DNA of 64,000 nucleotides from assembly GCA_951812895.1 (NCBI GenBank), contig OX638333.1:1478366-1542365 (forward strand), given 5' to 3'. Under the pieces are notes generated by a model. It ran no database searches, was not told where the DNA came from, and was given only the letters and a program-made list of their open reading frames with translations. This DNA comes from an uncultured Roseovarius sp. GTDB lineage: Bacteria; Pseudomonadota; Alphaproteobacteria; Rhodobacterales; Rhodobacteraceae. This document shows positions 1 to 64,000 of the stretch, one piece after another; positions within the stretch are counted from its first letter, which is position 1, and the number at the start of each line of letters is the position of its first letter. A program made the position numbers and the translations under genes.

Positions 1-558
1 GCCTATCAGGGATTTGGCGACGGACTGAACGAAGATGCCGCCGCCACGCGCGCCGTGGTTTCGGAGTGCCCCGAGGTTCTGATCGCTGCCAGCTGTTCCA
101 AGAACTTCGGCATTTACCGCGAACGGACTGGCCTGTTGATGGCTGTGTCACATGACAAGGCGGGGCACAAGGTGACCCAGGGCAACCTTGCCTATCTCAA
201 CCGGCAAAACTATTCCTTTCCGCCGGATCATGGTGCGCGGCTGGTGACAATGGTTCTGAATGATGCGGAGCTGCGGGCCGATTGGCAGGCAGAGCTGGAA
301 GATGTGCGGCAGGGAATGCTGGGGCTACGCGAGCAGCTGGCGACAGAATTGCAGCGCGTCTCAGGATCAGACCGGTTTGGATTTGTAGCACAGCATCGCG
401 GGATGTTTTCGCGTCTGGGCCTCGCCCCGGAGATCGTGGAAAAGCTGCGCGTTGAGCATGGCATATACATGGTGGGTGACAGCCGGATCAACATTGCAGG
501 TCTGAACAGCGAGACGGTACCGATACTGGCGAACGCGATTGTTTCGGCGGGCGGGTAA
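1..558 (+). CDS. Aromatic/aspartate aminotransferase, C-terminal part (5' end outside window)
   Basis: The frame is open from base 1, so the gene begins before the window. About 185 C-terminal residues are present. The segment SCSKNFGIYRERTG holds the Schiff-base lysine and the flanking arginine typical of class I PLP aminotransferases of the AspC/TyrB type. The C-terminal small domain follows, including a QHRGMFSR stretch close to the family's GMFS motif and the end SRINIAGL. It would move an amino group between aspartate or an aromatic amino acid and 2-oxoglutarate in the cytoplasm. AspC and TyrB cannot be told apart from this fragment. It ends 9 bases from a convergent marR gene. Confidence 0.85.
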   Translation, partial: AYQGFGDGLNEDAAATRAVVSECPEVLIAASCSKNFGIYRERTGLLMAVSHDKAGHKVTQGNLAYLNRQNYSFPPDHGARLVTMVLNDAELRADWQAELEDVRQGMLGLREQLATELQRVSGSDRFGFVAQHRGMFSRLGLAPEIVEKLRVEHGIYMVGDSRINIAGLNSETVPILANAIVSAGG

Positions 559-566
559 CAGCAACA

Positions 567-1034
567 CTATTCTGAAGGCTGAAGTGACCGGAGTGCACGT
601 ATAAAGCTTTCCGGTGAGGCTTCGGCTTGTAATTTGCTCATGTGGTGATGGATCTGCGGCCCGTAGACCTCCCACATGCGCAGGCGCAATTCAGAACCAT
701 TTGACGTTAGCCGCAGCGTCTTTGCGCGCCTGTCCCGATCGCAGGTGGATTCGCTTATCAGACCCTGATCGATCATTTTTCGAAGATGACGGGACAGGTT
801 TGATTGTTCGAACAACAGGTTATCGGTGAGGTTACTTGCCCATATACCATCCGGCCCTGCCATCTCGATCGACCAGAGAATATCGTACCATTTCTGTGTC
901 GGCAGACCTTTTTCGGCAAAGGCGCGCTCTACGTCGGTATGAATTTTTCGAAACGTGCTGTTCAAAGTGATCCAGAGTCGGGTTTCCAGGTCCGTTGGAT
1001 TGGCCTTCACATTTTCGCGAGAATCGGGATTCAA
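567..1034 (-). CDS. MarR-family transcriptional regulator
   Basis: This 155-aa protein has a winged-helix core of MarR type: the recognition segment LLFEQSNLSRHLRKMIDQGLI is followed by the wing STCDRDRRAKTLRLT. An upstream ATG at 1076 would add 14 residues, but a TTG at 1034 has an AGGAG ribosome site six bases ahead of it, so I prefer TTG. It is divergent from a yceI-type gene, and a 9-bp-arm palindrome lies in the gap. It probably represses itself and/or yceI in response to a small ligand. The ligand is not deducible. Confidence 0.85.
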   Translation of the reverse strand: MNPDSRENVKANPTDLETRLWITLNSTFRKIHTDVERAFAEKGLPTQKWYDILWSIEMAGPDGIWASNLTDNLLFEQSNLSRHLRKMIDQGLISESTCDRDRRAKTLRLTSNGSELRLRMWEVYGPQIHHHMSKLQAEASPESFIRALRSLQPSE

Positions 1035-1058
1035 TTGGCACTCCTGATGGAAACAATA

Positions 1059-1082
1059 AATTAGATGCATTATCATCTAATT
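1059..1082. promoter_or_regulatory. Palindromic operator candidate between marR and yceI
   Basis: AATTAGATG (1059-1067) and CATCTAATT (1074-1082) are exact reverse complements separated by six bases. The palindrome lies about 25 bases upstream of the marR start and 70 bases upstream of the yceI start. Size and placement fit a MarR dimer site. That it binds this particular MarR is inference. Confidence 0.6.
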
Positions 1083-1152
1083 GGATTTTGAATCCAAATC
1101 AAATTCAACCGGCCAAGATATTTCTCTTGCCAGATTTTCAAATGAGGACCTC

Positions 1153-1746
1153 ATGACTTATTTCCGGAACTTCCTCTCATCCACCGCGGTTGCCGCGACA
1201 TGTCTGTTAGCCATGCCTGCCATGGCTGCGACCTACAAAACCGATCAGGGCCATTCCGAAGTGCGTTTCGGCTGGAGCCATGCAGGTGTTTCGATGCAGA
1301 CGGCAGAATTCACCAGTTTTGAAGGCACGCTGGATCTTGATCCGGAGAATGTCGAAGCCGCATCGCTGAGCGCAACAATTCAGGTTGGCAGTCTGGCCTC
1401 TGGATATGAGCCGCTGGATAAAGACCTGTTAAGTGAAGGGTTCTTAAACGCCACTTCGTTCCCGGAAATCACTTTTGTCAGCACCGGCATTGAGCGCACA
1501 GGCGATTCTACGGCGAACGTTACCGGCGATTTGACCATACTTGGAACGACACAATCAGTGGTTCTGGAAACAACATTGACCCATATCGGCGATCACCCTG
1601 TGGCTGCCTTTTTCGATTCTTACAAAGGTGATTGGGTCGCGTTTACCGCGACGACGACCCTAGACCATCAGGCCTTTGGCGTGGGTAGTTTTTCAACCGG
1701 GCCCATTACGGTAGAAATCGTTACCGAGATGAAGGCGGCAGAGTGA
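1153..1746 (+). CDS. YceI-family periplasmic protein
   Basis: This 197-aa protein starts at the ATG at 1153, which has a GAGGA ribosome site; the frame is open further upstream, but that part lacks a ribosome site. Residues 1-26 form a signal peptide ending AMPAMAA. The rest matches the YceI lipocalin-like fold: YKTDQGHSEVRFGWSH at the start, then FLNATSFPEITFVST and DLTILGTTQSVVLE. Members are extracytoplasmic and bind polyisoprenoid or amide-type lipids, and some respond to pH or oxidative stress. The ligand here is unknown. Its divergent MarR neighbour is the likely regulator. Confidence 0.85.
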   Translation: MTYFRNFLSSTAVAATCLLAMPAMAATYKTDQGHSEVRFGWSHAGVSMQTAEFTSFEGTLDLDPENVEAASLSATIQVGSLASGYEPLDKDLLSEGFLNATSFPEITFVSTGIERTGDSTANVTGDLTILGTTQSVVLETTLTHIGDHPVAAFFDSYKGDWVAFTATTTLDHQAFGVGSFSTGPITVEIVTEMKAAE

Positions 1747-1799
1747 TTTCTGAACTTTAAGCACAAAGCCGCGCGAACATTTGGCTATCGCGCGGCGTC

Positions 1800-2417
1800 T
1801 TATGCCCGATACCTGGCGAGAAACATATCGACTGCACCCTGAACCACGCGCTCAATCTGTTCATCGGACTTTTCGCACGGAACACCACAAAGGCTGCGCA
1901 CGAACAGATCGCTTTTGCACAATTCCCCAAACTGATTTGCGGCGAGATCCATATCGTCGATCTGTAGCGTTCCGTTTTCTACATAGGGCGTGAGAACACG
2001 CGACATCCGCTCCCGCACCAAAGCGGGGCCGGAATTGTAAAACCTTTGACCCAATTCCGGAAAGCGGTAGGATTCTGCGACGCAGATGCGATAGACCTGT
2101 TGGCCAAAGTCCGAAAGGAAAAACCGAACGATGCGGCTGGCCGCTTCGTGCAGGACGCCTTCTATTCTGGCTTCTGTCCCGATGACCTCTAACGCTTCTT
2201 CGGCCTGGCGGTTGCATTCAATTCGGGCCACTTCGGAAAACAAAAGGCGTTTGTCCGGGAAATAGCTGTAAAGCGTGGCCTTGGACACACCGGCGGCGCG
2301 GGCGATGTCGTCAACGCTGGCCCCTTCAAACCCGTCGCGCATAAATATCTCGCGCGCACCTTCGAGCACCTGATCGAATTTTCGGCCTTTTTTGATTTCA
2401 GCGGCCATGGCCGTCAT
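1800..2417 (-). CDS. TetR-family transcriptional regulator
   Basis: This is a 205-aa protein. The N-terminal helix-turn-helix is clear: AREIFMRDGFEGASVDDIA, then AAGVSKATLYSYFPDKRLLF, the canonical TetR recognition helix. The C-terminal ligand-binding half carries MSRVLTPYVENGTLQIDDMD and resembles TetR_C domains of AcrR-like regulators. GGAG stands seven bases before the ATG at 2417 but only one base before the ATG at 2423, so 2417 is the better start. No divergent transporter is adjacent, and the ferritin-like mbfA follows divergently about 200 bases away. Target and inducer are unknown. Confidence 0.88.
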   Translation of the reverse strand: MTAMAAEIKKGRKFDQVLEGAREIFMRDGFEGASVDDIARAAGVSKATLYSYFPDKRLLFSEVARIECNRQAEEALEVIGTEARIEGVLHEAASRIVRFFLSDFGQQVYRICVAESYRFPELGQRFYNSGPALVRERMSRVLTPYVENGTLQIDDMDLAANQFGELCKSDLFVRSLCGVPCEKSDEQIERVVQGAVDMFLARYRA

Positions 2418-2590
2418 GCGCATTCTCCGGTCTGGGCTGGTTCAGTCTATGCGCCTGCGACCCCCTACTGCAAGGGCGCCAATTTGGCGATGCATTGGCT
2501 TAGTCTCACATGTGGGTTTTTCTTTATTTTCAGGCAAAGCCGCTTTGTACGTATTGGAATCACTTGAAAGAGCGGCAGTTATTCGTCTAG

Positions 2591-2606
2591 TTTAGAATAG
2601 TTCTAA
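2591..2606 (+). promoter_or_regulatory. Irr-type iron control element upstream of mbfA
   Basis: TTTAGAATAGTTCTAA holds a perfect inverted repeat TTAGAA-TAG-TTCTAA, ending 17 bases before the mbfA start. It resembles the AT-rich TTAGAA/TTCTAA Irr box (ICE) known from alphaproteobacterial iron genes, and mbfA is an established Irr target in rhizobia. Irr would repress mbfA under low iron or haem. Operation in this strain is inference. Confidence 0.7.
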
Positions 2607-2623
2607 GTTGAGGATGTTCAGGT

Positions 2624-3601
2624 ATGCTCCCAGGGCTGGCAAACAGACGAAAATTTCAGGATCTGAGCGAACAGGAAATTCTGGCTCTGGCGATTTCGTC
2701 AGAAGAAGACGATGCGCGAATTTACCGGCTTTATGCGGAAAAGCTGCGCGCGGATTTTCCGGATTCGGCGATGATTTTCGACGGGATGGCCGAGGAGGAG
2801 GACACCCACCGGCGACTGTTGATCGATTTGCACGAGACGCAGTTTGGCAGTGTGATCCCTTTGATCCGGCGCGAACATGTGGCGGGGTTTTATGCCCGGC
2901 GCCCGGTTTGGCTGATCGAGCAGTTGGGGCTGGAGAGGATGCGCGCCGAGGCCGAAGCGATGGAGCGCGATGCGGCTGCGTTCTACCTTAAGGCCGCGCA
3001 ACGCAGCCAGGACACGGATACACGCAAATTGCTGGGCGATCTGGCGGCGGCAGAGGCCGGGCATCAGAACCGTGCAGGAGAGTTGCAGGAACAGCACCTT
3101 GATGCGGATACGATTGCGGCAGAGGACCGCATGTCGAAACGGCAGTTTATCCTTACATGGGTGCAGCCGGGGCTGGCCGGGTTAATGGATGGGTCGGTGT
3201 CGACGCTGGCGCCGATTTTTGCGACCGCCTTTGCCACGCAGGATACCTGGACCACGTTCCTTGTTGGATTGGCGGCAAGCATCGGCGCGGGCATTTCCAT
3301 GGGCTTTACCGAAGCGGCAAGCGATGACGGTGAACTGTCTGGCCGGGGCAGCCCGATCAAACGTGGTGTGGCCAGTGGGGTGATGACAACCGTGGGCGGG
3401 TTGGGACACGCGCTACCCTATCTGATCGCCGATTTCTGGACCGCGACCACATTGGCAATAATCGTGGTGTTTATCGAGCTGTGGGCGATTGCATGGATTC
3501 AGAACAAGTATATGGAAACCCCGTTTTTCCGGGCGGCCTTTCAGGTGGTTCTGGGCGGTGCGCTGGTCTTTGCCGCGGGGGTTCTGATCGGCAGCGGTTA
3601 G
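2624..3601 (+). CDS. mbfA: MbfA: membrane-bound ferritin-like / VIT1 iron exporter
   Basis: This 325-aa fusion has two parts. Residues 10-150 are a rubrerythrin-like four-helix di-iron domain, with carboxylate/histidine motifs in AISSEEDDARIYRLYAEKL, AEEEDTHRRL, ERDAAAFYLKAA and AAAEAGHQ. Residues 165-325 are a CCC1/VIT1 membrane domain, with WVQPGLAGLMDGSVSTLAPIF at its start and further hydrophobic segments. This is the MbfA arrangement of alphaproteobacteria, which exports iron and protects against iron-dependent peroxide stress at the inner membrane. The length matches the family. An Irr-like box lies just upstream. The stop codon overlaps by four bases that of the convergent histidine kinase gene. 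Confidence 0.92.
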   Translation: MLPGLANRRKFQDLSEQEILALAISSEEDDARIYRLYAEKLRADFPDSAMIFDGMAEEEDTHRRLLIDLHETQFGSVIPLIRREHVAGFYARRPVWLIEQLGLERMRAEAEAMERDAAAFYLKAAQRSQDTDTRKLLGDLAAAEAGHQNRAGELQEQHLDADTIAAEDRMSKRQFILTWVQPGLAGLMDGSVSTLAPIFATAFATQDTWTTFLVGLAASIGAGISMGFTEAASDDGELSGRGSPIKRGVASGVMTTVGGLGHALPYLIADFWTATTLAIIVVFIELWAIAWIQNKYMETPFFRAAFQVVLGGALVFAAGVLIGSG

Positions 3602-4557
3602 CGCGTCTGATCGAATTTCACCTCAAAAGCCGCGCCTTGGTCTGTAGGGTGTAAGACAATGTCGCCCCCTGCGGCCTGAAGCATCCGACGAACGATGGCG
3701 AGGCCCATGCCCGTGCCGCCATTGGCGCGGCGGGTAGTGAAAAACGGATCAAAAACGCGGTCACGGTTGCCGGGTGCAATACCTGAGCCATTATCAGCAA
3801 TAATAACCCCCTCCGACTGGGCCTCTAATGTCAAAATTTCAGCACCATGCGCCGCTGCATTCTGTGCCAGATGGGTCAGAATAACCGTCAGAGCGGTTTG
3901 ATCGATAGGCAGCGTTGCATCCCCTGCGATCCTGATTTCAACCGGGGCCTGAAGCGCCGCCACCACCGATGACAGCTGCACCGGTCCGGGGCCTACAGGT
4001 TCTCGCGCAGCGGCAAGGCGGCGCAACGCATCAAGCTGTTCCCGCATTGTTTGGGCTGAGGATCGGATGGTTTCGATCAGCTGTGCCCGGTCTTCAGTTG
4101 GTGGATCCCCTTCCAATAACTCTGCTGCACCCATCATACTGGTAAGCGGCGACTTCAGCTCATGCGTCACATGATCGGTATAGGCCCGCAGGCCCGCCTC
4201 GCGGTCCTGCAAAGTGGTCCCCATGTCCAGTACTGCCTGTCCAAGCGCGGTCAACTCGGGCGTGCCGAAATGTGCGGGCAAAGGGGTATCGGCGCGGCCC
4301 TCGCGGACCGCATGCGCATGGGCCGTGAGCGCATAGACCGGCCGCAACACCAACCGCCACAGCAGAAACCCCAGGATCACCGTCGCCGCAACCGCCATCC
4401 AGGCGATCAGCCAGGCGGTTTCACCCCAACCCAGAATATTGCCAGCCAGCCGGAAATACCCCACACCAATCAGCGGCAGACACAATACAGCGGCAAGCGT
4501 GCCGCCAATGACCAGCGCCAGGGGCGGGCGCCATTTTCGCTTTATCCTCTCAGGCAT
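3598..4557 (-). CDS. Sensor histidine kinase
   Basis: This is a 319-aa kinase. Two transmembrane segments (about 12-34 and 46-68) bracket an external loop of only about ten residues, then come a HAMP region (71-120), the dimerisation box TDHVTHELKSPLTS with phospho-acceptor His132, and an ATPase domain with N box (LTHLAQNAAAHGA), G1 (DNGSGIA), F box (DPFFTT) and G2 (GGTGMGLAI). The tiny sensor loop suggests it senses within the membrane or through a partner. It overlaps the response regulator gene upstream by 16 bases, so the two are co-translated. The signal is unknown. Confidence 0.92.
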   Translation of the reverse strand: MPERIKRKWRPPLALVIGGTLAAVLCLPLIGVGYFRLAGNILGWGETAWLIAWMAVAATVILGFLLWRLVLRPVYALTAHAHAVREGRADTPLPAHFGTPELTALGQAVLDMGTTLQDREAGLRAYTDHVTHELKSPLTSMMGAAELLEGDPPTEDRAQLIETIRSSAQTMREQLDALRRLAAAREPVGPGPVQLSSVVAALQAPVEIRIAGDATLPIDQTALTVILTHLAQNAAAHGAEILTLEAQSEGVIIADNGSGIAPGNRDRVFDPFFTTRRANGGTGMGLAIVRRMLQAAGGDIVLHPTDQGAAFEVKFDQTR

Positions 4558-5234
4558 GGGCCCATCCGGATGCCGACACCGTGCACAGTTTCGATCGCCT
4601 CAGTGCAACCGACCCCGGCCAGCTTGGCCCGGAGGTTGCGCAGGTGGCTGTCGAGCGTGCGATCAGAGACGTGGATCTGGGGCCCATAGACCGCGTCGGT
4701 CAACTGGACCTTGGTCGAGACGTGATCAGGCCGTTCCATCAGATGGGCAAGCAGGGCCATTTCACGCGCGGTTAAGGGGACAGGAACCGCATCAAATGTG
4801 CATAGATGGCGCCCCGGATCCAGACGCAGCGCGCCATGGCTGAGGTTGGTATCCTTGCTGTTGCCTTTGGGCTGAGAGGTTCGTTTCAGGATCGCCCGGA
4901 TACGCGCGACTAGCTCGCGCGGGGAAAATGGTTTGGCCATGTAGTCATCACCACCCAGCTCAAAACCAAGCACGCGATCAATCTCATCATCGCGGGCTGT
5001 CAGAAACAAAACCGGCGCTTCGTTGTCGGCGCGCAACCGGCGACAGAGTTCCAAGCCATCCATCTCGGGCAGACCGATATCGAGCACGATAAGATCTGCC
5101 TTGCCCGACCGGGCCTTGGCCAACCCCTCTGCCCCATCGCCCGCCTCGGCAACATCATGTCCGGCCTGTTTCAATGCGATGCGCAGCACACCGCGAATTT
5201 GCGGATCATCGTCAATGATTAGAATTTGCGCCAT
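4542..5234 (-). CDS. OmpR/PhoB-family response regulator
   Basis: This 230-aa protein has a receiver domain (acidic pocket IIDDD at 6-10, phospho-acceptor Asp52 in IVLDIG, conserved Thr in FLTARDD and Lys in AKPF). A C-terminal winged helix follows (VPLTAREMALLAHLM, then VSDRTLDSHLRNLRAKL). It is the cognate regulator of the histidine kinase that follows it. The small membrane-protein gene just upstream ends one base before this start. The receiver and DNA-binding halves resemble CreB-like regulators, but the regulon cannot be read from the window. Confidence 0.92.
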   Translation of the reverse strand: MAQILIIDDDPQIRGVLRIALKQAGHDVAEAGDGAEGLAKARSGKADLIVLDIGLPEMDGLELCRRLRADNEAPVLFLTARDDEIDRVLGFELGGDDYMAKPFSPRELVARIRAILKRTSQPKGNSKDTNLSHGALRLDPGRHLCTFDAVPVPLTAREMALLAHLMERPDHVSTKVQLTDAVYGPQIHVSDRTLDSHLRNLRAKLAGVGCTEAIETVHGVGIRMGPCLRG

Positions 5235-5486
5235 CTAGTAAGTCTGTTCCATACGTACTTCTGCGCCAAGGCTATGCGACCTGTCGCTGTCAGAAAAGCC
5301 CTCTTCCCCGCGCAACCCGGCGCCGATAATCGCCAACGCGGCAAGAAGTGCTAAACCAGCGAGCGATAAACCACGCCTGTGAAAGGTTTGCTGCGTTGTC
5401 AGGCGACGTGGCCGGTCTATACCGTCCATCCACCATCCATCCTGTTGAAGCGATGACGGTACGCCGCGCACGAGATAGGCTTTCAT
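5235..5486 (-). CDS. Small single-pass membrane protein upstream of the two-component system
   Basis: This 83-aa ORF has a strong AGAGGA ribosome site eight bases before its ATG, and its stop codon directly abuts the response regulator start, so it is very likely translated as first gene of that operon. Residues 1-38 are polar and rich in Trp/Arg; 39-58 (GLSLAGLALLAALAIIGAGL) form one hydrophobic segment; the tail is acidic. I do not recognise a family with confidence. The start (RGVPSSLQQDGWWMDG) could be the conserved beginning of a longer membrane protein of which this is a remnant. A role as accessory partner of the short-loop kinase is inference from position. Confidence 0.6.
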   Translation of the reverse strand: MKAYLVRGVPSSLQQDGWWMDGIDRPRRLTTQQTFHRRGLSLAGLALLAALAIIGAGLRGEEGFSDSDRSHSLGAEVRMEQTY

Positions 5487-5633
5487 ATTACTGATCCTCT
5501 GGTCGAAACTGCTCTTGTTCAGACCAGTCTGACGCCGTCATGTGCAGAGCATCACTCGGGGTTTCAGCATTTTTTGTGCAGTTTGACTGGATCAGGCTTC
5601 TTTCTTGCCTGAAAATACCCCGATCCGAGCGGA

Positions 5634-6335
5634 TCAATCCGGAGCAAGCATATATCCTTCGCCGCGCACTGTTTGCAGATAGCGTGGTTGCTTCGGATCC
5701 ATTTCGATTTTCCGGCGCAGTCGGGTGATCTGGACATCAACCGCGCGTTCCTGGGCCTGTCCCTTGTCTCGGCCCAGATCCTCGACCAGCTTGGTCCGGC
5801 TTACCGGTTCGCGCAGATGTTCCGAGAAAATACGCATCAACTGAACCTCGGTTGCAGTCAGGCGGATCAGGTCTTCGCCCTGCATCAGCTCAGAGCGTTC
5901 AATGTCAAATCGAACGGGGCCCATATGCAGCACTTTGGGTGCGATATTTTCAGGTTCCGGTTCAGGCATACGGCGCAGGATCGCGTTGATCCGAAGCAAC
6001 AGCTCCTTGGGCTCAAACGGTTTGGCGAGATAATCATCTGCCCCGGCTTCCAACCCTTTGATCCGATCCTCTGTTTCGCCCTTGGCAGTCAACAACAGGA
6101 TTGGGGTCTGGATGGTTTCCCGCAAAGATTTAGTCAGCTCGACGCCATCTTCTCCGGGCATCATCACATCCATGACGATCAAGTCAAATTCCAGACCCGA
6201 CAGCACGCGACGGGCATGGGCGGCGTCCCGCGCCACAGAGACAAGAAATCCGTTGCGTGCCAGAAATTTGCGCAGCAACAGGCGGATGCGTTCATCGTCA
6301 TCAACTATCAGAAGATGCGGGGCCGGGTCGCTCAT
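5634..6335 (-). CDS. petR: PetR-like OmpR-family response regulator
   Basis: This 233-aa protein has a receiver domain with phospho-acceptor Asp56 (IVMDVMMP), LLTAKGE and AKPFEPKEL. An OmpR-type winged helix follows (VSRTKLVEDL, ERAVDVQITRLRRKIE, YLQTVRGEGYML). The upstream partner is a MarR-like gene overlapping by four bases (ATGA), not a kinase. This petP-petR pairing is that described from Rhodobacter capsulatus, where petR is needed for cytochrome bc1 expression. Here no bc1 genes are adjacent and ilvE is the divergent neighbour. The name rests on arrangement and family resemblance. The kinase partner is not in this operon. Confidence 0.8.
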   Translation of the reverse strand: MSDPAPHLLIVDDDERIRLLLRKFLARNGFLVSVARDAAHARRVLSGLEFDLIVMDVMMPGEDGVELTKSLRETIQTPILLLTAKGETEDRIKGLEAGADDYLAKPFEPKELLLRINAILRRMPEPEPENIAPKVLHMGPVRFDIERSELMQGEDLIRLTATEVQLMRIFSEHLREPVSRTKLVEDLGRDKGQAQERAVDVQITRLRRKIEMDPKQPRYLQTVRGEGYMLAPD

Positions 6336-6829
6336 GAATCTTCCTCTCTGATCGCATAGTATTTTCGGCGAAGGTCGGGATCCATCATCGCCTCAAGCAC
6401 TTTGCGGAAACCCGCCACTGCCTCGGGTCCTGCAGTGCGGTACGCCGCGCGCATGCGGGCGCGTTGTGCATCTGACAATTTACGCTCTAATGCAGCGCCA
6501 TCTTCAGTCAGATACAGGTGGCGTTCACGTTTATCGCTGGTGCCGACGCGGCTGTCGACCAACCCGTCTTCTACCAAGGTGCGCAAAACCCGGTTGAGCG
6601 ATTGCTTGGTCACGCCAAGAATGCCCAAAAGATTGTTGACTGTCGTGCCCGGGCGGCGTGCGATAAAGTGGATTGCACGATGGTGCGCGCGCCCATATGC
6701 CATCGTTGCGAGGATACGGTCAGGATCGGCGGTGAACCCACGGTAAGCGAAAAACATCGCTTCGATTCCCTGTCGAAGTTGCTCGTCGGTCAGAAACAGC
6801 AGGCTTTCGCCACCCTGAGTGTCCGGCAT
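6332..6829 (-). CDS. petP: PetP-like MarR-family regulator
   Basis: This 165-aa MarR-type protein has a winged helix in LGILGVTKQSLNRVLRTLVEDGLV followed by the wing RVGTSDKRERHLYLTEDG. Its ATG has GGAG ahead of it, and its stop overlaps the petR start in an ATGA. It shares promoter space (6830-6996) with divergent ilvE, where a 36-bp nested palindrome sits. By analogy with petPR it probably works with PetR. Its own ligand and targets are unknown. Confidence 0.78.
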   Translation of the reverse strand: MPDTQGGESLLFLTDEQLRQGIEAMFFAYRGFTADPDRILATMAYGRAHHRAIHFIARRPGTTVNNLLGILGVTKQSLNRVLRTLVEDGLVDSRVGTSDKRERHLYLTEDGAALERKLSDAQRARMRAAYRTAGPEAVAGFRKVLEAMMDPDLRRKYYAIREEDS

Positions 6830-6924
6830 ACGGTTCTCCGATCACAAGTATTGGCCCGTGGGTGTCACAATACGTCAGCTTTGTTGACATTCCAAGATCA
6901 AACTGGTAGCGATTCGCAGTTTTA

Positions 6925-6960
6925 GCGTAATTAAATGTCCGAAACGGACGTATTTTACGC
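6925..6960. promoter_or_regulatory. Nested palindrome in the petP-ilvE divergent region
   Basis: An inner repeat GTCCG-AAA-CGGAC (6937-6949) lies inside an outer repeat GCGTAA (6925-6930) / TTACGC (6955-6960), with almost the same centre. It sits about 95 bases upstream of petP and 37 bases upstream of ilvE, and is therefore a good operator candidate for either gene. The binding protein is not known. Confidence 0.45.
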
Positions 6961-6996
6961 AACAAATGCAAATCGGCCTTTGAGGGAGAGAGACAA

Positions 6997-7863
6997 ATGG
7001 CTGCCTATGATGATCGCGACGGCAAGATCTGGTTGGATGGTGAACTCATCAATTGGCGGGATGCCAATGTGCATATTCTGACCCATGCAATGCATTATGC
7101 CAGCTCTGTGTTTGAAGGCGAGCGAGCATATAACGGTAAGATTTTCAAAAGTCGTGAGCATACCGAACGTTTGCATTTCTCAGCCGGTGAGCTGGATTTC
7201 GAAATCCCCTATACTGTGGATGAGATTGAAGCTGCCAAGGCCGCTGTCCTAGCAGAAAGCGGATTGACCGACGCATATGTACGCGCGGTCGCCTGGCGTG
7301 GTGCCGGAGATGACATGGGTGTCGCATCTGCGCGTAACCCTGTTCACCTGGCCATCGCAGCCTGGGAATGGGGCGCCTATTATGGCGACGCCAAGATGAA
7401 GGGCGCCAAACTGGACATTTCAAAGTGGAAGCGCCCCAGCCCGGAAACCATCCCGGTTCATGCCAAAGCAGCAGGCCTCTACATGATCTGCACAATTTCC
7501 AAGCACGCAGCAGAGGCCAAAGGTTGTTCGGATGCGCTGTTCATGGACTATCGCGGTTATGTGGCCGAGGCGACGGGCGCCAACATCTTTTTCGTCAAAG
7601 ACGGTGAAGTGCACACGCCAATGGCAGACTGTTTCTTGAACGGTCTGACACGCCAGACCGTGATCGGCATGTTGAAAGATCGTCAGATCAAAGTACACGA
7701 GCGCCACATCATGCCTGAAGAAATGGAAGGGTTTGAACAGTGCTGGCTTACCGGCACAGCGGCCGAGGTCACACCAGTGGGTCAGATCGGCGAATATACG
7801 TTCGAAGTGGGTGCATTGGCACGCGAGATGTCAGAGGCCTACGAGGCATTAGTCCGGGCCTAA
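6997..7863 (+). CDS. ilvE: Branched-chain amino acid aminotransferase
   Basis: This 288-aa fold-type-IV PLP enzyme catalyses the last step of leucine, isoleucine and valine synthesis and its reversal in the cytoplasm. Seen in sequence: HYASSVFEGERAY near the N terminus, RAVAWRG, the Schiff-base lysine in HAKAAGLYM, EATGANIFFV and LNGLTRQTV near the cofactor, and TGTAAEVTPV near the end. The GAGGGAGAGA ribosome site is strong. The gene is single and is closed by a rho-independent terminator. Confidence 0.92.
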   Translation: MAAYDDRDGKIWLDGELINWRDANVHILTHAMHYASSVFEGERAYNGKIFKSREHTERLHFSAGELDFEIPYTVDEIEAAKAAVLAESGLTDAYVRAVAWRGAGDDMGVASARNPVHLAIAAWEWGAYYGDAKMKGAKLDISKWKRPSPETIPVHAKAAGLYMICTISKHAAEAKGCSDALFMDYRGYVAEATGANIFFVKDGEVHTPMADCFLNGLTRQTVIGMLKDRQIKVHERHIMPEEMEGFEQCWLTGTAAEVTPVGQIGEYTFEVGALAREMSEAYEALVRA

Positions 7864-7891
7864 CTCATCACAAGAACACCTTGCAAATAGT

Positions 7892-7929
7892 AAGGGCCGG
7901 AGAAATTCTCCGGCCCTTCTTTTTGTTTT
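7892..7929 (+). terminator. Rho-independent terminator of ilvE
   Basis: A perfect 13-bp inverted repeat (AAGGGCCGGAGAA at 7892-7904, TTCTCCGGCCCTT at 7906-7918) has a one-base centre and is followed by CTTTTTGTTTT. The U-run is on the plus strand only, so it mainly ends ilvE transcription before the convergent permease gene. Confidence 0.9.
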
Positions 7930-7944
7930 ATGCACGCACGGTGA

Positions 7945-9174
7945 TCAGGTCCCGGTGATTCCCCGCAACCGTTCTGATCGACGTCTGAGCAGTTCCACGG
8001 TTGTCAGCAAGGCAATCGAGATCACCACGAGGATCGTAGCCACCGCCAGAATGGTTGGTGAAATCTGCTCCCGCAGGCCTGTGAACATCTGCCATGGCAG
8101 TGTTTTCTGCGATGCAGAGCCGACAAAGAGCACCACAACCACCTCGTCAAAGGAAGTGATAAAGGCAAAGAGACCACCCGAGATCACACCGGGCAGGATC
8201 AGCGGCATCTGCACTTTGAAGAAGGTCGTCACCGGGTCAGCCCCCATATTGGCCGCGGCCCGCGTCAGAGAACGATCAAAGCCGACCAGTGTTGCCGTCA
8301 CGGTGATGATCACGAAGGGAACACCAAGCACGGCGTGAGCCAGAATTACCTTGATATAACCTACGAAGTTTTTGCCGAGACCAAGCGTACCTTCCAGGAA
8401 GTTTCCAACCTGTGAGTAAAAGAAGAACATGCCGGTCGCTGAGATGATCAGGGGAACAATCATCGGAGAGATCAGCATCGCCATGATTGCCCGACGTCCC
8501 GGAACGTGGCTTTGCGACAGGCCGATAGCCGCGAGCGTACCCAAGCTGACCGAAATGATTGTCGCCATTGGCGCGATCAACAGTGAATTTTTAAAGCTGC
8601 GCTGCCATTCGTTGTTGGTCATGAAATCGCGATAATGCTTGAGCGAATACCCTTCCGGATCAAACCGCAGCATTTCCGGTGTGAAGGTAAAGAAGTCTTG
8701 TGCGTTAAAGCTAAGCGGGAGGACCACCAGAATAGGCGTAATCAGGAAGATAAAAATCGCGCCACAAATCGTGCGGAACCCGTAGTGCCAGAGCACCTGA
8801 TTAGAGGTCAGATAGGTAGGCAGGCCTTTGCGGTACTGACGATAATGCACCCAAAAGATCAACCGGGCCGCAATCACCCCGAAGATCACGCCACCAACGG
8901 CACCGCCCATGCTACCCAGGGCAAGCCCGATCAGAGCGCCGAGCAGAGCGCTTACGATCATTGCAGGGCGCGCCACGTCAAAGAGCGAGACAAGTGCGTA
9001 GGAAAAGCCGATTGCCAGAGCAGCCCCGGCACCCACGGTGAGCAGGAATTCAGAAAAGTCCGATGCTGTGGATACACCCGCGACAAAGCTGATTGCTGCC
9101 ACCACCAAGCCGACCAGAGACAGCGTGAAGGAAAGTGAGATGGGTACAGTTGTGTTATCTAAGGTATTTGCCAT
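7945..9174 (-). CDS. ABC transporter permease, PotC-like, with extra N-terminal membrane domain
   Basis: This is a 409-aa inner membrane protein. The C-terminal 275 residues are a classical PotC-type permease, with the EAA-loop motif near DRSLTRAAANMGADPVTTFFKVQMPLILPG and a FITSFDEVVV segment. The first about 115 residues add several hydrophobic helices (SFTLSLVGLVVAAISFVAG, AGAALAIGFSYALVSLF, GGVIFGVIAARLIFW) absent from E. coli PotC. It is last of a four-gene minus-strand operon (ATPase, binding protein, two permeases). Spermidine/putrescine-type uptake is inferred from family; the exact ligand is unknown. Confidence 0.87.
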   Translation of the reverse strand: MANTLDNTTVPISLSFTLSLVGLVVAAISFVAGVSTASDFSEFLLTVGAGAALAIGFSYALVSLFDVARPAMIVSALLGALIGLALGSMGGAVGGVIFGVIAARLIFWVHYRQYRKGLPTYLTSNQVLWHYGFRTICGAIFIFLITPILVVLPLSFNAQDFFTFTPEMLRFDPEGYSLKHYRDFMTNNEWQRSFKNSLLIAPMATIISVSLGTLAAIGLSQSHVPGRRAIMAMLISPMIVPLIISATGMFFFYSQVGNFLEGTLGLGKNFVGYIKVILAHAVLGVPFVIITVTATLVGFDRSLTRAAANMGADPVTTFFKVQMPLILPGVISGGLFAFITSFDEVVVVLFVGSASQKTLPWQMFTGLREQISPTILAVATILVVISIALLTTVELLRRRSERLRGITGT

Positions 9175-9180
9175 TTTTCT

Positions 9181-10452
9181 TTACCCCAGCTTCACGTTAT
9201 CGATGCCGACAATCTTGTCGTAGCACCAGTATAATAGGAGGACGACGCCCAGCAGGATCGTGCCGAGAGCCGCCGCAAGACCCCAGTTCAGAGAGCTTGA
9301 AATGTGATAGGCGATCCGGTTCGAGATGAAGACACCTTTGGTGCCGCCAACGATTTCGGGCGTGATGTAGTAACCAATCGAGAGGATGAACACGAGGATC
9401 GAACCCGCCCCAATTCCGGGAATGGTCTGTGGGAAATAGACCCTCCAGAATGCTGTCCAGTTGGTCGCGCCAAGGGATTTGGCCGCGCGCAGATAGGTCG
9501 GGTTGATCGTCTGCATCACCGAATACATCGGCAGGATCATGAAAGGCAGCAGGATATGCGTCATCGCTGTGATGGTGCCGAACTGGTTGTTGATCATGAT
9601 CAGCCGGTTTGCATCATCCACAAGACCAAGCCAGACCAGCACATCGTTGATCACGCCCTGTTGCTGCAACATGACCTTCCACGCCGATGTCCGTACGAGC
9701 AGCGAGGTCCAGAAGGGCAGCAGTACAAGGATCATAAGAACGTTCGCCTTGCGCGCTGGCAGGTTCGCAAGAATCCAGGCCACCGGGTATCCCAGAAGGA
9801 CACAGAAGCCCATGATCGTCAGTGACATGATCAATGTACGGATAAACAGTTTTATCAGTATCTGTTTATCTTCCGGCTGTGCTTGAATACCTTCGGGCGT
9901 TTTCTGCATGTCGATCGCGTTCAGGAAGTACCCTGCGGTCGTGGCAGATGAATGTGTTTGGATCGTTTTCCAGACCTCAATATCACCCCAGCCATCATGC
10001 AAATCGAGGAACTTTTGCTTGTAGGGTCCGTCATTCGGAGGATCCCATTTTTTGATCGCGCGCCCGGATTTTCGGAACATCGAGGCGATGCCGGTTTTTT
10101 CATAATTCAGTCGGGTGCCAAGCTTGGTATGATCCTTGGCATCAACCGCCTTTTTCATGTCTAAGGCTAATGCGGCATAAACGGATTCATCAGGCAGTGC
10201 GCCGGTTGAGGAATCCCAACTGGCCAGTGCAGTGACCGCGTTCGGTAAAGTGCGCGAGACAATTTCGTTATCCACCGAACGGCTAAGCATCGAAACAATC
10301 GGCACAATGAATGACAAAAAGACAAATATCAGCAAAGGCGCGATTAGCATCAGCGCACGGATTTTCTGTACCCTTAAAGCGCGAGCCAAACTACGTTTCA
10401 GCGGTGTTCCATCAGCGGCCAGAACCGGCCCGGATTGTGTCGCGTCGCTCAT
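9181..10452 (-). CDS. ABC transporter permease, PotB-like, with large periplasmic insert
   Basis: This 423-aa permease follows the binding-protein gene. After the first transmembrane helix (about 33-53) comes a roughly 150-residue soluble stretch (SVDNEIVSRTLP to PEDKQILIKLF), much longer than in E. coli PotB. The standard helices then follow, with the EAA loop NPTYLRAAKSLGATNWTAFWRVYFPQTIPG. ATGAGCGAC is preceded by GGGGAC. It pairs with the PotC-like permease six bases downstream. The insert could contact the binding protein; that is inference. Confidence 0.87.
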   Translation of the reverse strand: MSDATQSGPVLAADGTPLKRSLARALRVQKIRALMLIAPLLIFVFLSFIVPIVSMLSRSVDNEIVSRTLPNAVTALASWDSSTGALPDESVYAALALDMKKAVDAKDHTKLGTRLNYEKTGIASMFRKSGRAIKKWDPPNDGPYKQKFLDLHDGWGDIEVWKTIQTHSSATTAGYFLNAIDMQKTPEGIQAQPEDKQILIKLFIRTLIMSLTIMGFCVLLGYPVAWILANLPARKANVLMILVLLPFWTSLLVRTSAWKVMLQQQGVINDVLVWLGLVDDANRLIMINNQFGTITAMTHILLPFMILPMYSVMQTINPTYLRAAKSLGATNWTAFWRVYFPQTIPGIGAGSILVFILSIGYYITPEIVGGTKGVFISNRIAYHISSSLNWGLAAALGTILLGVVLLLYWCYDKIVGIDNVKLG

Positions 10453-10510
10453 TTTTGTCCCCGTCAGTCGATTTCGTTTTTTTTGTTTAAGTGACTAACT
10501 AAACTTGGTT

Positions 10511-10534
10511 GAAGGGGGCCAGACGGCCCCCTTC
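10511..10534 (-). other. GC-rich stem-loop between binding-protein and permease genes
   Basis: GAAGGGGGCC and GGCCCCCTTC form a perfect 10-bp stem with a 4-base loop. On the minus strand it lies just after the binding-protein stop and has no immediate U-run. Such stems protect the 5' message or attenuate, giving more binding protein than permease. Confidence 0.6.
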
Positions 10535-10551
10535 GGGATAGTCAGGTCGGC

Positions 10552-11643
10552 TTACTTGGCAAGCCACGCCTGGAATTTGGCGTCGATATCATCACGATAA
10601 TCGGCCCAGAACTCGTAGTTATAGAGGAACGTGTTCTGTGCGTTGTTCGGATCGGTTGGCATATGTGGTGCCATATCGATACCCAGATCGGCGTGCTGAC
10701 CAACCAGTGGTGCAGACGACGCACGTGCAGGACCGTAGGAGATCCACTTGGCCTGATCCGCAAGACGCTGCGTGTCAGTTGCAAAGTAGATGTAGTCCAG
10801 CGCACGGGCTTTACGCTCGTCGCTCAGGCCGGCAGGAATGATCCAGCCGTCAAGGTCAAACACCTGCGCGTCCCAAAGCATGGCAACGGGCTGATTTTGC
10901 TCTTCGATTACGCTGAAGAGACGACCGTTATAGGTAGAGCCCATAACAATTTCACCGTCTGCCAAAAGCTGAGGAGTGTCAGCGCCTGCTGACCACCAGA
11001 CAACGCTGTCTTTGATGGTACCCAGTTTCGCAAGAGCCTGATCCTGACCTTCGGAAGTGGCCAGAACGTCATAAACATCGTCTTTTGCAACGCCGTCACA
11101 GAGCAGAGCCCATTCCATGTTGTTAATCGGACGCTTTTCAAGCGAACGCTTGCCAGGATATGCATCCAGATCAAAAATCGAGCAGATTTCGGATGGTGGG
11201 TTGTCACCAACCAGATCGGTGCGATAGCCGAAAGTGGTCGAGTATACGATCTGAGGAATGAAGCATTCGGAAACCAGAAGGTCACCAAAATCATCAGCAG
11301 CCGATGTGCCATCAGGTGCAGGTGCCAGCATGGTGTCTGGGTCGATTTCCATTGCAAGACCTTCGTCGCACAGACGGATCGCGTCCGCGGCAACCACGTC
11401 AACCACATCCCAGGTCACGTTGCCGGCTTCGTCCATTGCGCGCAGTTTTGCCACGGCTTCAGCAGAGCTGTCATCGTTAATGATGGTCACGCCAGATTTG
11501 GCCGAATACGGATCATGATAGGCATTTTTCTGCGATTTGGTGTAGGCGCCGCCCCATGACACGATGGTCATCTCTTCGGCAGCCACTGCACCCGCAGCGA
11601 CAGTCAGTGCCGTCGTAGCAAGCAGAGTTTTTGTCAGTTTCAT
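10552..11643 (-). CDS. ABC transporter substrate-binding protein, PotD/PotF-like
   Basis: This 363-aa protein has a signal peptide at 1-22 (MKLTKTLLATTALTVAAGAVAAE), followed by a type-II periplasmic binding fold beginning EEMTIVSWGGAYTKSQ. Later segments (CFIPQIVYSTTFGYRTD, GEIVMGSTYNGR, GWIIPAGLSDERKARALDYIYFATD) match extracellular solute-binding family 1 proteins of spermidine/putrescine systems. GGGAGA lies eight bases before ATG. It is second in the operon after the ATPase. The ligand is most likely a polyamine or related amine, but is not proven by sequence. Confidence 0.87.
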   Translation of the reverse strand: MKLTKTLLATTALTVAAGAVAAEEMTIVSWGGAYTKSQKNAYHDPYSAKSGVTIINDDSSAEAVAKLRAMDEAGNVTWDVVDVVAADAIRLCDEGLAMEIDPDTMLAPAPDGTSAADDFGDLLVSECFIPQIVYSTTFGYRTDLVGDNPPSEICSIFDLDAYPGKRSLEKRPINNMEWALLCDGVAKDDVYDVLATSEGQDQALAKLGTIKDSVVWWSAGADTPQLLADGEIVMGSTYNGRLFSVIEEQNQPVAMLWDAQVFDLDGWIIPAGLSDERKARALDYIYFATDTQRLADQAKWISYGPARASSAPLVGQHADLGIDMAPHMPTDPNNAQNTFLYNYEFWADYRDDIDAKFQAWLAK

Positions 11644-11756
11644 CTTTGTTTCTCCCTAGAGTTTACCCGTTGATGATAGTTGGGGCTCTGGTCTCGGGTA
11701 TCGCAACCAAGCCCGCTGTTCATCACACCCGTTTCGGATGTGATATCCCTCACACC

Positions 11757-12857
11757 TTATGCATCTAGCGCCCGGCAATCCTGTGGCAACCAACCGATAT
11801 CGATCATCTCGCCAGGTTTCAGGCGCACCTGGTCAGGTGCATTTCGTGTTTTTACAACAAATTCATCATTTCCAGCCACACGCAGACGAGTGCGGAAAAT
11901 GTCACCCATATAGATGAATTCCAGCACTTCGGCCTTCAATGTGTGCGCGCCTTCCTGCAAACGATCTTTGTTGAACTCAACCCGTTCAGGACGGATTGAA
12001 ACGCGGGTCTTTTCACCGACCTCGCTAACGTTGATTGGTTTACAGTCGATCAGTTCGCCATCTTCAAGCTCGACGACGGCCTGCTCTCCCTTGATCTCTT
12101 TCACAGTACCCATCATTGTGTTGTTTTCGCCAATGAACTGCGCAACGAAACTGTTTTTCGGCTCTTCGTAAAGCGTATCAGGTGGGTCCAGCTGCTGAAT
12201 GCGGCCATCGTCAAATACCGCAACGCGGTCTGACATTGTCAGCGCCTCTGTCTGGTCGTGGGTCACGTAAACTGTGGTAATTCCCAGTTCGTGCGCCAGG
12301 TGCGTGATTTCAAACTGCATCTTTTCTCGCAGCTGCTTGTCCAGCGCGCCAAGCGGCTCATCCATCAAAACCAGCTCGGGTTCAAACACAAGCGCCCGCG
12401 CCAATGCAACCCGCTGTTGCTGGCCACCGGAAAGCTGGGCCGGGCGACGGCTGCCAAAGGCACCCATCTCAACCATGTCCAACGCGCGCATAACCTTTTC
12501 TTCACGATCGGATTTGCCGATTTTGCGCACTTCAAGCGGGAAGCTCAGATTCTCGGCAATGGTCATATGCGGGAATAGCGCATAATTCTGGAATACCATG
12601 CCGATGCCGCGTTTATGTGGTGGAATGTTGTTGATCGAAACCCCGTCAAGAAGGATCTTGCCATGTGTGGCTGTTTCAAACCCAGCAAGCATCATCAGGC
12701 AGGTGGTTTTTCCGGAACCAGACGGCCCGAGCATAGTCAGAAACTCACCCTTGGGCATCGAAAGGTTCAGATCTTTGACGACTAAAGTTTCACCATCGTA
12801 GCTTTTCTGTACACGCTCAAAAGATACGAACGCATCGCTGTTCTGCGATTTGGCCAA
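11757..12857 (-). CDS. ABC transporter ATPase, PotA-like
   Basis: This 366-aa ATPase is first in the operon. Walker A is GPSGSGKT (44-51), the signature LSGGQQQR, Walker B LVLMDEP, and the H-loop [10 protein letters not shown]; a C-terminal TOBE domain ([21 protein letters not shown]) follows. The start codon is TTG, with GGGGAGA five bases ahead and no better ATG nearby. It energises polyamine-type uptake from the cytoplasmic side. The 230-base region upstream holds a GATCAAA motif shared with neighbouring promoters. Confidence 0.9.
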
Positions 12858-13001
12858 GATAGTCTCCCCGTTGTTTTTATGTGCGGTTACCCGCCTTCTT
12901 CATAGAACTAAAACCGTATTCACTAAGCGATGCAAGCGATTTGCGGCATTGTATTTATGATTCGCGACGAATTCCAAGTGACACCTAACCCCTTGGCCCG
13001 A

Positions 13002-13011
13002 TTCGATCAAA
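13002..13011. promoter_or_regulatory. GATCAAA motif, copy 1 (upstream of the first ABC operon)
   Basis: TTCGATCAAA differs by one base from the palindrome TTTGATCAAA found between gntR and potF. It lies 145 bases upstream of the ATPase gene. A shared operator for the GntR regulator of this region is inferred. Confidence 0.35.
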
Positions 13012-13090
13012 TTTGGCAGCAACGATGAATCAGGATTGAATGCGACCAGATATCAGAAATTAGCGACCAATTTTGGCGACAGTGCTAGCG

Positions 13091-13699
13091 TTAAGTATGG
13101 TTCCAGTCGTCCGGATCGGACGAATTATTTGGCGACAAACCGATAATATCCCCTTCGGTTGAACACCCCAACCCCAGAACTGTGCGGTTTGCATAGCCGA
13201 AATAGGCGGATACCTGGTTGATCTCGAGAATTTCACCGTCTGAATATCCTTGGCCTCGCAAATTCTGCACATCTGATTCTGCCAGTTGCCATGGAGATTC
13301 TGTCAGGACGCGCGCATAGTGCAGCGCGCATTTCTGGGCATCACTGAGCGGGGCTGCCTGGACATCACGAGATTCGATTGCGACCATTATCGCATCAACA
13401 CGTGGATCGTTTTTCAACAACCTCCGCAACCCCGCCAAGTGATGATCCACACAATAAGTGCAATGATTCAGCGAGCTGACCCAGACACCAAGCGTTTCGA
13501 GGAACCATTTCGGAATCGTATTCGCCGAGTGATGTAACACGTGCTTGTAAATTGCCATGTGCCCCTCCATCGTATGAGGGCGCAGGCTGTGCATCATCAT
13601 GATGTTGTCGACGTTGTAGTCCGGCCCTTTGACGCGGTCATAAAGTGTTTTCAACTTGCCAGTTGCATTGTCATAGGGAACGGTTTCGATCCACGGCAT
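13091..13699 (-). CDS. Peroxidase-related protein, carboxymuconolactone decarboxylase (AhpD-like) family
   Basis: This 202-aa protein carries the AhpD-type redox motif: Glu68, then CTYCVDHH with Cys80, Cys83 and His87, in a helical bundle typical of uncharacterised peroxidase-related enzymes. It starts MPWIETVPYDNATGKLKTLYDRV, the usual start of that subfamily, with a GAGG ribosome site. It would reduce peroxides or act as a thiol redox protein. It lies in the polyamine region, where amine oxidation can release peroxide; that link is inference. Confidence 0.82.
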   Translation of the reverse strand: MPWIETVPYDNATGKLKTLYDRVKGPDYNVDNIMMMHSLRPHTMEGHMAIYKHVLHHSANTIPKWFLETLGVWVSSLNHCTYCVDHHLAGLRRLLKNDPRVDAIMVAIESRDVQAAPLSDAQKCALHYARVLTESPWQLAESDVQNLRGQGYSDGEILEINQVSAYFGYANRTVLGLGCSTEGDIIGLSPNNSSDPDDWNHT

Positions 13700-13765
13700 G
13701 TTCGTGCCTCTTTATCTGCAGGGTGTCTGTACAGAAGAAACGAATCTCGCCAAAAATTACAGACC

Positions 13766-14308
13766 TTACTTCGAAACGCAGGTCATTTCCCAAGCACAAC
13801 GTGTCAGACGATAGCATTTCCACAGAACCTTGGACCCCGAAAGATCAAGCTCTGCATCATAGGCATGAACCGCACCGAGTTTGGCGGTGGCTTTTTGCGA
13901 ACGAATGTTGGTGGGGTCAATGTGGAACCAAACCGCATCAAAGCTTTTGAATGCATGATCAAGCATGAGGCGTTTGAGTTCGAAATTTGCAACACCTCCC
14001 CAATATGCATTGTTCAGAAAGGTAAACCCGATGGAAATCGTGTCTGGCAAATCAGGGGCGGTGTAGTATTTGGAGCAGCCGATAACCTGGTTTCTCGCTA
14101 TGTCCAGAACCACCAGGGTACCGCCTCGTTCGAGCAACATATCGAAGTATGGCCGAAACACTTCTGGCTTGTAACGGTCTTTGGAGGGATGCCCGGACCA
14201 GATCGCCGGATTGGCAGCAGCAGCGAATAACGCGTCAAAATCTGTTGCCGAAAGCGGCCTCAGCGACAGAGAAGTCCCCTGTAGCTGAGGCTGATTGTTG
14301 AATGTCAT
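13766..14308 (-). CDS. GNAT-family N-acetyltransferase (RimJ/RimL type)
   Basis: This 180-aa protein starts at the ATG at 14308, which overlaps the stop of the aminotransferase gene in TGATG; the longer frame upstream is antisense-like and is not used. Seen: GTSLSLRPLSATDFDALFAAAANP (family start), VIGCSKYY, SIGFTFLNNAYWGGVANFELKRLMLDHAF and HIDPTNIRSQKATAKLGA (acetyl-CoA region). It transfers acetyl from acetyl-CoA to an amine. The tight coupling to an amine:pyruvate aminotransferase suggests an amine or amino acid substrate. Confidence 0.82.
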   Translation of the reverse strand: MTFNNQPQLQGTSLSLRPLSATDFDALFAAAANPAIWSGHPSKDRYKPEVFRPYFDMLLERGGTLVVLDIARNQVIGCSKYYTAPDLPDTISIGFTFLNNAYWGGVANFELKRLMLDHAFKSFDAVWFHIDPTNIRSQKATAKLGAVHAYDAELDLSGSKVLWKCYRLTRCAWEMTCVSK

Positions 14309-15705
14309 CAGCTTGCTGCTTTGAGCAAACCTTCGGTCTTGAGCTGTGCATGCGCCTGATCCAGCGCTTTGTGCGCGCGGCTGACCAGCGTGTCGATCTC
14401 TGCTTTGGTGATGACCAATGGTGGAGAAATCACCATGCGATCCCCTGTGTGGCGCATGATCAGCTTGTTTGCGAAGCAATGTTCGCGACAGATCAAACCA
14501 GCAGTTCCTGCATCAGAGGCAAACTTTGCACGGCTCTCCTTGTGTGGTGTCAAAGCGATTGAACCCATGTGGCCAACGATACGCGCCTCGCCAACCAGCG
14601 GATGATCCGCGAGTGTTTCCCATTTCTCTTTGAAATAGGGGGCGATCTCTTTGCCTGCCTTTTCGACGATTTTCTCCTCGTCAAGAATACGCAGGTTTTC
14701 AAGTGCCACCGCACAGGTGACAGGATGGCCTGAGTAGGTGTATCCGTGCGAGAATTCGCAGCCATTGATCACCTCGGCCACCTCATCACAAAGCAGCGAG
14801 CCGCCGATAGGCGCATAACCAGAACTCAGGCCTTTGGCGATGGTCATGATATGCGGTTTGATGCCGAAGGTTTCAGAGCCGAACCAATTGCCGGTACGCC
14901 CAAAGCCACAAATGACCTCGTCTGCGATCAACAGAATATTATACTTGTCGCAGATACGCTGAATCTCTGGCCAATAGGTTTCTGGTGGAATGATAACGCC
15001 GCCGGCGCCCTGAACCGGCTCACCGATAAACGCAGCAACTTTGTCCTCGCCCAGTTCCAGAATGGCTTCTTCCAGAGCGCGTGCACGCATCAGGCCGAAT
15101 TCTCCTTGATCCATATCGCCGCCTTCAGCGTACCAATGCGGCTGGTCGATGTGGTGGATGTCTTCGATAGGCAGGCCGCCCTGTTCGTGCATCGGGGTCA
15201 TGCCGCCAAGGCTGGCACTGCCAACGCTGGACCCGTGGTATCCGTTTTTCCGGGCGATGATGATCTTCTTTTCTGGGCTGCCTTTTTCGGCCCAGTAGGT
15301 GCGCACGAGGCGGATATTGGTGTCGTTCGCCTCTGATCCGGAACCGGCATAGAAGACGTGGTTAAGGTCACCGGGTGTCAGCTGAGCCAGCTTTTCGGCC
15401 AGGGCGATTGCAGGTACGTGGGTGGTTTGGAAGAATGTGTTGTAATAGGGCAGCTCGCGCATTTGGCGCGCAGCAACCTCTGCCAGTTCTTCACGGCCAT
15501 ATCCAAGGTTTACACACCAGAGACCAGCCATCGCATCCAGAATTTCATTGCCTTCGCTGTCGGTCAACGTGACGCCCTTGGCGCGGGTAATGACCCGGAC
15601 ACCTTTGGCGTTCAGGTCGGCCCCATGGGTAAAGGGATGCATGTGATGTGCGGCATCAATTGCCTGTAGTTCGACGGTCGGCATGTGGTTTGTGATCATG
15701 GTCAT
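14308..15705 (-). CDS. Class III aminotransferase, putrescine/amine:pyruvate type
   Basis: This is a 465-aa PLP enzyme. Seen: THGADLNAKGVRVITRAKGVTLTDSEGNEILDAMAGLWCVNLGYG (class III start), YHGSSVGSASLGG, EPVQGAGGVIIPP, the aspartate in LLIADEVICGFGRTG and the Schiff-base lysine in IMTIAKGLSSGYAPIGG. Length and motifs match SpuC-like enzymes that remove the amino group of putrescine, or related omega-amino acid transaminases. It lies between two polyamine-type transporters and next to a GntR gene. AAAGG precedes ATG. Exact donor specificity cannot be read. Confidence 0.85.
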   Translation of the reverse strand: MTMITNHMPTVELQAIDAAHHMHPFTHGADLNAKGVRVITRAKGVTLTDSEGNEILDAMAGLWCVNLGYGREELAEVAARQMRELPYYNTFFQTTHVPAIALAEKLAQLTPGDLNHVFYAGSGSEANDTNIRLVRTYWAEKGSPEKKIIIARKNGYHGSSVGSASLGGMTPMHEQGGLPIEDIHHIDQPHWYAEGGDMDQGEFGLMRARALEEAILELGEDKVAAFIGEPVQGAGGVIIPPETYWPEIQRICDKYNILLIADEVICGFGRTGNWFGSETFGIKPHIMTIAKGLSSGYAPIGGSLLCDEVAEVINGCEFSHGYTYSGHPVTCAVALENLRILDEEKIVEKAGKEIAPYFKEKWETLADHPLVGEARIVGHMGSIALTPHKESRAKFASDAGTAGLICREHCFANKLIMRHTGDRMVISPPLVITKAEIDTLVSRAHKALDQAHAQLKTEGLLKAAS

Positions 15706-15767
15706 GGCTAAACCTTTCGCTGGAAAGAATCAGTTCGCGCGACCGTATGGCCGCCTTGTCACTAGAA

Positions 15768-15777
15768 TATGATCAAA
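15768..15777. promoter_or_regulatory. GATCAAA motif, copy 2 (upstream of the aminotransferase)
   Basis: TATGATCAAA lies 63 bases upstream of the aminotransferase start, within the 91-base gap to gntR. It differs at one position from the TTTGATCAAA site in the gntR-potF gap. Confidence 0.35.
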
Positions 15778-15796
15778 TTATCCAGTGTCAATCGAA

Positions 15797-16492
15797 TCAG
15801 TGCGCAGGCGAAGAACTCTCCAAAGACTGTCGCACTTGCTCCATACCCTGGATCACATCTTCTCTAATTGCACGGGCCGCAGATTCGGCATCTCTGGCAT
15901 GCATAGCGTCCAACATGTCCTTGTGCTTGTCGGGTAAATTCTGGGTTCCCATGCGCCCGCAAACGACCCTGAGAGACGGTCCAAACCGCAGCCAGAGACC
16001 CTCTGCCAGATTGGCCAGAATGGGTGCGTCAGCGATGTCATAAAGATGCTTGTGGAACCTGTAGTTCAGCTCAAGATATGCACGCAGATCACCCTTTGTG
16101 ATTGCTGCATCCAGCGTTTCATCTAACGCGGTCAGCCTTTCAAGGTCTTCAAGGCTGGCGCGTTCCGTTGCCCGCAATGTCAGATGTGGATCAAGCCATT
16201 GGCGGGCAAGGATTATTTCACTAATGTTGTCCGCACTCAACAGCGGAACACAAACCCGGCGATTGCCCTGAAATTCAAGAGCGCCCTCGGCCGTCAGGCG
16301 GCGAATAGCCTCTCGGACCGGGGTCATTCCGGCGTCTAATCGAGCGGTCAGCCCCTGTATCGTTACGGGCTGTCCCGGGGCCAGGTCACCGAACAGCACC
16401 AGATCACGTAACTGCCGGTAAATAACTTCATGGGCAGGAAGGCCCGTTCTGCCACTATCCTGCTGCCCCGAAATTTTCGCCGATTTGTTCAT
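15797..16492 (-). CDS. GntR-family regulator with FCD domain
   Basis: This 231-aa regulator has a winged helix at 20-88 (VIYRQLRDLVLFGDLAPGQPVT, then RLDAGMTPVREAIRRLTAEGAL). A C-terminal all-helical FCD ligand domain follows, with metal-site candidates in LNYRFHKHLY and HKDMLDAMHARDAESAARAI. It is divergent from the second binding-protein gene and co-directional with the aminotransferase, so it is the natural local regulator of polyamine uptake and breakdown. The start has GAGG. The effector is unknown. Confidence 0.9.
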   Translation of the reverse strand: MNKSAKISGQQDSGRTGLPAHEVIYRQLRDLVLFGDLAPGQPVTIQGLTARLDAGMTPVREAIRRLTAEGALEFQGNRRVCVPLLSADNISEIILARQWLDPHLTLRATERASLEDLERLTALDETLDAAITKGDLRAYLELNYRFHKHLYDIADAPILANLAEGLWLRFGPSLRVVCGRMGTQNLPDKHKDMLDAMHARDAESAARAIREDVIQGMEQVRQSLESSSPAH

Positions 16493-16583
16493 TTGCCTGC
16501 CTCATATCCGGGTCCGTTCATCAACGTCCTTGCGAGTTTACCGACTGCGTGAAAACATTACCATATTGCCATGTGCGGTTTTT

Positions 16584-16593
16584 TTTGATCAAA
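16584..16593. promoter_or_regulatory. Perfect TTTGATCAAA palindrome between gntR and potF
   Basis: TTTGATCAAA is a perfect 10-bp palindrome in the 145-base divergent gap, 45 bases upstream of the potF start. Near-copies occur at 13002 and 15768. It is a candidate GntR operator. Confidence 0.45.
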
Positions 16594-16637
16594 TCCGCGC
16601 GCACGGCATAATCATTGCCGACCAATGGGAGAACAAA

Positions 16638-17723
16638 ATGAAAAATCTGTTTCTGACCACAGCTGCCGCTGTAGCATTTGGCGCGCTTGCTGCCTCAGCC
16701 GAGGAAGTACGCGTTTACAACTGGTCCGATTACATCGACGAAGATCTGCTGGAAAAATTCGAGACCGAAACCGGAATCGACCTGATCTACGACGTTTTTG
16801 ACAGCAACGAAGTACTGGAAACCAAGATGCTGGCCGGTGGGTCAGGTTACGACGTTGTTGTGCCATCAGGCACGTTCCTGCAGCGCCAGATCACAGCAGG
16901 TGCGTTTCAGGAGCTGGATAAATCCAAGCTGAGTAACATCGGCAACATGTGGGATGTTATTGAAGAACTCACCGCCCAATACGACCCAGACAACGCATAT
17001 TCAATCAACTACATGTGGGGCACCACTGGACTCGGGGTTAACGTCGGAAAGGTCAGAGAGGCCCTTGGTGATGACGTGGCGCTGGACAGCATGGAACTGA
17101 TCCTCAATCCCGCAAATATGGAAAAGCTGGCAGAATGTGGGGTGTATTTCCTTGACGCGCCGACAGAGATTGTCGCGATTGTTCTGCAATACCTCGGCGA
17201 AGACCCCGACAGTAAAGACCCTGAGGTGATCGCCAAGACCGAAGAAGTTCTGATGGCGGTGCGCCCATACATCAAGAAATTCCACAGCTCAGAATATATT
17301 AACGCGCTTGCCAACGGCGACATTTGTGCAGCTATTGGCTGGTCAGGTGACGTGCTGCAGGCCCGCGACCGTGCCTACGAAGCCGATAACGGTGTTGAAA
17401 TTGCGTATAACGCTTTTGCCGAAGGATCGGCCATGTGGTTCGACCAAATGGCAATCCCTGCCGACGCCCCGAACCCGGATGGAGCGCACAAGTTCCTGAA
17501 CTTCATCATGGACCCACAGAACATGGCCGATGCATCGAACTACGTTTACTTTGCCAATGGCAACGAAGCGTCGCAGCCGTTGCTAGAGGATGATGTGATC
17601 AGCGATCCGGCGATCTATCCAACCGAAGAAACGGTTAAGAACCTTTACACCACCACGCCCTATTCGGCGAAAGTACAGCGCGTCGTGACGCGTCTGTGGA
17701 CCAAGGTTAAATCGGGCACTTAA
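16638..17723 (+). CDS. potF: Putrescine-type ABC binding protein, PotF-like
   Basis: This 361-aa protein starts at the ATG at 16638, with GGGAGA ahead and a signal peptide MKNLFLTTAAAVAFGALAASA directly after it; the frame upstream has no ribosome site. Mature segments EEVRVYNWSDYIDEDLLEKFE, YDVFDSNEVLETKMLAGGSGYDVVVPSG and YMWGTTGLGVNVGKV are hallmarks of PotF/SpuD-type proteins. It captures putrescine or a close relative in the periplasm. A strong stem-loop follows, then the ATPase gene. Confidence 0.9.
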   Translation: MKNLFLTTAAAVAFGALAASAEEVRVYNWSDYIDEDLLEKFETETGIDLIYDVFDSNEVLETKMLAGGSGYDVVVPSGTFLQRQITAGAFQELDKSKLSNIGNMWDVIEELTAQYDPDNAYSINYMWGTTGLGVNVGKVREALGDDVALDSMELILNPANMEKLAECGVYFLDAPTEIVAIVLQYLGEDPDSKDPEVIAKTEEVLMAVRPYIKKFHSSEYINALANGDICAAIGWSGDVLQARDRAYEADNGVEIAYNAFAEGSAMWFDQMAIPADAPNPDGAHKFLNFIMDPQNMADASNYVYFANGNEASQPLLEDDVISDPAIYPTEETVKNLYTTTPYSAKVQRVVTRLWTKVKSGT

Positions 17724-17740
17724 CGCACGATTAATACGAA

Positions 17741-17767
17741 GGCCTGCGCGGGAAATCCGCGCGGGCC
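17741..17767 (+). other. Stem-loop between potF and the ATPase gene
   Basis: GGCCTGCGCGG (17741-17751) and CCGCGCGGGCC (17757-17767) pair over 11 positions with one G-U, around a GAAAT loop. No U-run follows. It matches in position the stem after the other binding-protein gene at 10511, and probably stabilises the potF message or reduces read-through. Confidence 0.6.
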
Positions 17768-17801
17768 AACTGACAATGTAACCTAAAGACAGGGGCAGCT
17801 G

Positions 17802-18928
17802 ATGGGTGAAAAGGTATTTGAGCCGTGGAACGATCCGAGTGCCACGCCGTTGATCCAATTCAAAAACGTCACCAAGCGCTTTGGCGAATTTGTCGCAATC
17901 GATAATCAATCATTTGACATTTACGAACAGGAATTCTTTGCCCTGCTCGGACCGTCCGGCTGTGGCAAAACCACGATGATGCGCATGCTGGCCGGGTTTG
18001 AAACTCCAACCGAGGGCACGATCCTGCTGGGTGGAGAGGACATTGCCCCGATCCCGCCAAACAAGCGCGCGGTCAACATGATGTTTCAGTCTTATGCACT
18101 GTTCCCGCATCTGTCTATTTGGGAAAATATTGCCTTTGGTCTGAGGCGGGACAAAATGCCCAAAGATCAAATCGACGCGCGCGTCGAAGAAATGCTCAAA
18201 CTGACGCGGCTGGCACAGTTTGCAAAACGTAAGCCACACCAGATTTCCGGCGGTCAACGTCAAGACGTGTGGCGCTTGCGCGCTCTTTGGCCAAGGCGCC
18301 AAAACTGCTGTTGCTGGACGAACCGCTTGGTGCGCTGGACGCCAAGCTACGCCAGGATACACAGTTTGAACTGATGGATATTCAGGAGAAAACCGGAACA
18401 ACCTTTGTCATTGTGACCCACGATCAGGAAGAAGCGATGACCGTGGCCAGCCGCGTGGCTGTTATGGATCATGGCAAGATCATTCAGGCCGATACACCCG
18501 CCCGCATCTACGAGATGCCCGGTTCAGTCTATGTGGCTGACTTCATCGGTGACGTGACCATCATCGAGGGCAAGGCAACACCAAAAGATGATGGTTATGA
18601 CATCGCATTTGCCGAAGGACAGCCGGATCTGCATGCCAAAACAGAGCGTCAATTCGGCAAGGGCGATACCTGCCATTTGGCAATCCGGCCGGAAAAAGTG
18701 GCAATTTCAAATGAGCGCCCAGACGGTGTTGCGAATGCAATTCGCGGAACAATTCTGGATATCGCTTATCTGGGCAACCTGTCGACATATCATGTAGCGC
18801 TGCCCAATGGTCAGGTTGTAAAATCCCAGACTGCCAATACACGGCGCCTGTCAAACCGGCCCTTTACCTGGGAGGACGAGGTGTGGCTGAGTTGGTCTGA
18901 CACTGCCGGCGTCCTGCTGGAGGGTTAG
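17802..18928 (+). pseudogene. potG: PotG-like ABC ATPase with a 2-nt frameshift
   Basis: The first frame gives the N-terminal half (Walker A GPSGCGKT at 50-57, Q-loop MMFQSYALF) up to HQISGGQRQ, then turns into unrelated residues and stops at 18374. The rest is intact two frames over: [37 protein letters not shown] and a TOBE domain to 18928. Removing the two bases GA at 18264-18265 restores the exact signature SGGQRQRVALAR, so a 2-nt insertion is the simplest cause. Downstream permease genes are intact. It is either a recent inactivation or a sequencing error; no slippery sequence supports programmed shifting. Confidence 0.88.
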
Positions 18929-18931
18929 GAC

Positions 18932-19822
18932 ATGCGCCGCAAGGTACTCATCCTCGTTCCCTATCTTTGGCTACTGGCCCTGTTTCTGATCCCTTTTGCG
19001 ATCGTTTTCAAAATCAGCCTGAGTGATACCGAACTCGCGATACCGCCCTATACGCCTACGTTGGATCTGTCCGATGGTTGGAATGGGTTTAAGGAATTCC
19101 TGTCTGAACTCGATTTTGAGAATTTCGAATTTCTAACCACAGATGATCTGTATTGGAAGGCCTATCTTTCATCGCTTCAGATCGCCGTTATTTCAACTGT
19201 TCTGACTTTGTTTGTGGGCTATCCAATTGCCTATGGCATGGCTAACGCACCTGACCATTGGCGGCCTACTTTGTTGATGCTGGTGATCTTGCCATTCTGG
19301 ACCAGTTTTCTGATCCGGGTTTATTCATGGATGGGCATTCTTTCGACCGAGGGTTACCTGAACCAGCTATTGCTGAGTATCGGGGTCATCTCGGAACCGC
19401 TTACCATTCTGAACACAAATATCGCGGTCTATATCGGCATTGTTTACACCTATCTGCCCTTTATGATTCTACCGATTTATTCGGCGCTGGAACGGTTGGA
19501 TGGGTCTCTGTTAGAGGCCGCTGAAGATTTGGGATGCTCACGCGCATCCGCATTCTGGCTCGTCACCGTGCCGCTGAGCAAGAGCGGCATAATTGCAGGC
19601 TGCTTTCTGGTGTTCATCCCGGCGCTCGGCGAGTTCGTGATCCCGTCGCTGTTGGGTGGGTCCAAGACGTTGATGATCGGCAAGGTGTTGTTTGAGGAAT
19701 TCTTCAGCAACCGGGATTGGCCGGTGGCCAGCGCAGTGGCGGTTATCCTGCTGCTGATCCTGATCATCCCGATTATCCTGTTCCAACGCAACGAGCAAAA
19801 GCAGAGGGAGGCCGAAGGATGA
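18932..19822 (+). CDS. potH: ABC transporter permease, PotH-like
   Basis: This 296-aa inner membrane protein has a first helix from RKVLILVPYLWLLALFLIPF, a short periplasmic loop (TDDLYWKAYLSSL), then helices with the EAA motif LLEAAEDLGCSRASAFWLVTVPLSKSG. It matches PotH of putrescine importers. A GGAGGG ribosome site overlaps the end of the ATPase gene, and its stop overlaps the next permease in an ATGA. Confidence 0.88.
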   Translation: MRRKVLILVPYLWLLALFLIPFAIVFKISLSDTELAIPPYTPTLDLSDGWNGFKEFLSELDFENFEFLTTDDLYWKAYLSSLQIAVISTVLTLFVGYPIAYGMANAPDHWRPTLLMLVILPFWTSFLIRVYSWMGILSTEGYLNQLLLSIGVISEPLTILNTNIAVYIGIVYTYLPFMILPIYSALERLDGSLLEAAEDLGCSRASAFWLVTVPLSKSGIIAGCFLVFIPALGEFVIPSLLGGSKTLMIGKVLFEEFFSNRDWPVASAVAVILLLILIIPIILFQRNEQKQREAEG

Positions 19823-20634
19823 GACGCCTAACCTGGTTCAATACCACCTCTCTTACGCTGGGATTTGCCTTTCTTTACCTGCCTATGATCATCTTGGTGA
19901 TCTACAGCTTCAACGCCTCGAAACTGGTGACTGTTTGGGCGGGCTTTTCAACCAAATGGTACGTCGAGCTGTTCCAAAACGAGGCATTTCTGGGCGCAGC
20001 CTGGGTCACACTCCGCGTCGCGGTTATCAGCTCGACCTTCGCAACCATTCTGGGGACGATGGCGGCCTATGTTTTGGTCCGTGCGGGGCGTTTTCCAGGT
20101 AGAACGTTGTTCTCTGGGATGATCTATGCGCCACTTGTTATGCCCGAGGTGATCACGGGCCTGTCGTTGCTATTGTTGTTCATCGGTATTGGACTGGATC
20201 GTGGTGTTCTGACTATTGTTCTGGCGCACACAACCTTTTCGATGTGCTTTGTCTCTGTTGTGGTTTCATCGCGGCTGGTGAGCTTTGATCAGTCTCTGGA
20301 AGAGGCCGCGCTTGATCTGGGATGCACCCCGATGGAGGCATTTCGCCTGGTCACCTTGCCGATCATCGCGCCGGCCGTGATCTCTGGTTGGCTCTTGGCC
20401 TTTACCCTTTCGCTGGATGATCTGGTGATTGCAAGCTTTACTGCTGGCCCGTCTGCGACGACCCTGCCAATGAAAATCTGGAGTTCTGTCCGTCTTGGCG
20501 TCAGTCCGCAGATCAACGCGTTGTCGACGATCATGATTGCGATTGTGACAATTGGTGTGATTAGTGCCTCGATTATTTCAAAGCGAGCAACCCTGCGCCA
20601 ACAGGCCGAAGAACGAGACGCCGAACGAACATGA
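19819..20634 (+). CDS. potI: ABC transporter permease, PotI-like
   Basis: This 271-aa permease starts at the ATG at 19819, within the ATGA overlap with PotH; the longer upstream frame is rejected. Seen: LTLGFAFLYLPMIILVIYSFNASK (PotI/PotC-type first helix), the EAA motif SLEEAALDLGCTPMEAFRLVTLPIIAP and FTLSLDDLVIASFTAGP. It pairs with PotH in the membrane channel. Its stop overlaps the flavoprotein gene by four bases. Confidence 0.88.
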   Translation: MRRLTWFNTTSLTLGFAFLYLPMIILVIYSFNASKLVTVWAGFSTKWYVELFQNEAFLGAAWVTLRVAVISSTFATILGTMAAYVLVRAGRFPGRTLFSGMIYAPLVMPEVITGLSLLLLFIGIGLDRGVLTIVLAHTTFSMCFVSVVVSSRLVSFDQSLEEAALDLGCTPMEAFRLVTLPIIAPAVISGWLLAFTLSLDDLVIASFTAGPSATTLPMKIWSSVRLGVSPQINALSTIMIAIVTIGVISASIISKRATLRQQAEERDAERT

Positions 20635-21956
20635 AACAAGTCTATCCCGGCCATGCCTATGGCGAGGGGCCACGTGCGCGGTGCTATTGGCCGGATACCG
20701 CCACGCCACCGGATTTACCCGTGGCCCGGGGAAACATTCGCGCCGACATCGCCATCATCGGGGCCGGATTTACCGGGCTTTCAGCAGCGCTCAAACTGGC
20801 CGAAGCTGGTGAAGATGTGGTTGTGCTGGATGCCCGCACGCCAGGTTGGGGCGCATCTGGTCGCAACGGAGGGTTCTGTTGTCTTGGCGGCTCTGCTGCG
20901 CCTGATCCGGTCCTGAAGAAGTTGTACGGAGAGCCGGCGCGCCGCGAGTTTCGTCAAACAGAGGTCGCAGCTGTCGAACACACGCGCGCTGTATTGGATC
21001 GGCACAACATCGACGTAGATGCCCATTCATCAGGCGAAACCCTGATGGCACATACGCCCGCCGCCTTTCGTGGGTTCGAGGCCTATGCGCGAAAGGTTGA
21101 GCACAATTATGGTGTTACGCCTGAAATCCTGCCGCAGGAAGAATTAGCTGCTAATGGAATGTGCGGGCCATTCTTTGGCGCAATTTCTACGCCTATCGGT
21201 GTTGCGCTGAATCCCATGAAGTATGCGCTTGGCCTTGCCAACGCCGCAAGCCATGCAGGATGCCGGATCTTCGCTAATTCACCCGTAATTGGTATCGAAA
21301 AGCAAAATGAATTTTCGGTCAAAACGGCCGAGGCGCAAATCACATGCAAGCGCCTAATCATCGCCACGAATGGTTATTCTTCTGATGATCTGCCCGACTG
21401 GATGCGCGCCCGTTATCTGCCAACCCAGTCCAACGTCATCGTTACCCGCGAACTGACAGACGAAGAGATATCTGCCCAAGGATGGTCAAGCCATCAGATG
21501 TGCTATGACGACCGTGTGTTGCTGCATTATTTTCGCCTGATGCCAAACAAACGTATGTTGTTCGGGATGCGCGGCGGTTTCTTCAGCTCTCCGGCGTCTG
21601 ACGACCGTATGCATCGCACCATCCGCACGCATTTCGAGCGCATGTTCCCATCCTGGGCCCATGTTGAGACGCCCTATAGCTGGAACGGGCTGCTAAGCAT
21701 TTCGTCTGACCTCACGCCATTCGCCGGGCCGATCCCTGAATTACCCGGCGCCTATACCGCAATTTCCTATCACGGAAACGGTGTGGCAATGGCCAGCTAT
21801 GCAGGCAGTCTCTTGGCCGATCTCGCACGAGACCGAAAGCCCGAAGCACTGTACCCGCAGATCATGCAAAAACCACCCCGGCGTTTCATTCTTGGCAGGT
21901 ATCGGCGGGCCACGCTTTGGCCGCTTTATATCTGGGCGGCGATTACGGGTGGTTAG
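20631..21956 (+). CDS. FAD-dependent amine oxidoreductase, gamma-glutamylputrescine oxidase-like
   Basis: This 441-aa DAO-family flavoprotein has a dinucleotide-binding motif IAIIGAGFTGLSAALKLAEAG near residue 40, GWGASGRNGGF typical of PuuB/OrdL-type oxidases, and a C-terminal FAD stretch (SYHGNGVAMASYAGSLLADL). Its ATG lies in an ATGA overlap with PotI, so import and oxidation are encoded together. It would oxidise gamma-glutamylputrescine or a related amine. No puuA-like gene is in the window, so the substrate is open. Confidence 0.85.
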   Translation: MKQVYPGHAYGEGPRARCYWPDTATPPDLPVARGNIRADIAIIGAGFTGLSAALKLAEAGEDVVVLDARTPGWGASGRNGGFCCLGGSAAPDPVLKKLYGEPARREFRQTEVAAVEHTRAVLDRHNIDVDAHSSGETLMAHTPAAFRGFEAYARKVEHNYGVTPEILPQEELAANGMCGPFFGAISTPIGVALNPMKYALGLANAASHAGCRIFANSPVIGIEKQNEFSVKTAEAQITCKRLIIATNGYSSDDLPDWMRARYLPTQSNVIVTRELTDEEISAQGWSSHQMCYDDRVLLHYFRLMPNKRMLFGMRGGFFSSPASDDRMHRTIRTHFERMFPSWAHVETPYSWNGLLSISSDLTPFAGPIPELPGAYTAISYHGNGVAMASYAGSLLADLARDRKPEALYPQIMQKPPRRFILGRYRRATLWPLYIWAAITGG

Positions 21957-22876
21957 CCATGTGGCGTGCGAATAGCGCGGGCCTGTCCACGCTTGAGGCC
22001 AAGATACCGTTCACGCAAAATGATAATTATACCGGCCAGAATTACCAGTGCCGCGCCGCTTAGCATAGTTGTGGTCGGCACTTCGTCGAAGATCAGATAT
22101 CCGATGATTAGTGCGAGTAACATCGATGCATAATCAAATGGTGCAACAACACTGGCATCCGCGAAGCGATACGCCGAAGTTAGAAATATCTGTGCCGTGC
22201 CACCAATCAGTCCGGCAAGGATCAACAGTACCAAATTGGGTAGGCTTGGCATGACCCAACCAAAGGGAAGCGTTAACAACGACAGAAGGGTTGAGGTCAG
22301 TGAAAAATAGAAAACAATCGCGCTAGTCGTCTCTATCTGGACAAGTTTTCGAATATAGATCTGCGCCAGCGCTGCACAGGTAGCACTCAGCAGTACCAGA
22401 ACCGCGCCAACGGCTTCTGCGGTTTGAACGGTGGGCCCGCTTAAAGTACTCAGCCTGGGGGACAGCACGATCAAAACGCCGATCAGGCCAAGCGCCACTG
22501 CGCCAATTCTATATACACCGACCTTTTCGTCCAGAAACATCGCTGCAAACACCACGGTCAGCAGCGGCGCGGCATATCCAAGTGCGGTAACCTCTGGCAA
22601 AGGCAACAGGCCAAGTCCGGCAAACCCCATGCCCATCGCTGCAGTGCCGACAACACCCCGCCAGAAATGCCCCATGGGCGAACGGGCCTTCAATCCGGTG
22701 CGCAAATCCCCGCGGCTCCACAACCAGATCAGAATGACGGGGATGGCCAGCGCAGAACGGAAAAACACCGCTTCACCAGTCGGGACTTCTTCAGATGCCG
22801 CCTTAATCATCGCCGACATCGCAATGAACAAGGTCACGGCACAAACTTTCAGGGCAATGCCCTTTAGCGGGTTCAT
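21953..22876 (-). CDS. EamA-family (DMT) transporter
   Basis: This 307-aa protein with about ten hydrophobic helices is made of two EamA repeats. The ATG at 22876 has a full AAGGAG site, which favours it over the ORF start 21 bases upstream. Seen: FIAMSAMIKAASEEVPTGEAVFFRS at the start of repeat 1 and AQIFLTSAYRFADASVVAPFDYASMLLALIIG in repeat 2, like RarD/YdcZ-type exporters. It likely exports a metabolite or amino acid. The 3' end overlaps by four bases that of the convergent oxidase gene. Confidence 0.85.
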   Translation of the reverse strand: MNPLKGIALKVCAVTLFIAMSAMIKAASEEVPTGEAVFFRSALAIPVILIWLWSRGDLRTGLKARSPMGHFWRGVVGTAAMGMGFAGLGLLPLPEVTALGYAAPLLTVVFAAMFLDEKVGVYRIGAVALGLIGVLIVLSPRLSTLSGPTVQTAEAVGAVLVLLSATCAALAQIYIRKLVQIETTSAIVFYFSLTSTLLSLLTLPFGWVMPSLPNLVLLILAGLIGGTAQIFLTSAYRFADASVVAPFDYASMLLALIIGYLIFDEVPTTTMLSGAALVILAGIIIILRERYLGLKRGQARAIRTPHG

Positions 22877-22947
22877 CTGGGTTCTCCTTGGAACCATGAG
22901 TGAACGAGCTGAAATAAAATTTCAATTGCCACTCTTGCATACCCGCC

Positions 22948-24471
22948 ATGTCCCTTGGCAAAAGACTGGCCATGTATCATGACAATCATCTTCTCTCCCG
23001 CCTGGCCGGAACTGCAATACCGTCAAAGGTTTTTGCCACCCGCCCCGGCCTTCCCGATGTCACCTATGCTGAGCTGTTTGAGGGGGCAGAGCGGTTTGCA
23101 GCAACGCTAACCGATGCAGGATTGCAACCCGGCGACCGGGTGGCGGCGCAGGTTGCAAAGTCAATTGAGGCCATTCAAATTTACCTCGGCACTGTGATGG
23201 CTGGCGGTGTCTTTCTGCCACTCAATACAGCTTACACCGGGTCTGAAGTTGCCTATTTCCTGTCTGATGCGACGCCGCGTGTTGTTGTTTGCGACCCCGG
23301 GAACCAGAATGAGATATCGCAACTAACCGATGATGCCGTGCTGTTCACCCTAGCCGCTGATGGAAGCGGAACACTGTCTGAGACCGCAGCGCAAAAGCCG
23401 GCGGGGTTCTCAGCAGTTGCCCGAGGCGCCGATGACCTTGCTGCGATCCTATATACTTCTGGCACCACAGGCAGGTCCAAGGGTGCAATGCTGAGCCATC
23501 AGAACCTGGCGTCCAATTCCGAGGTTTTGTGCGATTACTGGCAATTCACGGAACAAGACTTGTTGATACACGCCCTTCCGATCTTTCACACCCATGGTTT
23601 GTTTGTCGCAACAAATGTGGCACTGTTAGCCGGGGCATCGGTGCATTTCCTGCCAGGTTTCAATGCCGACGCAATCATCAATGCGATGCCAAATTCGACA
23701 GCAATGATGGGTGTTCCAACATTCTATACACGACTGTTGGATCATAGTGATTTAAACATTGAAACAGTCTCTAACATGCGGCTTTTCATCTCTGGATCTG
23801 CTCCGCTACTGGTGGAAACCCACGAAAGATGGAGCGACCGAACCGGTCACCGTATCCTGGAACGCTACGGGATGACCGAGACGAATATGAACACGTCAAA
23901 CCCCTATCGCGGGGACCGGCGAGCGGGGACTGTAGGTTTTCCCCTACCCGGAGTTGAACTACGCATAATGGCGGGTGAGCACGAAGTACCACAGGGAGAA
24001 GTTGGCGTGCTCGAGGTACGCGGACCCAATGTTTTTCAGGGATATTGGCAAATGCCCGAAAAAACCGCCGAAGAACTGCGCCCTGATGGATGGTTCATTA
24101 CAGGCGATCAAGGATTTGTTGATGCCGATGGCTATGTCACCATTGTTGGCCGGGAAAAGGACATGGTGATCACCGGCGGGTTCAATGTTTACCCCAAAGA
24201 AGTGGAAAGCCTGATCGACGACATCCCGGGTGTAAAGGAATCCGCAGTAATCGGAGTTCCGCATCCCGATTTTGGTGAAGCGGTGGTTGCCGTTGTTGTC
24301 CGCAATGATGAAAGTTTAACCGAGAGCAGCATTACTTCGGAACTTTCGGGCCAACTCGCACGATTCAAGCAACCAAAACAGACCCTATTCCTGCCTGATC
24401 TGCCACGAAACACGATGGGAAAAGTGCAGAAGAAAGCTTTGCGCACGTCTTACGCCGGGCTTTTTTCATAA
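22948..24471 (+). CDS. matB: Malonyl-CoA synthetase (acyl-activating enzyme)
   Basis: This is a 507-aa ANL-superfamily enzyme. Seen: AAQVAKSIEAIQIYLGTVMAGGVFLPLNTAYT, P-loop ILYTSGTTGRSKGAML, ALPIFHTHGLFVATNV, RLFISGSAPLL, ERYGMTETNMNTSNPY, ITGDQGFVD, the hinge GREKDMVITGGFNVYPKE and the C-terminal lysine region PRNTMGKVQKKAL. These agree closely with MatB of Rhodopseudomonas as recalled. It converts malonate, ATP and CoA to malonyl-CoA in the cytoplasm. The start could be the ATG at 22948 or 22972 (MYHDNHLL); neither has a clear ribosome site. Confidence 0.88.
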   Translation: MSLGKRLAMYHDNHLLSRLAGTAIPSKVFATRPGLPDVTYAELFEGAERFAATLTDAGLQPGDRVAAQVAKSIEAIQIYLGTVMAGGVFLPLNTAYTGSEVAYFLSDATPRVVVCDPGNQNEISQLTDDAVLFTLAADGSGTLSETAAQKPAGFSAVARGADDLAAILYTSGTTGRSKGAMLSHQNLASNSEVLCDYWQFTEQDLLIHALPIFHTHGLFVATNVALLAGASVHFLPGFNADAIINAMPNSTAMMGVPTFYTRLLDHSDLNIETVSNMRLFISGSAPLLVETHERWSDRTGHRILERYGMTETNMNTSNPYRGDRRAGTVGFPLPGVELRIMAGEHEVPQGEVGVLEVRGPNVFQGYWQMPEKTAEELRPDGWFITGDQGFVDADGYVTIVGREKDMVITGGFNVYPKEVESLIDDIPGVKESAVIGVPHPDFGEAVVAVVVRNDESLTESSITSELSGQLARFKQPKQTLFLPDLPRNTMGKVQKKALRTSYAGLFS

Positions 24472-24502
24472 GCCAAAGATCTATTATGTTGCGGTGTCCC
24501 GC

Positions 24503-25167
24503 TCAAAATTCCCTGATCTTGTCAGCCGTGAGCGGACAGGAAAGGTAAACCCCGAATTCCTTGCCAATGTCAGCGCTGACCCGCGCGTGCACGGCACCTT
24601 GCCGATCAATAAACCGTTGCTCATCCTCAACCGGAAAAATCCCCTCGTGCCAGATACCTGCGTGGATATAGAGCCCCCGGCTGCCATCACACCAAAACGC
24701 AACCACCTTGCCGGGGGTAAGGTTGTCACCAGGCAATGCCACCGGCACGATGAATGGCTTTTTATCAAGCGGAAAGAACAACTGGCCACCATCCGGGTGA
24801 TAGTTCATGTGCCACAGCAAAACCTGATCACGAGGCGCTGTTTTCCTCTCAGTCTGGGCACTCTGAGGGTCCGCAGACCAGCCTAGGACATAGTGGCCTT
24901 TGACGGCCTCATTCTCTCCATACAGAACATCGCCCTGCCAGGTTCCTTTGAAGGTTCCCTCGACATAACCGCCTTCATCACCCGTTCCATCGTCAATCGG
25001 GCGCCAGCCCTGTTGCGGCCAGCGCGTGATTTCGATCTCAAACCCGTCAGCATCATCTACCAGGCACCCATAACCCTGAACTGAATGTTCAGTCGCACGT
25101 ATCAGGGGCACTTCGTGCCAAGGCAGCGACGGTTTGCTGCTTGCTTCAAAGATGTATTCCGGCGCGT

Positions 25168-25171
<4 letters not shown>
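24503..25171 (-). CDS. Ureidoglycolate lyase (AllA)-like cupin protein
   Basis: This 222-aa protein's C-terminal half resembles the AllA fold: WHMNYHPDGGQLFFPLDKKPFIVPVAL, then TPGKVVAFWCDGSRGLYIHAGIWHEGIFPV, parallel to the HPLGTQAF and VNYHRNVWHHPLF parts of AllA. The N-terminal 90 residues are longer than in AllA. I prefer the GTG at 25171, which forms a GTGA overlap with the stop of the HD-oxygenase gene, over a TTG at 25186. Position as third gene of a phosphonate-oxygenase operon makes true ureidoglycolate lyase activity doubtful. The substrate is unknown. Confidence 0.7.
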
Positions 25172-26960
<1,789 letters not shown>

Positions 26961-27034
26961 TCACAGTCTTATGCGACTCCCTACTATGTCTGAAAACGAC
27001 AAATTTGCGTCGTTTTCACCACTGTCGGATTATT

Positions 27035-28048
27035 TTACCGGGCCTCTGGATCCCAAAGCGGCTTGCCGCCGCTGATTTCCTGGCTTGGCGGCACGCCGAA
27101 GGATTTGCGATAGCAACGCGAAAAATGAGAAATGTTGGTAAAGCCACATAGAATGCTGATCTCGGTAATGCTTAGACCTGTTTGACGCAAAAGATCTCGC
27201 GCTTTTTCAAGGCGGATCGAGAGATAAAACTTGAAGGGGGATACCTTCAAATGCTTTGCAAATAGTCTTTCCAGCTGTCGGTTGGAAATGCCTACTGCAG
27301 CGGCCAGTTCCACTGGCCCCAATGGCTCTTCTACATTGGCGCGCATGATTTCGATTGTTTGGGCTAGCTTCTTGTGACGCACGCCAATGCGCCCTTGCGT
27401 TGCAATTCTTTGTGTCTGGCTTTGCGCGCGTGGGGCGGTGTAAACCATCTGTTCGGCCACCCAATCTGCCAGATTAGGCCCATAATCCTCTCCGATCTTG
27501 TGCAACATCAGATCCATGGATGACGCGCCGCCAGCGCAGGTGAACACCCTGCCATCCACTGAAAAGATGCTGTCTTGGACGGTCACATCGGGCAACATTT
27601 CAGCCAAAGCACTGTGATACTCCCAATGCGTGGTCACTCGTTTGCCACCAATCAGACCTGCCAACGCCAGCGTATATGTTCCGCTGGAAAGAGCACCAAA
27701 GGCGATCCCCTTGCGGGTTTCGCGGCGCAGCCAGCTCAGCACATCCTTTGTACTGCCTTCTGCTGCATTCTCACCTGCGCATACAACTAGCGTATCGTCG
27801 CGATGCAGCTCGATCAGACCATCGTCAACCTCAACTGTCACCCCATTCCAGGCAGGCGCTGGCTGCCCATCTGCGGACAGCAACAAGCACTTGTAAAAGG
27901 GGCCGCCGCTTGGCTTCCTATTGGCAAGCGTCAGGGCTTCTAATGCGCAGGTGAACCCCAACATGGAATATCCAGGGATAAGTAAAAACACATACCTTCG
28001 CGGCGACGTGTTTCCCTTTATCCCCGGATATCCAGCTGAGTTAGGCAC
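27035..28048 (-). CDS. AraC-family regulator with DJ-1/PfpI domain (GlxA/GbdR type)
   Basis: This 337-aa regulator has an N-terminal GATase1-like ligand domain (RRYVFLLIPGYSMLGFTCALEALTLAN, then GALSSGTYTLALAGLIGGKRVTTHWEY). A C-terminal AraC double helix-turn-helix follows (VELAAAVGISNRQLERLFAKHL, ITEISILCGFTNISHFSRCYRKSFGVPP). This is the layout of GbdR, the glycine betaine/dimethylglycine regulator of Pseudomonas. The GTG at 28048 has GGAG nine bases ahead and overlaps the dehydrogenase stop by eight bases; it is preferred over ATGs further in. It probably controls the flanking tmp and demethylation genes. Confidence 0.85.
   Translation of the reverse strand: MPNSAGYPGIKGNTSPRRYVFLLIPGYSMLGFTCALEALTLANRKPSGGPFYKCLLLSADGQPAPAWNGVTVEVDDGLIELHRDDTLVVCAGENAAEGSTKDVLSWLRRETRKGIAFGALSSGTYTLALAGLIGGKRVTTHWEYHSALAEMLPDVTVQDSIFSVDGRVFTCAGGASSMDLMLHKIGEDYGPNLADWVAEQMVYTAPRAQSQTQRIATQGRIGVRHKKLAQTIEIMRANVEEPLGPVELAAAVGISNRQLERLFAKHLKVSPFKFYLSIRLEKARDLLRQTGLSITEISILCGFTNISHFSRCYRKSFGVPPSQEISGGKPLWDPEAR
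27966..28033. repeat. Imperfect inverted repeat at the start of the AraC-type gene
   Basis: Arms 27966-27993 and 28006-28033 match at 21 of 28 positions with a 12-base loop. It lies in codons 6-28 of the regulator gene, just after its start, and could fold in the mRNA. No function is shown. Confidence 0.4.
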
Positions 28049-30506
28049 GCATATTCGCTCCGTTCGCATCATATAGCGGCGCGCCCTGCACCTCGGCATC
28101 AAACATCTCACCCAGGATCTCTACCTGAAGCTTTGATCCCGGAGCTGAATGTTCAGTCGTGACATACCCCATCGCCATTGACCGACCGACATGATGCGCA
28201 TAACCACCAGAGCTGACATACCCTACGGCTTCGCCATCCTTCAAAATAGCCTCATCATTGGACACGTCGATCCCATCGACATCAATCGTCAACGTCACAA
28301 GCTTACGCGCAGGCCCGGTTTCACGGACCCTTTGCGTGGCTTCTTTGCCGACAAAGTCCTTGTTCCAGTTAATGAACACATCCATACCGCTTTCGACCGC
28401 GTCAAAGTCAGGCCGGAAATCAAGCGTCCAGACACCCCACGCCTTTTCCAACCGCATCGACATCAGCGCACGCGCACCATACCAACGATATCCCAAATCA
28501 GCACCGGCCTCTTCTATCGCTTCGGCCAGTCTAAGCAGGTATTGCGGACGGCAATAGATTTCATACCCCAGCTCGCCACTGAAAGAGATACGGTTACAGA
28601 TCACCGGAACCCCGCCAACATATGTTTGGCGCAGATCGCGGAATTTGAACGCCTCTGCGCTCACGTCATCACGGGTGATCCGGGCCAGCAAATCGCGGGA
28701 CTTTGGTCCACTGATTGCGATCCCGTGCCAATCGTCGCTGACATTGGCATATGACACATCCGCGGGCAGATCCTTTTCAAACCACCGCCGGTGCGCCTCT
28801 TGCATCGCACCAGAACCAAACAACATGAAATGATCATCTGAAAGGCACGCAACGGTCAGATCACCGTATAGCTTACCCTTTTCGGTCAACATCGGTGTCA
28901 GGGTCAGACGACCGGGCTTTGGCACATATCCGGCAAGAACAGAGTCTAAATAGGCCCGCGCACCCTTTCCCTTAAACTCATGCTTTGCAAAGTTGGCGAT
29001 CTCTATACCACCAACTGCCTCGCGTACGGCTTTCACTTCGCGCGCCACATAATCGTGGCTCCGGTTGCGCTCAAAGCTTGGCACCTCATGCGCATCCTCT
29101 GGCCCATCCGCAAACCATAGTGCACTTTCCAAACCAAACGCCTGATCCATCCGCGCTCCCTTGGCCACCAACCGGTCATAAAGTGCGGTTGTTTTTTGCA
29201 TCCGACCCTTTGGCAGGGTCTCATTCGGGAAAGTCATCACAAACCGACGTTCGTAATTTTCCGTCGATTTTACGGTTCCCCAATCGGGCGTCGCCCAATC
29301 CCCAAAACGCGCGACATCCATCGCCCAGACGTCAATCGACGGCTCACCGTCAATCATCCACTCTGCCATGGTCAGGCCAACACCGCCGCCCTGACAGAAC
29401 CCGGCCATCACGCCCACAGCACACCAGTAATTTTTCATGCCCGGAACCGGCCCGATCATTGGGTTTCCGTCGGGGCCAAATGTAAACGGCCCGTTAATCA
29501 TATCCTTGATCCCGGCACTGGCCAGCGCAGGAATACGCTCAAATCCCAGTTCCAGCCGGTCAGCGATCCGGTCAACATCCGGCGGCAGCAATTCGTGCCC
29601 GAAATCCCAGGGCGTGCCGTTTAGTTTCCACGGCGTTCCTTTTGGCTCATACGTCCCCAATAGCATTCCCTGGCGTTCCTGGCGGAAGTAGATGTTAGCC
29701 TCATAGTCGATACCCGCAGGCAGACGCCCCGCTCCGCCCGGCTCCATCCGCTCGACAATTTCCGGAATGGCCTCGGTGATCAGATAATGGTGCTCCATCG
29801 GCTGAACAGGGAAATTCACCCCCTGCATATGCCCGACCTCACGTGCCCACAGCCCACCGCAGTTAACAATATGCTCTGCGTTGATCACACCCTTTGGCGT
29901 GGTAACATCCCAGCTGCCATCGGCGCGCTGTTTCGTCTCTGTTGCACCGCAATGTGTGAAGTATTGCGCTCCGTGATGGCGCGCGGCTTTGGCAAATGCA
30001 TAGGTGGCCCCCGACGGATCAAGATCCCCGTCCTGATCATCCCACAATGCCGCGTAATACTGGCTGGTATCGATCAGCGGATGGCGCTCGGCCAGTTCTT
30101 TGGGGCTGATAAACTCTTGGTTCAGAGCCATGTACCGCGCCTTGGAACGTTCCCGCTTTAGGTAGTCATACCAGGTTTTGTTCGACGCGGCATAGAACCC
30201 ACCGGTCATATGCAAACCAACACTGTGCCCACTGGTTTCCTCAATCTCTTTGTACAGATCGATCGTATAACCTTGAAGGCGGCTGATATTGGGGTCGGAA
30301 CTGATTGTGTGTATCTGTCCCGCAGCGTGCCAGCTGGACCCGGATGTCAATTCATCCCGCTCAAGTAAAACGACGTCTTTCCATCCGAACTTGGCCAGAT
30401 GGAACAAGATCGAACAGCCAACGACACCGCCGCCGATCACCACAACCTTGGCATGGCTCGGCAGTGTCTTTCCGCCGGCTTCAACCTCTTTTTGAATCTC
30501 AGGCAT
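28041..30506 (-). CDS. GcvT-fused FAD dehydrogenase, dimethylglycine/sarcosine dehydrogenase-like
   Basis: This is an 821-aa protein. Residues 20-60 hold the FAD motif VVVIGGGVVGCSILFHLAKFGW, and SGSSWHAAGQIHT carries the histidine that binds FAD covalently in DMGDH relatives. A DAO domain to about 390 is followed by FAO_M, GcvT (GIAISGPKSRDLLARIT, GELGYEIYCRPQYLLRL) and GcvT-C (EAVGYVSSGGYAHHVGRSMAMGYV) domains, which pass the methyl carbon to tetrahydrofolate. The ATG at 30506 has GAGGA. It would demethylate dimethylglycine or sarcosine, fitting the betaine flow proposed for this cluster. Which N-methyl substrate is used is not certain. Confidence 0.88.
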   Translation of the reverse strand: MPEIQKEVEAGGKTLPSHAKVVVIGGGVVGCSILFHLAKFGWKDVVLLERDELTSGSSWHAAGQIHTISSDPNISRLQGYTIDLYKEIEETSGHSVGLHMTGGFYAASNKTWYDYLKRERSKARYMALNQEFISPKELAERHPLIDTSQYYAALWDDQDGDLDPSGATYAFAKAARHHGAQYFTHCGATETKQRADGSWDVTTPKGVINAEHIVNCGGLWAREVGHMQGVNFPVQPMEHHYLITEAIPEIVERMEPGGAGRLPAGIDYEANIYFRQERQGMLLGTYEPKGTPWKLNGTPWDFGHELLPPDVDRIADRLELGFERIPALASAGIKDMINGPFTFGPDGNPMIGPVPGMKNYWCAVGVMAGFCQGGGVGLTMAEWMIDGEPSIDVWAMDVARFGDWATPDWGTVKSTENYERRFVMTFPNETLPKGRMQKTTALYDRLVAKGARMDQAFGLESALWFADGPEDAHEVPSFERNRSHDYVAREVKAVREAVGGIEIANFAKHEFKGKGARAYLDSVLAGYVPKPGRLTLTPMLTEKGKLYGDLTVACLSDDHFMLFGSGAMQEAHRRWFEKDLPADVSYANVSDDWHGIAISGPKSRDLLARITRDDVSAEAFKFRDLRQTYVGGVPVICNRISFSGELGYEIYCRPQYLLRLAEAIEEAGADLGYRWYGARALMSMRLEKAWGVWTLDFRPDFDAVESGMDVFINWNKDFVGKEATQRVRETGPARKLVTLTIDVDGIDVSNDEAILKDGEAVGYVSSGGYAHHVGRSMAMGYVTTEHSAPGSKLQVEILGEMFDAEVQGAPLYDANGANMRA

Positions 30507-30532
30507 ATTTGATCCTCGTTTTCCTAGAGATT

Positions 30533-31237
30533 TCAGTGCAACACGAAGTGGAACGACCAGCTGCCGCCTTGGTCCCAGTTCTCGCAATGTAATTTAACGA
30601 CGGGAACGCGACCCTCTTGACGGAACAGGGTAATCCCTTCCTGCAAAAGCTCACATTCCCACTCGTGTTCCAAATCGAGCTCATAAAACTCAATCTTATC
30701 TGCGCGATAAAACTCTTCCTCAGTCTCAGAGGGTGGATAAAACCCCTGCAGCAACGAAAGTTGATCGCGAGCCGCAACTTTGATCTGGTCAAGTGTCGCG
30801 CGAACGGTTTCGCCCCCTTCGACAAGGGTATCTTCGTCACTCATTTCCAGATCTTGAGTCGCGTACTCATGAGGTGCCATCGGGGCCGCGCCCAAATCGC
30901 GCAAAATCGCAAACATGTCATGTGTTTCCACATCCAAATCGGTGACAACCCCCGGCACTTGAAAGTCGTCCACAGGCAGATTGTTAATCTCCATTCGGCG
31001 AAGCGGCCAGAATTGCGTTGCCGTGTGAGTTTCTATCTCAATCTCGACAAGATGCTGATCCCGTAATTCGGCATAATGAGACCCACGATTGTCATAGATA
31101 TCGCGCAGCACATAGAGATGAGTCGGCGTCGCCGCGACGATACGGTCATCCGAACTGGTCACCCGTTCCGGTGTCGCGCCGACAGGTCCTGCAATCCAGA
31201 TTCCAACCGTAAGAATGAAAGTAAGAAACCGCATCAC
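30533..31237 (-). CDS. Secreted protein of unknown function
   Basis: This 234-aa protein starts with a signal peptide (MMRFLTFILTVGIWIAGPVGA). The mature part is acidic and mixed alpha/beta, with paired features such as RIVAATPTHLYVLRDIYDNRGSHY and a Cys pair near the C terminus (CELLQEG, LHCENWDQGGSW). I recognise no family. It overlaps the preceding PEP-mutase-like gene by ATGA and precedes the DMGDH-like gene by 26 bases, so it is transcribed with the catabolic operon. A periplasmic role there is inference. Confidence 0.7.
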   Translation of the reverse strand: MMRFLTFILTVGIWIAGPVGATPERVTSSDDRIVAATPTHLYVLRDIYDNRGSHYAELRDQHLVEIEIETHTATQFWPLRRMEINNLPVDDFQVPGVVTDLDVETHDMFAILRDLGAAPMAPHEYATQDLEMSDEDTLVEGGETVRATLDQIKVAARDQLSLLQGFYPPSETEEEFYRADKIEFYELDLEHEWECELLQEGITLFRQEGRVPVVKLHCENWDQGGSWSFHFVLH

Positions 31238-32058
31238 TTCGTTCCCTCTTGCGTCAACAACGCCTCAACTTCTTTGCCGGGCGCCGCGGCAAGCATGTCT
31301 GAAAAATCTCCATCCCCCAGGATATGCCGCGCCGCATTGATCAGCGCGCCTTGCGTCACCCGCGCAAGGCCGGATCCAAGCGATATGCGCGCAATGCCCA
31401 TATCCGCATATTCTGCACGGCTGATTTTGGAGAACAGGCCAACCGCAAGCACATTCACCGGCTTATCCGTGGCGGCCACGATACGTTCCAAATCATTAAC
31501 AGTTTCAGGCATCGGCGCATAAAGACAATCCGCCCCAGCAGCATCAAAGGCCCGCAGGCGCCGCAACGCTTCTTCGATATCATACTGGCCATTCATCATC
31601 CCGTCGGCACGGGCGACAAACACGAAATCCTGCGGCAACGCACGTGCGGCGGCAACACCTGCCTTGATCCGCTCCACAGCCAATTCAAAGTCATAAAATC
31701 CGACATCCGCCATATCAGTGTCTTCAATCGAACACCCGGCGAGCCCAACTTCGGCTGCCAATCGCACGGTTTCAGCAACATCATCAGGGCTATCGCCATA
31801 CCCGTTTTCCAAATCGCCGGAGACCGGCAATGGTGTTGCAGATACGATATCCTGCGCATGAGCCATCGCTTCGTCACGGCTGACATTGCCCATATCCGGG
31901 CGCCCCAGGGTAAAGGCATGGGCGTTCGACGTTGTACCAATCGCCTCAGCTCCGAGCGCAGTTAAAACTTTTGTGCTTCCCAGGTCCCAGGCATTGGCCA
32001 GAACAAAAGGGTTGCCCTTTTTGTGAAGCGCTCGAAATCTTGCTCCAATATCGGTCAT
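31234..32058 (-). CDS. Isocitrate lyase/PEP mutase-family protein
   Basis: This 274-aa TIM-barrel protein has the superfamily markers VLANAWDLGSTKVLTALGAEAIGTTS, SGDLENGYGDSPDDVAETVRLAAEVGLAGCSIED, VFVARADG and PVNVLAVGLFSKISRAEYADMGIARISLG. The ATG at 32058 has GGAGGTATAGG ahead and lies one base after the flavoprotein stop. Members split C-C or C-P bonds of oxoacids. The strict isocitrate lyase KKCGH/KRCGH motif is absent, so the reaction is not assignable. Its presence in a phosphonate/amine operon is noteworthy. Confidence 0.8.
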   Translation of the reverse strand: MTDIGARFRALHKKGNPFVLANAWDLGSTKVLTALGAEAIGTTSNAHAFTLGRPDMGNVSRDEAMAHAQDIVSATPLPVSGDLENGYGDSPDDVAETVRLAAEVGLAGCSIEDTDMADVGFYDFELAVERIKAGVAAARALPQDFVFVARADGMMNGQYDIEEALRRLRAFDAAGADCLYAPMPETVNDLERIVAATDKPVNVLAVGLFSKISRAEYADMGIARISLGSGLARVTQGALINAARHILGDGDFSDMLAAAPGKEVEALLTQEGTK

Positions 32059-32059
32059 C

Positions 32060-34036
32060 CTATACCTCCATTCCTGTTTTTCGACCCTCATAGAATGCGT
32101 AAGGCGCTTGCCGCGGGGCTTGTGCATCACCGATTAATCTCGGACCAACATCGGCAATTTCTGCTGAAAGAGGGTCAAAAGAATGGTTAGTAGTTGCCAT
32201 GATCAGAGCCGAAGCCGGATGTTCATCCTCTTCAGCTGTTAACAAGTTGCGGATCGTTGCACCTTGGCCGTGCCATGCCGCAATCGCGTGTTCAGTCAGG
32301 AACCGAACACCAAGCCGCGCCAGTCTGGCACGAATGGGAATGTCCGCACTGGTTCGTGCCAGTTCTTTGCCCACCATCGCATCAGGCGTGACCAAGGTCA
32401 CTGCCTTACCTTGCTCCGCCAGATGCCAGGCAGTACCAACACCACGCATGTTGCCGCCTTCATCGTAGACTATCACCGCGTCACCCAGCCTCACTTCGCG
32501 GCGCATAACCTCCTCGGGGCTGTGCACATTCCCGTGCTTCAACCCCGGCAGCGGCCCGAGCTGAGGCAGCCAGCGTTGCGCCGCATCGTCATCGGGCAGA
32601 GACCCAGTCGCCAAAATCACCTCATCCGCACCAATGTCTCTGATCTCATCCGCTTCGAGATAAGAGTTGAGGTAAAGCGTCACACCCAGTCGCTCAAACT
32701 GTCGCTCATACCAATCCAGCAAATCGGTAATCTGCGCGCGCCGGGGCTGTTCCCCTGCGAGCCGGAATTGCCCACCGATTATTGCTGCAGCCTCATGCAG
32801 TTCCACACGGTGCCCGCGTTCTGCCGCCACCCGCGCCGCTTCCAGACCTGCGGGGCCAGCGCCGACAACAAGAACGTGCTTAGGCGTAGTTGCCTCAGAA
32901 AACCTATCCCCGCCCCAGATATGTTCCCGCCCGGCAGAAGGGTTGATCAAACAAGAAATCCAGTAATCGCGCGACCGTCTTCCCCAACACATCTGATTAC
33001 AGGAAATACAGCCGCGAATATCATCAACCCGACCTTCTGTTACTTTGCGGGCCAAATGGGGATCTGCAATCTGACTACGTACGATCGCGATCAAATCGGC
33101 AGCATTAGAGCCTAATATTGCTTCCGCACTCTCTGGTGTGCGAATGCCGCTTTCGGCCTGTACAACCGCGTGGGTCAGTGCGCCCTTGAAGACCTCTGTG
33201 GCCGCAACTGTAGGCTTTTCACCCATTGCAAAGGTCGGCATCAGGTTTTCAAAATCCAGATACCCACCAGACCCACAGCTGACATAATCCAGATGCCCCG
33301 TCGCATCGTGTCGCATCAGAATTTCTGCTGTTTCCTCAACACCGTTCAACACCGGGTAGGTCTCCGAATGGCTTACCGACATCCCAACGATGAAATCCTC
33401 ACCACAGGCATGCCGGATACCCTCTAGAATACGCATCGAAATCCGCGTGCGATTCTCCAGTGACCCGCCCCATTGGTCGTCTCTTTTATTGCTCCAGGGC
33501 GTCCAAAACTGCTCAATCAGCGAATGATAGGCGGCCCAGATCTCAACGCCATCAAACCCGGCCTTCCGGCACCTGACAGCGGCGGAAACAAAGCCAGCGA
33601 TCAATTCCTCAACCTCGGCACCGGTCATCGCGTGACTGCCATCGCTGTCATGATAGCTGGGCAAACCCGAAGGGCCCCAATGCGGCTCAAAGCTCAGGTC
33701 AGAATCCCCGTGCGCACCAACATGATAAAGCTGCTGAACAATCACCGCCCCGGCGTCTTTAACCGGCTCAACGATCCTGCGAAACGCAGGTATCACAGTG
33801 TCATCTTCATGCCGGAAATTTCCACGTGTCAGAACACCCGTGCGATGCACCGGAACAGGCTCGGCCACGATCATCCCCGCGCCGCCAATCGCCCGTTCCA
33901 GCAAATAGGCCCCAAACTGCGCGCCGGGCAGACCATCAACGGACATATTCGCCGTATGCGCCCCAAACACAATCCGATTGCGCAACGTCTTATGACGCAA
34001 CTGCAATTCAGACGTAAGGCGCGGAAAAACAGACAC
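32060..34036 (-). CDS. FMN/FAD/4Fe-4S oxidoreductase of the TMADH/DgcA family
   Basis: This 658-aa protein has an old-yellow-enzyme barrel (1-335; RNRIVFGAHTANMSVDG, QQLYHVGAHG, GFDGVEIWAAYHSLIEQFWTPWSNKRDDQWGGS in pieces). A 4Fe-4S motif follows with Cys343, 346, 350 and 362 (C-x2-C-x3-C-x11-C), then FAD/NAD domains (VLVVGAGPAGLEAARVAAERGH at about 388). This is the architecture of trimethylamine dehydrogenase and of DgcA, which takes part in dimethylglycine demethylation. Given the cluster, an N-methyl-amine substrate such as dimethylglycine is likely. It is three bases from tdh and one base from the PEP-mutase-like gene. Confidence 0.85.
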   Translation of the reverse strand: MSVFPRLTSELQLRHKTLRNRIVFGAHTANMSVDGLPGAQFGAYLLERAIGGAGMIVAEPVPVHRTGVLTRGNFRHEDDTVIPAFRRIVEPVKDAGAVIVQQLYHVGAHGDSDLSFEPHWGPSGLPSYHDSDGSHAMTGAEVEELIAGFVSAAVRCRKAGFDGVEIWAAYHSLIEQFWTPWSNKRDDQWGGSLENRTRISMRILEGIRHACGEDFIVGMSVSHSETYPVLNGVEETAEILMRHDATGHLDYVSCGSGGYLDFENLMPTFAMGEKPTVAATEVFKGALTHAVVQAESGIRTPESAEAILGSNAADLIAIVRSQIADPHLARKVTEGRVDDIRGCISCNQMCWGRRSRDYWISCLINPSAGREHIWGGDRFSEATTPKHVLVVGAGPAGLEAARVAAERGHRVELHEAAAIIGGQFRLAGEQPRRAQITDLLDWYERQFERLGVTLYLNSYLEADEIRDIGADEVILATGSLPDDDAAQRWLPQLGPLPGLKHGNVHSPEEVMRREVRLGDAVIVYDEGGNMRGVGTAWHLAEQGKAVTLVTPDAMVGKELARTSADIPIRARLARLGVRFLTEHAIAAWHGQGATIRNLLTAEEDEHPASALIMATTNHSFDPLSAEIADVGPRLIGDAQAPRQAPYAFYEGRKTGMEV

Positions 34037-34039
34037 TGT

Positions 34040-35065
34040 TTATGCCCAATCCATAACAATTTTGCCTGAATTCCCCGAGATCATCGCGGCAAACCCGTCT
34101 TCAAAATCATCTATCGAAATACGGTGCGTGATCAGCCCGGACACATCCAGACCCGATTGCACCAACGCGGTCATCTTGTACCAGGTCTCAAACATCTCGC
34201 GGCCATAGATACCCTTGATATGCAGCATCTTGAAAATGACCGTATTCCAATCCACCGGAAACGCTGTCGGCGCGATCCCAAGTAGTGCGACTTTTCCGCC
34301 ATTGTTCATCCGCGCGATCATCTGTTGCATCGCAGGCGCTGCACCTGACATTTCAAGGCCCACATCAAACCCTTCGGTCATTCCAATCTCGTCCATCACG
34401 TCGCGCAACTGAACATTGGACACATCCACAACGTGCTGCACACCCATTCGCTTCGCCAGATCAAGCCGGTAGGGATTGATGTCGGTGATCACAACTTTGC
34501 GTGCGCCTACCTTCTGCGCCACCAGTGCGCCCATGATCCCAATAGGCCCGGCGCCGGTCACCAGCACATCCTCGCCCACCAGATCAAAGCTAAGCGCGGT
34601 ATGTACGGCATTGCCAAACGGATCGAAGATCGCTGCAATCTCGTCAGAAATGTCATCCGGAATCGGCACTACGTTGGCTTCTGGAATGCACAGATATTCT
34701 GCAAAGCTTCCCGGACGGTTCACACCAACTCCTTTGGTGTTTCTGCACAAATGCCCCCGCCCCGCTCGACAGTTCCGGCAGGTACCACAAACGATGTGCC
34801 CCTCTCCACTAACACGCTGGCCAATCCGGTATTTCCGCGCAGCCGCGCCACAATCGACGATTTCACCACAAAATTCATGCCCGACAACCATCGGCACAGG
34901 CACGGTCTTTGCGCTGAATTCATCCCAATTCCAGATATGAACATCAGTGCCGCAAATGGCCGATTTCTTGACCTTGATCAGAACATCACTAGGCCCTGGC
35001 TCAGGCACGGGCACATATTCCATCCACAGCCCCGGTTCGGGCTTGGACTTCACCAGTGCTTTCAT
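34040..35065 (-). CDS. tdh: L-threonine 3-dehydrogenase
   Basis: This 341-aa zinc alcohol dehydrogenase-family enzyme has the same length and start (MKAL...) as E. coli Tdh. Catalytic zinc Cys38 is in [15 protein letters not shown], the structural zinc cysteines are in [15 protein letters not shown], and the NAD fold is in [22 protein letters not shown]. The ATG at 35065 lies one base after the preceding stop (TGAAATG), a reinitiation layout; in-frame ATGs at 35077-35089 also exist. It oxidises threonine to 2-amino-3-oxobutyrate, the substrate of Kbl encoded two genes upstream. Confidence 0.93.
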
Positions 35066-35066
35066 T

Positions 35067-36041
35067 TCATTCTTCATGTTCATGTTCATTTTCCCACAAA
35101 TCAGTGCTGAGGTACTTTAGCCCGCTGTCACACACGACAAATGCCACGGTTCCACCCTTCTCAGGACCCTTCAATAGTTTTACCGCTGCGGCCAGATTGG
35201 CCCCCGCAGAATAACCGCCGAAAATACCCTCTCTGCGTGCCATCAATCTCGCAAATCTTACGGCCTCATCGCCTGAAACAGAGACCGTTCCGGCTAATTT
35301 GGTATCGTTCAGATGGCCCAATGAATTCATGGAATACCCGCCACCCTGTATCGGATGTTCCGGCTTAGACTGATCACCTCCCGAAATCGCCTCGGCCCCT
35401 TCGGGTTCGACCGCATAGCATTTTACTTCTTTCGGCGCGAAAAAACGCGCCGCTCCTCCAACCGTACCGCCGGACCCGGCGAAGTCACAAAACGCAGTGA
35501 CTGCACCGCTCGTCTGCTCCCATATTTCGGGTGCCGTGCCCATCTCGTGTGACTTCGGATTGGCCGCCACGCTAAATTGATCGGCCCGAAACGCACCGCG
35601 CTCCAGCGTAATCCGTTCTGCTTCCTCATTCACCTTCGCCAGATCGGCACCGGACACCTCTCCCTTACGGCTTCCTTCTACCTGCGGCACCCGCACAACT
35701 TCGGCACCTAAAGCCTGCATCATGCGCGCCCGCTCTTCGGAATTTCCATCACTCATCACGGCTACAAACGGGTGACCCATAACCCCGCACACAATGGCCA
35801 GGCCGGTCCCCATATTGCCGGAGGTCAACTCAACAACAATCTGCCCCTCGGCCAATTCCCCACTGGCACGTGCATCAGCTATCACCTGCCTTGCCGGGCG
35901 ATCCTTTTTTGAAAAGCCGGGATTGAGATAATCAAGCTTGGCCAGTAGACGGCCATCAAGCCCCATTTCGTCTCTAACACGAGACAAATCGACCAATGGC
36001 GTGTCACCAATCGCATCAATGATGGATGGCAGAATGGTCAC
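35067..36041 (-). CDS. PLP-dependent fold-type-II enzyme, cysteine synthase-like
   Basis: This 324-aa protein has the cysteine synthase/CBS fold: [12 protein letters not shown], Schiff-base Lys46 in [35 protein letters not shown] and [15 protein letters not shown]. In true CysK the lysine region reads NPGGSVKDR and the asparagine loop TSGNTG; both differ here. It lies between kbl and tdh with a four-base overlap to kbl. A role in serine, threonine or cysteine metabolism is likely, but the reaction is open. Confidence 0.75.
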
Positions 36042-37234
36042 TTGATGACCCCCAGTTCGCGACCAACAATTTCGAAGGCGGCGATTGCCTGATCCAGCAT
36101 CTCCCGCGTCAACGCCGCACTCATCTGGGTGCGAATTCGGTCCTGCCCCTTGGGCACCACCGGAAAGCTAAACGCCGTCACGTAAACACCATGTTCGTTC
36201 AACCGTGCCGCCATATCCTGGGCCAGCTTGGGATCCCGTAACATCACAGGGATGATTGCATGCTCACCCGGTAAAAGTTCAAACCCCAGCGCACCCATTT
36301 TTTCACGAAAATAGGCGGCGTTGTCCCACAACTGCGCGCGCAGATCGCCACCATTTTCCAACAGATCAAACACCTTCAAAGATGCTGCCGCAATCACCGG
36401 TGCCAAAGTGTTCGAGAAAAGATAAGGCCGCGACCTCTGCCGCAGCCAGTCAACAACATCCGCACTTGCCGCGGTATACCCGCCGGAGGCACCACCCAGC
36501 GCCTTACCCAATGTGCCGGTCATGATATCAACGCGATCAGATACACCAAACCGTTCGGCGGTTCCTCGGCCGGTTGGCCCAACGAACCCGGTGGAATGAC
36601 AATCATCCACCATGACCATCGCGTCATACTTGTCGGCCAAATCACAAATCTCATCCAGACGGGCGTAATACCCATCCATTGAAAACACGCCGTCAGTCGC
36701 AATCAGCCGATGCCGTGCACCCGCGGCCTCCTGCAGACAACGCTCCAGATCGGCCATGTCAGAATTGGCGTAACGCAGCCGCTGCGCCTTGCACAGCCGC
36801 ACGCCATCAATGATGCTTGCGTGGTTCAACGCGTCCGAAATGATCGCATCCTCAGGGCCCAGAATCGTCTCGAATAAACCTGTATTCGCGTCAAACGCGG
36901 CGGCATACAGAATGCTGTCTTGTTTCCCCAGAAACCCGGCAATCCGCTCTTCCAGCTCTTTATGCTCTTCCTGCGTGCCGCAAATGAACCTGACCGACGC
37001 CATGCCAAATCCATACCGGTCCAACGCCTCACGCGCGGATGCGATAATCTCTTCGTTATCGGCCAGCCCAAGGTAATTGTTGGCGCACAGGTTGATGACC
37101 CTCGCCCCCCCGGCAAGAGACACTTGCCCGGCCTGTTTCGAAGTGATCACACGCTCGGTCTTGTACAGACCCTCATCCCGCAACCCATCCAGCCGTCCGG
37201 CAATGTCCTGATCAAATCTTTCCGACGCGCGCAT
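36038..37234 (-). CDS. kbl: Glycine C-acetyltransferase (2-amino-3-ketobutyrate CoA ligase)
   Basis: This 398-aa alpha-oxoamine synthase has the family's full length. Schiff-base Lys244 is in [52 protein letters not shown] and [12 protein letters not shown] are the cofactor and substrate motifs. It joins glycine and acetyl-CoA, or splits 2-amino-3-oxobutyrate from Tdh into these. Placed with Tdh, it links the glycine formed by betaine demethylation to threonine and acetyl-CoA. A two-hairpin intergenic element lies just upstream. Confidence 0.93.
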
Positions 37235-37263
37235 AGTCTTGCCTTTCTTTTTTAGTCCCCGTT

Positions 37264-37341
37264 ATCTTTCTTTTTGCAAGAAATATCCCGGGGGAGACAC
37301 TGAAATCCCAACGGGTTTCAGTGTTGGGGGCAGAGCCCCCT
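37264..37341 (-). repeat. Two-hairpin intergenic element, copy 1 (between mttB and kbl)
   Basis: On the minus strand it reads: GGGGGC-TCT-GCCCCC hairpin (37340-37326), a variable hairpin with 9-bp arms (37324-37316 and 37305-37297), then CCCCCGGGATATTTC and GCAAAAAGAAAGAT. The first hairpin abuts the mttB stop codon. A second copy is at 46195-46257. The CCCCC block could also pair with the first GGGGG, so two exclusive folds are possible. Confidence 0.75.
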
Positions 37342-38857
37342 AATACCACGCTTCGGGAATTTCTTCCTTGCGCCGTGCGATATACGCCTGCAATTCCTCG
37401 TCCTTGGCCTGATCTATCGCTGGTCGCTCATAGCCGTTCAGCATCGAATTCCACCGCTCATAGGCACGGCGGCGCATATCCTTCTCCCCACCTTCCTCCC
37501 AGCTCTCGACATTCTCACTGTCACTCAGCTTAGGCTCGTAAAAGGCATGGGTGTAGTTCCGCATCGTATGTCCACAGCCCAGGAAATGACCCGCCGGTTC
37601 AACCTCGGTATAGGCATCGCGGGCCAGTTCATTGTCGTCCACAACCAACCCGTTCAGCATTTTCTGGTACCCACCCAGCCGATCGGCATCCATCACCAGC
37701 TTCTCGAAGCCAGTGCACAATCCACCTTCCATCCATCCAGCAGCGTGCAGAACAAAATTGGCTCCGGCCAGTGCTGTCGAATGCATCGAATCCGCACTCT
37801 CATAGGCAGCCTGCGCATCTTCGATCTTACTTGCAGTCAACGACCCGCCGCACCGCAACGGCAACCCGACACGCCGCGCCATCTGACCGATGGCATAGTT
37901 GGAAATCACCGGCTCGGGCATCCCGAAGGTCGGCGCTCCACTTTTCAAACTCATGGAAGACAGAAAATTACCCAGCACAAACGGCGCACCGGGGCGCACC
38001 AGCTGGGCAAATGCACAGCACATCATCGCCTCTGCCATGGCCTGGGTCACGCTGGCTGCGGTTGAAACCGGCCCCATCGCACCGGACAGGATAAAGGGCA
38101 CCACCACAATGCCCTGTCCCCGGCCGCAATAGACACGAATGGCCTCTGTCACAACCTTGTCCACCAACAGCGGTGAATTGGTGTTGACGTTGCCCATGAT
38201 GACACAATTTTCGTCCAGAAACTCTTTGCCATGCAGAATCTCAGCCATATCGACCGAATCCTGCGCCCGGCTCATCTCGGTGATCGCGCCCAGATGCGGT
38301 TTATCACTCCGGGTCATATGCATGTACACCATATCCAGATGCCGATGGCTGACCGGCACATCGCACGGCTCGCATATCACCAAGCCTGTGTGGTGCAGAT
38401 TGGGGTGCATATACGAAAGCTTCACCAGCTTCTCAAAGCTCTCCATATCGCCATAGCGTCGCCCGCCTTCCAGATCGCGCACAAATGGCGCGCCATAAAT
38501 TGGCGCAAACACCTGATTGTTGCCGCCAATGGTAACAGATCGCTCCGGGTTCCGCGCTACCTGCCGAAATTCCCCCGGGGCTTTGGCACACAGCTCTCTG
38601 ATCCAACCCGCATCGGCCTTCACCCGGGTCCCCTGCACATCCGCACCAGCTTCGTTCCAGATCCGATGCGCCTCCGGGTCATCCCGAAACTCAATGCCAA
38701 TCGTCTCGATGAGCCAGTCAACCTGCGCTTCAAGCCGCACAATGGTCTCTTCGTCGATTACATCAAAATAAGGCAGCGCCCGCTTTACATGGGGCGAAGT
38801 TGGCGCCGCGACCTCCACAGCACCACTATCCCGCCTGCCTCTTGCACGTCTTGCCAT
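37340..38857 (-). CDS. Trimethylamine methyltransferase (MttB)-family protein, copy 1
   Basis: This is a 505-aa MttB-superfamily TIM barrel: ALPYFDVIDEETIVRLEAQVDWLIETIGIEF at the start, then TGLVICEPCDVPVSHRHLDMVYMHM, VNTNSPLLVDKVVTEAIRVYCGRGQG, PFILSGAMGPVSTAAS and AGWMEGGLCTGFEKLVMDAD. The frame has no internal amber codon, so it is of the non-pyrrolysine class, some of which demethylate glycine betaine or proline betaine to a corrinoid protein. No corrinoid protein gene is in the window. It is divergent from a LysR regulator. Substrate betaine is inferred from the cluster. Confidence 0.85.
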   Translation of the reverse strand: MARRARGRRDSGAVEVAAPTSPHVKRALPYFDVIDEETIVRLEAQVDWLIETIGIEFRDDPEAHRIWNEAGADVQGTRVKADAGWIRELCAKAPGEFRQVARNPERSVTIGGNNQVFAPIYGAPFVRDLEGGRRYGDMESFEKLVKLSYMHPNLHHTGLVICEPCDVPVSHRHLDMVYMHMTRSDKPHLGAITEMSRAQDSVDMAEILHGKEFLDENCVIMGNVNTNSPLLVDKVVTEAIRVYCGRGQGIVVVPFILSGAMGPVSTAASVTQAMAEAMMCCAFAQLVRPGAPFVLGNFLSSMSLKSGAPTFGMPEPVISNYAIGQMARRVGLPLRCGGSLTASKIEDAQAAYESADSMHSTALAGANFVLHAAGWMEGGLCTGFEKLVMDADRLGGYQKMLNGLVVDDNELARDAYTEVEPAGHFLGCGHTMRNYTHAFYEPKLSDSENVESWEEGGEKDMRRRAYERWNSMLNGYERPAIDQAKDEELQAYIARRKEEIPEAWY

Positions 38858-38948
38858 GCAGAAACCTCCCCTGCTACAGAATCAATCTATCGTAACTTCG
38901 CACACCTGTGATCCTTGCTTTTTTTGGGGCTTTGGATAACGTCAGATT

Positions 38949-39845
38949 ATGCAAAAACTATGGAAGCTTGTTTCATCACCCCGCCATCTGCTTGTGTTTG
39001 AGGCTGCGGCCCGCACCGGGTCCTTCACCCGTGCCGCACAAGAGCTGAACGTACAACAACCCGCGGTATCGGCCGCCATCAAACAACTGGAATCGTCTCT
39101 GGGCACGCTTTTGTTTGCCCGCGCGCACCGTTCGGTCACCCTTACTCATGCCGGAGAACGGTTGTTTAATGAGGTGTCATCGGCCTTTGACCGCATCCAC
39201 CAGACGGCAAACATGCTCAGCCAGCGCAGTGCACAAAATCACGTGACCCTCACGGCATCCACGGCATTTGCCCATAACTGGATGGTGCCCCGATTGTCCG
39301 ATTTTCACCGCGCCCAGCCGGATGTGGACCTGCGACTGCAAACCTCTGAACGCGAACCTGATATCGACGCCGAAGGCATCAGCCTCGCCATCCGCCGTGG
39401 AAATGGGGATTGGCCCGGATGTGACAGCCACAAGATCGCATCAGAAATCATCACCCCCATCGCGTCACCCCGTGTTATGGCGGCGGCTGTGAACCTGACG
39501 ACAGTGCCAAACCTGCTGGCACAGTCTCTGATTCACCTCGAAGAGCCCATACGCGACCGCCCCGGCTGGACTGAATTCTTCGCCCACTGGAACGTTCCCT
39601 ATTCTGAACCCAAAACCGGCCTGCGCCTGAATGACTATGCACTGGTGCTGCAGGCCACCATGGCCGGCGAAGGTTTCGCGCTGGGCTGGCACCACACCAC
39701 CACAAACCTCACCTCCCAGGGCCTCCTCACCGCCCGCAACGAATGGGCATGGGAAACCGGTGCCGGGTTCCACCTCGTCTGGTCCTCCGGTGTTCCGCTC
39801 AGCACTCAAGCATCAAAGGTTCGGGATTGGTTGATTTCTCTCTAA
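38949..39845 (+). CDS. LysR-family transcriptional regulator (GcvA-like)
   Basis: This 298-aa regulator has an N-terminal winged helix (LLVFEAAARTGSFTRAAQELNVQQPAVSAAIKQLESSLGTLLFAR in pieces) and a C-terminal periplasmic-binding-like effector domain ending with GFALGWHHTTTNL. This end resembles GcvA-type regulators. It is divergent from mttB copy 1 (91-base gap) and is the likely regulator of that gene or operon. The effector may be a betaine or glycine derivative; that is inference. Confidence 0.87.
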   Translation: MQKLWKLVSSPRHLLVFEAAARTGSFTRAAQELNVQQPAVSAAIKQLESSLGTLLFARAHRSVTLTHAGERLFNEVSSAFDRIHQTANMLSQRSAQNHVTLTASTAFAHNWMVPRLSDFHRAQPDVDLRLQTSEREPDIDAEGISLAIRRGNGDWPGCDSHKIASEIITPIASPRVMAAAVNLTTVPNLLAQSLIHLEEPIRDRPGWTEFFAHWNVPYSEPKTGLRLNDYALVLQATMAGEGFALGWHHTTTNLTSQGLLTARNEWAWETGAGFHLVWSSGVPLSTQASKVRDWLISL

Positions 39846-39976
39846 ATTGGCTGCAGTTTGAAATCTCACAATCGAGCAGTATTGAACACCAGAAATCAAG
39901 CTTGTTTAGTTTTTCGTACGACTGTAAGTTCATGCTGAAAGTGCCTGCATTGCAGAAAATAAGGGGCTCACAGACT

Positions 39977-40150
39977 ATGATCAAAAAATTTGTTTTGAGC
40001 ATCTGCACGCTACTTGTGACATCATCCGCCGCTCTTGCAACGGTACCAGTACCAAACCCAATCGCTGGTGTGGCAGGCCCTTGGGGGTTGGTTGTTGGCG
40101 GTGGAGCATACGTCGCCTATCGCGTAATCAAACATCATAGAAATCGGTGA
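39977..40150 (+). CDS. Tiny secreted protein with PxPxP sorting-like signal, copy 1
   Basis: This is a 57-aa protein. Residues 1-21 are a signal peptide (MIKKFVLSICTLLVTSSAALA). The remaining 36 residues are a short VPVPNPIAG motif, a hydrophobic span (GPWGLVVGGGAYVAYRVI) and a basic tail KHHRNR. This is the three-part layout of PEP-CTERM-type sorting signals, with no other domain. It shares a near-identical C-terminal core with the next gene and is followed by an exosortase gene, so it is the likely substrate. The ribosome site (AAGGGG) is spaced rather far. Confidence 0.72.
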   Translation: MIKKFVLSICTLLVTSSAALATVPVPNPIAGVAGPWGLVVGGGAYVAYRVIKHHRNR

Positions 40151-40176
40151 TTGAATAATTTTGGGAGATAATGGCG

Positions 40177-40353
40177 ATGCTGAAGAAAACTATTTTTAGC
40201 GGTACGTTACTCATACTGTCACCATTGTTTGCGTTTGCAGGCGGCTTGCCTATACCAGGTCCGATCGCAGGCGCGGCAGGACCTTGGGGTTTGGCCGTTG
40301 TCGGTGGCGCCTATGTTGGCTACCGCGTTATCAAACGTTTAAGAAACCGTTGA
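40177..40353 (+). CDS. Tiny secreted protein with PxPxP sorting-like signal, copy 2
   Basis: This is a 58-aa protein. The ATG at 40177 has GGGAGA eight bases ahead and is preferred over 40171. Signal peptide MLKKTIFSGTLLILSPLFAFA, then LPIPGPIAGAAGPWGL, a hydrophobic span (AVVGGAYVGYRVI) and the tail KRLRNR. Against copy 1 the signal peptides differ, while the C-terminal 36 residues agree at nearly all positions, showing selection on the sorting-like part. It ends 15 bases before the exosortase gene. Confidence 0.75.
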   Translation: MLKKTIFSGTLLILSPLFAFAGGLPIPGPIAGAAGPWGLAVVGGAYVGYRVIKRLRNR

Positions 40354-40368
40354 TTTGAAACACCGCAC

Positions 40369-41307
40369 ATGGCGCTGGATCGTGTGATGAGCTTCAAAAC
40401 ACCTCTTTCTCTAAAAGAGGTTTGGTTCTGGACTCTGTGTCTATTTGTATTCTCACGAATTGCAATCTGGGCCGAAGGGCCTGATCCCACTCAACTCCTC
40501 ACATCTCTTTTTAATCATAACCTAGTATACTGGCTGGCGTTCACAGTTATTTTTGTCCGCCTGTCTCGAGTATCGTCCAGCCTTAAGGCTGACAAACTCA
40601 GCATTGCGACGTTTTATACCTCATTTGGATTGTTGATCGTTCTCGGCATAATCGCAATACGACCGTTTGATGGCATTGCGGCTGGATTTATTGGCGCAAT
40701 GCTTCTTTGGCGGCATCAGCGAGAGTCCAACATGATGGCCGCAGCGTTTGTGTTTTTCGCGCTGTTTCTCAATTTGTTCGTTGGCTCTGCTTTGTTCACC
40801 ATCTTCAAATCACAAATAATCCTGATAGATTCTGCGCTGGCAGAATTTGCGTTGCGCTTCGTTGGCTTTGACGTTTTTCGCAACCTGAACTCTCTTGGTA
40901 CATCAGAAGGTCACACAATCGCTGTCATCGGCGCTTGTTCAGCGTTCAATAATATTTCTTTGGCTGCTCTCGCTGCAGTATCTGGTCTGCTCATCGTGAA
41001 AGACAAACTTACAAAGTCTGACCTTTGGCCAATTTTACTGATTTGCTTTGCGATGCTGATATTTAACACCATTCGCCTGTCACTCTTTGCTGTTAGTCGA
41101 GCAGGCTATGAATACTGGCACGAAGGTTCAGGGGCTCCTGTCCTCGCTATAGTTCAAACAGCTCTATTGTTCGCTGCTGTATTTATTTTGCGAAACGTCA
41201 GCATACGCAAAAGGTGGTGTAATGGCATTCCGTATCTGCGCAGTTATCGCCCTATTACTACTTGTCATGCTGAGATCGAACGTTGCAATTGGTATCAAAG
41301 AATATGA
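40369..41307 (+). CDS. Exosortase/archaeosortase-family protein
   Basis: This 312-aa integral membrane protein has about eight hydrophobic helices. The three catalytic residues of exosortases appear in the right order and spacing at external helix ends: Cys190 (IGACSAFNNISLAAL), Arg236 (IFNTIRLSLF) and His251 (YEYWHEGSGAP). It would cut and transfer proteins with a PEP-CTERM-like tail at the inner membrane. There is no fused protease or EpsI domain. The start may be 40369 or 40387. The last 28 residues overlap the next gene by 86 bases, which is unusual. Its substrates are probably the two tiny proteins. Confidence 0.82.
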   Translation: MALDRVMSFKTPLSLKEVWFWTLCLFVFSRIAIWAEGPDPTQLLTSLFNHNLVYWLAFTVIFVRLSRVSSSLKADKLSIATFYTSFGLLIVLGIIAIRPFDGIAAGFIGAMLLWRHQRESNMMAAAFVFFALFLNLFVGSALFTIFKSQIILIDSALAEFALRFVGFDVFRNLNSLGTSEGHTIAVIGACSAFNNISLAALAAVSGLLIVKDKLTKSDLWPILLICFAMLIFNTIRLSLFAVSRAGYEYWHEGSGAPVLAIVQTALLFAAVFILRNVSIRKRWCNGIPYLRSYRPITTCHAEIERCNWYQRI

Positions 41308-41710
41308 TCTTATCTCCGGTACCGACAAAACTATTAGCGCACTCGGATTTGAAGTTTTGCCGGCCAAAGGCAAACCGGGAACGACCAGAGCACAAGGCGT
41401 ATGGTTTTCCTATCCTGAATGCGATCAACCAGCTGTCGCAATTCCATTTAGTATAATGCTCGATGCTGCATCCTACCGAAACCTTCATCGCGTCCAGACC
41501 TACGAGACATACATTCAGTATTTTGATGAAACTTGGGTAGAGCAGGATAAGTTCGCACTTCTTTATAAATTCGCCAAACAAAAATCATTGTATTCGCTTA
41601 ACTCAAGCCAGAACTATCCTGCGAAAAAAGCACTCATGATCGCGACCGATCCAGCCTGTGCTTCTCCTCCGCAATTTGATCTGGCCGCTGCCTGGAAATT
41701 TGGCACGTAA
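41222..41710 (+). CDS. Membrane-anchored protein of the exosortase locus (EpsI-like position)
   Basis: This 162-aa protein has an N-terminal hydrophobic helix (FRICAVIALLLLVMLRSNVA) followed by an extracytoplasmic domain with paired cysteines (YPECDQPAV, DPACASPP) and many tyrosines (YETYIQYFDETWVEQDKFALLYKF). An AAGGTGG site precedes ATG. I recognise no family. It takes the place next to the exosortase where EpsI-type accessory proteins are often encoded. It starts 86 bases inside the exosortase frame. Confidence 0.65.
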   Translation: MAFRICAVIALLLLVMLRSNVAIGIKEYDLISGTDKTISALGFEVLPAKGKPGTTRAQGVWFSYPECDQPAVAIPFSIMLDAASYRNLHRVQTYETYIQYFDETWVEQDKFALLYKFAKQKSLYSLNSSQNYPAKKALMIATDPACASPPQFDLAAAWKFGT

Positions 41711-41729
41711 TGACAGGAAATGTAGCGAT

Positions 41730-42548
41730 ATGAACATTTTCTTTGTTTACCTCATCATTTTCTCATTGGTGGTCGCCGCCACTTATGCCGAATTCTATCA
41801 CGACAAAGTTGAACACAGGCCAAACCGCAACCAAAGATGGCCCGCTAATTTCCTGTTGATGATCATCAACAGCAGCCTTTTGTCAGCGATTCCAATCAGC
41901 ACAATCGCCTTCGCCGAACTCGCTTCATCAAAAAACACCGGTCTTCTAAACCTTATTGAACTACCACTCTTTATTGACGTCATCGTCACCATTAGCGTTC
42001 TGACTCTTCTGGGTTACGCGATTCACAGAATGTTTCATCAAATCCCGATCCTGTGGCGTCTGCATAGAGTGCATCATTCAGACACAGTGATCGATGGCAG
42101 CTCCGGATTTCGGCATCACCCGTGCGAGCCACTAATTTCAACCGTGATCTACGCCTGCGGAGCATTCCTGTTTGGATTGGAACCCATCACGGTGATAATT
42201 GTATCCTTTCTGGAGCTTCTCTTTGCATTACTCACGCATTGTACAATCAGATTGCCTTTGGGCTTGGAGCGGTGGCTCACGGCCGTTCTCATCACCCCAC
42301 GACTACACGAAATCCACCATTCGAATTACGTAAAAGAAACCGATTCAAATTTCGGATCCTTTTTGACAATTTGGGACCATCTGTTCGGCACATTTCTTTT
42401 CCAACCACGCAGGAAGAAAAGCGAATTCAAAGTTGGCGTAAAAGAAGTCAACCAAAACCAAGCTTGCAATTTTGAATTTCTGCTGACCAGCCCATTATTG
42501 AGTTTAAAGCCGGAAGCTGAATTGAAAACCAGAAATGACAATTCGTAA
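41730..42548 (+). CDS. Sterol desaturase/fatty acid hydroxylase-family protein
   Basis: This 272-aa membrane protein has the di-iron histidine clusters of the family: HRMFH (99-103), HRVHH (112-116), HHP (129-131) and HEIHH (193-197). Four to five hydrophobic helices surround them. AGGAAA precedes the ATG at 41730. It would hydroxylate or desaturate a lipid chain in the inner membrane. As last gene of the exosortase island, with 19 bases to the previous gene, it could modify a lipid used as anchor; that is inference. Confidence 0.82.
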   Translation: MNIFFVYLIIFSLVVAATYAEFYHDKVEHRPNRNQRWPANFLLMIINSSLLSAIPISTIAFAELASSKNTGLLNLIELPLFIDVIVTISVLTLLGYAIHRMFHQIPILWRLHRVHHSDTVIDGSSGFRHHPCEPLISTVIYACGAFLFGLEPITVIIVSFLELLFALLTHCTIRLPLGLERWLTAVLITPRLHEIHHSNYVKETDSNFGSFLTIWDHLFGTFLFQPRRKKSEFKVGVKEVNQNQACNFEFLLTSPLLSLKPEAELKTRNDNS

Positions 42549-42637
42549 CAAGTAAGTACGGCAAAGAATCTCATAGATTCGAAACCAGTTGGCAATGTGG
42601 TAAAGTGGAGCTCGCTCCAGTGATGAAGGGACCCCCA

Positions 42638-43096
42638 ATGCCCAAACCCATCCAAACCGCCTATGCCCGAACGACCGCATATGATTTTCCCGGTGCAATC
42701 ACGCTCCGCATCCTGCTCACCTCGGAACAGACCGGGGGCACCCATGTGGTGTTCGAAGATATCGTTCAGCCCAATATCGGCCCACCCCGCCATATCCACC
42801 ATGATCAGGATGAAACCTTCTTCTTTTTAGAAGGCGAATTCGATGTCGAAGTGGACGGCCAGCTCTACCATATGGCCCCGGGCGACGTGGCCTTCATCCC
42901 CCGCGGCGCAACTCACGCCTTCAAAAATGTGGGCGAAACACCGGGACGCCTGCGCTATATCTTCTCACCAGCGCTTGAAATCGAAAACATGTTCCTGGCC
43001 TTCCACGCGGCCCAAAGCAATGGCGATCTCAACACTGACAAGATGGCCGAAATCTCGGCCCGATACGGCCAGTCCTTTGTTGGCCCACCGCTATGA
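42638..43096 (+). CDS. Cupin-domain protein
   Basis: This 152-aa single cupin has metal-ligand motif PRHIHHDQDETFFFLEGEFDVEVDG and second motif PGDVAFIPRGATHAFKNVGETPGRL. AGGGA lies seven bases before the ATG at 42638. The GC-rich codon use returns to the window's normal style here, marking the end of the AT-richer island. The substrate or sensing role is unknown. It is convergent with the hydantoinase gene, with no spacer. Confidence 0.83.
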   Translation: MPKPIQTAYARTTAYDFPGAITLRILLTSEQTGGTHVVFEDIVQPNIGPPRHIHHDQDETFFFLEGEFDVEVDGQLYHMAPGDVAFIPRGATHAFKNVGETPGRLRYIFSPALEIENMFLAFHAAQSNGDLNTDKMAEISARYGQSFVGPPL

Positions 43097-45097
43097 TCAC
43101 CCGGCGATCCGCGGCCGCCCGCTGGCTTCTACCGTGATCTCTGCTTCCAGAAACACCTCGCGCGCCTCTGCCTCTGCGGATTTAACATCCCGCTCAAAGC
43201 TCACATGAATATCCTCTGCCCCGGCCCGTTCCGCCTCAGCCCGGGCATCACGTTCCAACACTGCCCGCAATGCAGCCATCGCCGTATCGGCCTCGGTATA
43301 ATCTTCCGGCCCGCTGTCCAGATGCACCCGGAACCGACCCTCGGCCGGGCTGGTCACTGTCCCACTGCGCCGGATCGTCACCCGGCCGACGACTGCGCCG
43401 ATCGCGTTGGCAACACCAGCATGTTCCGGCAACGTCATCTGGCAGGACAACCGATCACCCACTGCCGGATAATAACTGGACGCAGACGCCCCCAGGCCAA
43501 TCACCGGCACGTTCAGCCCCGCCTCGATCCGCACCAATCCCCGGTGATGGTCAAGGCCCCGCTGCATCAGAACATGCCGCGCAAGTTGACCGGGTGGCAT
43601 CCCAAAATCCACTTCTTCCTCATCAAAAGCAGCCTCTAACAAAGCCAAACTGGTCTGCTGCGTGAGCTGATCCACAATCATCTGCGCCATCACCATCGAA
43701 TCCGGATTCAACATATTGCCCGAACCGGTGCGCTTTCGCCCGAGCAACTCCATCGCCTTTTCTGCAGCTTTGGCATCCCAAGCTTCCAACCGCCCCATTA
43801 CATGACTTGCATCAGATGGTGTAACACCAGCCACCTGTACCAGCCCGCGGTTAACCAGCCTTTTGAGCGCAGAGGTCTCCAACCGTGTACGCAACACTTT
43901 GCCAACCGGTTTCACACCCTCGCCGATCCGTTCAAGCAGGATGGCATCCTTTGGCTGTAACCCGCCGGCATCTATGCCGGGCACCGCCCGCACAAACCGC
44001 GCATCATATTCACCCACGGCATCACTGCGCAGTTGCTCGTCCAACACCTGATGCACCACCCCTGGCGCCTCCAGCGCCATCAGGCTCACTGGCACCACCC
44101 GGCGCGGGCCTAGCGTTACGCCACCAACCAAACCCTCATCAATGACATGCACTTCGCTGTCACCGCCCAGACCACTGGTGCGCATCGCCACTGCCTCGAC
44201 CATTGTACGCCACGGACCCACCTGTGCACCTGCCGGGTCTATCGCAGGCTTTCCGCCGCGCAGCACCGCTACATCTGTCGTGGTTCCCCCGATATCCGAG
44301 ACCAGTGCGTGTTCTGCACCCGTCATCCACCGCGCGCCAACAATGCTCGCAGCCGGACCGCTCAGAATGGTTTCAATCGGCCGATACCGGGCCTGTTCTG
44401 CGGAAATCAGCGCGCCATCGCCGCGCACCACCATCAACGGTGCATCGATCCCAAGCTCGACCAGCTTGCCTTCGGCCTTTTCGATCAACCGCGCAATCAT
44501 CCCGATCAGCCGCGCATTCAACAGCGCAGTCAGCGCCCGTTTCGGCCCGTTCAGTTTGGCCGACAAATGATGTGAGCAGGAAACCGGCCGTCCCGTTAAC
44601 TCGGCGATTATTTCAGACGCGGCCAGCTCGTGCGCTGGATTGCGGGTTGCGAATTGTGAGGCAACTGCATAGGCGGAAATCCCTTGATCAGTCTCTAACC
44701 ATACCGAAAGTGCACCTTCGTCAAATGGCTTAGCCTCTCCACCCGCATGGTTATGCCCGCCTGATATCACCACGGACGGATCACCGCCCAACGCATCATT
44801 TAACCCATGTGCCAGCAGATCCTGCTCTCGAAATCCGATGTAGACCAGACCAACCCGGCCACCCTGTCCCTCGACCAGCGCATTGGTGGCCAATGTGGTG
44901 GACAGCGATGCCATGCCAATTTCTGAAACATCCGCGCCACTGCTTTCCAGAACCGCGGCAATCGCCTTGCCAATCCCCTCGGCCAGATCGTGCCGCGTTG
45001 TCAGCGACTTGGCGCTGGCAATCACATCCCGTTCATCCCGGATCAGAACGGCATCGGTGTATGTCCCGCCCGTATCAACGCCCAACAGCAAAGCCAT
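43097..45097 (-). CDS. Hydantoinase/5-oxoprolinase-family ATPase (HyuA-like)
   Basis: This 666-aa protein has the ASKHA fold of HyuA: LLGVDTGGTYTDAVLIRD at the start, SLSTTLATNALVEGQGG, then DIGGTTTDVAVLRGG in the second half of the fold, and a C-terminal region with GLGASASSYYPAVGDRL. Members open cyclic amides such as hydantoins or 5-oxoproline with ATP. No HyuB partner is adjacent, which is unusual because the two subunits normally pair. The start has GGGAG. The substrate is unknown. Confidence 0.85.
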   Translation of the reverse strand: MALLLGVDTGGTYTDAVLIRDERDVIASAKSLTTRHDLAEGIGKAIAAVLESSGADVSEIGMASLSTTLATNALVEGQGGRVGLVYIGFREQDLLAHGLNDALGGDPSVVISGGHNHAGGEAKPFDEGALSVWLETDQGISAYAVASQFATRNPAHELAASEIIAELTGRPVSCSHHLSAKLNGPKRALTALLNARLIGMIARLIEKAEGKLVELGIDAPLMVVRGDGALISAEQARYRPIETILSGPAASIVGARWMTGAEHALVSDIGGTTTDVAVLRGGKPAIDPAGAQVGPWRTMVEAVAMRTSGLGGDSEVHVIDEGLVGGVTLGPRRVVPVSLMALEAPGVVHQVLDEQLRSDAVGEYDARFVRAVPGIDAGGLQPKDAILLERIGEGVKPVGKVLRTRLETSALKRLVNRGLVQVAGVTPSDASHVMGRLEAWDAKAAEKAMELLGRKRTGSGNMLNPDSMVMAQMIVDQLTQQTSLALLEAAFDEEEVDFGMPPGQLARHVLMQRGLDHHRGLVRIEAGLNVPVIGLGASASSYYPAVGDRLSCQMTLPEHAGVANAIGAVVGRVTIRRSGTVTSPAEGRFRVHLDSGPEDYTEADTAMAALRAVLERDARAEAERAGAEDIHVSFERDVKSAEAEAREVFLEAEITVEASGRPRIAG

Positions 45098-45140
45098 CTC
45101 GCACGCTCCCTTGTCTCTTCAACGGCGGTCTAACGTGTTT

Positions 45141-46196
45141 TCAGCGGCTTTCCAGCCCCTTTACGGCATCCTGCAGTCGTTTAACTGCCCATCTGGCGGC
45201 ATCTGCAACCGTTTCGTCCGGGTCGTCGCATAATGTTTGCGCGACGGGTACCAATGAAGGGTCATCAGAGTTACCAACAGCATAGAGAACATTGCGAACA
45301 AACCGGTCCCTGCCGATGCGCTTAATCGGACTGCCGGAAAACTTCACACGAAACGCGGCATCATCCAATGCTGCCAATTCAGCCAGCTTCGGAGCCTTCA
45401 GATCGTCGCGCGCGTGATAACGCACCTCCCGGGCTTCAACAGCGAACTTGTTCCATGGACACACCGCAAGACAATCATCACAGCCATAAATCCGGTTGCC
45501 CAATTTGGCCCGCAGTTCTTCGTCAACCGCACCCTTATGTTCAATCGTCAGATAAGAAATACAGCGCCGCGCATCCAGCTGATAGGGCGCCGGAAATGCC
45601 TCTGTCGGGCAGATATCCAAACAGGCCCGGCAAGACCCACAATGATCGATTTCTGGTGAATCAGTCTCTATTTCAAGCGTTGTGAATATCGACCCGATAA
45701 AAAACCAGTTTCCCAGCTCCCGGCTTACCAGATTGGTGTGCTTCCCTTGCCATCCCAGCCCCGATGCCTGCGCCAGCGGTTTTTCAGGCACCGGCGCGGT
45801 GTCGACAAACACCTTCACCTCACCACCCGCCTCAGCGATCAGCCACCGCGCCAACCGCTTCAGCCGCTTTTTCACCAGATCATGATAGTCTTTGTTTCGC
45901 GCATAAACCGAAACAGTTCCAACATCCCCTTGCGCCAACGTCGCCATCGGATCTTCTGCAGGGGTGTAGCTCTCTGCCAACATGATGACAGACCGCGCTT
46001 CTGGCCAAAGCACATCAGGCGCCCCCCGCCAATGGCTGCGCTCGGCCAGCCAGCTCATTTGCCCGTGATACCCCTGCTCCAGAAACGCCGCCAACCGTTC
46101 CGGCACCTGCGGCACATCCCATGGGCGGCACACACGGGCTGGCTCAAACCCTTCCACAAGGGCCTGCGCCACCAGTCTCTGTTTCAGGCTGGTCAT
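45141..46196 (-). CDS. queG: Epoxyqueuosine reductase
   Basis: This 351-aa protein has the QueG layout: cobalamin-binding N-terminal part, ferredoxin-like domain with two 4Fe-4S motifs ([13 protein letters not shown] and, further on, [11 protein letters not shown]), and a C-terminal HEAT-like end ([31 protein letters not shown]). [21 protein letters not shown] is a family signature. It makes the last step of queuosine synthesis in tRNA. The start codon lies inside copy 2 of the two-hairpin element. Confidence 0.92.
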
Positions 46197-46257
46197 CTTT
46201 CTTTTTGCCGGAAATATCCCGGGGGAATCGCTACAGGCGATGGGGGCAGAGCCCCCT
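46195..46257 (-). repeat. Two-hairpin intergenic element, copy 2 (between GST gene and queG)
   Basis: It keeps the GGGGGC-TCT-GCCCCC hairpin (46256-46242), the CCCCCGGGATATTTC block and GCAAAAAGAAAGAT of copy 1. The middle hairpin has 5-bp arms (46227-46231 and 46237-46241) of wholly different sequence. The element fills the whole gap from the GST stop to the queG start codon. Confidence 0.75.
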
Positions 46258-46259
46258 TT

Positions 46260-46925
46260 TTAGAAATCCAGATCAGCATAATGCGCAGGTGGCGGAAAAC
46301 CGGGCACCTGATCAGCCAGAATGTTGCGAAACGCCGGGCGCGATTTAATCTTGGCATACCATTGCTTGACCACATCCGACCGGTTCCAGTCCACATCAGA
46401 GATATAATCCAGCGCGCTCAGATGCGCCGCCGCGGCAAAATCCGCCAAGGTCATCGCATCACCGGCCAGCCACCGCCGCCGGTCCAACAGCCAGGCCATG
46501 TAATCGAGATGAAACTTGATCGCCCGCGCACCTGACTTCACATTGCCGCTGTCTGGAAACCCCTTTCCCATCACCTTCTTGTTGACCCGCTCATAAAGCA
46601 GTTTCGACGTCACTTCGGAATGGAACTTGTCATCAAACCAGGCCACCAACCGGCGTACCTCGTACCTACCCTCGATCCCGCTTGGTATCAGTGCAGGTTC
46701 CGGATGCAGCTCTTCGATATACTCACAGATCGGCGTGCTTTCCGATAGGGTCATATCCCCCAGCTTCAGCACCGGAACTTTACCCGCCGGATTGCGGCGC
46801 AGGAAATCGGGATTGCCCTCCCAATACCGTTCCTCCACCAATTCGCATTCGATACGCTTCTCCGCCAGACACAGCCGCACCTTGCGGCAAAACGGAGAAA
46901 GGGGAACATGGAAAAGCCTGGCCAT
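46260..46925 (-). CDS. Glutathione S-transferase-family protein
   Basis: This 221-aa protein has an N-terminal thioredoxin-like domain (LFHVPLSPFCRKVRLCLAEKRIECELVE; ESTPICEYIEELHPEPAL binds glutathione) and an all-helical C-terminal domain (LADFAAAAHLSALDYISDVDW). It belongs to the general bacterial GST group with SPFCRK at the active site. It conjugates or reduces with glutathione. It is separated from queG by the two-hairpin element and probably shares its transcript. Confidence 0.87.
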   Translation of the reverse strand: MARLFHVPLSPFCRKVRLCLAEKRIECELVEERYWEGNPDFLRRNPAGKVPVLKLGDMTLSESTPICEYIEELHPEPALIPSGIEGRYEVRRLVAWFDDKFHSEVTSKLLYERVNKKVMGKGFPDSGNVKSGARAIKFHLDYMAWLLDRRRWLAGDAMTLADFAAAAHLSALDYISDVDWNRSDVVKQWYAKIKSRPAFRNILADQVPGFPPPAHYADLDF

Positions 46926-46983
46926 TACTCTGAAAACACCTTGTCTTGGTTGAATCCCTCAATGCCCCGGTTTCAGGTGCAAT

Positions 46984-47709
46984 TCAATCCTCGAAACACG
47001 CCGCACGACCATCATTGCGGATCGTTGCCGCACCGTCCAGTATGCCCGCCGCCCGTTTGCGCAATGCAGCCGTCGGCCTTTTCGCCGACCGTTCCTTGGG
47101 ATTGGGCAGAACCGCCGCCAATCGCGCCGCTTGTTGCGGACTTAGCTTTCCGGGGGATACTCCAAAATAATGCTGGGCCGCGGCATCAATCCCAAACACC
47201 CCTTCGTCAAACTCCGCAATGTTGAGATAAACCTCGATAATCCGCCGCTTGGACCAGAACACCTCGACCAGCGGCGTAATCATCGCTTCAAGCGCTTTGC
47301 GGCTCCAGCTGCGGCCATGCCAGAGATAGACATTCTTCACCACCTGCTGCGATATCGTTGATGCCCCGCGCCCGCTGCCCTGGGCAATTGCGGTGCGGAT
47401 GGCGGCCATGTCAAATCCCCAGTGCCTGCAAAAATTGGCATCTTCTGCGGCAACAACAGATCGCGCCATCACCGGTGCCACCTCATCAATCGACACCCAT
47501 TGATAGTCTATTCCGCCCAGACGCCCGGCCTCCTGCCGCATATAATGCGTCTTGGGCGGGTTGATCACCCGGTGCGCCGCAACCACGGCCAGGGTCAGAA
47601 CAACAGCCCCCAGACACAACCGCACCAGCCACCGCCGCACCCTCCGGCGCAGCGGCAGACCCTTGCGGCTCCGCCTGCGTTTCTTTGATGTTGTCCTGCG
47701 TTTCGCCAT
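46984..47709 (-). CDS. mtgA: Monofunctional biosynthetic peptidoglycan transglycosylase
   Basis: This 241-aa protein has a basic cytoplasmic start, one transmembrane helix (about 28-48), then the GT51 domain: VVAAEDANFCRHWGFD with the catalytic glutamate, GASTISQQVVKNVYLW, WSKRRIIEVYLNIAEFDEGVFGIDAAAQHYFG and LAAVLPNP. It polymerises glycan strands of the wall from lipid II on the outer face of the inner membrane. Confidence 0.92.
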   Translation of the reverse strand: MAKRRTTSKKRRRSRKGLPLRRRVRRWLVRLCLGAVVLTLAVVAAHRVINPPKTHYMRQEAGRLGGIDYQWVSIDEVAPVMARSVVAAEDANFCRHWGFDMAAIRTAIAQGSGRGASTISQQVVKNVYLWHGRSWSRKALEAMITPLVEVFWSKRRIIEVYLNIAEFDEGVFGIDAAAQHYFGVSPGKLSPQQAARLAAVLPNPKERSAKRPTAALRKRAAGILDGAATIRNDGRAACFED

Positions 47710-47755
47710 GCAGGTTCAGCTATAACCTCAGCCGCGCCAATGCAAAACCGTGAAT

Positions 47756-48058
47756 TCAGCGAGAACAGGCCCAAACCGATGGCTGGCACCCGCTGTCATA
47801 ATTGCGGCAATAGGCGACGGCCGAGCTTTCCGCCGCGGCCCTCGTCGGGCCAAGCGCCCAGCCGTGTCCATCGTTTACACCACGCGCCATTGCGCCACAT
47901 GCATTGTAAAAGGTCTGGATCCGATCACAGTTCCAGCTACAGCCGTCCATCGCTGCACCATAGGCATCATTTTCTGAATACTGGTCAGCCGACCAGCCAT
48001 AGGCCCCATTCGGTCCAATCCGCCAAATTGGATTCACGCAGGCAATTGACCCGTCCAC
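47756..48058 (-). CDS. DUF4189-like protein, possibly 5'-truncated
   Basis: This 100-aa ORF starts at a GTG. Cysteine- and glycine-rich segments (AMDGCSWNCDRIQTFYNACGAMARGVNDGHGWALGPTRAAAESSAVAYC in pieces, then CQPSVWACSR) fit DUF4189, a family of small secreted proteins. The usual signal peptide is missing, and the 5' end overlaps the end of the hydrolase gene by 25 bases. It may be the remnant of a gene joined to the hydrolase by deletion, or use an unseen start. Confidence 0.45.
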   Translation of the reverse strand: MDGSIACVNPIWRIGPNGAYGWSADQYSENDAYGAAMDGCSWNCDRIQTFYNACGAMARGVNDGHGWALGPTRAAAESSAVAYCRNYDSGCQPSVWACSR

Positions 48059-48810
48059 ACAACCGGCAGTTTCGGCGCCTGAATCATCTGCTCGACATAG
48101 GCCGGCCTGATCTGCCCGCCAACGCGCTGCATCGCCCGGCGAAACTTGCGCGGTTTTCCTCCAATGGCGTAGCGGATCAGCGGATCAAGCGCCTCTTTCT
48201 GCTTCAGCTCACTGGCAACATCATGCCCGGCATCGGGGATCATGTATTGCGCCACACCCGGTATCTCCGGGAATCTGAGTGCCTGCCGACGTTCCGTGCG
48301 CGTCCCGCTGTGCAACAAGAAATATTTCGTGCGGTCCGCGCGAAACCGGTCCACCGCGGAAAACCTGAACTTTTGAATCTGCCGGCGGAAAAAGCTCCAT
48401 CTGGGGTCATCCGGCACCACATCGGGATCAACCGAATATTGCGGTGCAATTGCAATCACGGCATCAAAGGCGAAATACCGCGCCACGATCAATGCCATCG
48501 TTCCCCCCATCGAATTCCCCAGCGCGACAACACGCTTTGCGCCAGTTGCCTTCACGGTTTGCCGAATGGTAACCAAAATCCGCTCAATCATATCGGTTTT
48601 ATTCAGCCAGCACCGGCTTTCATCGGTGACAAACAGAACATGATTGTCGCCATCGCCACTGGCCGTACGGAAAAACTCGATATCCGGTTCCTGATATCGA
48701 TGCTCTCCCACACCAGAAAAGCTCACAACCAGGGTTTCAAACCGGCCCGGCAAATACCGGATACGCAGGGATTCGTCGTCATATACTGTGCTAAGTGGAT
48801 CTGTTTTCAT
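48034..48810 (-). CDS. Alpha/beta-hydrolase-like protein, copy 1
   Basis: This 258-aa protein starts at the ATG at 48810 (GAGGG ahead). Nucleophile Ser100 is in VVALGNSMGGTMAL, a GxSxG elbow; a histidine candidate lies in IPDAGHDVA. YLPGRFETLVVSFSGVG and FVTDESRCWLN are shared with the paralogue next door. The C terminus is 15 residues longer than in copy 2 and ends in the region overlapping the DUF4189-like ORF. The substrate is unknown; similar proteins lie near polysaccharide genes. Confidence 0.72.
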   Translation of the reverse strand: MKTDPLSTVYDDESLRIRYLPGRFETLVVSFSGVGEHRYQEPDIEFFRTASGDGDNHVLFVTDESRCWLNKTDMIERILVTIRQTVKATGAKRVVALGNSMGGTMALIVARYFAFDAVIAIAPQYSVDPDVVPDDPRWSFFRRQIQKFRFSAVDRFRADRTKYFLLHSGTRTERRQALRFPEIPGVAQYMIPDAGHDVASELKQKEALDPLIRYAIGGKPRKFRRAMQRVGGQIRPAYVEQMIQAPKLPVVWTGQLPA

Positions 48811-48931
48811 CTGCCCTCGCCCTTTTTTTGTTAGAGCAAGAACGCCAGAGCTTTGTGACATGATTGCGGAGAAATCTTGCTGATTTTATTACCTCGTCCG
48901 AGCATACTTGTTGAAGAGCGCAGTCCCTCGC

Positions 48932-49663
48932 CTACGCAGCATTCTGGATATATGTCTGCCTGTGTTGCCCACCAATGCGCTGCACGGCTCGGCGAAATTT
49001 GCGCGGCTTGCCAGCTATTGCATACCGGATCAGCGGCTCCAGCACCCCTTTGCGCTTGAGATACGTGGCCAGCCGATGCCCGGCCCCCGGAATCATATAT
49101 TGCCCCACGCCCGGCACTTCCGGAAATCTCAGCGCCTGCCGCTGCTCTTTTGGGATACAACTGTGTAACAGGTAATACCTCGTCCGGTCCGCCCGAAAGG
49201 TATCCACAACCGGAAACCGAAATCCCTGTATCTGGCGACGAAAAAACCGCCACCTGTGTTCCTCAGGGACAACCTCGGGATCAACGGAATACTGCGGCAC
49301 AATCGCAATCGCGGCATCGAAGGTGAAATACCGCGCCACGATCAGCGCCATCGTCCCACCCATCGAATTTCCCAGGGCGACAACACGCTGGGCACCCGTT
49401 TTCGCTACGGTCTGCCGGATCGCCACCAGAATTTTTTCAATCATGTCGCCATTGTTCAGCCAGCACCGGCTTTCATCAATGACAAATAGTACGTGATTGT
49501 TTCCATGGTCGCTTGCAATGCTGAAAAACTCTTCCACGGGGGGTGCAGCGCGCTCACTGCCCACACCGGAAAAGCTGACCACCAAGGTCTCGAACCGCCC
49601 CGGCAGGTACCGAATCCGAAGCGGTCCATCATCAACAATTGTTGTCAGCGGACTTTCCGTCAT
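48932..49663 (-). CDS. Alpha/beta-hydrolase-like protein, copy 2
   Basis: This 243-aa tandem paralogue of the next gene aligns without gaps over most of its length, including Ser100 in VVALGNSMGGTMALIVARYF and the C-terminal IRYAIAGKPRKFRRAVQRIGGQ. The gap to copy 1 is 121 bases. GGTGAAGG precedes ATG. Duplication with retention of the active-site elbow suggests both are functional or have divergent substrates. Confidence 0.72.
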   Translation of the reverse strand: MTESPLTTIVDDGPLRIRYLPGRFETLVVSFSGVGSERAAPPVEEFFSIASDHGNNHVLFVIDESRCWLNNGDMIEKILVAIRQTVAKTGAQRVVALGNSMGGTMALIVARYFTFDAAIAIVPQYSVDPEVVPEEHRWRFFRRQIQGFRFPVVDTFRADRTRYYLLHSCIPKEQRQALRFPEVPGVGQYMIPGAGHRLATYLKRKGVLEPLIRYAIAGKPRKFRRAVQRIGGQHRQTYIQNAA

Positions 49664-49736
49664 TTGCCTTCACCCATGTTCCGGGGGCAAAAACATCAGA
49701 TTATTGTGTCCAAATTGTGGACAATCCTATTTAATT

Positions 49737-52700
49737 TTACTCAGCCGGGATCGCCTCCGCGTCTATTTCCAGCGTATGTGGCAGCTTATTCAGCATCTCG
49801 ATTGGGCAGATTTGAACAAAATTGTGCTGCTCTGTCTCCCAATATTGCAGGATGTCTTGTGCCTTGCGGCTTCCGGTTTCGGACGCGTGCCGTTCGACCA
49901 ATTCTTCCAGCTGTGATCGCCAGTGAACGCTGCGCACCGGACAGCTGACAACCGTTTCGGAATTGATCAGCTTTGCCGCCTGGCCATCCGGGTCATAGAG
50001 ATAGGCCATGCCCCCGGTCATCCCGGCGGCAAAGTTCGCACCGATCCGGCCGAGGATCACAGCAACTCCACCTGTCATGTATTCGCACCCGTTACTGCCG
50101 CAGCCTTCAATAACAACCTTCGCACCGGAATTGCGTACCGCAAACCGTTCTCCTGCACGACCAGCGGCAAACAGATAGCCATCGGTCGCCCCGTATAAAA
50201 CGGTATTGCCGATGATCGTATTCTCTGCCGCCACCAGCGGGCTTTGCATCTGCGGGCGCACCACAATCGTTCCCCCGCTCAGCCCCTTGCCGACATAATC
50301 ATTGGCATCACCGGACACTTCGATTTTCAGGCCGGGCGCCGCAAAGGCGCCAAGGCTCTGGCCCGCACTGCCGGTCAGCTTGACCGTCAGGTGATTGGGT
50401 TGGAACGTGTTGTGCATCCCGAAATTGCGCACGATGTGGCTGGACACGCGCGTGCCAACCGTCCGGTCCGTGTTCTGCACCGCGTAGTGCAGCTGCATCT
50501 TTTCCCCGTCATTCAGGAACCGCGCCGCATCCCGCACGATCTCGGCATCCAGCGTATCGGGCACCTCGGTCCGTGGGCGGTTGCGGTCATACACCACATC
50601 CGCTGCGCCATCGACGGTGATCAGCATCGGGTTAAGGTCCAGATCATCCAGATGTGCCGACCCCCGGCTTACCTGCGTCAACAGATCGGCCCGTCCGATC
50701 ACGTCATCCAGCGAACGCGCGCCAATACTGGCCAGAATTTCGCGCACTTCCTCGGCATAAAAAGTGATCAGGTTCACAACCTTTTCCGCACTGCCGGTGA
50801 ATTTGTCGCGTAGCGCTTGGTCCTGCGTGCACACACCGACAGGGCAAGTATTGGACTGGCATTGCCGCACCATGATACAGCCCATCGCAATCAGTGCAGC
50901 GGTGCCAATGCCGTATTCCTCAGCCCCCATCATCGCGGCCATCACAATGTCACGGCCCGTGCGCAATCCACCATCGGTCCGCAACGTGATCCGTTCGCGC
51001 AGCTTGTTCATGCTCAGAACCTGATGCGCTTCGGTCAGGCCCATCTCCCACGGCAGGCCAGCGTATTTGATGCTGGTCGCGGGGCTGGCCCCGGTGCCAC
51101 CATTATGACCACTGATCAGGATCACATCCGCCTTGGCCTTCGCCACACCGGCGGCAATCGTGCCCACACCGGACTGCGCCACCAGCTTGACCGTGACCTT
51201 CACCGTCGGGTTGATCTGTTTCAGGTCATAGATCAGCTGCGCCAGATCTTCGATGGAATAGATGTCATGATGCGGCGGCGGGCTGATCAATGTCACACCC
51301 TTGGTCGAATGCCGCAGCCGCGCGATCAGATCCGTGACCTTCATCCCGGGCAGCTGGCCGCCCTCGCCGGGCTTGGCCCCTTGGGCCACTTTGATCTCCA
51401 GCTCTTCGCACTGGTTTAGGTATTCCGCCGTCACTCCAAACCGACCGCTGGCCACCTGTTTGATCTTGGCAGACGGATTATCCCCATTCGGCTCGGGCAC
51501 AAAATGCGCCGGATCTTCACCACCCTCACCACTGTCGGACCGCGCCCCAATCCGGTTCATCGCCACGTTCAGCGTCTTATGCGCCTCCGGGCTCAACGCA
51601 CCCAGGCTCATCCCCGGCGTGACAAACCGTTTACGGATCGCCGTAACGCTCTCCACTTCTTCAATCGGTACCGCATTGCCCATAGGCTTAATCGCCATCA
51701 GGTCCCGCAGGTGAATCGGCGGATTGGCCTGCATTGCAGCACTGTACCGCTTCCACAGCTCAAAGCTGGCCTTGTTGCACGCCATCTGCAGCAAATGCAT
51801 GTTCGTGGCACCCCAGGCGTGGCTTTCCCCGCTTTTGCGCGCCTTATAGATGCCGCCAATCGGCAGAATATCCTGCCCCGCGCCATAGGCCCGGTCATGA
51901 ACCTCTTCTACCTTGCTTTGGATACCGCTGACCCCGATACCGCTGATCCGGCTGACCAGCCCGGGGAAATACTCAGCACACATCGCACGGCTTAATCCCA
52001 CGGCCTCAAAATTCAGGCCCCCGCGATAGGAACTGACAACGCTGATTCCCATCTTCGACATGATCTTCAACAGACCCTGGTCAATCGCCGTCCGGTACCG
52101 CGCAACAGCCTCGGTCAACCCGCCGTCAATCAGACCTCGCTCGATCCGGTCCGCGATTGTGTCTTCGGCCAGATAGGCGTTCACCACCGTCGCCCCCGCA
52201 CCGATAAGCACGGCAAAGTAATGCGCATCAATGCACTCAGCCGACCGCACATTCAGGCTACAGAAAGTCCGCAACCCCTTGCGCATCAGATGCCCATGCA
52301 CCGCACTCGTCGCCAAAATCATCGGCATGCCCAGACGATCCGCATTCACCGCCCGGTCGCTTAACACGATATGCCCGGCACCAGAGCGCACAGCGTCTTC
52401 CGCCTCGGCCCTGATCCGCTCCAATCCGGCCTGCAGTGCACCGGACCCGGATCCAAAGGTACAGTCGATCTCGGTCACATCGTCATCGAACTGCCGCATC
52501 AACTCGTCCCACTGGGCATTGCCCAGGAACGGGCTGTCCAGCACAATAATCTCTGTCTGCGCGCCGCTTTCATCCAGCACGTTCTTCAGATTGCCAAACC
52601 GGGTTTTCAGGCTCATCACCCGATACTCGCGCAAACTGTCAATCGGCGGGTTCGTCACCTGGCTGAAATTCTGGCGAAAGTAATGACTCAACGGTCGGTA

Positions 52701-54269
52701 TTGCTTGCTTAGCACCGCACTGGGGGTGTCATCCCCCATGCTGGCCACCGCCTCTTTGCCATCTTCGGCCATCGGCGCCAGGATCTGCTCGATCTCTTCA
52801 ATCGAATAGCCCGCCGCAATCTGCCTCTTGCGCAGCTCCGCACCGGAAATCAGCGGGCGTTCGGTTACGCCGGACAAAACCTCTTCCATATCATTGATCC
52901 GGCCAACCCAATCGCCAAACGGTAGCGCGCGCGACAGCTTGTCCTTGATCTCGGTGTCATTGAACAACAACCCTTTCTTCATATCCACGGCCAGCATCTG
53001 ACCCGGACCGAGCGCTCCCTTCTCCCGAACGGTCGCCTCGTCAATCGGCACCATCCCGGCCTCGGACCCTGCTATCACCAGCCCGTCACCGGTCACCACG
53101 TAGCGCATCGGGCGCAATCCATTCCGGTCCAGCCCGGCACAGACCCATCGGCCATCCGTCATGGCCAGCGCCGCCGGTCCATCCCACGGCTCCATCACGC
53201 TGTTGCAATAGGAATACATATCCCGCCACGCCTGCGGTAAATCTTCGGCCAGCTTTGACCACGCCTCGGGCACCAGCATGGTTTTCGCCATCGGCGCAGA
53301 CCGTCCAGCGCGCACCAGAACCTCAAAAACAGAGTCTAATGCAGCCGAATCCGATGATCCGCTGGCAATGATCGGTTTGATGTCTTCGGCCAGTTCACCA
53401 AAGGAGTTTGACGCCATGCGTATCTCGTGGCTGCGCATCCAGTTGCGGTTGCCTTTCAGCGTATTGATCTCACCGTTATGGGCCAGCATCCGAAACGGCT
53501 GTGCCAGCCACCACTGTGGAAACGTGTTGGTAGAATACCGCTGATGATAAATCGCAAACGCGCTTTTGAACTGCTCATCCTGCAGATCGGGGTAGAACAC
53601 CGCCACCTGCTCGGCCAGCATCATGCCCTTATAGATGATGCTCCGACAGCTGAGACTGGCAATATACAATCCATTGATCCCCGCCGCGACGACCGCGTTT
53701 TCGATCCGGCGGCGGATCACATACAGCTCGCGTTCAAAATCCTCTTCATCAATCCCCTTGGCATTGGAAATCAGGATCTGCTCAATCTCGGGCCGCGTCG
53801 CATTCGCCTTTTCACCCAGACAAGAGACATCCACCGGCACATGCCGCCAGCCATAGATCGTGTGACCCATTTTCAGAACTTCGGTCTCGACTATGGTCCG
53901 GCACGTCTCCTGCGCCCCAAAATCGGTGCGTGGCAGAAACACCTGACCCACGGCAACCAGCTGATCCTGACGCGGTTCATGGCCCGTACGCCGGATCTGA
54001 TCATAAAAGAACGGCACAGGGATCTGTACATGAATGCCCGCACCATCGCCGGTCTTGCCATCAGCATCCACCGCCCCGCGATGCCAGATCGCCTTCAGCG
54101 CATCAATCCCGGCCTCAACCACCCTGCGCGACGGCGTGCCATCAATGGAAACAACCAACCCCACACCACAGGAAGAATGCTCTTCCTCTTCCGAGTACAT
54201 TCCATTCTCGGCCAGCCACTTGCGCTTGGCTTCCTCGGATTTGGCCCAGTTAGTGTCGAATTTGGTCAT
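49737..54269 (-). CDS. gltB: Glutamate synthase (NADPH) large subunit
   Basis: This is a full-length 1510-aa protein. After a 33-residue propeptide the nucleophile is Cys34 (SSCGVGLVVSIDG), heading the class II glutaminase domain (LAHNGEINTLKGNRNWM). Then come the central domain, the FMN barrel with the 3Fe-4S motif GCIMVRQCQSNTCPVGVC, and the C-terminal glycine-rich beta-helix (GSNGCEYMTGGVAVILG). It makes glutamate from glutamine and 2-oxoglutarate. gltD lies upstream in the same direction, but separated by two other genes. Confidence 0.95.
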   Translation of the reverse strand: MTKFDTNWAKSEEAKRKWLAENGMYSEEEEHSSCGVGLVVSIDGTPSRRVVEAGIDALKAIWHRGAVDADGKTGDGAGIHVQIPVPFFYDQIRRTGHEPRQDQLVAVGQVFLPRTDFGAQETCRTIVETEVLKMGHTIYGWRHVPVDVSCLGEKANATRPEIEQILISNAKGIDEEDFERELYVIRRRIENAVVAAGINGLYIASLSCRSIIYKGMMLAEQVAVFYPDLQDEQFKSAFAIYHQRYSTNTFPQWWLAQPFRMLAHNGEINTLKGNRNWMRSHEIRMASNSFGELAEDIKPIIASGSSDSAALDSVFEVLVRAGRSAPMAKTMLVPEAWSKLAEDLPQAWRDMYSYCNSVMEPWDGPAALAMTDGRWVCAGLDRNGLRPMRYVVTGDGLVIAGSEAGMVPIDEATVREKGALGPGQMLAVDMKKGLLFNDTEIKDKLSRALPFGDWVGRINDMEEVLSGVTERPLISGAELRKRQIAAGYSIEEIEQILAPMAEDGKEAVASMGDDTPSAVLSKQYRPLSHYFRQNFSQVTNPPIDSLREYRVMSLKTRFGNLKNVLDESGAQTEIIVLDSPFLGNAQWDELMRQFDDDVTEIDCTFGSGSGALQAGLERIRAEAEDAVRSGAGHIVLSDRAVNADRLGMPMILATSAVHGHLMRKGLRTFCSLNVRSAECIDAHYFAVLIGAGATVVNAYLAEDTIADRIERGLIDGGLTEAVARYRTAIDQGLLKIMSKMGISVVSSYRGGLNFEAVGLSRAMCAEYFPGLVSRISGIGVSGIQSKVEEVHDRAYGAGQDILPIGGIYKARKSGESHAWGATNMHLLQMACNKASFELWKRYSAAMQANPPIHLRDLMAIKPMGNAVPIEEVESVTAIRKRFVTPGMSLGALSPEAHKTLNVAMNRIGARSDSGEGGEDPAHFVPEPNGDNPSAKIKQVASGRFGVTAEYLNQCEELEIKVAQGAKPGEGGQLPGMKVTDLIARLRHSTKGVTLISPPPHHDIYSIEDLAQLIYDLKQINPTVKVTVKLVAQSGVGTIAAGVAKAKADVILISGHNGGTGASPATSIKYAGLPWEMGLTEAHQVLSMNKLRERITLRTDGGLRTGRDIVMAAMMGAEEYGIGTAALIAMGCIMVRQCQSNTCPVGVCTQDQALRDKFTGSAEKVVNLITFYAEEVREILASIGARSLDDVIGRADLLTQVSRGSAHLDDLDLNPMLITVDGAADVVYDRNRPRTEVPDTLDAEIVRDAARFLNDGEKMQLHYAVQNTDRTVGTRVSSHIVRNFGMHNTFQPNHLTVKLTGSAGQSLGAFAAPGLKIEVSGDANDYVGKGLSGGTIVVRPQMQSPLVAAENTIIGNTVLYGATDGYLFAAGRAGERFAVRNSGAKVVIEGCGSNGCEYMTGGVAVILGRIGANFAAGMTGGMAYLYDPDGQAAKLINSETVVSCPVRSVHWRSQLEELVERHASETGSRKAQDILQYWETEQHNFVQICPIEMLNKLPHTLEIDAEAIPAE

Positions 54270-54272
54270 GGG

Positions 54273-55061
54273 TCATCCTTTCGCGGACGGGTTGGCTAAT
54301 GGCGCAATACTGCTGATCGCACCACATTCGTAGATTGGTCGGTCGATTTGAAATACGGGGTTATCCGGTAGAATCACACGCACAGGTTCATAACTGCTTT
54401 CGTCCAAGGTGCTGCCATTGGCCTGTACTTTGCCACCCCACAGAAATGCCCGACTCTCAAAATCGAAATAGTCATATCGGTCAATCTCTGTACGAAATCC
54501 GTTGAATTGCTGATAACCACGCAATCGCACTTCCGTAAACGTCACATCATCAACGGATAGAACCTCGCCTGTGAGTACAAATTCACCGGCGAAAATTGCT
54601 GGAATCGGTTCGGCAAACCAACGGTGTGTTGATAGCTCTGTGTAATCAAAACTATCATGGCCCTGCTTAACAATGGTTTCCTGAGAGAAAAGCTTTCTAA
54701 CTTCATGAACCTCGACAGTCATACCATGTCCATTGACACTCCAACTTCGGATCGTGTTGCCTTCCATATCTGTAAAGTCGACGAAATAGAGTCCGTCCTT
54801 TGAAATGCTTTCGGCTCTTTGGATCATCTGGCCTTCATATTCGCATGTATAGAAACGCTGCAAATTACATCCAAGTTTATGCACGGCATAAACAGGTTCA
54901 CAGGCACTCCGCTCCATCAAAGGAGTATATATGTCCTCGGCGTGCACGGTTTGTGCGGTCATCACAAATGCAACACACATACCGATAAACTGACCTAGAA
55001 TGCACCAAGCAACGCGGTTTGCTGGCAAGTTTGTATTCGGAAGTCCGAGCTTCTCGGTCAT
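54273..55061 (-). CDS. Secreted protein of unknown function between gltD and gltB
   Basis: This 262-aa protein starts at the ATG at 55061, which overlaps the stop of the GFA gene by one base and has GGAG ahead. An N-terminal hydrophobic region (VAWCILGQFIGMCVAFVMTAQTVHA) acts as signal peptide. The mature part has cysteines (SACEPVYAVHKLGCNLQRFYTCEYEG, YECGAISS) and beta-rich segments. I recognise no family. It ends three bases before gltB. Its lower GC codon use differs from gltB. Confidence 0.7.
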   Translation of the reverse strand: MTEKLGLPNTNLPANRVAWCILGQFIGMCVAFVMTAQTVHAEDIYTPLMERSACEPVYAVHKLGCNLQRFYTCEYEGQMIQRAESISKDGLYFVDFTDMEGNTIRSWSVNGHGMTVEVHEVRKLFSQETIVKQGHDSFDYTELSTHRWFAEPIPAIFAGEFVLTGEVLSVDDVTFTEVRLRGYQQFNGFRTEIDRYDYFDFESRAFLWGGKVQANGSTLDESSYEPVRVILPDNPVFQIDRPIYECGAISSIAPLANPSAKG

Positions 55062-55492
55062 CACTCATCTCCCTCATCGTGCGCAAACAACACCGCCGTT
55101 TCTTCGGTCGTCATCTTCCGATGTCCCCCGGCCAGCGCATAACCCTCTGGCGCCATGTCGGCAAAAAATTCGAGCTTCAGCGGCGCCCCCGCCGCATTCT
55201 CGAACAACCCCGCCGCCAGGTGCCGCGCGCCATCCTCAACAGTCCCATACCAAAGCGTCGAGCCACAGACCTCGCAGAACCCCCGTTCTGCCCAGTCAGA
55301 GGATTGAAAAGATTTTGCTGGTCCGGTGACCTCCATCCCGTCCTGTTCGGTGGCCAGAGACATGAACATCGAACTGGTGTGCTGGCGGCACATGTCGCAA
55401 TGGCATGCGCGCACGATCGGATTCGTCACCATCGCACGAACCGTAACCGCCCCGCACAGGCACCTTCCCTCGATCTGTCTGGCCGTATCCAT
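55061..55492 (-). CDS. GFA-family zinc protein
   Basis: This 143-aa protein has the zinc-binding cysteine pattern of the Gfa/CENP-V fold: RCLCGAVTV, ACHCDMCRQH and FCEVCGSTLWYG. The family is named for a glutathione-dependent formaldehyde-activating protein, though most members' roles are unproven. It lies between gltD and the secreted protein. A formaldehyde link to the N-demethylation genes elsewhere in this window is speculative. Confidence 0.85.
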   Translation of the reverse strand: MDTARQIEGRCLCGAVTVRAMVTNPIVRACHCDMCRQHTSSMFMSLATEQDGMEVTGPAKSFQSSDWAERGFCEVCGSTLWYGTVEDGARHLAAGLFENAAGAPLKLEFFADMAPEGYALAGGHRKMTTEETAVLFAHDEGDE

Positions 55493-55631
55493 CTTTACGT
55501 TTCCTTAACTCATTATGGCAGAGGTTCTGACCCGAATGGGCAAATTTGGGCAGTTGTGTACATGATGCAGACACATCAGTGAAAATGGTCCGAACTTAGT
55601 ACAAAACGCGTATACAATTCGTACAATTTCC

Positions 55632-57065
55632 CTACTCCCTTGCGACCGCAGCTGACCGGTTCAGATAGTCCAGAATTGCCGCCGCAGAATCCCGACCGTC
55701 CCGGATCGCCCAAACCACCAAAGACGCCCCTCTCACGATGTCCCCAACTGCGAAAACGCCTTCCATCGCGGTCTGTCCTGTGGTGTATTCGGCCTTGACG
55801 GTACCCCAGTTTGTAACCTCTAATTCCTTTTGATTCCAAAGTGTTGGCAGGTCTTCGGGTTCAAACCCCAGCGCCTTGATTACCAGATCTGCAGGCTCGT
55901 CATACTCTGCACCTTCAATTTCTTCCGGGCTCTGGCGACCACTTGCATCCGGCGCACCCAGGCGCATTTGCTGCACCTTCACCGCACTTACCGGATCACC
56001 AATGAACCCTTTTGGCGTGCTAAGCCATTCAAAAATAACACCTTCTTCTTCAGCGTTCTGAACTTCCCGCTGACTTCCCGGCATATTTTCCCGATCTCTC
56101 CGGTACAAGCATTTTACCGAAGTTGCCCCCTGCCGAACTGCCGTACGAACACAATCCATAGCGGTGTCACCGCCACCAACTACCAGAACTCGTTTGTTTT
56201 CAGCGTTCAGCGTCCCGTCATCAAAACCCGGCACCTCATCCCCAAAACTCTTTCGATTGCTGGCAGTCAGATAATCAATCGCCCTGACAATCCCATCTGC
56301 CCCGGCACCCGGACCTTGCAGATCGCGGGATTTGTAAACTCCCGTAGCAACCAGTAACGCCTTGTGTTTACTGCGAATTTCATCAAACTCGATGTCCACA
56401 CCAACGTTGCAATTCATCACAAATTCAACGCCGCTCTGCTCCAGCTGATCAACCCGGCGCAGCACCACATCCTTTTCCAGTTTAAAGCCTGGAATACCGT
56501 AGGTCAGCAAACCACCTGCCCGATCATACCGGTCGTAAACCGTCACCTGAACACCGGCCCGCCGCAACGCATCCGCCGCCGCCAAACCACCGGGTCCGGC
56601 ACCGATTATACCAACAGATTCAATGCGTTCCTGCGATGGGCGGATCACTTCAACCCAGCCATTTTCCCAAGCGGTATCAGTGATGTATTTCTCAACGGAC
56701 CCAATTGTGACCGTACCGTGCCCTGATGTTTCAATCACACAATTGCCTTCGCACAACCGGTCCTGCGGGCAGATACGTCCACAGATTTCTGGCATTGTGT
56801 TGGTTAACTGGCTGATTTCATATGCTTCTTTTAGCCGCCCTTCGGCGGTTAACCGCAACCAGTCGGGGATGTTATTGTGCAACGGACAATGACTTTGGCA
56901 ATACGGAACACCACACTGGCTACACCGGCTCGCCTGCTCTTTCGCCTTGGCATTTGCGTATTCCGCATAAATCTCATGAAAGTCTTGATTCCGCTCTCCC
57001 GCCGCCCGCTTCTCAGGCATGTCGCGCTCAACATTCACAAATTTCAGCATCGGTTGCTTAGCCAC
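55632..57065 (-). CDS. gltD: Glutamate synthase (NADPH) small subunit
   Basis: This 477-aa protein starts at a GTG with GGGGAAAG ahead. N-terminal 4Fe-4S cysteine motifs (ASRCSQCGVPYCQSHCPLHNNIPDWL in part, CGRICPQDRLCEGNC) are followed by the FAD motif GIIGAGPGGLAAADALRRAG and the NADPH motif VLVVGGGDTAMDCVRTAVRQG. It passes electrons from NADPH to GltB. The 139-base gap after it and the two intervening genes are unusual for gltBD. The region 57066-57285 upstream is AT-rich and is the divergent promoter region with uppP. Confidence 0.94.
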   Translation of the reverse strand: MAKQPMLKFVNVERDMPEKRAAGERNQDFHEIYAEYANAKAKEQASRCSQCGVPYCQSHCPLHNNIPDWLRLTAEGRLKEAYEISQLTNTMPEICGRICPQDRLCEGNCVIETSGHGTVTIGSVEKYITDTAWENGWVEVIRPSQERIESVGIIGAGPGGLAAADALRRAGVQVTVYDRYDRAGGLLTYGIPGFKLEKDVVLRRVDQLEQSGVEFVMNCNVGVDIEFDEIRSKHKALLVATGVYKSRDLQGPGAGADGIVRAIDYLTASNRKSFGDEVPGFDDGTLNAENKRVLVVGGGDTAMDCVRTAVRQGATSVKCLYRRDRENMPGSQREVQNAEEEGVIFEWLSTPKGFIGDPVSAVKVQQMRLGAPDASGRQSPEEIEGAEYDEPADLVIKALGFEPEDLPTLWNQKELEVTNWGTVKAEYTTGQTAMEGVFAVGDIVRGASLVVWAIRDGRDSAAAILDYLNRSAAVARE

Positions 57066-57285
57066 AGCACTTTCCCCGGTGTTATGCAGTACTGAGCCTG
57101 TTTATTCGAACGATGAGGGAAAATAAAGTCAAAACATATTACCTATTATTAGGGATTTGTTAACGCTTCGCCCTCTGCATTAGGAATTTCTTTAATATTT
57201 AAATCCGATTCGGAACTATTTATCGACTTTCTTTTAAATCTCAATGGTTTATAGGTGGGCCACCAAAACACCCAAGGGCGGGCAA

Positions 57286-58089
57286 ATGCCACTTTTCCAT
57301 CTCATTCTTGTTGCTCTGATTCAGGGGATCACAGAATTTTTGCCAGTCTCATCATCCGGACATCTGATTCTATTGCCCAAACTTACCGGGCTGGATGATC
57401 AGGGTCAGGCGATTGACGTGGCGGTCCATGTCGGAACGCTTTTCGCCGTCATGTGGTATTTTCGAGCCGATGTCTGCAGCGTTGTTGCCGGCCTTCCCCG
57501 TCTTATGAAAGGTCGCATTGACACTCACGGGTCCAAACTGGCCTTCATGCTTCTCATCGCTTCCGTCCCGGTTGTCGCTTTCGGTCTCATCCTGAAACTA
57601 ACAGAACTAGATCAGGCAATGCGCTCTGTAGAAGTGATCGGTTGGGCAATGCTGATCTTTGGCGTTCTGCTTTACTGGGCTGACCAATCGGGCCCCGAAG
57701 AATACCAGACAAAAGACTGGTCAGTTCAGGATGCTATGATTATCGGCATCTGGCAGGCCATCGCATTGATACCCGGAACGTCGCGGTCTGGCATCACCAT
57801 CACCGGCGCCCGCCTGCTTGGTTACAAACGTCGTGATGCGGCACATCTGGCAATGCTGATGTCCATCCCAACAATCATCGCCAGCGGCACCCTTCTTGCC
57901 GGTGAAACGGCTATGAATGCTGATATGTCTCTCTTGCGCGACGGTGCAATAGCAGCGGCGTTTGCATTTATTGCGGCGCTGCTGGCGCTTACCCTCATGA
58001 TGCGCCTTCTGCGCAGCGTAAGCTACACGCCATACGTGATTTACCGCGTCTTGCTTGGAATAGTATTGCTGGTAGTCGCTTACAGTTAG
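57286..58089 (+). CDS. uppP: Undecaprenyl-diphosphatase
   Basis: This 267-aa membrane protein starts at the ATG at 57286, which has AAGGGCGG ahead and gives the family's normal N terminus. The two catalytic motifs are present: QGITEFLPVSSSGHLIL near residue 12 and PGTSRSGITITGARLLG near 165. It recycles undecaprenyl pyrophosphate for wall and surface polymers, and confers bacitracin tolerance. Its stop overlaps by four bases that of the convergent reductase gene. Confidence 0.93.
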   Translation: MPLFHLILVALIQGITEFLPVSSSGHLILLPKLTGLDDQGQAIDVAVHVGTLFAVMWYFRADVCSVVAGLPRLMKGRIDTHGSKLAFMLLIASVPVVAFGLILKLTELDQAMRSVEVIGWAMLIFGVLLYWADQSGPEEYQTKDWSVQDAMIIGIWQAIALIPGTSRSGITITGARLLGYKRRDAAHLAMLMSIPTIIASGTLLAGETAMNADMSLLRDGAIAAAFAFIAALLALTLMMRLLRSVSYTPYVIYRVLLGIVLLVVAYS

Positions 58090-59069
58090 TTCGAGCGCAG
58101 ATTCTCAGCCGACTCCTTAAGCGCTTCATACTGCCCCGCAGGACGGAAGCGCCACAAATAATCCGGCAAAACCGCACCAGCAGCCACAGGACGAATACCC
58201 AAATCCGCTAATGACTTAGCATCTTCGGATACAACATTATCTGACCGTAGGCTTTTCACCTGATCGCGCGTGATCTGTGCGGGCACAATCCCCAGTGACA
58301 GCGTTTGAACAAGTTCCATCACGCCAGCCATTATTCCAGCAATCCAGAATGGAATGTTCACAATCAACCGGCGCCGGCGTACCACGCCCAACATCTGCTG
58401 CATCAACTCGCGGAACGTGCTTATCTCTGGCCCGCCCAACTCGTAAACTCCGGCTTCAGCGTGGCCTTTTGCACCCATAACGGCCGCCTCGGCGACATTG
58501 TCCACATAAACTACCTGAAACTGAGTATCCGCCCCGACAACCGGAAGAACCGGCCCCATTCGGGTCATAGATGCAAACCGGTTAAAAAATCCGTCTTCTG
58601 GCCCAAACATAACCGACGGACGCAAGATAACCGCCGAAGGGAAGTGTTCTAGCACGGCTTGCTCCCCCAGTCCTTTGGTCCGGGCATAATCGCTTTCGGC
58701 GTCCACATCTGCACCAATTGCCGATACATGAACCATTTGATCCACATTCTCTTGCGTCGCAATCCGAGCAATACGCTCTGCGCCAAGATGCTGAACAGCA
58801 TCAAAATTATTCCGGCCTGACCGTTCAAAAGTACCGACACAGTTAACCACGGCGTCAGACCCCTGCATCGCCGAACGCACACTGTCATCATCGCGGATAT
58901 TGCAAAGAACCGGCTCTACCTGTCCTACAACACCATAAGGTTTTACATGCATGGCCTCGTTCGGGCGCCGCACAGCAACTCGAACGCGCCAGCCAGCTTT
59001 AGCCAGTCGCCGGGCGATATACCGCCCCAAAAACCCTGATCCGCCGTAGATGGTGACAAGTTTCGACAT
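58086..59069 (-). CDS. NDUFA9-like NAD(P)-binding epimerase/reductase
   Basis: This 327-aa atypical short-chain dehydrogenase has TIYGGSGFLGRYIARRLAKAGWRVRVAVRRPNEA at its N terminus, VVNCVGTFERSG, HVSAIGADVDAESDYARTKGLGEQAV (with a YxxxK-like SDYARTK) and a C-terminal helical part. It matches the complex I NDUFA9 subunit family common in alphaproteobacteria. GGAG lies before the ATG at 59069. It may accompany complex I or act on quinone/sugar substrates. Confidence 0.85.
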   Translation of the reverse strand: MSKLVTIYGGSGFLGRYIARRLAKAGWRVRVAVRRPNEAMHVKPYGVVGQVEPVLCNIRDDDSVRSAMQGSDAVVNCVGTFERSGRNNFDAVQHLGAERIARIATQENVDQMVHVSAIGADVDAESDYARTKGLGEQAVLEHFPSAVILRPSVMFGPEDGFFNRFASMTRMGPVLPVVGADTQFQVVYVDNVAEAAVMGAKGHAEAGVYELGGPEISTFRELMQQMLGVVRRRRLIVNIPFWIAGIMAGVMELVQTLSLGIVPAQITRDQVKSLRSDNVVSEDAKSLADLGIRPVAAGAVLPDYLWRFRPAGQYEALKESAENLRSN

Positions 59070-59219
59070 TTTCAGGTCTCCGAGTTCCTGCATTTCCTCT
59101 ATCTTCCTACTCTGCCAGACAGCTTAGAACAAGATGGTAAGCAGAGCGGGGTAGCTTAAGAAACCTAGCCAACTAAAGAGAGTGGTTCGGGCGAAATTGA
59201 TCACAATACGAAATGCGCT

Positions 59220-60221
59220 TTACGGGAAAATTTCGCCGTGAATCAGATTTTCCCTCAAAAGCCTTTGCTCAAGAGTTCCACGCGGCGCACTAATTTCTTC
59301 CAGATACATTCGTTGAGCTGAAGTTTCCGCACGTGTCGCTGCGATCGCCTCTTCAGCCGTGACCGCGACGAACCGCACGGATTGACCTGCACGCGTCTGC
59401 ACCAGCCTGTCAATGTCACAGGAGATGATCGTCGCAATTTTCGGGTAACCCCCTGTCGTTTGATGATCGGCAAGCAAAACTGTAGGAACCCCATCGCCCG
59501 ACACCTGAACAGACCCGCGAACAATTGGTTCTGAGGGAATCGATAACGCCCCATCTAGGGCAAGCTTTGGTCCGATCAATCGCATACCCATACGGTCATA
59601 GGAGTCTGACACCTTGAATGTTTCTGAAGTGAAAAGCTCTGGGATACCTGCCTCAAACCGCTCATCCTGTGGGCCAACAACCACACGAAATGGATCATTC
59701 AAGCGTTGGCTGTATCGCGCAATTTCCCCTTCTCGATCAGGGCAAATTCGGGCTTCCCGTACTGTTAACACTTGACCTGATCGAACAGCCCCTCCGCCAA
59801 AACCCGAGCTCGCATGGGTTGCGCTACTTTCCAACCAGGTCTCGGCACCGAGAACGCCTGCAAATGCGAGATAGGCCCAGCTTCCACCTGTGCCGGGGCG
59901 GATAGATAGTTTTCTACCTTGGCTCAATGTTAAAACTGACCACGAGGTTCCTTTCTTCCCGTCAAGTTCAACGGAGAACTCACCGCCTGTGATGGCGAGG
60001 GTAACCTCGCCCTCACTGCATTCAAATTGGATTCCGCCTAATGAAATTTCCAGACAAGTTTGGCCTTGGGGGTTATCCAATGCAGCATGTGCGGCGGCAA
60101 AGGACAGCCTGTCCATGGGTCCCGAGGCCGACACGCCATAGCGCATATGGCCTGGGCGACCTTCATCCTGGAAAGTCACAAAAGGGCCAGCAAAGCTGAC
60201 GCGTAACTTTACATCAACCAT
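59220..60221 (-). CDS. pxpC: 5-oxoprolinase subunit PxpC (biotin-dependent carboxyltransferase-like)
   Basis: This 333-aa KipA/AHS2 protein has PFVTFQDEGRPGHMRYGVSASGPMD at its N terminus and GYPKIATIISCDIDRLVQTRAGQSVRF near the end, both family hallmarks. It overlaps pxpB by eight bases. With PxpA and PxpB it opens 5-oxoproline to glutamate with ATP. Confidence 0.9.
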   Translation of the reverse strand: MVDVKLRVSFAGPFVTFQDEGRPGHMRYGVSASGPMDRLSFAAAHAALDNPQGQTCLEISLGGIQFECSEGEVTLAITGGEFSVELDGKKGTSWSVLTLSQGRKLSIRPGTGGSWAYLAFAGVLGAETWLESSATHASSGFGGGAVRSGQVLTVREARICPDREGEIARYSQRLNDPFRVVVGPQDERFEAGIPELFTSETFKVSDSYDRMGMRLIGPKLALDGALSIPSEPIVRGSVQVSGDGVPTVLLADHQTTGGYPKIATIISCDIDRLVQTRAGQSVRFVAVTAEEAIAATRAETSAQRMYLEEISAPRGTLEQRLLRENLIHGEIFP

Positions 60222-60906
60222 GGGCGTTCTCTTTTTTTAGTTGATCAAATCGCTGCAAATCAATGCGTTCAAACTTTACCTGATCGCCAACATCAAACAG
60301 AAAAGGCCGATCTGCATCGCCAGTCAGATTTTGAACCGCAGAGCGCCCAATGATCGACCATCCCGTTGGCATGACCAAAGTTGTAATCAGACACTGCGGG
60401 CCAGCTATGATAACGCTGCATTCCGGGACATCCCGAACCGGTGCTGGTTTGCGTGGCACCTGAATCGGCTGTGGGACACCAGCGAGATATGCAAAACCCG
60501 GCGCAAATCCATACATCAGGACCCGGTAATCCCCTCCAAAATGGGCATTTATCACAGCATCTTCTGACATTCCTGCCTGCTGTGCGACTGCCGGCAAATC
60601 AGGACAAAACGGAGCTTCGTAGCATATTGGAATCCGATGGAGGACACTCTGCTGGGTGACAGGTTTCAGATCCTGCAGTTTGTCTCTTATGTCAGTCTCA
60701 ATGGCTTTGTGATCAGTCACCAGAGGGTCAAAATCCACCAACAAGTTCACAAGCGCCGGAACGGTTTCACTCAGGCCATATGGTGGTGCGTCTGCAATCA
60801 CTTTGTCCAACGCCATGACCGACTGATGGGCGTCATCGCTTAGCTCATCCGCAAAGCTCACCAGCAACGCGTGATCTGCTATGGCTGTGAATTTTGCGCT
60901 GATCAT
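60214..60906 (-). CDS. pxpB: 5-oxoprolinase subunit PxpB (KipI/AHS1 family)
   Basis: This 230-aa protein has the AHS1 signatures ADHALLVSFADE, HRIPICYEAPFCPDLPAVAQQAGM and VLMYGFAPGFAYLAGVP with VPRKPAPVRDVPECSVIIAG. It lies between pxpA and pxpC and forms the cytoplasmic 5-oxoprolinase complex with them. Confidence 0.9.
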   Translation of the reverse strand: MISAKFTAIADHALLVSFADELSDDAHQSVMALDKVIADAPPYGLSETVPALVNLLVDFDPLVTDHKAIETDIRDKLQDLKPVTQQSVLHRIPICYEAPFCPDLPAVAQQAGMSEDAVINAHFGGDYRVLMYGFAPGFAYLAGVPQPIQVPRKPAPVRDVPECSVIIAGPQCLITTLVMPTGWSIIGRSAVQNLTGDADRPFLFDVGDQVKFERIDLQRFDQLKKENAHG

Positions 60907-60915
60907 AACTTGCCC

Positions 60916-61671
60916 TTAGCAAAACTGTTTGAGCTCAACACCGTGTGCCAACAGACGTTTACGGATCTCTATTGTCATGTTAACCGCCCCGGCGCTGTCG
61001 CCGTGCACACAGATGGATTGCGCTTTAAGCGGTATCGGCGCTCCGCCGACAACCGGCATAAGCCCGGTTTCAAGAAACGAAATCAACCGATCTGCCGCCT
61101 CAACAGCATCGTGAATCATTGCGCCCGCTTGCCCACGAGGGACGAGCTGACCAGACGACAGATACCCGCGGTCGGCGAAAATTTCGGAATAGACGGTGAC
61201 GCCCGCATCACGGGCGGCTTGTTCGCTTTCGGTTCCGGAAATCGCGAGAACTGCCAAATCAGGACTAATCCTTTGGACGGTCTGCGTGATCGCATCTGCA
61301 ACTGCACGGTCGCTTGCGGCCAGATTGCCAAGTGCACCATGCGGTTTCACGTACTTCACTGTGACACCAGCCAGAGATGCAATTCCCATCAACGCCCCAA
61401 TTTGCGTCGCGCACATGCGCCCGATTTCATCTGGCGTCATCGGGATTACACGCCGCCCGAAACCTTCGCGGTCTGCAAAACCGGGATGCGCGCCAACGCA
61501 AACATTGTTTTCATTGACCAATTTAAGCGTTCGAAACATCGTCTCTGGATCACTGGCATGACCACCACAGGCGACATTGGCTGAAGTAATCAGGCGCATC
61601 ATTTCTGCATCGTTACCCATGGACCAAGGGCCAAACCCTTCTCCGAGATCAGAATTCAAGTCGATACGCAT
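60916..61671 (-). CDS. pxpA: 5-oxoprolinase subunit PxpA (LamB/YcsF family)
   Basis: This 251-aa protein starts at the ATG at 61671 with GGGGA ahead. Seen: RIDLNSDLGEGFGPWSMGND, SANVACGGHASDPETM, GAHPGFADREGFGRR, YVKPHGALGNLAA and SICVHGDSAGAVNM, the full set of YcsF/PxpA motifs. First gene of pxpABC. The operon is divergent from the second mttB gene, with 209 bases between. Confidence 0.92.
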   Translation of the reverse strand: MRIDLNSDLGEGFGPWSMGNDAEMMRLITSANVACGGHASDPETMFRTLKLVNENNVCVGAHPGFADREGFGRRVIPMTPDEIGRMCATQIGALMGIASLAGVTVKYVKPHGALGNLAASDRAVADAITQTVQRISPDLAVLAISGTESEQAARDAGVTVYSEIFADRGYLSSGQLVPRGQAGAMIHDAVEAADRLISFLETGLMPVVGGAPIPLKAQSICVHGDSAGAVNMTIEIRKRLLAHGVELKQFC

Positions 61672-61880
61672 ATTCGCATCCCCAATTCCAAAACTGCTGG
61701 TCGATAAAATCTCCTCGGTACCAAACCGAGAAGTCCGCTCTGCCATTGATACAGATTGTATTGCCGCTGACGAGGGAGAATTTACCCTTTGATTGAGGGG
61801 GATTCATTACAGATGCCGCGTATTTGAATTTGCCACTGCTAATTTTTTGGTTTTAGTGGTTCCATAAGATTGGACGCTGC

Positions 61881-63386
61881 ATGGTACGACGCGCAAGACG
61901 ACTGCAATCAAAACAGGCCGATCAAGGCACCGAAGCCGCATCTCCGGTTCATGTCGGGGGATGCCTGGCACCATTGTCCTCCTCAGAACTTTCAAAGATT
62001 GTCGATCATGCATTTGATATCTTGTCAAACGTTGGCATGTCAGGATTGCCAGCCGCCGCGCTTGAACGTGCGTTAGAGCGGGGGGCAGAGCTTCGCAAAG
62101 ACGGGCGACTTTGTTTTAGCAAGGATATGATCCGCGACGCATGCGCACGTGCGCCATCCACTGTCACGCTTCCGGGTTTTACATCCAACCGTGGCCTTAA
62201 AATAGGTGGCGCAGGTGTTCACATTGGAACGGGCGGTGCGGCGGTACAGGTTTTAGATGCCTCAACCGGGGGCTATCGCGACAGCACGCTGAATGACCTC
62301 TATGGCCTGATGCGGGTACTGGATGCATCCTCCAATATTCATTACGGAGTAAGACCTGCGATCGCGCGCGATATCACCGATCCGCTTTTGCTCGACATCA
62401 ACACCGCTTTTGCCTGCATGAAAGCCACCTCGAAACCCATCGGGGTCAGCTTTTGCGATGCTGCAAATGTAAAACCCATTATCGAGATGTTTGATATGGG
62501 GCTGGGTGGTGATCGCACATTTCGGGAAAATCCTTTTTGCATGGCTGTCATCGTACATGTTGTTCCACCGCTGGCCTACGCACCCGAAGGCATTGCCATG
62601 CTGGAAGAATCGATTGCATCGGGAATGATCCCCCAGATTTGTTCGGCTGGTCAGGCGGGCGCTACCAGCCCCGTCACCTTGGCGGGCGCTCTTGCGCAGG
62701 GTCTGGCGGAATGCCTGGCCGGATTGATGGTTGTGGATGGAATTGAGCCCGGAGCGCCATGCATCTATGCCTTTATGCCCTTTATTTCTGATCTGCGCAC
62801 AGGCGCAATGAGCGGTGGTGGAGGTGAGGCCGCTATAGCCAGTGCCGCAGCCGCACAGCTGCTCTCCCATATGGGCCTGCCCTCTACGGTATCGGCAGGG
62901 ATGACAGATTCAAAACTCGTGGATGCGCAGGCCGGATACGAGAAAGGTTATACAGTTGCTCTTGCCGCCCATGCGGGTGCTGACATGATCAATTTGTCGG
63001 TTGGCATGCTAGGGTCAATCATGGTGGCCAGCCCCGAAGCGATGGTGATTGATGATGACATGTGCGGCGCCATCATACGCTCGGTCCAGGGGATAGAAGT
63101 TTCGGATGAAACACTGAACTTGGATGCGGTCGAACGTGTGGTCACCCAGGATGGACATTATCTTGGCGAAGCCGAGACACTCCGGCGCATGAAAACAGAA
63201 TATGTTTACCCGGCTCTGGCCGACCGTCAAAGTGTGGATGACTGGCTTGGCTCTGGCGGTTTTTCGATCTGGGAACGTGCAAAAACCCGGGTCACTGAAA
63301 TTCTCAGCAGCCCCGGCCCCACCCATCTGGATACCGAAGCCGAGGCCAAAATCAGAGCTAGCTTTTCCATTCAACTTGAACCCTGA
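61881..63386 (+). CDS. Trimethylamine methyltransferase (MttB)-family protein, copy 2
   Basis: This 501-aa MttB-superfamily protein contains ILSNVGMSGLPAAALERALERGAELRKDGRLCFSKDMIRDACARAP in pieces, IGTGGAAVQVLDASTGGYRDST, VNTAF-type DINTAFACMKATSKPIGVSFCDA, SAGQAGATSPVTLAGALAQGLAECLAGL and GYEKGYTVALAAHAGADMINLSVGML. It is a distant paralogue of the gene at 37340. No amber codon interrupts it, so it is a non-pyrrolysine member. GGA precedes ATG. It heads a three-gene set with SRPBCC and maleate-isomerase-like genes. The methylated substrate is unknown. Confidence 0.85.
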   Translation: MVRRARRLQSKQADQGTEAASPVHVGGCLAPLSSSELSKIVDHAFDILSNVGMSGLPAAALERALERGAELRKDGRLCFSKDMIRDACARAPSTVTLPGFTSNRGLKIGGAGVHIGTGGAAVQVLDASTGGYRDSTLNDLYGLMRVLDASSNIHYGVRPAIARDITDPLLLDINTAFACMKATSKPIGVSFCDAANVKPIIEMFDMGLGGDRTFRENPFCMAVIVHVVPPLAYAPEGIAMLEESIASGMIPQICSAGQAGATSPVTLAGALAQGLAECLAGLMVVDGIEPGAPCIYAFMPFISDLRTGAMSGGGGEAAIASAAAAQLLSHMGLPSTVSAGMTDSKLVDAQAGYEKGYTVALAAHAGADMINLSVGMLGSIMVASPEAMVIDDDMCGAIIRSVQGIEVSDETLNLDAVERVVTQDGHYLGEAETLRRMKTEYVYPALADRQSVDDWLGSGGFSIWERAKTRVTEILSSPGPTHLDTEAEAKIRASFSIQLEP

Positions 63387-63397
63387 CAGGAGGTTTC

Positions 63398-63841
63398 ATG
63401 CACGTCTTTCGCAGTATGATTATTGAAGCGCCGATTGATGCGGTCTGGGCAGCGGTTCGCAATTTCGATGGGGTTTCCAGCTGGAATCCAGCTGTCACCG
63501 CGGCAACACTGGAAACGGGGGTATCGACGGCGACAGGGACGATCCGAAGATTGGATATCGCTGATGGTACAGTGTTTCGTGAAACCCTTCTCGCCCATTC
63601 TGACAAGGAATACTTTTACACCTACGATATCCTTGAATGCCCTTTACCGGTCACCGGTTACATCTCAACCCACCGGTTCACCCCCATCACCCACACCTGC
63701 CAAACATTGGGCATATGGGAAAGTTGGTTCGACTGCACCGTGGAGGATGCAGCCGAGATGGAACAAATCGTAGGCGATGCCATCTACATCGGCGGAATGG
63801 CCGGGTTAAATTCATATCTGAAGGAGAGCGCAAATGCCTGA
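63398..63841 (+). CDS. SRPBCC-family protein
   Basis: This 147-aa START/Bet v1-like protein has an ideal AGGAGG site. Seen: HVFRSMIIEAPIDAVWAAVRNFDGVSSWNPAVTAATLE (family start in pieces), YTYDILECPLPVTGYISTHRFTPI and the C-terminal helix MEQIVGDAIYIGGMAGLNSYL. Members form a cavity for hydrophobic or aromatic ligands. Its stop overlaps the next gene by eight bases, so a joint role with mttB copy 2 is likely. The ligand is unknown. Confidence 0.83.
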   Translation: MHVFRSMIIEAPIDAVWAAVRNFDGVSSWNPAVTAATLETGVSTATGTIRRLDIADGTVFRETLLAHSDKEYFYTYDILECPLPVTGYISTHRFTPITHTCQTLGIWESWFDCTVEDAAEMEQIVGDAIYIGGMAGLNSYLKESANA

Positions 63842-64000
63842 TACCTTGGCCCCACGTGCGGTGATCGGTGTGATGACCCCCGCAATGAACACTGTTGTTC
63901 AACCGGAACTCGAAATGCTGCGGCCAGAAGGTGTAACAAACCAGATGCAGCGCTTTCGTTTAGGAGGGGATGCGATATCTGACGATCTGCCGGACGAAGC
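63834..64000 (+). CDS. Maleate isomerase/Asp-Glu racemase-like protein (N-terminal part)
   Basis: Fifty-five codons are present before the window ends. AAGGAG precedes the ATG at 63834. RAVIGVMTPAMNTVVQPELEMLRP and TNQMQRFRLGG resemble the start of maleate cis-trans isomerases and arylmalonate decarboxylases in the Asp/Glu racemase superfamily. The catalytic cysteines lie outside the window, so function cannot be confirmed. Confidence 0.65.
   Translation, partial: MPDTLAPRAVIGVMTPAMNTVVQPELEMLRPEGVTNQMQRFRLGGDAISDDLPDE

Follow-up and report, generated by a model that had tools for sequence, protein, structure and literature searches.

Can an exosortase stand at the centre of a cassette whose substrates consist of little besides their own sorting signals? 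The question is raised by five genes on the forward strand, at positions 39977-42548 of a window of 64,000 nucleotides (the whole stretch of DNA that was analysed) from an uncultured Roseovarius sp. A first-pass annotation, made from the letters alone, had described here two tandem tiny proteins, an exosortase, a membrane-anchored protein with cysteines and a fatty-acid-hydroxylase-family enzyme; coordinates, open reading frames and contents could all be confirmed. We favour, with moderate confidence and from sequence comparison, the reading that this is a dedicated, probably mobile exosortase cassette with passenger-less substrates.

In gene order, the genes are separated by 26 bp and 15 bp, then overlap by 86 bp, and are separated again by 19 bp. 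The region 39900-42550 has a GC content of 45.9%, whereas segments of equal size average 54.5% (only 1 of 1227 is lower), and this low value suggests that the cassette was acquired from elsewhere. Its neighbours are a LysR and a cupin gene. Exopolysaccharide enzyme families were found in none of the twelve flanking proteins scanned (32060-49663), and an exopolysaccharide locus was rejected since no such gene is seen around the cassette; two relatives of the exosortase, at loci L051 and L069, adjoin putative polysaccharide genes, as judged by eye. A defence system was also rejected (PADLOC gave no match at E 0.01), and a promoter and terminator scan of the locus found such signals to be rarer than in shuffled sequences.

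The two tiny proteins

The first tiny protein (57 aa, 39977..40150, forward strand) consists of a signal peptide ending in ALA, followed by TVPVPNP, IAGVAGPWGLVVGGGAYVAYRVI and KHHRNR; the second (58 aa, 40177..40353, same strand, or 60 aa from an alternative in-frame ATG at 40171) has a signal peptide followed by GGLPIPGP, IAGAAGPWGLAVVGGAYVGYRVI and KRLRNR. Both are predicted exosortase substrates. They are 58% identical and, aligned with three homologues from two other genomes, leave 13 invariant columns, the conserved features being A-x-A, PxP, GPxG and NR. Their differences fall on codon positions 1, 2 and 3 in the numbers 17, 14 and 30, a pattern that resembles coding sequence; given this bias and the conservation in two other genomes, we rejected the idea of chance small ORFs. 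The tail has the architecture PxPxPxAG, hydrophobic segment, basic end. The hydrophobic segment is set apart from the predicted signal-peptidase site by 7-11 proline-rich residues, and is itself glycine-rich and weak in both tails; beyond the signal-peptide region no 19-mer exceeds 1.5 on the Kyte-Doolittle scale. The genome-wide tail search that the first-pass annotation had proposed returned these two proteins as the only carriers in their own genome. Taken with the pairing of tail and exosortase described below, this makes it probable that the two are dedicated substrates with almost no passenger.

To which known tail family might they belong? The annotation had named VPEID-CTERM as the nearest precedent, a comparison that did not hold at the level of sequence, as no CTERM model passes its cut-off for the tiny proteins and no VPEID model is listed. 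Exosortase E/VPEID-CTERM systems have tiny secreted substrates, which is the point of likeness, and an exosortase fused to a CAAX protease; here, by contrast, there is neither such a fusion nor a VPEID motif, and no such NCBIfam model is listed at E up to 10, in a library that may lack them. The best curated CTERM matches of the five tiny proteins stay below cut-off (PFE_CTERM, 13.1 of 24 bits; PID_CTERM, 16.6 of 26), and neither PEP-CTERM (TIGR02595) nor VPLPA-CTERM (TIGR03370) is listed for them at E up to 10. The VPLPA-CTERM tail is similar in its Pro/Ala motif, hydrophobic segment and basic end, but its model is in the scanned library, where it is listed for L028, and goes unlisted for all five. 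With these models unmatched, membership of the VPEID-, VPLPA-, PEP-, PFE- or PID-CTERM families was rejected.

The exosortase and its two-cysteine partner

The third gene (40369..41307, forward strand) encodes an exosortase-family membrane protein of 312 aa with Cys190, Asn233-x-x-Arg236 and His251-x-x-x-Gly255. Judged by its sequence, it falls in a divergent clade of alphaproteobacterial exosortases for which NCBIfam has no specific model. The exosortase identity that had been claimed for it stands, the Pfam model EpsH (PF09721) giving 33.2 bits against a cut-off of 25.7; this is the sole Pfam family over cut-off, in keeping with the remark that no fused protease is present. The proposed Cys190-Arg236-His251 triad proved invariant, together with Asn233 and Gly255, in 16 of 16 aligned members, the window's included. 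The profile check that the annotation had suggested gave this Pfam match and no match of the window protein to NCBIfam exosortase families, or to any NCBIfam model, at E up to 10. Pfam EpsH is unmatched in five other clade members scanned (L048, L049, L006, L007 and L051), clade membership having been assigned by window-based searches and alignment, and the TIGR04178 exosortase/archaeosortase signature (23 bits) is passed by one of the 16 (G732, 24.6 bits). PDB sequence searches returned nothing meaningful, tblastn of two exosortases against plasmids returned no match, and a first pattern scan of the genome contigs gave 23 matches with no relative among them.

The classic EpsH, as described by Haft et al. 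2006 (PMC1569441), has an invariant Cys, NxxR and HxxxG, a Cys-x-Gly site and at least eight transmembrane helices, lies among exopolysaccharide genes in 90% of cases, and has a partner, EpsI (TIGR02914), that adjoins it or is fused to it. Compared with the PEP-CTERM/EpsH system of that same text (PMC1569441), the cassette is alike in its polytopic membrane protein with these invariant residues, in its secreted partners with proline motif, hydrophobic segment and basic end, and in the protein encoded directly downstream, EpsI there and a two-cysteine accessory here. It is unlike it in that the Cys-x-Gly site reads Cys-Ser-Ala in the window (Gly is found there in 1 of 16 members, G660), that the twelve flanking proteins include no exopolysaccharide gene, that the accessory matches neither EpsI nor any other model (the scanned library may lack TIGR02914), and that the tail is without PEP, matches no PEP-CTERM model and belongs to substrates of 57-58 aa. 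A crude Kyte-Doolittle scan, as a rough look at the helices of the window exosortase, found five 19-mers above 1.5.

The accessory protein (162 aa, 41222..41710, forward strand), whose gene makes the 86-bp overlap with that of the exosortase, has one N-terminal hydrophobic helix followed by a predicted periplasmic domain in which Cys67 and Cys146 are conserved; neither Pfam nor NCBIfam gives a match for it at E up to 10. An accessory-like gene lies downstream at all 16 loci, overlapping the exosortase by 4-152 bp, and in 15 of the 16 its product has two cysteines 67-82 residues apart. A profile of the accessory finds its six model members plus L064 and L065 (E 1e-5), and weakly L067 (0.048) and L072 (0.48), six further loci being unmatched at E 1; beyond the first eight of these, kinship is drawn from position, helix and cysteine pair.

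A tree of 17 exosortases is poorly resolved (10 of 14 inner branches are open). Support is 64/84 for the group that unites the exosortases of the three tiny-protein systems, and a long-branch second exosortase, encoded elsewhere in the window's genome, falls among them.

Recurrence, tail pairing and substrate size

All five gene kinds recur in an uncultured Neomegalonema MAG (L048), with the hydroxylase first and two tiny copies, at identities to the window of 42% for the exosortases, 30% for the accessories and 39% for the hydroxylases, and next to dapB-like and purC-like genes (by-eye judgement) unlike the neighbours in the window. The idea of an exosortase-family module with dedicated tiny proteins is supported, and the five genes do recur as a set; the further claim that the system is self-contained is weakened by the second exosortase elsewhere in the genome. 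A second MAG (L049/L005, bin42) has one tiny protein, exosortase and accessory, its contig ending inside the latter. Next to the exosortase, 9 of 16 loci encode a predicted secreted protein of small size (<100 aa). Of 394 family genomes, two have strong tiny-protein homologues (E<1e-28), and these two also carry the exosortase; the next-best match stands at 5.2e-4. The co-occurrence is partly circular, since these same proteins were used to make the search model; its independent part is that no third, exosortase-free carrier of a strong homologue was found. Homologues living regularly without an exosortase, which the annotation had named as evidence against itself, were thus not seen in this family at that strength.

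The tail model (E<1e-4) finds six of the 15 genomes positive for the exosortase and none of the 55 negative for it, a contrast that is partly circular in that all six supplied rows to the model, and in which "negative" refers to exosortase model A5 at E 0.001, so that these genomes may carry other exosortase types. Of eight further positive genomes, two (G949 and G900) gave C-terminal tails with a model that was built without them, as did 0 of the 55 negatives. That tail and exosortase belong together is supported by these sequence data, if partly in a circular way. Weak tail matches were read by eye (L015-L042, 28 in number, L077, L078, and the 24 of L086-L109 except L090, L096, L099, L102, L103 and L107), and most lie within other proteins or in other frames. 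The exceptions are tails in G226, G627 and G692: that of G226, a genome without this exosortase clade, is C-terminal and similar (APVPVPAAGGMLGLALVGGAAVAMRKRK; PEP_CTERM_FxDxF, 46.9 bits, cut-off 50) and may belong to another exosortase, and those of the exosortase-negative G627 and G692 are PEP-CTERM-like. G660, G671 and G721 have C-terminal hydrophobic-basic ends without PxPxP, the G721 protein resembling a transporter. Relatives' tails also pass other curated models (a 131-aa protein of G900 passes MYXO-CTERM with 24.5, cut-off 20, and a 95-aa protein of G720 passes LPXTG_anchor with 18.5, cut-off 15.9), which indicates that short tail models discriminate poorly.

Clade exosortases elsewhere go with larger tail proteins: three tandem ORFs in G949 (218, 201 and 230 aa; further tail matches lie on its contigs C42 and C117), the 131-aa protein in G900 and one of about 345 aa in G660. 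One of the G949 proteins has a choice-of-anchor C match below threshold (28.7 of 120 bits); choice-of-anchor domains bear varied sorting tails. The predicted tiny substrates are thus one end of a size range in this clade.

These larger proteins, and the rarity of the exosortase (found, with the window's own genome counted, in 4 of 394 genomes of the family and 1 of 60 of the genus), might be taken to mean that we are looking at a remnant or minimal alphaproteobacterial sorting system whose real cargo was lost, with the tiny proteins as vestigial or decoy tails that have no product of their own. We think this unlikely: the window and L048 have each retained a pair of tiny proteins in which A-x-A, PxP, GPxG and NR are conserved, the differences between the window's two are biased to the third codon position, the five genes stay together in two genomes despite different neighbours and gene order, and none of the five in the window is broken by a stop codon.

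In the window the tiny genes lie directly upstream of the exosortase in an apparent operon, as one would also expect if they encoded regulators or small membrane subunits of it (such as a peptide that helps or inhibits it), the true substrates being elsewhere and unrecognised; their weak, glycine-rich membrane segment may stay uncut. Yet exosortase-positive genomes have the same tail type on larger proteins that are predicted to be secreted, as for a sorting tag, and in G142, G390 and G616 the small protein is downstream instead of upstream and has a different sequence, and we hold a subunit role to be quite improbable.

The hydroxylase and a possible reaction course

The last gene (41730..42548, forward strand) encodes a membrane enzyme whose attribution to the fatty-acid-hydroxylase superfamily is upheld by PF04116 (100.5 bits); the histidine boxes HRMFH, HRVHH and HEIHH are present. 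The only NCBIfam model listed is that of the ornithine-lipid hydroxylase OlsE (NF052566), which is alike in the lipid hydroxylation predicted here; the 91.9 bits, far under the curated cut-off of 475, speak for superfamily kinship only. A literature search of limited extent found no report pairing an exosortase with a fatty acid hydroxylase. Does the gene belong to the cassette at all? A similar one was found in 2 of 16 exosortase loci, several of which are of small extent or truncated where the contig stops, and the superfamily is large and common (246 plasmid records match), so that it could have been placed there by chance, the working set being exosortase, accessory and small substrate only. 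We regard this as a minority reading, improbable and still to be taken seriously: in both cassettes the gene is on the same strand with tight spacing, at opposite ends of the set; its GC in the window is equally low (45.1%); the window and L048 enzymes (39% identity) score 191 bits against each other, as compared with a nearly as high 162 for the best plasmid-borne member; and the third tiny-protein locus is cut off by the end of its contig before a hydroxylase could appear.

Returning to the dedicated cassette, the sequences themselves show which genes make up the set, that the set recurs and which residues are invariant, and from them we infer a peptide maturation, as the annotation had, with reactions of the following kind. 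The signal peptides would export both tiny proteins and be cut at the conserved A-x-A, a pattern that is observed, and the glycine-rich segment with its basic tail would retain them in the inner membrane. The Cys/Arg/His of the exosortase might then cut at or just past PxPxP and form a thioester with the new C-terminus, as the conserved residues and exosortase/archaeosortase models suggest. The product, some 7-11 proline-rich residues, would be transferred to an acceptor, most plausibly a membrane-lipid amine, to give a small lipopeptide-like product at the surface or secreted. This step is modelled on two precedents. For archaeosortase A it has been proposed that the new C-terminus is passed on to the amine of a lipid, and the likeness lies in a sortase-like Cys enzyme that acts with lipid-synthesis enzymes, PssA/PssD in that case; it differs in being archaeal and in that these are phosphatidylserine synthase and decarboxylase homologues (PMC7157517). 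In the rhombosortase/GlyGly-CTERM system the tag is removed and the new C-terminus gains a glycerophosphoethanolamine-containing modification, an order of events like that proposed here; rhombosortase is a rhomboid serine protease of another enzyme family, and its studied substrate, VesB, is a full-size protease (PMC6219818). The hydroxylase, given its co-location in two cassettes, may modify the acceptor lipid, and the two-cysteine accessory, which may hold a disulfide, would offer the substrate, or else the acceptor, on the outer side of the membrane. Against this explanation one should note that no member has a known reaction or product, and that the genome's second exosortase could act on the tiny proteins. 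The weak hydrophobic segments of the tiny tails, the similar tail in G226, the limited profile matches of the accessory, the 2 of 16 loci with a hydroxylase, the poorly resolved exosortase tree and the Cys-Ser-Ala site also speak against it.

The cassette may, then, make a short, lipid-attached peptide instead of sorting a normal protein. A bolder version is a ribosomal lipopeptide factory, in which the exosortase, as a C-terminal ligase, joins the 7-11-residue proline-rich peptide (such as TVPVPNP or GGLPIPGP) to a membrane lipid that the hydroxylase has modified; we offer it as speculation, and think it rather doubtful. If true, it would mean that a protein-sorting enzyme was turned into a natural-product maturase, for a signal or surfactant. 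For the family, the sequences point to an alphaproteobacterial clade with a two-cysteine partner and a PxPxPxAG tail, of which the scanned NCBIfam release covers 1 of 16 members, by a generic signature only. The chemistry of bacterial exosortases is unsettled in the portions of the literature examined, and five genes with two recognisable, nearly passenger-less substrates offer a small test bed for it, since maturation would leave a peptide of no more than about a dozen residues, which mass spectrometry could solve in full together with its C-terminal adduct.

The cassette and its counterpart in a second genome

The five genes that the first-pass annotation described as one block are indeed found, on reading the window sequence, at 39977-42548 of the forward strand. 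They encode two tiny proteins of 57 and 58 aa, an exosortase-family protein of 312 aa, an accessory protein of 162 aa and a 272-aa enzyme of the fatty-acid-hydroxylase family, and are separated, in gene order, by 26, 15, -86 and 19 bp. A LysR gene lies 131 bp upstream and a cupin gene 56 bp downstream. The GC content of 39900-42550 is 45.9%, against an average of 54.5% for equal-sized windows (1 of 1227 is lower). A family scan of 12 flanking proteins (FMN oxidoreductase, alcohol dehydrogenase, PLP enzyme, aminotransferase-fold enzyme, MttB and LysR on one side; cupin, hydantoinase A, QueG, GST, transglycosylase and hydrolase on the other) revealed no polysaccharide locus around the cassette. 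On the LysR side, the MttB-family methyltransferase gene (37340-38857; Pfam 722 bits) has no in-frame stop, and the consecutive genes for alcohol dehydrogenase, PLP-dependent enzyme and aminotransferase-fold enzyme (34040-37234) resemble, by eye, a threonine/glycine catabolic set. Elsewhere in the window, a second ORF at 61881-63386 looks MttB-like, again by eye.

All five kinds of gene occur again in an uncultured Neomegalonema MAG (locus L048; Neomegalonemataceae, Rhodobacterales in NCBI), in the order hydroxylase, two tiny proteins, exosortase, accessory, and next to genes that look by eye like dapB and purC. Identity to the window proteins is 42% for the exosortase, 30% for the accessory and 39% for the hydroxylase. 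The changed gene order, together with the different neighbours, argues for a functional set that moves. We conclude that this is a real, conserved exosortase cassette, and that it is probably mobile. The link of the hydroxylase to the exosortase consists of these two loci; the two hydroxylases match each other at 191 bits, and plasmid relatives reach up to 162 bits. In a second MAG (L049, the same locus as L005) the contig stops inside the accessory gene, and any hydroxylase gene after it would lie beyond the contig end.

The exosortase clade and its two-cysteine partner

The window exosortase passes the Pfam EpsH model (33.2 bits, cut-off 25.7) and matches no NCBIfam model at E up to 10. Counting the window's own genome each time, relatives are present in 4 of 394 genomes of the family, 1 of 60 of the genus, 2 of 292 of the order and 11 of 327 of the class; a search of genome contigs added two loci, one identical to a family match (L049 = L005), and the comparison set comprises 16 distinct loci. 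Cys190, Asn233, Arg236, His251 and Gly255 (window numbering) are aligned in all 16. The invariant motifs described for EpsH are Cys-x-Gly, Asn-x-x-Arg and His-x-x-x-Gly (Haft et al. 2006, PMC1569441); the window enzyme differs in having Cys-Ser-Ala in place of the first, and one of the 16 clade members has Gly at that position. When all 16 were scanned with NCBIfam, none passed a named exosortase model, and one (from genome G732) passed the generic signature TIGR04178, at 24.6 bits for a cut-off of 23. Most branches of the exosortase tree are poorly resolved.

In every one of the 16 loci, the exosortase gene is overlapped by 4-152 bp (with start codons picked by eye) by a gene whose product starts with a hydrophobic stretch. 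In the window, the exosortase frame reaches 86 bp into this gene (41222-41307), compared with 4 bp in L048, and the window exosortase has additional C-terminal residues without counterpart in the L048 protein. Two cysteines, 67-82 residues apart, are present in 15 of the 16 accessories, that of G660 being without the first. Built from six members, a profile clearly matched L064 and L065 (E 1e-5), weakly matched L067 (0.048) and L072 (0.48), and had no match at E 1 in six other loci; since it finds few others, a single accessory family beyond eight members is supported by position, helix and Cys pair. NCBIfam gave no match for any of the 16 accessories, and Pfam no meaningful match for the 10 scanned, the window's among them. 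In classic EpsH systems this position is occupied by EpsI, but the accessory is not recognisable as such.

Tiny proteins, tails and their proposed pairing with the exosortase

Common to the five tiny proteins aligned (two from the window, two from L048, one from L049) are A-x-A where the signal peptide ends, P-x-P, G, GPxG, a pair of tyrosines and a terminal NR. Counted by eye in the alignment, the stretch running from the A-x-A site through PxPxP comprises 7-11 residues, which would leave no room for a folded passenger. In the window's genome the tail (PxPxPxAG, a hydrophobic segment and a basic end) is found on the two tiny proteins of the cassette only.

Among relatives, the same type of tail is carried by small proteins adjoining the exosortase in G829 (94 aa) and G720 (95 aa). 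Away from the exosortase, it is carried by a 131-aa protein in G900, which also has a 65-aa protein consisting of signal peptide and tail only, and by the products of three ORFs in tandem (218, 201 and 230 aa) in G949. The latter (L075 982-3117) are on a different contig from the exosortase, are predicted to be secreted and end in (E/G)APAPVAGxG tails; the first has a weak, below-threshold choice-of-anchor C match. Of 15 exosortase-positive genomes, 6 had a match to a 12-row tail model at E<1e-4; of 55 exosortase-negative genomes, none did. Because all six had supplied rows, a model without the G949 and G900 rows gives cleaner evidence: it still found both (E 6.7e-4 and 1.8e-3), two of the eight positive genomes that had given it no rows. 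A match in one more of these eight, G721 (0.05), looks like a transporter end, and the single match among the 55 negatives (G668, E 0.006) is internal to a protein.

Adjacent small predicted secreted proteins occur in 9 of the 16 exosortase loci, with more than one type of tail. G142, G390 and G616 have downstream proteins of 83-97 aa in which two cysteines are conserved and the tail is of a different kind; those downstream of sister-group exosortases (L006 6636-6905, L007 10767-11018, L051 6626-6919) share ANCxASF...C and an SAPxxxLG tail, and an 85-aa predicted secreted protein upstream of the G732 exosortase (L069 5436-5693) has a similar NCNS...C. None of the small proteins of L006, L007, L051 and L069 reached the cut-off of a curated family. 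Two predicted secreted proteins that resemble each other (NLPESRAVGAAFL...) directly follow exosortase and accessory at L070 6777-7434, where the contig end interrupts the protein, and at L072 4231-5268, where it has a C-terminal TAPAPPLEAAAVALLAVAAYVGRRQR tail.

Some observations speak against the pairing of tail and exosortase. In G226, a member of the window's family that lacks this exosortase clade, a 179-aa ORF (L028 1477-2016) ends in an APVPVPAAGG tail and comes close to the FxDxF PEP-CTERM model (PEP_CTERM_FxDxF; 46.9 bits, cut-off 50), so that tails of this kind may serve other exosortases. Tail proteins of G900 and G720 also pass the unrelated curated models MYXO-CTERM and LPXTG_anchor, respectively, a warning that short tail models discriminate poorly. 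Moreover, the window's genome encodes a second, XrtH-like exosortase (54 of 86 bits; C1, about 4.169 Mb, L012 6296-7348), adjoining glycosyltransferase-like genes, which could in principle act on the cassette substrates. Near it, a 170-aa Thr/Pro-rich repeat protein (L012 11835-12347) ends in VPVVPGTGG, a hydrophobic segment and ARSTRQM, unlike the tiny proteins, and may itself be a substrate that bears another kind of tail. We think that the tiny proteins are probably dedicated, passenger-less substrates.

A proposed transfer step

For archaeosortase, a lipid amine has been proposed to attack the thioester formed with the enzyme, and maturation is reported to require PssA/PssD (PMC7157517); rhombosortase substrates are described as bearing a glycerophosphoethanolamine-containing group at the new C-terminus (PMC6219818). 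By analogy, we infer that the acceptor in the cassette reaction would be a lipid. According to an aminolipid review (PMC11631085), an OlsE homologue whose lipid target is unknown is present in marine roseobacters. The chemistry of the cassette is directly testable.
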